Positions 1-24,975 of a stretch of 24,975 nucleotides of DNA are shown piece after piece. This DNA comes from Chrysochromulina tobinii. Its lineage: Eukaryota > Haptophyta > Prymnesiales > Chrysochromulinaceae. Below the pieces are notes generated by a model. That model made no database searches, was not told the DNA's origin, and saw only the letters and a program-made list of their open reading frames with translations. Position 1 is the stretch's first letter, and each line of letters starts with the position of its first letter. The position numbers were made by a program, and so were the translations under genes. The stretch is from positions 1-24,975 of the forward strand of contig JWZX01002260.1 of NCBI GenBank assembly GCA_001275005.1. Reading direction: 5' to 3'.

Positions 1-11
1 CCGCCGCCGGT

Positions 12-46
<35 letters not shown>

Positions 47-698
47 TGGTGCCGCCGCCGCCGCCGCCTCCAGCGCCCATCCCCTCGAGCGCCCACATCT
101 TCTTCTTGCCCTGGACCTTGGGCTGGATGGAAGCGGAGAGCAGCCCGCGACGGCGCAGATTCTTGACGAGGCGCGTGCAGACGGCCATCGTACGTGCGCA
201 GCTCTCCGGGTCGTCATGATGGCCGACGTGGTACAGACTGCCTTCGTAGTACACCTGCGTCTGCCACCGGCCTGCCGAGGCGCGATGCACGCCCTTGAAG
301 CCGCTCTCCGATCGATCCGATCGGATCAGTGGCAGTGGCTCGCGCTTGCCATCCTCGCGGTCCTCGCGATCCGCCTCCTTAAACACGAGGTTCATGTCCA
401 GCAGCACCGAGTCCGCCGCCTCGCCCACCACGGCGCCCGCGGCCTCGAGGAGCGGCATGATCGGGTCGCGGCGCAGCATCTTCTCGTCCATCTCGTCACT
501 CGAGCGCGCCTCGTCGGCCGCGGCGGCGAACGCCTTGCCCGCCTCGGCCGCGCTCGTAAAGTAGCCGAGCGTCCTCTGCTTGAAGACGTCGTTCGAGCCC
601 GAGCGCCCTTTGGTCAGCTTGGCCGGTACGAACGCCTCGTACAGCTTGCCGCGCGCCTCGGGGGGCGGGTGCTCGAGCTTGTACACCCCCCGCACGCC
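1..698 (-). other. AP2-like DNA-binding tandem, in the +1 frame relative to the upstream part of the exon
   Basis: Read from about 698 downwards, the frame gives VRGVYKLEHPPPEARG, then an RTLGYFTSAAEAGKAF segment, then a second unit beginning SGFKGVHRASAGRWQTQVYY. Both follow the AP2/ERF pattern of a G-V-x-K/R strand, a W/Y strand pair and an A-x-A-F/A-x-T helix. The protein then enters a poly-Gly tract encoded by the GCC-type repeat at 21-65 and leaves the window. I saw no stop in this frame. Confidence 0.6.
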
Positions 699-3600
699 CA
701 GAGCGGTTCCACAGGCACGGGTAGCCACCCGCCGCGCGTGCCGCGCTGCCGTTGGCAGCGGCGATACGGTCCTCGGCCGCCGCATGCTCTTCGTCCTCGT
801 CCTCCTCCGCGCCGCCGGGTGTGCCCATCTCGGCGCCGCGCGGCGTGGCCTTCTCGGAGCCGCCGCCCTCCTCCTCCTCGTCTTCCCCCTTCTTGGCCTT
901 CTTCTTCGAGCCCTTGGTCACGCCGGCGGGACTGCTCATCACAGCGCCCCCTCCCCCCTCCGAGCGGGCGGGCGAAGGGGGCAGCGAGGGCGGCACCGGG
1001 CTCGCGGGCGGCGCTGGCGAGGGCGGCACCGATAAGGGCGGCTGCCCGGGCGGCGGAAGAGCCACCTCCGCCATGTCGACATCCTCATCGACGTCCACGC
1101 TGCCACCGCCACGCGCCGCCGCCGCCGCAAGCTCCGCACTCAAAGTCGGCGGCTCGACCACCGCCCCGTCGGTCTGCCAGCCGAGCACGAGGCCAACGCC
1201 ACCGCCCGCGGACGCATCGAGTTGCAATGGCGGAGGGGCGGAGGCGCACAAGTGGGAGGTGGTGCCCTCCTGCCACGAGAACACCATCCCGCGCCCCTCA
1301 CTCTCCGCCTCGTTGAGCAGCAGCGGGGGCGGCGGGGGGGCGCCCAGCACGGCGCCCAGCCGCCCCGCGCCAGCGCCGTCGTGCATGGGTGCAGGCAGCG
1401 CGAGCGGAGGGCGAACCGAGCTTGGCACGGCGCTCGGTACGTTGCGTGAGTCGTTGTCGGCGAGCTCAGCGGCGGCGTCCGCGTCGAGCGGGTGCGTGAA
1501 CGAGAGGTGTGAACAGTACGAGCACTGGATCACATCGAGCCCGGGCACGACGAGGATCGAGAGGATGCGAGAGCAGCCCGGGCACTCGGCGGTGCACCAG
1601 AGGCGCTGCTCCGGCTGGATCTCGGCCTGATGAGGGAGGCAATCCGTGGTCATCAGAGGGGCAATCAGAGGGGCAATCAGCGGGGCAATCAGCGGGGCAA
1701 TCAGCGGGGCAATCAGCGGGGCAATCAGAGGCTGCAAAGGGCGCATTCAGACGCAATCATGAGTGGCTCTCACCTGGACCGCGGGCGTGTGGCGCACGAC
1801 GACCGCCTCGCCCATGATGGCCACTGCGGCCTCGTACACGAGCTCCTCGTACCTGTGGGGAAGAGGAGGGCGCCGTGGTGAGCACGTGCATGCCTGTGGC
1901 CTCGTACACGAGCTCCTCGTACCCTTTCTTGGCCGAGATCCCCGCGAGCCGCAGCTCATTCTCCATCACGGGCACGATGTCGATGGCACTCGTACTGCTC
2001 TGCCGGACCTCCTCCTCCTCGTCCTCCTCCTCGTCCTCGAGCTCATGCGCCGCGAAGCCGCCCTTGAGCTTCGCCTCCGCCTTGGCACGCGCCTTCGCAC
2101 GCTCCTCTTGTAACCACTTGGGCTCCTGTTTCGTCACAGGGCGCCACATCTCGACGAGCCCCGCCGCGTTGCCGTCACGCGAGCCGCGATGGACCACCTC
2201 CCACATGTTGCCATCGACGCCCCTGCGCTCCGTGCCCACAGTATACGCATTGGGCTTCTCCCGCGGCGCGCCCTCTGGTTGGATCTCCGTGCCCGCCTTG
2301 CGCCCCTTTTTGACGTTCGCCTGCTCCTCGATGACAGAGCGCAGCGTGCCGTTGACGAAGAGCAACTCGGGCGGCGGGCGCTCCCTCCACTCTCCGTCCA
2401 GGAAATCCTTGCCAGCCACCCAATTGTACGCGGGCCGAAGGTCATGAAGGTCAGCTTCATGCTCAGCCTCAAAGTTGACCTCGCGCACGAGCCACGTCAC
2501 GCCGCCGCTCGCGCCGCCATCGGCAGCTGCGCTACCCGCCGCACCGCCGGCCACGCCGCCCTCATTCCCCACAAAGGAGACGCGACGCTTCTTCTTCTCG
2601 ATGCGCACAAGCTCGACCTCCCACCAGCCGCCGTCGTACCGGTAATCGGCCGCCGCGCCGGGCATCAGCTTCGCCGCCCACTCGGCGCGCGCGCCCGACT
2701 CGGCGCCAGGCACGGGTGGGCGCGGGCGCAGGTACTTGATCGACTCCGCAGTCTCGTACCGTACCTGTGGGGAAGAGGGGGGCGCCGTGGTGAGCACTGG
2801 CATGCAGCGGGCGCAGGTCTTGGATCGGCTTGACTTGACTTGGATCGGCTTGGCATCAGGGCAATCAAGGGCAATCAAGTCTCAAAGCGTACCTTGGAGC
2901 CCTCGGCATCAGAGGCGATCAGGTCATCAGTGGTCATCAGTGGTCATCAGCGTACCTTGGAGGCCTTGGGATCCCTCTTCGTCTTGGGCAATCAGGTCAT
3001 CAGTGGTCATCAGTGGTCATCAGTGGTCATCAGCGTACCTTGGAGGCCTTGGGATCCCTCTTCGTCTTGGGCGCCGTGTACTTCTTCTCATCGCGCTCGC
3101 GTAGAGCCTTGGGCTTCAGCGGCAGCTCCTCCGTGTCATCCTCGCCCTCGTGCAGCTCAAAATAGCGAACGATCGCCTTCGAATCGAACTCGTGCCCGAC
3201 GACCTCGCCTTCAAAGACGGACCCTTGCAGGCTGCCATCCGTCTGCTCCACCTCGACATGCATCCCCACTGGCCACGCGAGCTTGACCTTCTCAAAGTGA
3301 GCCTCGCGCTCGAGCATCCGCTTCGACTTGACCTTCGGCTGCCAGTGGCCCGCCCATCGTCCGTTCTTGTGCAGCCAGCCTGGGCGCAGCGCGGCGAGCT
3401 GCACTCCAAACGTCGCGTGCACGTCCTTCGGGTGTGCCGAGACGAAGCGCACCTGTGGGGGTGGGGCTCCGTGGTGAGCACTTGCATGCAATGGCATGAC
3501 CCTCGGGTGTGCCGTGACGAAGCGCACAAGGTAATCTGCGGACTGGAGCGCCATCAGAGGTCATCAGAGGCCATCAGAGGTTATCAAAGGTCATCAAAGA

Positions 3601-6600
3601 CCATCGAAGGTCATCGAAGGTCATCAGAGGTCATCAGAGGTCATCAAAGCGCACATGGTAATCTGCGGACTGGAGCGCCGCCTTGCGCGCCGCGGCCGCG
3701 CTCGGCTCCTCAGCCTCGTCCATTTCGTCAAAATCGACGAGCGACTCCAGATCTGCCTCCAGATCTGCCTCGCGGAAGTTGCGAAGCCCCTTGGCGGCGC
3801 GCGCGGTCGGATCGGAGAATTGGATGACGAACCAGCCGCCCGGCTTGAGGTCCACGATGTCGCCCTGCAGCTTGAAGCAATCGGAGTCCTCGCGGCTCAC
3901 GTAGACCTGATGGCCCGGCGCCAAGTCCTTGCGCCCCCCTTGCACGGTGCCCGACGCGTCGAGCAGGCCGCTCGAGACGGCGCTCTCAGGGCGCAGTGCC
4001 TCGCGGATCCACACGACACGAACCTGTGGGGAGCATCGCGTCGCGGTGAGCACATGCATGCCGCGGGCGCAGTGCAAGGGCAATCACGCGTCATCGCGCA
4101 CCTGGTACCAGCCGCCGCGGTACTGGAGCTCGAGGGGGCAAGAGCCATCGATGGCGCCGTCACGTGACGCGACGCTTCCGAAATCCTCGGGCGTGGGTGG
4201 CGCGGGCGGGCGCAGCTCGGTGAACGGCACCCACGCACGCAGGAGCACGCCGCCGTCCTGGGTGTGCAACTCATACTGCTCGGCGCTCAAGACGGCGCGC
4301 GCGCGCGCGGCTATCTGGGCGTCGTCTTCTTCGGCGAGATCGCCCGCCACGACGCGCATGCCCGCACGCTGGCGCAGCGCCTTGTCAGCTTCGTCAACTG
4401 CCATCTTTGGGAGGCCTTCCACACGCTCGAAAACGACCAACGCCTCCTCCTTGCCGAAGAGCAACGCCACCCCCCGGTACCATGAGTTCGGCAGGTGCGC
4501 ACGCACCGCCGCTGCGCTCGCGGACTCGGCGGGAGCGAGGGGCGCCTCGAGCGCCATCCCGGGCGTGAAGCCCCGCTTCTCCGCCTCGCGAGCATACTTA
4601 TCGCGAGCGCCCTCGAGGGTGCCCTCCTCGAAGCTCTTCCACTTGGCGCGCTCCTCGGCCTGCGAGGTCCGCATGCAATCAGCGGCAATCAGGAGGTCAT
4701 CAGGAGGTCATCAGGAGGTCATCAGGAGGTCATCAGGAGGTCATCAGGAGGTCATCAGACGCACCTGCTCGAGCTTCTTGCGCTTGCGAGCCTCCTCTCG
4801 CTCCTTCTCCTCTTCGAATTTCGCGCGCTTCTTAGCCTCCTTCTCATCGTCCTTCCCCTTACGCTTCGCGTCGGCTTCCTCGAGCTTCGCCAGCCGCTTC
4901 GCATCGACGAGCTCCTGTGGGGAAACGTGGGGCGCAATCAGCCGCCATCAGTCGGTAACGGCCGTCATCAGCCGTCATCAGTCGGTATCGGCCGCCATCA
5001 GCCGTCATCAGTCGCACCATCATCAGAGGTGCAATTAGTGGGCTCCTCAGCGGGATCATCAGCCGCAATTAGCCCACCTTCTTCTTGGCTGATTGGCGCT
5101 TGAGTTCGCTCAGTAGGCGGCGCTCTTCATGACCACGCAACTCCGCATACAGGGCCACCGCAGCGAGCGAGCGGGCGACCGACCTGATGAAGGAGGCAAT
5201 CAAGAGGTGTCGTCAGAGGTCATCAGAGGCACTCAGCGGTCCTCATCAGAGGTCATCAGAGGTCATCAGAGGTCATCAGAGGTCATCAGAGGCACTCAGC
5301 GGTCCTCATCAGAGCTCATCAGGCGGCTCCTCACCATTCGAGCTGTTTGGAGCCCCGATGGCGCCATTGCCAGAGCGCGCACTGGCGCATGTCCGCGGCG
5401 GAGACCACATGTGCATTCCCCACAGGGTGCGTGAGGACGGCGTAACGTGCGTTGGGCTCGCCGGGCTTCACGCTCTGCGACCAGCACAGCTCCTTCTCGT
5501 CGGCGCCGTGTTGGGCGCCTCCAGTGCGCGACCAGCAACGTGTCTTCCCATCGGGCGCGAGGACCACTTGCCAAGGCACAATCCACTTGCCACTCGCCTC
5601 ATCGAGACCATTCGAAACGGTTCCCACAGGGACGTCCGAGACGGGGTGCGCGGCCTCTCCGGTGGAGAGGAGTACCGGTGGGTACACCCCAGCCTCGGCC
5701 ACGTACACCAACGTCCCTTGCCACCAGCCATCCTCGAAAGCAAACTCGAGGGGCACTCCCGCAGCCAGGGTCGACAGAAACGAGGCCGGCGTGGGCGGCG
5801 GTAGCGGGCGCAGCCGTCGCAGTGGCACCTGCGTGTCCACAAGCTTGTCGGCGCCCTCCTCGTCGCTCTCCGAGAACGCATGGTAACGTACGGCAGCCCG
5901 CTGCTCCGCCTCGTGCACCTGATGAGGGAGGCACTCAGAGGCGCTCAGAGGCGCTCAGAGCCACTCAGAGCCACTCAGAGCCGATCAGAGCCGATCAGAG
6001 GCGCTCAGAGGCGCTCAGAGCCACTCAGAGCCACTCAGAGCCGATCAGAGCCGATCAGAGGCGCTCAGAGGCGCTCAGAGCCAGTCAGAGCCAGTCAGAG
6101 CCGCTCAGAGCCACTCAGAACCACTCAGAGCCACTCAGAGGCGCTCAGAGCCGATCAGAGCCGCTCAGAGCCACTCAGAGCCGATCAGAGCCCACTCAGA
6201 GCCGATCATAGGCAATCACGGCAGCCCTCGTGCACCTCGAGCACATCGGCGCCGTAGTAAGCGCCCTCGAAGCCATCGTCCTCCTGCAGCACCTCGACCG
6301 TCTGTTTCGGGGCAAAGGCCGCGGCGGGCGTTGCCTCATCAGACGCGTAGCTGCCTCCAATCACCCGCCGTACGTGGCCCGAGTGCGCCACGTACGAAGC
6401 TGACGAAGCTGACGAAGCTGACGAAGCTGCCGCGGGCTTGGACGAGTCCGCCGCCGCCGCCGAGCGCTCGGCTGACGAAGCTGACGAAGTCGAGTCCGCC
6501 CCGCTCGCGCGCCGCCCCTTGGCAGAGCCCGCCTTGGCGTTCGGCTCGGCGGACAAAGTTGACGAAGCCGAGGCCAGCCCGGCGGGCCCAGCGGCGCCCT

Positions 6601-8711
6601 TGGCGTCCGCGGGCGGCGCGGCGGGCACAAGAGTCAGGTTAGCCAGCCATTGGGCCGTCGGTGCACGGTCCAGATCGGTCACATCGGCGCCCGGAGGCTC
6701 GAGCTCCCACCTGTCGCCCTCGAGACGCACGTTGAGCAGTATCGAGGAGGGCACGATTCCCTTCTTCCACATGGGCTTGATGTACCCTTGGCTATGCGCC
6801 TTGCCGTCGCTCATACGCGTGGTCAGGTGCTGCAGCACGCCGCCCTTGACGCGCCAGAACCAATCACCGGTACGGAGCACCCACGCTGGGCGCACACGGC
6901 TCGCCGTCACGTCCAACACATCCGAAGAGTACAGGAGCTTGACGCGCAGCTTGGTGTCACTGGCGCCGTCAGCGGCGGCGGCCGCCGCAAATGGCTCCTC
7001 GCCTGCCGCCTCCGCCGCCTCCGCGGCGGCCTGCCTCTCGGCCTCCCGCTTCCTCCTCTGCTTGGCCTCCTTCTTGGACTCCGTGGCCTCGATGGGCGGA
7101 GGCACCACGATGCACTCCCACCAGCCCTCATGGACCAAGACCTGCAGCAGGTCGCCCTCATCGAAGTGCGAAGGAGGCCACACCCCCTCGATCATGCCAG
7201 GCGGGCGTGGGCGCAGACACTTGAGTGGCTGCCACTCGGTGAGCGGCGTCCCATCTTCATTCGTGAGGGTGTCATACTGGATCTTCACCGTGCCCGCCTC
7301 TCCGCCCTCCTTGCCGCCCGCAAAGGCGGCGATCTGCCCCGCGTACCATGAGCCCACGTAGGCCTCGTCCACGGGGCCCACTTCCACTCGGTCGCCTTTG
7401 GACCACCTTCGTGCCTGCGGGTTCTCGTCTACGGGCAGCGGCGCGAGCGGCGGCCTGAAGTTCGCGCGCCCATCGCCCGCAAACGACCAGCTCCCGTCTT
7501 GCTGCGTCAGCTGCACCGTCAGCAGGTTCGGGTCGTCCGCCGCCTTGGCCGCCACCTTTTCGATGGCGGCTGGCGGCTCGCCATTCTCACCAGTTGCCGC
7601 CTCGTCGCCGCGCAGCGTGAGCTGCGCATCGAGGCGCCACGAGGCGGCCGAGAGGGCCGCCGAAGAGGCCGCGCCCGTGTCCGATCGACGGAAGGTGAGC
7701 AGCACGGCCGAGCGTGGACCGGAGCGGCGCTGGGTCATGGACCAGGCGTTCGTCTCACTCGCGAGGCTCCATAGCGGGCGGAGCGCGCTCGCGGGCAGCG
7801 TGTACTTGGCAAACGTATCGAGCAACAGCACCGAGGCCTCCTCCTTGTCGTCCTCCGCCAGCGGCAGCACCAGCTCTTGAAAGGCAGCCTCGACCCAACC
7901 AGACCCGTTCGGCTGGTCAGACAGCACGGCGCTGATCACGTCGTAAGGCAGCAGCTTGCGCAGCCAGTCGCTTGGCGGATCGGGTGGCACGGCACGCAGA
8001 CCGTCGAGCGCCACCCACGTCTTCTCCGCCTCCTTCTCGATGAGCTCCGCTCCGGGCTCGCTCACGTACCTGTGGGGCGTGAGGACGCCGTGGTGAGCAC
8101 ACACTTGCATGCCTCCAGTACCGGAGACGAAACTGGCTCACGTACCCGATGCGCGCTTGGCCCAACTTCTCACGAGTGCCCAACGTGAGGATCACTGCCT
8201 CATACGTGACGCCGTCGACGACATGCTCGACGCGCGAGCCCTTGGCGAGCTCCTCAGCGAGCGGAAACGATGGCGCCTTGGTGGTCGCGCTCTTCGCGCC
8301 GCTGCCCAAGCCCTTGGGCTTCTTCGATCCAGAGTCCTTGCCACCACCGCCACTGGCGCTGTCAGGCGATGTCGCTAGGGCCAGAGACTTGGTGACGGGC
8401 GCGCTGCCTTTCTTAGACTTGCTCGAGGGGCCCTGCGAGCGCAAAAGGGCGCAGAGCACGCGCGCTCAGCGCCGTCGGTTGAATCGCACGGGCTCTATTG
8501 GCAGCCCAGCCAGCATGCTCTGGTGAGTTTGCGGGCGGAAGGTGCCACAGAGCCCAGGGAAGGCAGGCTGGGCACGTGCGGCGCGGCGCACCTGCGAAGT
8601 AGGTGTCCCAGTGGCCTGCGGAGCGGCCGGTGCGGCCGCAGCAGTAGCGGCCGCCGCAGAGTCAGCCTCACTGGAGGCCTTGCTGCGTGAGGCCCTGTCT
8701 GTCCGTGGCAT
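1..8711 (-). CDS. Large multi-Agenet/Tudor-like protein with zinc ribbon and two AP2-like domains (3' end outside window)
   Basis: I place 12 exons: 8711-8490, 8432-8146, 8069-6236, 5918-5335, 5183-5078, 4914-4765, 4659-4102, 4023-3655, 3452-3039, 2764-1923, 1852-1774, 1626-<1. All junctions are GT-AG and keep one frame for 1,815 codons before the last exon. Agenet-like units (GDRVEV...SWYAGQI...LRPRPP; GDLLQV...GWWECIV) lie near residues 390-565 and recur in exons 4, 7-10. Exon 6 is a Lys/Glu coiled coil. The last exon has a C-x2-C...C-x2-C ribbon (CPGC, CSYC), an acidic Ser/Pro-rich linker, two AP2-like stretches (SG-VRGVYK; SGFKGVHR with a later YHVGHHDDPESCARTMA) and a poly-Gly run at the window edge. 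Agenet domains usually read chromatin marks and AP2 domains bind DNA, so a nuclear regulator is inferred. The ATG at 8711 is the first in frame. A one-base frame break sits at about 697-699. It could be annotated elsewhere as several genes. Confidence 0.72.
496..1626 (-). other. Last exon, first part: LSD1-type zinc ribbon and acidic linker, before the frame break
   Basis: After the acceptor ending at 1627 the frame reads AEIQPEQRLWCTAECPGC, then a second C-x2-C pair (CSYC) about 20 residues on. This matches the spacing of LSD1-like zinc ribbons. A Pro/Ser/Ala-rich linker and a Glu/Asp run follow. The same frame continues as low-quality sequence to a stop at 496, but real protein signal stops at GYPCLWNRSG (about 700) and moves to the next frame. 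Confidence 0.6.
1627..1773 (-). repeat. Intron 11 of the Agenet gene: 12-bp minisatellite with TCATCAG acceptor cassette
   Basis: The donor is CAG|GTGAGA at 1773 and the acceptor ends CCTCCCTCATCAG at 1627. Between them the plus strand shows about six 12-bp units of the type GGGGCAATCAGC (1660-1731). The acceptor cassette (plus-strand CTGATGAGGGAGGCAAT) is one of ten related copies in the window. Confidence 0.75.
1853..1922 (-). mobile_element. Introner (core type A), intron 10 of the Agenet gene
   Basis: Core 1853-1893 reads, on the gene strand, GCATGCACGTGCTCACC, a C-rich tract, then CCCCACAG. A 26-bp exon segment is present identically at 1828-1853 and 1898-1923, so the intron is one exon copy plus one core. 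The exon copy supplies the donor GTACGA, and the same hexamer begins the next exon. This is the cleanest example of the family here. Confidence 0.85.
2765..3038 (-). mobile_element. Composite introner, intron 9 of the Agenet gene
   Basis: The acceptor side (2765-2805) is a type A core. The donor side holds GGTCATCAGT minisatellite units. A 39-bp exon-end segment occurs identically at 2951-2989 and 3034-3072, with a shorter decayed copy near 2888-2900. The intron therefore records at least two rounds of insertion or duplication. Splicing AAG|GTACGC to CCCACAG|GTACGG keeps frame and gives KASK-VRYETAES. Confidence 0.8.
3453..3654 (-). mobile_element. Composite introner (type A core plus 10-bp minisatellite), intron 8 of the Agenet gene
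   Basis: A 32-bp exon segment is repeated with one mismatch at 3521-3552 and 3648-3679 around a GGTCATCAGA array (3552-3647). Another 25-bp segment is repeated with one mismatch at 3428-3452 and 3503-3527 around a core (3453-3489). Removing everything from GTGCGC at 3654 to CCCACAG at 3453 leaves SADYH-VRFVSAHP in frame. Two introners thus stacked at one site. Confidence 0.85.
4024..4101 (-). mobile_element. Introner (core type A), intron 7 of the Agenet gene
   Basis: The core at 4024-4061 has GCATGC, a TGCTCACC box and an acceptor TCCCCACAG. The flanking exon copy is short and decayed (about 11 bp, GCACTGCGCCC). Donor GTGCGC follows GGTACCAG; the join YQ-VRVVWIREAL is in frame. Confidence 0.75.
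4660..4764 (-). repeat. Intron 6 of the Agenet gene: 11-bp minisatellite
   Basis: Six to seven units of plus-strand GGAGGTCATCA lie at about 4691-4758 beside the donor GTGCGT. The acceptor, GCGGACCTCGCAG, is not of the TCATCAG or CCCCACAG type, so this may be an older intron in which a repeat grew. Confidence 0.7.
4915..5077 (-). repeat. Intron 5 of the Agenet gene: degenerate CATCAG repeats
   Basis: The acceptor is CGTTTCCCCACAG and the donor AAG|GTGGGC. The inside holds about ten degenerate units around CCGTCATCAG and CGGTAACGG. It has the CCCCACAG end of the type A core but lacks the GCATGC part, so it looks like a hybrid or an eroded copy. Confidence 0.65.
5184..5334 (-). repeat. Intron 4 of the Agenet gene: 10-bp minisatellite with TCATCAG cassette
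   Basis: The array of GGTCATCAGA units is interrupted by two copies of a longer unit containing GGCACTCAGCGGTCCTCATC (about 5227 and 5291). The acceptor is CCTCCTTCATCAG. The split Trp codon TG|G is rebuilt exactly across the junction (QLEW-SVARSL), which supports the borders. Confidence 0.75.
5919..6235 (-). repeat. Intron 3 of the Agenet gene: two-level minisatellite (10 bp inside 60 bp)
   Basis: About 28 decamers of the form GCGCTCAGAG, CCACTCAGAG and CCGATCAGAG fill 5931-6220. They are ordered in pairs, and the 60-bp blocks 5941-6000 and 6001-6060 are identical, with a third, diverged block after them. Donor and downstream exon both start GTGCACGAGG, a flanking host duplication. The acceptor is the TCATCAG cassette. 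The splice rebuilds an Agenet strand (VLE-VHEAEQRAAVRY). Confidence 0.85.
6397..6436 (-). repeat. 9-bp coding repeat (Ser-Ser-Ala) in the Agenet gene
   Basis: Four plus-strand units of GACGAAGCT encode SSASSASSAS on the gene strand, with two more partial copies near 6475 and 6555. It is an in-frame low-complexity linker, unlike the non-coding minisatellites of the introns. Confidence 0.8.
8070..8145 (-). mobile_element. Introner (core type A), intron 2 of the Agenet gene
   Basis: Core 8070-8112 contains GCATGC, TGCTCACCACGGCGTCC and a CGCCCCACAG acceptor. Donor and following exon both start GTACGTGAGC. A decayed exon copy of about 13 bp is visible on the two sides. The junction restores a split Gly codon (ARIG-YVSEPG). 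Confidence 0.8.
8433..8489 (-). other. Intron 1 of the Agenet gene, 57 nt, ordinary type
   Basis: Donor GAGCCC|GTGCGA and acceptor TTTTGCGCTCGCAG. It holds an in-frame stop, so the break is needed to join GLPIEP-GPSSKSK. No core, repeat or flanking duplication is seen, making it a contrast to the introner-derived introns. Confidence 0.6.
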
Positions 8712-9091
8712 ACCAACACGTGCTACCAAAGTTGTAGACCTGCAGGCGGTGCGCGGTCGGGGGTATCAGCCTGGGCGGTTTCAGCTGCTGATCGCAGGCC
8801 ACAGGCAAGTGGCAAATGAACCTTGTTCGGCGTCGGCTCGAAGCCCAGTCGGACTCCTCTCGAGCGGGAGAAGAAAGCGCAAAGCGAAGCTCTTTGCACG
8901 TGCGTCCCGTGCGTCAAAGACGATGTTCGCGCTCTTCAATGATTAGCTGGCTTTTCTCCCATCTCTCGCCCCGAGCCTCTCAACAGCTTCTTTGTTTTGT
9001 CTATCCTAACCGCCTATGTTTGCCTTTTTTTGTTGCCAAACTTGCACCAGACCCATGCGAGCTTCTCTCAGCTGCATCCGCCTCGACAATC
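8712..9091. promoter_or_regulatory. Divergent intergenic region between the Agenet gene and the 107-residue gene
   Basis: These 380 bases separate two divergent start codons and must hold both promoters and 5' UTRs. The right part (about 8985-9045) is T-rich compared with its surroundings, as expected of transcribed leader or promoter DNA here. I see no clear TATA box. A frame stays open upstream of 9092 back to 8816 but has poor coding character. Confidence 0.35.
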
Positions 9092-9415
9092 ATGGAATGG
9101 GTCGGTCATGCGGCCGGTATGAGCGCAGGTATGAAGCGGCAGGGAGTATTCAGGGAGGCCACAGGGACGAGGCAGCAGTTCGTTGCGCCGCCGCCCTTTG
9201 GCGTCGACCCGATCACCCCGCAGGCGACGCAGGCCCGCTTCTCGATCTCGTCAGCCACCATCGGTGGCAACAAGCAGCAGCGCGTCATCGACTACCAGAT
9301 CCGCGAGGAGCCGCCGCGCGTGGGCGCTCCGGTCGCCAACACCCTCGTCGCCGCCGGTCGGCGCCCCAAAATCACCGTGGGCGCGCACATAGAACGAGCG
9401 GTGCATAACCGATAA
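9092..9415 (+). CDS. Small protein of 107 residues, family not recognised
   Basis: The start ATGG at 9092 has a good context, and the frame ends at TAA 9413-9415 without introns. The protein starts MEWVGHAAGMSAGMKRQGVF and is polar, with a Pro-rich stretch (FVAPPPFGVDPITPQ), a central basic/Gln segment (GGNKQQRVIDYQ) and a basic end. I see no signal peptide, membrane segment or Cys motif. Codon third positions are G/C-rich from 9092 onwards, while the upstream extension of the frame is not, which decides the start. Its nearest neighbours are nuclear or cytoskeleton-like proteins, but this gives no firm function. Confidence 0.6.
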   Translation: MEWVGHAAGMSAGMKRQGVFREATGTRQQFVAPPPFGVDPITPQATQARFSISSATIGGNKQQRVIDYQIREEPPRVGAPVANTLVAAGRRPKITVGAHIERAVHNR

Positions 9416-9885
9416 CGCGTGACTGTAGCATTCGAATCTAGTGATTAATAGAAAGCCCTCTTTGATGTTCTACGCCCTGTGACCGGCTGACGAAATCGAA
9501 TACCGCCGCGTGGTGGTGAGAAGCGCGGCACATGCACATGAGATGCGACTGCGGCCCGTTGCCACAGTAACGCCCTTCGCAAGAGACCAGCGAGCAGCGG
9601 CTCTTGCTCTCACTGTCTCACACGCCCAGTGTCTCCTCCCCTCGTCGCCGCGTGACCGCGACACGGCCGTGCCTCTGCCCTGTCCCGCCACGCGCAACTT
9701 GCCCAGGTTGATAGTGCCCTCCGTCCCTACACGTCCCCTCCGGCCCCGGCGTGCCCCGCTCTCGCGGCTGCCCCGCTCAGGTGCGATTCCGGTTTAGGGA
9801 GGGGCTGGGGTGTGAAGGGCTGGAGTGTGAATGAGTCTCGCCGCTCAGTCCCAGCGCCTGCGCCGCCCAACGCTCGGTGCTCAGC
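9416..9885. other. Convergent intergenic region, 3' UTRs
   Basis: These 470 bases lie between the stop codons of two convergent genes. No coding frame with consistent third-position bias is visible on either strand, and I see no repeat or hairpin of note. A GATTAATAGAAAG stretch shortly after the stop at 9415 could lie near a poly(A) site, which I cannot confirm. Confidence 0.3.
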
Positions 9886-11409
9886 TCAGCGCCAGTCGGG
9901 CTTCGATGGCGGCGGCGGAGGCATCTGCTGCCGGGCTTGCTTGACCGACTTGGCGATGCGCGTAATGTACGCGGGAGCCTCGTGGGTCTGCGGCTGAAAG
10001 GTGCACTCGGCGAGCTCCTGCGCCAAGGAGCGATCAAGGGAGATCAAGGGGAGATCGATGAACAATCAACGGCCATCAGTAATCCAGGTCAATCATGGGC
10101 GAGCTCAAGGGAGATCGCACCTGGCTCTCCTGCGCCTCGCGCACGACCGCAGTCAGCTGCTCCTTGAGCCGCATGTGCTGTCGGACCCTCGCCAGGTAGG
10201 ATTGTGGCTCCGAATGGACCTTGAGCCGACTCTGCACGCCGGGCACTTCGTTGATGTGCGGCTTGAATGTGAGCCCTTCCTGGCCCTTCTCTTCGGCCAC
10301 GGCGCGTTTGGTCTCATACAGGCGCACTCGGCGCTGCGCGTCGCCCATCGAGCGCTCCTCGCAGGTTCGCCCTTTGCGTGCGTGGGCGCTGAGCGTGATC
10401 TGCGGGTGGAAGGTGCACTGCTCGGCCTGATCGGAGGGCAGAAGCGTGGAACCGTCGCCTCCTCCCAGGGACGAGAGGGTCTGCTGCTTGCGCCGCTCTG
10501 CCTGCTCCGCCACCTGATGAGGGAGGCAATGAATGGCGTCATCAGAGGTCATCAGAGGTCATCAGAGGTCATCAGAGGTCATCAGAGGTCATCAGAGGTC
10601 ATCAGAGGTCATCAGGTCATCAAGAGGCCAGCATGGTTCTCCGCCTGCTCCGCTACCCGCTCAAGAAAGCTCTTCGAAGCGTCGTGACGAGCGTCTGTTG
10701 TGGAACCCTGCTGACGCCTCATCTCGGCACCCTCCGAGCCGAGATTGCCAAGATCTCGCTCGGAGCCCGCTATCGGTGGCGGTGGCGGCAGGCCGGCCCC
10801 GTCGCTCGCGCGCCGCACGCCGCGCAGCAACTCATCGCGCTCCTTGGCGATCGTCTCCGCGCGCTGCTGCTCGGCCATGCGCTTGCGGTGTAAGTGCGCC
10901 GCTTGTCGCTCAAGGAAGCTGGCGAAGACCTCATCGGCTTTTTCGCTCGCGCCGCCGGGCGACGATGGCGGCCCCTTCGGAGCCACCCCGCTGCCGCGCA
11001 AGGGGGCCGAACCAAAGCTTGCGGAGCGAGTCAAGCCGCGCCCGGGCGGCGCCTGAGAGGGTGAGGGTGGAGGCTGCCTAGAGAGTCGCAGGTGCGCCGG
11101 GTCCTCTAGGTAGTCCGCGACAGCATTGGAGAGGGAGCGCGGCATACGATTGACAGCTGGCGAGAAGGTGCACTGCTCGAGGCCGGTGGGCAGCGGCAGC
11201 GGGCGCGAGGGCGAGGGGGCTCGATAGCGCGAGGCGACATTGGTCGCCACGTTCGTGCGCAGCGGTTTATTGGTCTCGGGCTGGAACGTGCACTGCGACT
11301 CCTCCTGTTGACGTTTCTCCTCGCGCTTGGCCTCGAGCGCCTCGTGCTGCGCGATGCGCGCCTGCGGCTGGTACAGCCGCGAGATCACGTGGCCGCGAGC
11401 GCTCTGGCT

Positions 11410-11442
<33 letters not shown>

Positions 11443-12098
11443 CTCGCGCGCGCTGCTCGCCCCGTCCCGAGCGCCGCCAAAAGAGGCCCGACGCGCAGAC
11501 GGCGACGGCGCCACCTTGGGCGCAAACGTGCACTCGGCCATCTCGCGCTCCTCGAGCTTGCGCCGCCGATTCTCGTTCTCGACATCCACGTGCTTCTTCC
11601 AGTCCTTCGTGTAGTTGAAGAAGGCCTCGGGATCTTCCACCTTGCTCTTGCTGTGCGCGCCACTTCGGCTGTTCGTGCGCGGGTGGAAGGTGCAATCCTC
11701 CGCCTCGCGCACCAGCAGCTCCTGCTGAAGCCGCATGGCTCGCAGCTGCTGCATCTCCGCCGCGCGATTCAGCTGCGCCATCGACGAGGTCACGCTCCCC
11801 TCGCCGTCGTGCCCGGCATCCTGCTCGTACGCATGCTCATCCGCATGCTCATACGCTGGCATCGCGCCCGTCGGAAGAGCCGGGGCCGGCACGGGTGCGG
11901 CTTCCAGAGCGCGGCGCTTCTCATCGATCACTTTCTGCGAGACGAAAGCGAGCAGGTCAATTCAGGGACGGAAAGACGCTCACGGCTACCTGCCGGGGGA
12001 TGTTTAGGCAGCGCCCGGCTGCGCTTTCGATCAGCGAAGCTGCGGCGCACCTGAATAAGAGCCAGCGCGGCAGCTTGGCCTCCGACTGCCTGCGCCAT
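9886..12098 (-). CDS. Coiled-coil protein with seven CTFxP motifs (four exons, 616 residues)
   Basis: Exons are 12098-12051, 11934-10657, 10513-10121 and 10017-9886; all three introns are phase 0 and the whole frame is open. The short first exon (MAQAVGGQAAALALIQ) is inferred from the donor at 12050 and the acceptor at 11935. Motifs read DCTFHPRTN (about residue 97), ECTFAPKV, QCTFQPETN, QCTFSPAVN, QCTFHPQIT, LTFKPHIN and ECTFQPQTH, separated by Glu/Arg-rich helices and Ser/Pro/Gly linkers with one poly-Gly run. Such 'CTF-x-P' repeats are common in large protist cytoskeletal or flagellar proteins, so a microtubule or basal-body role is a guess. The repeat spacing is irregular. The start is the weakest part of the model. 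Confidence 0.75.
10018..10120 (-). repeat. Intron 3 of the CTFxP gene
   Basis: Donor CAG|GTGCGA, acceptor TTGGCGCAG. It contains TGATCTCCCT-type units near both ends and a duplicated GAGCTCGCC beside the acceptor exon. The last exon begins ELAECTFQP, giving the seventh motif, which supports the junction. Confidence 0.65.
10514..10656 (-). repeat. Intron 2 of the CTFxP gene: 10-bp minisatellite with TCATCAG cassette
   Basis: About eight near-identical units of plus-strand AGGTCATCAG lie at 10540-10620. The host segment at the donor (GTAGCGGAGCAGGCGGAG) and at the start of the next exon (GTGGCGGAGCAGGCAGAG) are copies with two mismatches. The join is SFLER-VAEQAERRKQ. Confidence 0.8.
11935..12050 (-). 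other. Intron 1 of the CTFxP gene (ordinary type)
   Basis: Donor CAG|GTGCGC and acceptor CGTCTCGCAG, 116 nt, without minisatellite or introner core. It is proposed because the next exon opens right after an acceptor with no ATG near, and an ATG at 12098 gives a phase-matched 16-residue start. Confidence 0.5.
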
Positions 12099-12301
12099 AG
12101 ACGCTCAAGCGGTGCCAACGACCTCGGCGCTTGAGTGCGGCGCCTCAATGGACTCGGGCTTTTGAGACGGTGCGAAGCCATCGAACTCGACCGTCAAAAC
12201 GTTTCACATTCACAGTCACAGACCTTCAAACGCCCTCTCGCCGACGATTTCCCATCGATCGACTTCCACTAATCCACAGCCAAGGCTTAGCCTGCATCGA
12301 T
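12099..12301. promoter_or_regulatory. Short tandem intergenic region between RNF10-like gene end and CTFxP gene start
   Basis: These 203 bases carry the 3' UTR of the RNF10-like gene and the promoter/leader of the downstream minus-strand gene. The part around 12195-12290 is less GC-rich. No TATA box or clear poly(A) signal is evident. Confidence 0.3.
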
Positions 12302-14583
12302 TCAGCTGCGAGCGCGCTGGCCGGTGTTGGAGATGAGCGAGATGCCCTTCTTCCGGCTGCGCGCGCTCGCCATGACGCTCGCCGCTCCTCCGGCCGCATC
12401 GCCCGTCGGGCTCGGCGCCGTCGTGGGCGTCGGGATCGGCGCGTGCGCCGCCGCCGCCGCCCACGACGACGCCAACGGCGGCGGCGGCGCCTCGTCGGCA
12501 TCTCCCCCGTCGAGATCGGAAGACCGGGCAGGCGACGCTGCCCTCGCGCAAGCCGCCGCCGCCGCCGCCGCCGCTGCCGCCGCCGCTGCTGCCCGCCGAG
12601 TGCGGTTGACCGGCCGTCGCGACGGGCGCTGTGGCGGGCGCTGTGGCGGCGCGCTGCGGTGTGAGGAGGTTCGCGGGCGAAGAAGCCCTGAAGGAAGGCG
12701 AGCACTCTGGGGTCTTGTTGCTGTTGCGCAAGGACTGAGCGCTCGAGGCGCCGTGCTGAGCGCTCGAGGCGCCGCCGCCGCTGCTCACCGACGCGTGTGC
12801 GGTGCCAGCGACGGGCCAGGGGGAGGGCCCGTGCAAGGGGGAGGCGCCGGGGGAGGCGCCGGGGGAGGCAGCCTGCGCGAGCGTCGGCCCCGAAGCACCA
12901 AAGCCCTCGTGCACCATGCGCGCGAACGAGGGCACTTGGCTGCGCTCCTCCTGCTGCGCCTGCCACTGTGCTTCCCATTCGGAGGTGATGGAGATCTCGA
13001 TGGCCTCGCGGGCGAGCTGCTGCCTCCGGCGGAGTGCCTCGATCTGTGAATGTGAATACCGGGTGCACACGGGAGCCGAGAGCGCGCTGTGGTGAGCACT
13101 TGCATGCAAGGCAGGCCATCAGTGGCAATCAACGGCAATGAACGTACCTTGTCCATGCTGAGCAGCTCCAGCTCACTTGCATGCAAGGCAGGCCATCAGA
13201 GGCAATCAACGGCAATGAACGTACCTTGTCCATGCTGAGCAGCTCCAGCTCGATGGCCATCGTCGACTTACCAGCCTTGGACGCGAGCTGCTGTGTCTCA
13301 CGCTCGCGCTCTCTCTGCTCGCGTTGCTGCCGCGCTGCCTCCTTGGCGGCCTTGCGCCGGCGCTCGGCACGGCGCGCGATCTGCTCGGCTGCGCCCTCGA
13401 GAGTGGCGGGAGAGACGAGTTTCGTCAGATCGAGCTCGGCGATCACCACCGAGCAGCCCTGATGAGGGAGGCAATCAGACGTCCTCTGTGATCAACAAGA
13501 GGTTGCTCGGTCGTGCAGCCCTGATGAGGGAGGCAATCAGAGGCCATCAGAGGCAATCAGCTCGACGTGCTCGGTCACCTGCGGAAGGTGGGAGAGCCAA
13601 CGGAAGCGTAATCAGAGGCAATCAGAGGCAATTAGAGGCAATCAGCTCGGTCGTGCTCGGTCACCTGCGGAAGGTGGGAGAGCCAACGGAAGCGCTTGCG
13701 CACACTCTCGTCGGAGAGCTTCTGCGGCGTGAGCTCGACGATCGGAGCTCGCACCTGATGAGGGAGGCCATCAGGCGTCCTCGGTGATCATCAAGAGGCC
13801 ATCCAGAGGCCATCAGGGGCAGAGGCGAGATGCAGGGGTGACCAAGGGAGATCAAGGGAGATCAAGGGAGATGCGCACGAGCTCAGGGCAGCTCGACACG
13901 CTCCCAAACTCGTCCAAGAGCAATCAAGGGAGATCAAGGGAGATGCGCACGAGCTCAGGGCAGCTCGACACGCTCCCAAACTCGTCCAAGAGCATCCGCG
14001 TGCACATCATGTCCGCAAAGATCAGCTGACCGTCCGCCGCCTGCAGCAGCAGCTGCCCTTCCTCCCTGGCTCCGCCGCCGTCCCGAGCGCCGTCCAGGGC
14101 GCCGTCCCCGGGCGCCGTCCCGAGCGCCGTCCCGAGCGCCGCCCTCCTCCTTCGAGCGCTCTCTCGTCGGCGCCGACGCCGGCTTCCCCACCATATTCAC
14201 ATTCACAGACGCCGGCTTCCCCTCCATATTCACATTCACAGACGCCGGCTTCCCCTCCATATTCACATTCACAGACGCCGGCTTCCCTTCCACACTCCCT
14301 ATGGCTATCTTGCTTGGGGTGGCGAGGCTCCACTTTCGGTGGAGCGCCTTGACGTGCGCTCGTGCCTGATGAGGGAGGCAATCAGAGCTCATGAGGGAGG
14401 CAATCAGAGGTCCTCAGAGGTCCTCAGCGCCTTGACGTGCTCTCGTACCTGATGAGGGAGGCAATCAGAGGTCATCAGCGCCTTGACGTGCTCTCGTACC
14501 TGGCGCAGAAATCCGAGCGTCTCCTCGTCTTCGGCGCTGTACACGACAGTGGGCTCCGGCGGCGCGGCTGCAGCTGCTGCCGC

Positions 14584-14614
<31 letters not shown>

Positions 14615-16719
14615 GCCGGTGCTGCTGCTGCTGTGCTCGCCGTCCTTCCCGCCTCTGCCGCCGAACGTTGACGAAGCATCTCCGCGAGATTCCGCGGCGC
14701 CGGCTTGGGCGCCTGGGTGGCGCTCGACACGGCGCGAGCGCCGGGTCCTTCGGCGGCGGCGGCAGCGGCGGCGACCGCCTGCGAGAGAGCGCCGCGAGCG
14801 CCGTGGTGAGCACATGCATGCAAGGCAGGTCGTCATTGGTCATCAGTGGTCATCAGTGGTCATCAGTGGTCATCAGTGGTCATCAGTGGTCAGCAGTGGT
14901 CATCAGTGGTCATCAGTGGCCACACCTGCGCGAGAGCCGCGTCGCGCAGCTCCTTCTCCGCCGCGTCGAGCTGCGACAGCTGCGACGCCACAAGACTGTC
15001 AAACGAGCGCACCTGTGGGGAGGAGAGGGCGCCGTGGTGAGCACTTGCATGCAGCTGCGACGCCACCAGACTGTCAAACGAGCGCACCTCGGTGAAGCCA
15101 AGCAGGCGAGGGCCGGGCTCCACAGCGTCTTCCACAGTGGAGGCGACCTCTTCGAGCCTAAAAAGGAAGCCCGACGGACCGCCTTTTTCGTGCAGGCTCA
15201 GACGCCGAAAGTCGACTGGCGGGCCGCCCTCCTTGACCGGCTCGACGCGCGCGAGGCACACGGCGCGCAGCTCACCTGTGGTGGAACGGGGCGCCGTGGT
15301 GAGCACTCGCATGCAGGGGCCAGGGTCGTCTCAGACTAAAGGCGAGCAGCTCACCCTGGAGGACAGGAGCCAGGCAGAGCGGGCAGGTGCACGCCTTGCC
15401 CGACGCATCGCACGCGGAGTGGTAGCGCAGCGCGCACACGAGGCAGAGGACGTGCCCACACCTGTGGGAGTTGGGCGCCGTCGTGAGCACTTGCATGCGC
15501 ACACGAGGCAGAGGACGTGCCCACACCCGTGAGGATGCGGCGCGAGTGTGGGGGAGGTGGGCGCCGTTGTGAGCACGTGCATGCGCGCACCCGTGCAGAT
15601 GCGGCGCGACCGGCGGCTCCGCGAGGCAGATCGGGCAGCGTATCGCCTCCGACGACGCCAAGCGCACCTGTGAGGGAGATCAGCGCCGTGGTGAGCACTT
15701 GCATGCGAGGCCAAACGGGCAGCGTATCGCCGCCGACGAGGACGCCTAAGCGCGCGCATTGCGCGCACGACGTCCCAGTCGACCGGCACGTCCGAAAGGC
15801 ATCAGAGGTCATCAGAGGCACTCAGAGGTCATCAGGAGGTCATCAGAGGTCATCAGAAGTCATCAGAGGCCATTCACACCGCGCGCACGACGTCCCAGTC
15901 GACCGGCACGTCCGGGGAGGCGCGATGGATGCGATAATCACCGCCGGCGGGCACGAGCAGCTGCAGCTTCGAGGCGCGGTAGCGCGTCCTCTCCTCCACC
16001 CGACTACGCGCCGTCGCGGGCACCGCGGGCGCGATGCGGGCGCGCCTTGGCGGCGCCTCCGTCGATAAGAGCTCGGCACGACCGCTCAGCGGCTGGAAGT
16101 TGAGCAGATGTGACGCGTCGCGCTGCCCGCGTCGCGCTGCCCTCGTCGCACCGTGGCTGCCGCCCTCGGACACGGACCATTCATAGCCGCAGTCCGTCTT
16201 GACCCAACGTCCTCGGACCTCGGCGCCGGCGGGCCCGCCGCTGCCGCCACCGCCCGCTGGCAACGCCGCCGCGTGCGGCTGCTGCGAGCTGCGCCCGGCA
16301 TGGCGCTGCCCGACGCCACACATAGCGCACATGTCGGCACTGCTCTGGTTGCTGTACGTGCACACCGCGCACGCCCAGTGCGCATGGATGGGACCGTCGC
16401 CATCGCTGCGATGGCCACCCTTGCCGTTGCCGCCGCCGCCTTTGCTGTTGCGAACTCCGCCTTTGCCGCCCTTGCCGTTGCCACCACTGCGAGGCGTGTT
16501 GCACATGGAGCACGTGGTCGCACCGGGTTCCTCGTTTATGAATGTGCAACCCGTGCAGGCCCATGAGCCAACGGCGCCGCTTCCACGGCCAGCATCACCG
16601 CTGGCGCGCGAGTGCCCGCCGCCACGACCGCCGCGCTTGCCACGGCTCCCCTGCGATGGTGATGCCGTTTCGTGCAGCGGTGCAGGTTCAAGAGCGGGAG
16701 GGGCCGCCTCGGAGATCAT
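12302..16719 (-). CDS. RNF10-like RING E3 ubiquitin ligase with two RanBP2-type zinc fingers (ten exons)
   Basis: Exons: 16719-15889, 15667-15591, 15461-15355, 15275-15088, 15012-14926, 14778-14500, 14365-13951, 13754-13665, 13458-13225, 13043-12302, about 1,015 residues. RanBP2-type fingers lie at residues 53-77 and 115-136 (WACTGCTF, WACAVCTY). SHLLNF precedes a Pro/Arg-rich part; VDWDV leads into a C3HC4 RING with C288, C291, C304, H306, C309, C312, C329, C332. Further on, a QAADGQLIF segment, RFRWLSHLP, a Glu/Arg coiled coil and SFARMV follow the order found in animal RNF10, which ubiquitinates 40S ribosomal proteins during translation stress. Extra G residues near 14105-14108 and 12541-12543 break the frame in exons 7 and 10; both exon lengths exceed a multiple of three by exactly one. 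An in-frame ATG at 16833 is an alternative start, but the DNA between is AT-rich and leader-like. Confidence 0.82.
13044..13224 (-). mobile_element. Intron 9 of the RNF10-like gene: introner core with 77-bp tandem duplication of the exon border
   Basis: Positions 13098-13174 and 13175-13251 are adjacent 77-bp copies with one mismatch. Each holds the exon's last bases (SMDK), the donor GTACGT and the intron's first part including GCATGC. The acceptor GTATTCACATTCACAG at 13044 departs from the CCCCACAG norm. Splicing from the upstream donor gives SMDK-IEALRRRQQ in frame. Confidence 0.8.
13459..13664 (-). mobile_element. Intron 8 of the RNF10-like gene: stacked TCATCAG introners
   Basis: Two TCATCAG cassettes (13459 and 13521) sit in one intron. 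A 43-bp exon end is repeated identically at 13566-13608 and 13652-13694, with AATCAGAGGC units between. Splicing the outermost donor (GTGACC) to the last acceptor joins SHLPQ-GCSVVIAELDL, which fits the RNF10 family. Confidence 0.8.
13755..13950 (-). mobile_element. Intron 7 of the RNF10-like gene: 72-bp perfect tandem duplication of the exon border
   Basis: Positions 13851-13922 and 13923-13994 are adjacent 72-bp copies that look identical. Each contains 44 bp of exon end, the donor GTGCGC and 28 bp of intron with GGGAGATCAA units. The acceptor is a TCATCAG cassette at 13755. The upstream donor gives SCPEL-VRAPIVEL in frame. Confidence 0.82.
14366..14499 (-). mobile_element. Intron 6 of the RNF10-like gene: triple copy of exon start plus TCATCAG cassettes
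   Basis: The segment containing GCGCCTTGACGTG and the following splice region occurs three times (about 14344, 14428 and 14479). Each is next to or near a TCATCAG-type cassette (14366, 14388 with an altered CTCATGAG end, 14449). The outermost donor GTACGA to the acceptor at 14366 gives FLRQ-ARAHVKAL. Confidence 0.78.
14779..14925 (-). mobile_element. Intron 5 of the RNF10-like gene: type A core plus TGGTCATCAG minisatellite
   Basis: About nine TGGTCATCAG units at 14834-14920 lie next to the donor GTGTGG; one unit reads CAGCAG. The core with GCATGC and TGCTCACC lies at 14779-14821, with acceptor CTCTCTCGCAG. I saw no long exon duplication here. Confidence 0.75.
15013..15087 (-). mobile_element. 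Introner (core type A) with 38-bp flanking duplication, intron 4 of the RNF10-like gene
   Basis: Host segments 14977-15014 and 15052-15089 match at 37 of 38 positions and flank the core 15013-15052. The copy supplies the donor GTGCGC, also the first hexamer of the next exon. Splicing keeps GFTE-VRSFDSLVASQL in frame. Confidence 0.87.
15276..15354 (-). mobile_element. Introner (core type A), intron 3 of the RNF10-like gene
   Basis: Core 15276-15314 with GCATGC, TGCTCACCACGGCGCC and TTCCACCACAG. Host copies of about 14 bp at 15263-15276 and 15342-15355 differ at one position. Donor and next exon both start GTGAGC. A split Gly codon is restored (VLQG-ELRAVC). Confidence 0.82.
15462..15590 (-). 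mobile_element. Double introner with one dead acceptor, intron 2 of the RNF10-like gene
   Basis: Two type A cores lie in tandem: 15546-15584 and 15462-15498. A 31-bp host segment is identical at 15432-15462 and 15497-15527; another of about 23 bp is similar at 15524-15546 and 15588-15610. The first core ends CCCCCACACT instead of CCCCACAG, so only the second offers an acceptor. The join HLHG-CGHVLC restores the RING Cys-His pair. Confidence 0.85.
15668..15888 (-). mobile_element. Composite introner, intron 1 of the RNF10-like gene
   Basis: From the donor GTGCGC at 15888 it holds an AGGTCATCAG-type minisatellite (about 15799-15870), a copy of the previous exon's end (around 15764-15793, the DVPVDWDV codons), a diverged copy of the next exon's start (15706-15755) and a type A core (15668-15706). 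Both neighbouring exon edges have thus been duplicated into the intron. The splice joins VDWDV-VRLASSEAIRCPIC. Confidence 0.82.
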
Positions 16720-16870
16720 CACCGGAGTTCGGGAAGATGAAGCGCATTCGCGAGTAAAGTTTTTTGTGATGATGTTTTTGAGAAAATCTTCATGGGACAG
16801 TCGGACCCTCCCCCCAGCGGCGATCGCCGACATTGACCCGGTCTGACCAAAACAAGACCTGACACGTGAG
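16720..16870. promoter_or_regulatory. Compact divergent promoter between RNF10-like and polyQ genes
   Basis: Only 151 bases (or 37, if the upstream ATG at 16833 is used) separate the two start codons. The section 16755-16790 is strikingly A/T-rich for this window. A CACGTG palindrome (G-box/E-box type) lies at 16863-16868, three bases before the plus-strand ATG. That position suits a transcribed leader better than a classic upstream element, so its role is open. Confidence 0.4.
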
Positions 16871-17364
16871 ATGCGGACCTGGAATGTACTCGCCGTGTGC
16901 CTGCTCAACACGCTGCTCATCGCGGCCGATACGCAGCCGGAACTCCCGGGCGGCAGTGCGGTTCGGCGCGCGGCCGAGCGCTACGCGGTGCCCGAGGCCG
17001 TCGACGCCGAGCGCATCGCCGAGGTCGACCGACTCGTGGCCGCCGCAGCAGCGGCCGTAGAGGAGCTGCCCTTTGGTCATGGCGCTCGTGACGAGCTACG
17101 GGCGCTACGCGGCAAACTGCTGAGCTTACGCGACGCTGCAAGCGTCACCGCGCCGCGCGAGTGGGACGCGATGCTTTCCGCCCTCCTAGAGTCGAAGCAC
17201 TCTGGTGTCGATGACCTTACGGGGCTGCTCGAGGCGCACGCGGCCGTGCCACCGGGCGAGATGGATGCCCTCGCGCAGGCCCGGCCGAGGGCAGCGAAGT
17301 TGCCGACGGGCAGCCTGGACAGCGCCGAGTGCGACGGCAACGAGGCAGCCGGCGGGCGCCGCTT

Positions 17365-17439
<75 letters not shown>

Positions 17440-17558
17440 GCCGCCGCCGCTTGAGGCAGCTGCACGCCGGCAGACGAAGCTGCCGCCGCCCGTGCCGGCG
17501 CAGGAGCGCAGGGCGTCGCGCGCCGAGGTGGAGCCACCTCCGCTCCCCAGCACGAGCC

Positions 17559-17627
<69 letters not shown>

Positions 17628-18169
17628 TTGGGGCGATGATGGGCAGCAGTGGCAGCTCGTGGCTCGGCGGGGCGCTTTGGGCCTGGCGACGCTGGCTACT
17701 CGACCGACCATCGCCGTGGGAGCGTGACTGTGATTGCTGCTTCCCCGAGTGCCCGCCGCAGTACAACTGCCTCTTGCAGGGCGACGGGCTCTACCTCGCG
17801 TGCCGCGGCGAGTCGCTGGGCAGCATTGTAGACTATTACTGGACTGAGCATCCATGCACGTCGGCGGCGTCCGTGCTCGCGCTCGTGCTCATGGCGGGTG
17901 CGTGGCTCACACAGCAAGCGCTCGTGCTTCGGGCGCACCTACGGGTGGGCTCGCCTGCTGAGGCCAAGGGAGGCGGCCGAGGCGCACACGCTGCAAGGGA
18001 GGCAGCAGTGCAAGACGAGGACGAGGACGAGGACGACGACGACGAGGACGAGGACGAGGCAGCAGTGCAAGACGAGGAGGAGGAGGACGAGGACGAAGAG
18101 AAAGAAGACGAGGAGGAGGACAAGGCGGCGGAGGCACATGCGCGCAAGCCTAAGGCGGCCACGAATTGA
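16871..18169 (+). CDS. Secretory single-pass membrane protein with two polyQ tracts and acidic tail
   Basis: This single-exon gene of 432 codons starts with a signal peptide (MRTWNVLAVCLLNTLLIAAD). A helical, Ala/Glu/Leu-rich part of about 140 residues follows, then 24 Gln encoded by pure CAG (17366-17437), poly-Pro, and a second pure tract of 22 Gln (17561-17626). Next come a Trp-rich segment and a Cys cluster (CDCCFPECPP, CLL, LACRG, HPC) that could form disulfides. One hydrophobic helix (ASVLALVLMAGAWL) near residue 345 is followed by a basic stretch and an Asp/Glu tail of about 50 residues. A type I topology with acidic cytosolic tail is inferred. I do not recognise the family. Confidence 0.75.
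17366..17437 (+). repeat. Pure CAG repeat, 24 units
   Basis: Uninterrupted CAG triplets encode polyglutamine, bounded by TTG (Leu) and CCG (Pro) codons. No CAA interruption is present. Confidence 0.95.
17561..17626 (+). repeat. Pure CAG repeat, 22 units
   Basis: A second uninterrupted CAG tract in the same reading frame, 123 bases after the first, bounded by CGG (Arg) and CTT (Leu). Confidence 0.95.
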
Positions 18170-18596
18170 TCGGTGGCAGTTGAGTGAGGGCGAGGCGCAC
18201 TCAAACTCACCAAGGCGCGAGCGGAGTCGCTGCGGCCTGTTTACACGGCCCCATTCGCCTGTCGTGTATGAAGCGCCGAAGCGAGCTGACGGCAGCGCAC
18301 GAAAAATGGCTTGTTCGGGCGGTCAGCGGACGGCGGACGGGCAACCGGACGTCAACCGGTCGTACCTCGCGCTTACGCTTGGTGCGATGGTGCCTCCCGG
18401 CTCGGCTTCCGTGCGCGTCCTCCCGCGCCGACCGCCCCGCCGGACCGATCAATCGCATCTCCATCTGATTGAATGTACAAGGTTTGAGTGGCTGACCCTG
18501 GAAAAATTCTATGCATGTTTCACAATATGCGACTCCCTCCTGTTGAGCTCTATCCTCATTGGGGCACTCATGTCTCTCCATCGTCGAAAAATGGAT
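18170..18596. other. Convergent intergenic region, 3' UTRs
   Basis: These 427 bases separate the stops of the polyQ gene and the discoidin-like gene. Small open frames cross it on both strands but lack the third-position bias of the neighbouring genes. The part 18470-18600 is relatively A/T-rich, as expected near polyadenylation sites. No repeat stands out. Confidence 0.3.
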
Positions 18597-19139
18597 TCAG
18601 CCCAGCTTTTTATCGCAGTGCACCAGCACGCCATGCACCTTGTGCTGAAAGGTAGCGTGGCCCTCGCGCCGCACGAAGAGGCGCATGTAGCGCACCGTGG
18701 GGACATCGCGGCCGAGCTCCACTCGCTGCCATCGCATCGGCGAGCCGAAGGCCCGGAAACAGCCGGCGCGTGTCCACGGGCCGTCCTGAGAGTTGCCCAC
18801 GTCGAGCAGAACGCGTGCAGCGCCAAAGGAGTTGACCACGCCGAGCAAGTCAAGCGCGCGCGGTTTCCGAGCGGTTCCCAGATCGAGGGTGAGCCACTTG
18901 TCCCTGGACATCATCTCCATGCGCTGGCCGCCTGGCACGAGCCAGAAGGTGCGTTCGTCGCCATCGACAGCACGTTCAGGCCCGTAGCCTTTGAGCTTGT
19001 GGCTGGCGTCGATGGCGGCCGGAGCGACGATGTCGAGCCGATCGTCTCGGCTCTTACGGTTCTGAGCTGCACCAGCTAGTGCGCGCGCACTCGTGAGAGC
19101 GACGAGCAGCGTCGACACGAGGACCGAGAGAGCGCGCAT
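18597..19139 (-). CDS. Small secreted F5/8 type C (discoidin)-like protein
   Basis: The 180-residue protein begins with a signal peptide (MRALSVLVSTLLVALTSARA) ending in an Ala-x-Ala type site. The mature part is almost exactly one galactose-binding-like beta-sandwich: AAIDASHKLKGYGPERAVDG, then FWLVPGG, WLTLDLG, a VRYMRLFVRR strand and a final Cys. This order (AVDG...W...W-x-x-x-DLG...R-x-x-R-x-F/Y) is typical of discoidin/F5-8C domains, which bind glycans or lipids outside the cell. There is no membrane segment or GPI-like tail. The gene has no intron. The open frame continues upstream of 19139, but the DNA there is A/T-rich and leader-like. It lies 92 bases after the oxidoreductase gene on the same strand. 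Confidence 0.75.
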   Translation of the reverse strand: MRALSVLVSTLLVALTSARALAGAAQNRKSRDDRLDIVAPAAIDASHKLKGYGPERAVDGDERTFWLVPGGQRMEMMSRDKWLTLDLGTARKPRALDLLGVVNSFGAARVLLDVGNSQDGPWTRAGCFRAFGSPMRWQRVELGRDVPTVRYMRLFVRREGHATFQHKVHGVLVHCDKKLG

Positions 19140-19231
19140 GTGCGAATGAAGTCGCAAAAAAGAAAATGTTGTTGTGAGTGCGTCGCGGGCGGCGTGAACA
19201 GTGGCTGAAGTGTGAACTGAAAAGAAAGACC
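19140..19231. promoter_or_regulatory. Short gap between oxidoreductase stop and discoidin-like start
   Basis: Only 92 bases separate two minus-strand genes, so they must serve as 3' UTR of one and promoter/leader of the next. The sequence is A/T-rich with AAAAAAGAAAAT near 19158. No conserved element is recognised. Confidence 0.3.
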
Positions 19232-20482
19232 TCAAGATGCCCTTGGGTTCTCCCGGGCAGCGAGGACCTTCTGTGCCGCGGCTCGACCACTCAGCCACGC
19301 GCCTTCCAACCGCCCATTGAACGCCCAGTCGCCCGCCAGGGCTAGGCGCATCTCGTCGAGCCAGACGCAACCACCCGGGATGGCATAGTCCCTGTCGCCG
19401 TAAGGCCAGACAACCGTCTCGGCGGCGCGTAGCGCGGGCAGATGCTTCCGACCAAGAGCGGCGGCGAACGCCTCGAGGAGAGAGGCACGCATAGCGGCGG
19501 GCTCCATCTCGTCTTCTAATGCCCTACTCGCCCAGCCAGTCGCACTCTGCACCACCCACACCTCACTGTCGTCGCCGGCTGGTGCCTGGCCTGCTGCCTC
19601 CCGACGCGAGCTTTCACAGATGGCGACCGTGATTGGTGAGCCGCACGTGAGAGAAGCGAAGCCAAACGGCAGCTGAAGGGAGCTCTCGAAGACGAAGACG
19701 GCCGACACGCGCTCCTTGACGAAATCCTTGTACCGAGCCCGGCCGAGCGCCGCGTCGAGCGTCTTGCGCTGGACAAAGTTGGAGGCTTCGTGCACAGGCG
19801 TCGCGATGATGAGCTCGGTGTGAAGATGAGCCGTCGGGGATCTCGGGTTCCATCTCGGGGCGTCCAGATCGAGCACGGCTTGCTCCTCGATCTCGGCCAT
19901 GAGCTCTGAACTCTCGCTGGGCGGCTGCGCTGCGACGACCCACATGGACGCCTCGTAGTTGACGTCGAAGACGTCACCCGTGCAGACCTCGATGAGCTCA
20001 CGATCTGGATCTGAGAGCGTGACTGGCGAGGCCATGTGCGGGCAGCCAACGAACCAGCGCTCAGCTGTGCTCTCCAACGGTGCCCACACCCCGGGCTCGC
20101 TGATGACGTGTGGCGTGGCAGTGAGCCACTCGGCAACTATGCCTTCCTCACTCCAAGTCTCTAGTACTCTTAGAAAGTCTGGGTCCGTTGCTTGAATGTA
20201 CGAGCACCCAGCGCCCACCGATCGCCCATCAACCTCAACTCGCCCGAGCCTCCCTCCCAGATGCTGCTCGCGCTCATGGAGCACGCTCCGCACCCCAGCA
20301 GCAGCCAGAGTGCGACACGCTGTCACGCCGGCCATTCCTCCTCCAATCACGCCGACAGTCGCCCGGTCTATTGAGGTCATCGCCGTTGACTTGCGAGCAT
20401 TTTGCCGTGCGATGGTGCGCACAGCAGGCTGAAGGATCGCTGCGCAGACCGACAGCGTCGCGTGCCAACGCGTGATGAGCAT
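19232..20482 (-). CDS. Renalase-like FAD/NAD(P)-dependent amine oxidoreductase
   Basis: The dinucleotide-binding site is plain: VGVIGGGMAGVTACRTLAAA followed by HEREQHLGGRLG, the G-x-G-x-x-G fold plus the GGR element of the amine-oxidase superfamily. YIQATDPDFLRVLETW fits the renalase subgroup (usually YFT-x-R-D-P-F). The C-terminus LALAGDWAFNGRLEGAWLSG is the second flavin-contact motif. Family members oxidise isomeric NAD(P)H or other small amines; the substrate here is unknown. From ATG 20482 the protein is 416 residues with a basic, Ala-rich leader that could target an organelle; from ATG 20380 it is 382 residues, nearer to family length. The frame is open further upstream to 20914, but that part is antisense to the glycosyltransferase exon. 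There are no introns. Confidence 0.8.
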   Translation of the reverse strand: MLITRWHATLSVCAAILQPAVRTIARQNARKSTAMTSIDRATVGVIGGGMAGVTACRTLAAAGVRSVLHEREQHLGGRLGRVEVDGRSVGAGCSYIQATDPDFLRVLETWSEEGIVAEWLTATPHVISEPGVWAPLESTAERWFVGCPHMASPVTLSDPDRELIEVCTGDVFDVNYEASMWVVAAQPPSESSELMAEIEEQAVLDLDAPRWNPRSPTAHLHTELIIATPVHEASNFVQRKTLDAALGRARYKDFVKERVSAVFVFESSLQLPFGFASLTCGSPITVAICESSRREAAGQAPAGDDSEVWVVQSATGWASRALEDEMEPAAMRASLLEAFAAALGRKHLPALRAAETVVWPYGDRDYAIPGGCVWLDEMRLALAGDWAFNGRLEGAWLSGRAAAQKVLAARENPRAS

Positions 20483-20591
20483 TTCTTCGGTGTTGTCGTG
20501 AAGCGAAAATACAGAGTCAGAACTATAAGCGCCAGGCCCTCCTGCCTGTGGGTGAAGCGTGTGTGACTCCCCGGAAAGCGTCGTTCTGAGC
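20483..20591. promoter_or_regulatory. Divergent promoter between oxidoreductase and glycosyltransferase
   Basis: The starts at 20482 (minus) and 20592 (plus) are 109 bases apart. A TATAAG stretch at about 20524 lies some 65 bases before the plus-strand ATG and may be a TATA-like element; this is a weak call. Confidence 0.35.
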
Positions 20592-22085
20592 ATGGCGGAC
20601 TCCTTCATTCTCGCTGCCGAACAGCGCTCCATAGACGCCTGTGGAGCCCGCGGCAGCCAAGGAACCGAAGTCTCCAACGCGGAGCGCCTTGCCGTGTTTC
20701 GCGATTGGTTCATCTCCTTCCGGCGCGAAGCCGCGCCAATGTTGACGGCTGAGCAGAATGCGCAAGGGCCGGACTGGCTCTTCGCTCGGCCAGTCATCCT
20801 CGCGAATCCGGCCCCGAGTGTACAATTCTCTGGTGCACCCAAGTATGCTGAAGCCGCGGCCGAAGGCGTGCGCATGGGCATCGTCTCGTGCATGAAGGAG
20901 CAGTCGGCTGGCAATCCAACACTCGCGTCAGTGTACGCAAGCTCGCTTCAGACGTGGCTCGACCACCACGCGAGGCTCGGCGTCGAGCGTTTTTACCTGC
21001 ACCTCGAGGACAGCGAGGCGCTCGCCAAGATGCTGCAAGCCTCGCGCTGGGCCGGAGTCATCGAGCTGACCGAGGCCCGCGACACGCGCACGCACTATTT
21101 TGAAAAGGTGGGCAGGCAGAATGCCGCCGTGTCGGCTGCGATCCCGCGCGCGCGGGCGGCCGGCCTGACGCACCTGCTTCACATAGACGACGACGAGCTG
21201 CTCTACACGAGCCTCGGGCCGGCCGCGCTCCGTGCCGCCCTGGCGCACGCGCCCGCGCCCGCTGCAGATCTGCACCTGGCGAACCTCGAGGCATTGCCGC
21301 CGTCGGCGGCGCTCCGTCAGGTGATTGCCACTGATTGCCACTGATTGCCACTGATTGCCACTGATTGCCACTGATTGTCACTGATTGCCACTGATGGCAA
21401 CGCTCCGTCAGGTGATTGCCACTGATTGCCACTGATGGCGCTCCGGCAGGACCTCTTCCGCGGAGTCACGGCCTTCCGCCATGAGCCCCGGCACTACTGC
21501 GCATACACGAATGGCAAGTCCTTCGGAGTGCTTGGAGCGACCGGCCTACGACCAAAGGGGCCGCATCGCTTCACGGCGGCGGGACGCGCAGCCCCCCCGA
21601 CGACCGACGCTGGCGGCGGCGCCAGCGGTGGCGGCAGCGGCAGTGGTGGTGGCAGCGACGTCGAGGACTCGATGCCAAGCTTGTCTCACGACATCCAGCC
21701 ACACGTGGGGTGTATCTTGCACTTCGAGAGCAGCCTGTTCGCCATGTGGCAGGCCAAGTATTGTGCGATGGCCATGCGTCACATGGCGGACGACGGCGCG
21801 ATCGATCGGATCAAGAGTCAAACTCCCTTTGCGTTCTATCGAGAGAGCCTCACGGCTGCGGTGGCAATGCTGCGCGCGGCAAGCGCAGACAACGACGACG
21901 ATGACGACGACGACGACGACGGGCCTTCCCTTCAGGCCACGGTAATGGCCAAAGCAATCAAGCTCTGGTCGCGCTGGAAGTTGCCGCCGGATGGACTACC
22001 CGAGCCGCCGCCGCCGGGGCACCCGCCGCTTGTGCTGGACGGCAAGGGGGTGACCTTACTGCAGCCGCTGGAACCGCCTCAGTAA
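20592..22085 (+). CDS. GT92-like (DUF23/Glyco_tranf_2_4 type) glycosyltransferase, two exons
   Basis: Exons 20592-21320 and 21450-22085 encode 454 residues. WLDHHARLGVERFYLHLED (from residue 122) and HIDDDELLYT (DxD at 199-201) are the usual acceptor-side and nucleotide-sugar/metal sites of GT-A fold enzymes of this group. The second exon opens DLFRGVTAFRHEPRHYCAYT, then has a Gly/Ser linker, and HDIQPHVGCILHFESSLFAMW with the late His that closes the active site. A run of Asp codons (about 21893-21920) and a Pro-rich tail end the protein. I see no signal anchor in the N-terminus, unusual for a Golgi enzyme, so an upstream exon could be missing. The junction LRQ-DLFRG is phase 0. The sugar and acceptor cannot be told. 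Confidence 0.75.
21321..21449 (+). repeat. Glycosyltransferase intron: TGATTGCCAC decamer array
   Basis: The intron starts GTGATTGCC and is built from TGATTGCCAC decamers (about 11 copies, two variants). The host segment GCGCTCCGTCAGG at the donor recurs inside with a diverged first base (about 21404) and, with T to G, supplies the acceptor GCTCCGGCAG itself. This is the only intron in the right-hand third of the window, and its units run in the same sense relative to transcription as those on the other strand. Confidence 0.85.
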
Positions 22086-22522
22086 AATAGCCAGACGCCG
22101 CGGCGACGTCGGCTCGTCGGTGACAGATTCGTTGTGAAGGTGCCGGGAGTTCGTCTGTGTGATCTGTGTGTCCGTCCCGGGTGTGTCCCGGCTCCCGGGC
22201 TCCGGTGTTTTTGTATCAGGTAGTTGATGGGACCTCCCCATGGACCTCCCGTCCCTTTTAAACCCTTTGCGCCTCTTGGAAAGTCGAAAGCTGATGAGTC
22301 ATGAGACCGTCACAAAGTTTCCAACCTCTTTATGTCAATGTCTGCGCCCTCAACCCACGTAGTGTCTCCACGGGACCGGTGGTTGTGCGTCTAGCTGAAA
22401 TGGCTCATAAACGTGAACAACAATGACCAAAGTATTTCGTACGTGAACAACAATTTCGTCAGGTAAAGTACTTTTCGCAATTCCGCGTGTGGAATGTGTC
22501 GACGAGGGAGATCCCAATTGAA
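22086..22522. promoter_or_regulatory. Intergenic region with bZIP-type site and a spaced direct repeat
   Basis: These 437 bases separate two plus-strand genes. They are more A/T-rich than the rest. They contain the palindrome ATGAGTCAT at 22294-22302 (a GCN4/AP-1 type bZIP site), and the 14-bp direct repeat ACGTGAACAACAAT at 22411-22424 and 22441-22454, spaced 30 bp, about three helical turns. Both lie within 230 bases of the next ATG, as proximal promoter elements would. Confidence 0.45.
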
Positions 22523-24975
22523 ATGAGACGATTTGTTGGAGGCATCTTCCTCGCCGCCGCCGCTCTGGGCGCGCGCGCCGAGAGAGCGACCTTTGACGGG
22601 GCGCCTTGGGCGAGCCGTCAGCTCTTCCTCGGTGCCATTTCACCTTCCCCGCCGTCACTGCAGCCACCCTCTGTCACTGGCAGCTCCGGCGCCGAGCACC
22701 CGGATCATTATGGCGCAGACTGCGATGGCCGCGGCCCAGGCCATCCGCTGCCACCGCCGGTGGCCAGCCCATCTTCCTTGCGTGCCGGCACTGGCATCTG
22801 CACAACGACGTGCTTCTTCGCATCCGAAGCCGAGTGTTTCGACGGCGGCCCCAGCTCCGAGTTCCCAAGGTGCGCGTACGGCACTGACTGCGTCGACTGC
22901 GGCGCGCGCATCGCGTCGCCGCCCCCGCCGCCACATTCCTCCGGCATCGTACACACGAACAACTGCCTCAGCGGCGGCCCTGGCTCCAAATTCGCGACGT
23001 GCGCCATCGGCACCGACTGCATCGACTGTGGCCCGCGCGTCTCCACGCCGTCGCCGCCTCCACGGCCACCAGCAGGGCATCTGGCGCCCAGCCTACCGCC
23101 TAGCATCTCCTCAAACCCGTGGTTCTACACCTCCAACGCTGATTGCAATCACGGCGGCTTCGGCTGCCTGATCTGCGCCTACGGCACCGACTGTACAAGC
23201 TGTCGCGAGCACCCACCGAGCCATCACGAGCATACATCGCGCCGTCACGAGCGCCCCCCCCGTCGCGCTGTCGTGAGCACGCCCTGCGCCGTCGAGAGCA
23301 AGAACCGCGCCATAATGACCACCATACGCGCCGAGCACATCCCGCAGCGTATATTACTGATGACCACCATACGCACCGAGCCCTTCCCGTGCCGGCACGA
23401 GCATCACCCGCGCCGTCACGAGCATCGCAAGTGCCATAGTGAGCCCTTTACGTCACCGCCCCCATCGATGCCCCCACCCAAGTCGCCACCGTGTTGGTGT
23501 TGTTCGGACTCTGGCCTGACGCCACCACCTGCGACCTTGCCGCCACATCCGACCTCGCCTCCACCTCCAACCTCGCCACCACATCCAACCACATGCTCAC
23601 ATACCCAAAGGCCCGATGAACACGGTGAGACCTGGCTGGAGACGCGGCTGGAGGCGGCCTCCAATCGGTGGTCAGTCACCAGGCAGCTACCCCTGTGTCT
23701 CGCTCTGCATGGCCAGTCTCCGTCTGGTGGCACTCTGTTTGATGCATCCTTCTACCTGCCCATGCTGGCTGGTCACGCCCAGTGCTCGTCCAGCAGCTCA
23801 CTCGGTGCTTGGCCAACGGATGTCGTTCACACACAGCGTGTATTCATAGTGTGCGCAGGCGATGTCGTGGCAGAAGTCGTCGGCGCGCTGCCCTTCGAGG
23901 CCGCGCTTATCCCCGCATCGTGGGACCACCTGCTTGCGCCAGATGGGGTGGTCGCTGCCTTATGCGATCATGTGATCCTCGACGCCAAAGAGCAGATGCG
24001 CGACCAGAGGCCCACAGACGCCATCGTCCCAGGACTGTGGATGCTCGGGCAGTGCCTGGCTCCAGATCTTGCACACGTGCTTGATGTCATGCGTGTGGTC
24101 CATGTGCAGCCCTGGCAGCTCGTTGCCACACTCGTCGACCTAGAGGGACTGGAGATCGATGCAGAATCCCTTGGGGCATGGCGTCCTCTCGATGCTGCCT
24201 TCGCAGCGCAGGACACCCGATGCGGGAGTGAGCGCTCGACAGAAGGCCTCCTTGCGCTTTGCTTCGGCGTACTTGACAAAGGCTGCCCAGTGGATCTCAT
24301 CAAGCCGCTTGCGAATGCAGCAGTTGTACACGGTCCGGGACTTGTTCTGCGTGAGCAGAGTGCTCCACCGCTTAGTAGCCTTCACATTCTTGGGCGCAGT
24401 GCAAAGGGCGATGCTCTTCTTGCGTCAGAAGCCGAGCAACAGCAGGTCATTCTGGCGAACCATCGAGGTGCGATCACGTCGTCTTTGAAGGGCTCTGCTA
24501 GCCGTTCGGATGCGCCTGCTTACAATCTGGTGGCGCCTGCTGACATGGTGTGGTGCTTGCTTGCTTTTTGGCAAGGTCTGCTTTCCTTCTTGCGCCTGTT
24601 CGCTTTTCGGTGGCGTCTGCTCATGTTTTGGACTGCGGCAGCATACTCAATCCACGGCAATCCACGGCAGCTCGTGCTTTGGGGGTGCATGCTGCTGCTG
24701 AGATCCCTCATGGCATGGCTCTATCGTTTCGCCAAGCCTCTTTGCACTCGGCATCGGCCTCGAGAGGAGCATGGGCTGCATGTTGCCCTCACTCTCCTTG
24801 CATTATACAGCATGCTCCCCTGCACCAAGGCCAGCGACGCTCCCAGTCTGTACTCTGTGCAAACTTTGCCCAGCCACCGTCGTGAGCTGCAGACGGCGGT
24901 GAGCACCAGCGCCGGCCTGATCGGTGCACTCGCCAACACAACTGTCAGCCACATTGTCCTGGCCCCCGGCACCTA
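22523..24975 (+). CDS. Secreted Cys-rich repeat protein, frame open to the window end (partial)
   Basis: From ATG 22523 one frame stays open for 817 codons and leaves the window. It starts with a signal peptide (MRRFVGGIFLAAAALGARAE). Three units of the type C...GGPxSxFxxCAxGTDCxDCG follow at about 22800-23200, linked by Pro-rich spacers; similar units occur in algal surface proteins. A His/Arg/Glu-rich stretch, a Pro/Thr hinge (23455-23600), a weakly coding middle part, three hydrophobic segments (about 24541-24655, 24668-24735, 24777-24823) and finally GLIGALANTTVSHIVLAPGT, which resembles the first rung of a right-handed beta-helix, complete the visible part. It may instead be two genes, or hold an intron (a possible donor GTGAGA at about 23622). 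The first 225 residues are the firm part. Confidence 0.55.
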   Translation, partial: MRRFVGGIFLAAAALGARAERATFDGAPWASRQLFLGAISPSPPSLQPPSVTGSSGAEHPDHYGADCDGRGPGHPLPPPVASPSSLRAGTGICTTTCFFASEAECFDGGPSSEFPRCAYGTDCVDCGARIASPPPPPHSSGIVHTNNCLSGGPGSKFATCAIGTDCIDCGPRVSTPSPPPRPPAGHLAPSLPPSISSNPWFYTSNADCNHGGFGCLICAYGTDCTSCREHPPSHHEHTSRRHERPPRRAVVSTPCAVESKNRAIMTTIRAEHIPQRILLMTTIRTEPFPCRHEHHPRRHEHRKCHSEPFTSPPPSMPPPKSPPCWCCSDSGLTPPPATLPPHPTSPPPPTSPPHPTTCSHTQRPDEHGETWLETRLEAASNRWSVTRQLPLCLALHGQSPSGGTLFDASFYLPMLAGHAQCSSSSSLGAWPTDVVHTQRVFIVCAGDVVAEVVGALPFEAALIPASWDHLLAPDGVVAALCDHVILDAKEQMRDQRPTDAIVPGLWMLGQCLAPDLAHVLDVMRVVHVQPWQLVATLVDLEGLEIDAESLGAWRPLDAAFAAQDTRCGSERSTEGLLALCFGVLDKGCPVDLIKPLANAAVVHGPGLVLREQSAPPLSSLHILGRSAKGDALLASEAEQQQVILANHRGAITSSLKGSASRSDAPAYNLVAPADMVWCLLAFWQGLLSFLRLFAFRWRLLMFWTAAAYSIHGNPRQLVLWGCMLLLRSLMAWLYRFAKPLCTRHRPREEHGLHVALTLLALYSMLPCTKASDAPSLYSVQTLPSHRRELQTAVSTSAGLIGALANTTVSHIVLAPGT
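23801..24424 (-). pseudogene. Eroded reading frame antisense to the long plus-strand CDS
   Basis: Between stops at 24425-24427 and 23798-23800 the minus strand has one frame of 208 codons broken only by TAG (24142-24140) and TAA (23962-23960). It looks protein-like: KRWSTLLTQNKSRTVYNCC, LDEIHWAAFVKYAEAKRKEA, GLHMDHTHDIKHVCKIW and WDDGVCGPLVAHLLFGVEDH, with conserved-looking Trp, Cys and His. The HMDHTHD cluster recalls metal-binding nuclease motifs, but I do not recognise the family. Third positions favour G/C on this strand. It is either a decayed gene fragment or an artefact of the opposite coding frame. Confidence 0.4.
24687..24975 (+). other. Possible start of a separate beta-helix protein (same frame as the CDS from 22523)
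   Basis: An ATG at about 24687 (MLLLRSLMAWLYRF) precedes a second hydrophobic run (HVALTLLALYSMLPC) that could act as signal peptide or anchor. TAVSTSAGLIGALANTTVSH and IVLAPGT then resemble the entry strand of pectate-lyase-like beta-helices common in algal surface proteins. If a new gene starts here, the Cys-rich gene must end or splice elsewhere. The frame alone cannot decide. Confidence 0.35.

Follow-up and report, generated by a model that had tools for sequence, protein, structure and literature searches.

A candidate high-copy introner system set between duplicated host-exon sequences

Intron gain is an old question in which few cases have been caught in the act. The window analysed here, a stretch of 24,975 nucleotides that makes up contig C1145 of a 53.15-Mb genome in 2,253 contigs, has a GC content of 61–72% per kb and carries a short core that recurs along it, in several places between two copies of the same host-exon sequence. 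The locus raises the question of whether these inserts are introns, which of their splice sites they bring with them, and how they came to be pasted in.

Cores and exon duplications in the window

A sequence-only reading had listed twelve cores in the window, and all 12 are present at the ends it gave, every one on the minus strand. The four flanking duplications it named are real, with lengths of 29, 34, 35 and 28 bp when anchored at the acceptor, and a fifth of 14 bp accompanies the core ending at 15314. Clear acceptor-anchored duplications were found in 5 of the 12 copies, while those of the other seven were partial, broken by indels or absent. We call the two host-exon copies X1 (upstream) and X2 (downstream). 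In copy 1 (1824–1922), X1 lies at 1894–1922, the core at 1871–1893, the tract and acceptor at 1853–1870 and X2 at 1824–1852; its 29-bp duplication starts with GTACGA at CCACAG, and the predicted intron covers 1853–1922 (70 nt). The same layout is seen in copy 3 (3419–3527; X1 3494–3527, core 3467–3489, X2 3419–3452, 34 bp; predicted intron 3453–3527, 75 nt), copy 8 (14978–15087; X1 15053–15087, core 15030–15052, X2 14978–15012, 35 bp; predicted intron 15013–15087, 75 nt), copy 9 (15262–15354; X1 15341–15354, core 15292–15314, X2 15262–15275, 14 bp; predicted intron 15276–15354, 79 nt) and copy 10 (15434–15526; X1 15499–15526, core 15476–15498, X2 15434–15461, 28 bp; predicted intron 15462–15526, 65 nt).

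The remaining copies are less regular. Copies 2 and 4 (cores 2783–2805 and 4039–4061) have inner duplications only, that of copy 4 being 11 bp long. In copy 5 (8054–8145, core end 8112) the first ~10 bp of X are duplicated (GTACGTGAGC) and the remainder, judged by eye, has diverged; this core stands outside the later counts because it is too diverged. The core of copy 6 (13085–13107, in the region 13085–13251), which is related to the donor-carrying form described below, sits inside a 77-bp tandem duplication at 13097–13251 and has no duplication at its acceptor; nor has copy 7 (core 14799–14821, region 14799–14919), which has 10-bp tandem repeats upstream. Copy 11 (15522–15610, core end 15584) is flanked by a duplication (15585–15610 and 15522–15546, by eye) without a standard acceptor, and the 24-bp duplication of copy 12 (15623–15730, core 15684–15706; duplicated at 15707–15730 and 15623–15646) does not start at the acceptor. 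A different 3' end, family B, also occurs on the minus strand of the window: one predicted intron spans 14414–14502, with X1 at 14465–14502 and X2 at 14414–14451 around the 3' end at 14449–14468, and further B-like 3' ends lie at 5919–5938, 10514–10533, 13459–13478, 13521–13540, 13755–13774 and 14366–14385.

An unbiased scan of the window for direct repeats, in which numbers were small, found 14 repeats on the minus strand, 4 of them with the AG/GY geometry, and 17 on the plus strand, none with it; no AG/GY direct repeats were found in ten reverse transcriptase (RT) loci. Pfam RVT_1 matched ORFs at L040, L042, L043 and L045 and gave no match in the L048 ORF scanned; by their look, the RVT_1 loci L039, L040, L042, L043, L045 and L048 are Gypsy-, LINE- and DIRS-like. 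An Rfam scan of the window at the gathering threshold returned no match, leaving the core without a known structured-RNA identity. Tandem repeats of ~10–11 bp, whose gene-strand sequence includes CTGAT, resembling a branch point, fill 2917–3072, 3552–3649, 4688–4758, 5209–5322, 10538–10627, 14828–14919, 15800–15873 and other places. At 21322–21436, beside plus-strand ORFs, the plus strand has TGATTGCCAC as the tandem unit; repeat orientation may therefore follow the gene. The plus-strand ORF at 16871–18169 holds long CAG-type (poly-Gln) and acidic repeats, at 17365–17627 and 18014–18125.

Genome-wide anatomy and predicted splicing

The sequence-only reading had proposed a genome-wide search with the core and a measurement of the flanking duplications. 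At up to 3 mismatches, GCATGCAAGTGCTCACCACGGCG occurs at 2,333 places (1,126 + 1,207) and its reversed control at none. Such matches define family A, of which 141 copies had enough flank for analysis; this sample is non-random, consisting mostly of the perfect-core places first in contig order, with their neighbours and the window copies added. Bases of the 23-mer core are 93–100% conserved in these copies and the preceding base only up to 46%. Similar introns are thus predicted at many unrelated host positions, as expected of introners in the broad sense, and we consider it probable that the feature is a high-copy introner system whose inserts lie between host-exon copies, are probably spliced out and may have been pasted in from templates.

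On the gene strand, the order is an exon ending in G, an X starting GT(A/G), filler in some copies, GCATGCAAGTGCTCACCACGGCGC, a C/T tract, CCCCACAG, a second X starting GT(A/G), and exon. The insert, 40–65 nt long, comprises the conserved core with a branch-point-like CTCAC, followed by a pyrimidine tract that varies and in most copies ends in CACAG. A host-exon copy starts exactly after the AG acceptor in 92 of 141 copies, compared with 5 of 280 shuffled pairs (score ≥11; this null replaced a first one that tandem copies had inflated, maximum 43), and by the local test a duplication is absent in 22 of the 141. Among the 71 copies with a CACAG-type acceptor, almost all of which have a duplication starting exactly at the acceptor, X starts with GT in 62, GC in 7 and another dinucleotide in 2 (69/71 GT/GC).

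Measurements were made on a cleaned set of 60 copies (de-duplicated, score ≥11, GT/GC start, intron <130 nt). Here X is 14–48 bp long (median 29.5), a range whose lower limit partly reflects the score threshold and whose upper limit partly reflects the exclusion of repeated exons and of introns of ≥130 nt. X1 and X2 have a median identity of 95.6% and are identical in 17 of 60 copies; about half of the set have duplications more than 95% identical, and the part that was brought and the part that was recruited are visible. A hypermutation signature between the X copies was considered and rejected, the substitution spectrum being diffuse. The filler has a median length of 5.5 nt, the tract with acceptor measures 12–28 nt and the predicted intron 63–99 nt. 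Lengths of X and filler are negatively correlated (rho −0.68), partly by construction, since sequence beyond the last matching position of X is counted as filler. Twelve copies have X directly against the core. With two tandem copies counted, a G follows in the host sequence of 11, as would fit one or two bases having been shared at the junction (microhomology).

These duplications are, as the sequence-only reading had claimed, much longer than introner target site duplications (TSDs), for which the part of PMC9860276 consulted gives 3–9 bp in previously characterised families. Its statement that terminal inverted repeats are lacking also agrees with our search: no inverted repeat of ≥8 nt links the insert ends in four window copies, the only repeats of that length being two tract–host pairs in one copy and an overlapping palindrome at GCATGC in a second, with none in the other two. 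Neither hallmark of MITE-type elements was therefore found, that is, terminal inverted repeats (four window copies, ≥8 nt) or a fixed short TSD (60 copies). Part of the copies without tract or acceptor stand in tandem, with 3n spacing in 14 of 30 rows, in which arrays are counted repeatedly. Tract-less X-core-X arrays are seen at L019, L092, L072 and L127, with cores 48, 48, 60 and 75 bp apart, and might be translated in frame, the core being kept as protein.

From the reading frames we infer that the inserts and one X are spliced out as introns, restoring the exon. Of 71 family A copies whose donor is GT or GC, 30 allowed a call and 41 did not, and 25 of the 30 fit exact splicing; where the callable intron is not a multiple of three (n = 21), 19 fit splicing, none retention and 2 neither. 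For family B, 33 copies gave 16 not callable, 1 too short and 15 of 16 fitting splicing, the non-3n introns (n = 11) dividing into 10 for splicing, 0 for retention and 1 for neither. Intron lengths are not biased toward multiples of three (33 of 92 A copies). In a Pfam comparison of five genes picked by eye as conserved-looking, the spliced form scored higher in 5/5, clearly so in 3/5: SNF2 (95.1 bits spliced versus 40.5 retained), DSPc (92.0 versus 71.6) and GST_C_2 (38.3 versus not found), with little difference for asparaginase C (95.8 versus 90.5) and EEP (25.0 versus 23.3). A codon-based strand test, which is weak, called family A 34 sense, 13 antisense and 45 unclear (n = 92), and family B 15 sense, 12 antisense, 23 unclear and 1 short (n = 51).

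The asparaginase gene also allows a comparison with proteins from other samples. P0022 (70 sequences) and P0060 (9) end inside the family B intron as the DNA predicts, and the relatives P0001 (86% identity) and P0009 (79%) read straight across its site. The site may represent, for one family B intron, an empty site at the protein level, the source sequences being either DNA or RNA; P0009 lies on a 129-kb contig, which points to DNA rather than RNA in its case.

A mirror form, a second 3' end and the spread of inserts

Not every copy carries its acceptor. A donor-carrying form, GTACGTTGATTGCCACTGATGACCTGCCTTGCATGC, was found at 133 places at up to 3 mismatches (control 0), with the donor at the left end of the core and the acceptor absent. 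Duplications of the upstream exon ending exactly in AG accompany 16 of 31 donor-carrying copies, compared with 1 of 176 shuffled pairs (score ≥9); four of the 16 passing rows are the tandem pairs L140 and L022, and 15 of the 31 copies miss a score of 9. The duplications measure 30 bp at L150 and 35 bp at L153. In these copies the 5' end is anchored and the 3' end ragged, and by eye the right-hand fillers are shared across contigs by L022/L156/L142, L144/L085 and L139/L145. This arrangement suggests that a duplication could, at its outer edge, provide what either intron half lacks. Family B is, by its sequence, a putative second 3' end with a design as in family A: CTGATTGCCTCCCTCATCAGG occurs at 1,735 places genome-wide at up to 1 mismatch (control 0), with a duplication at the acceptor in 51 of 100 copies versus 9 of 178 shuffled pairs.

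The sequence-only reading was thus right in outline and incomplete. Its dispersed family with a branch-point-like sequence, tract and acceptor stands, and the second 3' end and the tandem tract-less copies had escaped it. Its view that the mobile part carries only a 3' splice site and recruits its donor from the host copy holds for acceptor-carrying copies and fails for donor-carrying ones, which recruit an acceptor. A core of about 40 bp as the fixed mobile part had to be given up, since the far end is ragged and sometimes inherited.

The history of the inserts was followed through five genome-wide searches with fillers or tails, of which two were informative, two returned the query copy alone and one gave short partial relatives. 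The filler of L065, on C256, has counterparts differing by two mismatches on C430 and C2231, and the near-identical ~60-nt insert has its own host duplication on each contig (21, 26 and 20 bp, respectively, by eye). The exon tail of L026 together with its core is found at two places in the genome, 2.35 kb apart on C88 and with an identical 21-nt tract; the tail is part of the host duplication at one place and foreign filler at the other. These cases suggest that inserts have a ragged far end, which a new copy can inherit from its parent. Among pairs with the same tract and different hosts, 1 of 18 (the C88 pair) shares upstream sequence, compared with 27 of 5,080 otherwise. Tracts are similar (distance ≤0.2) in 40 of 146 same-contig pairs versus 669 of 4,855 other-contig pairs (permutation 0/500; mean distance 8/500), although same-contig pairs may still hold related tandem copies that add to this similarity. 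By tract similarity, copying looks partly local.

Several single loci deserve mention. At L034 (C101) and L061 (C235) copy and flanks are nearly identical on both contigs, which may be alleles or strains. The L138 contig bears an HSP70 (dnaK-like) gene and AtpA and may be plastid, which would make the host an alga, or a contaminant. Among the rows listed in protein searches with asparaginase, an oxidoreductase and AtpA (at least 120, 23 and at least 120, respectively), none was a close named relative. L134 (4220–4554) is a short contig from a viral collection with phage-like ORFs, ending in A core and acceptor DNA. The idea that the core is viral was rejected, since this single viral-contig match has the core confined to its last 60 bases and is probably a chimera; the match would place the family in another sample.

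Possible origin and relation to known systems

In the mechanism we propose, new copies would be templated from existing introns, partly neighbouring ones, and the insert would be pasted in with a long staggered target duplication. An upstream X that opens with a donor-like GT or GC would allow splicing to the AG of the insert, with one X and the insert removed; among donor-carrying copies, about half of those examined would use the AG at the end of the duplicated upstream exon as acceptor. Insertions would afterwards be retained by selection if the outer edge of the duplication offered the missing splice site, or if they stayed in frame. Pasting may have occurred at a stalled fork or at offset nicks, through template switching coupled to repair, a step to which we give slightly less than an even chance. 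Template switching with staggered nicks, combined with selection for exact splicing, would account for the microhomology and the tandem arrays as well as for both forms and the local spread. It fits less well with a duplication start that is nearly always exactly at the acceptor, and offsets of 3n might also be expected to survive if selection alone were at work, which counts against the proposed mechanism. A bolder reading of the whole, tentative and a little short of evenly balanced, is a two-sided "half-intron" system: the core would spread as a 3' half, with branch point and acceptor, and as a 5' half, with donor and branch point, the outer edge of a long target duplication of variable length would supply the other site, and resident introns, often neighbours, would act as templates from which pieces of the parent exon are carried along, with no dedicated transposase.

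Target-primed reverse transcription, in which a LINE-type enzyme would act in trans on excised intron (or SINE-like) RNA, would instead yield a fixed CACAG 3' end and a truncated 5' end. Acceptor-carrying copies are indeed 3'-anchored with a variable 5' end, their duplications vary in length as LINE/SINE-type TSDs do, junction microhomology is present and the genome has 26 RVT_1 matches. This origin is nonetheless rather unlikely, because donor-carrying copies are reversed, so that a fixed 3' end with 5' truncation does not hold for all copies, because copying looks partly local and because the listed copies have no 3' tail.

An ordinary non-autonomous DNA transposon (a MITE-type introner) with an unusually long TSD would share with the families in the consulted part of PMC9860276 a dispersed distribution, short length and one carried plus one recruited splice site. 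The absence of inverted repeats of ≥8 nt between insert ends in four copies, the 14–48 bp range of the duplications, and ends that are ragged and inherited make it very improbable. Variable duplication length together with absent inverted repeats is unlike elements mobilized by DDE-type transposases and, for the tested copies, argues against such an enzyme. Scarcely any weight falls on plain tandem exon duplication (the AGGT model), in which the core would be an old intron piece caught inside: X-core-X-core-X arrays do occur (e.g., L003, L030, L068 and L079), but the acceptor comes from the insert rather than from duplicated exon in the 71 CACAG-type copies, and near-identical inserts have different host duplications on three contigs. 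That these are coding or minisatellite repeats and not introns is hardly credible; the 3n spacing of tract-less tandem copies (14/30 rows, with arrays counted repeatedly) would fit, whereas the frame test, the Pfam domain comparison and the lack of 3n bias in intron length (33/92) speak against it.

The half-intron reading may be set beside published systems. Family 1 of Symbiodinium microadriaticum, in the passages of PMC9860276 compared, likewise has many dispersed copies that carry a 3' splice site and take the donor from a duplicated target, but with a TSD of 4 bp and TIRs, whereas the duplications here are 14–48 bp, variable, and without TIRs in four copies. Those passages show short TSDs serving as the source of either splice site. 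Introner family 5 of Chrysochromulina sp. (PMC9860276) also lacks a TIR; its TSD is 4 bp, and a core in both polarities is not described in the passages compared. Neointrons of Daphnia pulex are attributed in the excerpt of PMC4202315 to staggered double-strand breaks with exon repeats of 4–12 bp. Their geometry, an exon repeat at the opposite end, is found here as well, with the differences that our repeats reach 14–48 bp and that inserts of this family number in the thousands. Among mechanisms reviewed in the available part of PMC3443670, tandem genomic duplication with AGGT similarly makes a splice site by exon duplication and leaves the coding sequence unchanged; in the present case the second splice site and the branch point come with an added module. 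The Micromonas introner elements (PMC3879977, in part) resemble this system as a massive recent invasion of a small alga by repeat introns, but reverse splicing was proposed there, as against half-introns and host duplication here. Repeats of 4–30 bp near 213 introns (PMC11782384, in part) and other introners (PMC7789003, in part) have also been described. In titles and abstract openings, a search that took in few subscription papers, we found no introner family with long variable host duplications.

The two mirror forms suggest that either intron half is enough if the target is duplicated. If the half-intron reading is true, mass intron gain would have introns themselves as its template and be driven by host repair. 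The search in PMC9860276, as described in the part consulted, demands similarity near both intron ends; here, similarity does not extend to near both splice boundaries (a detection rule rather than a definition), since the 5' part is the locus-specific X, and these introns would probably fail that pipeline for this reason. Such families would probably escape any search that needs both ends of an intron to be similar, and intron gain of this kind may therefore be undercounted.
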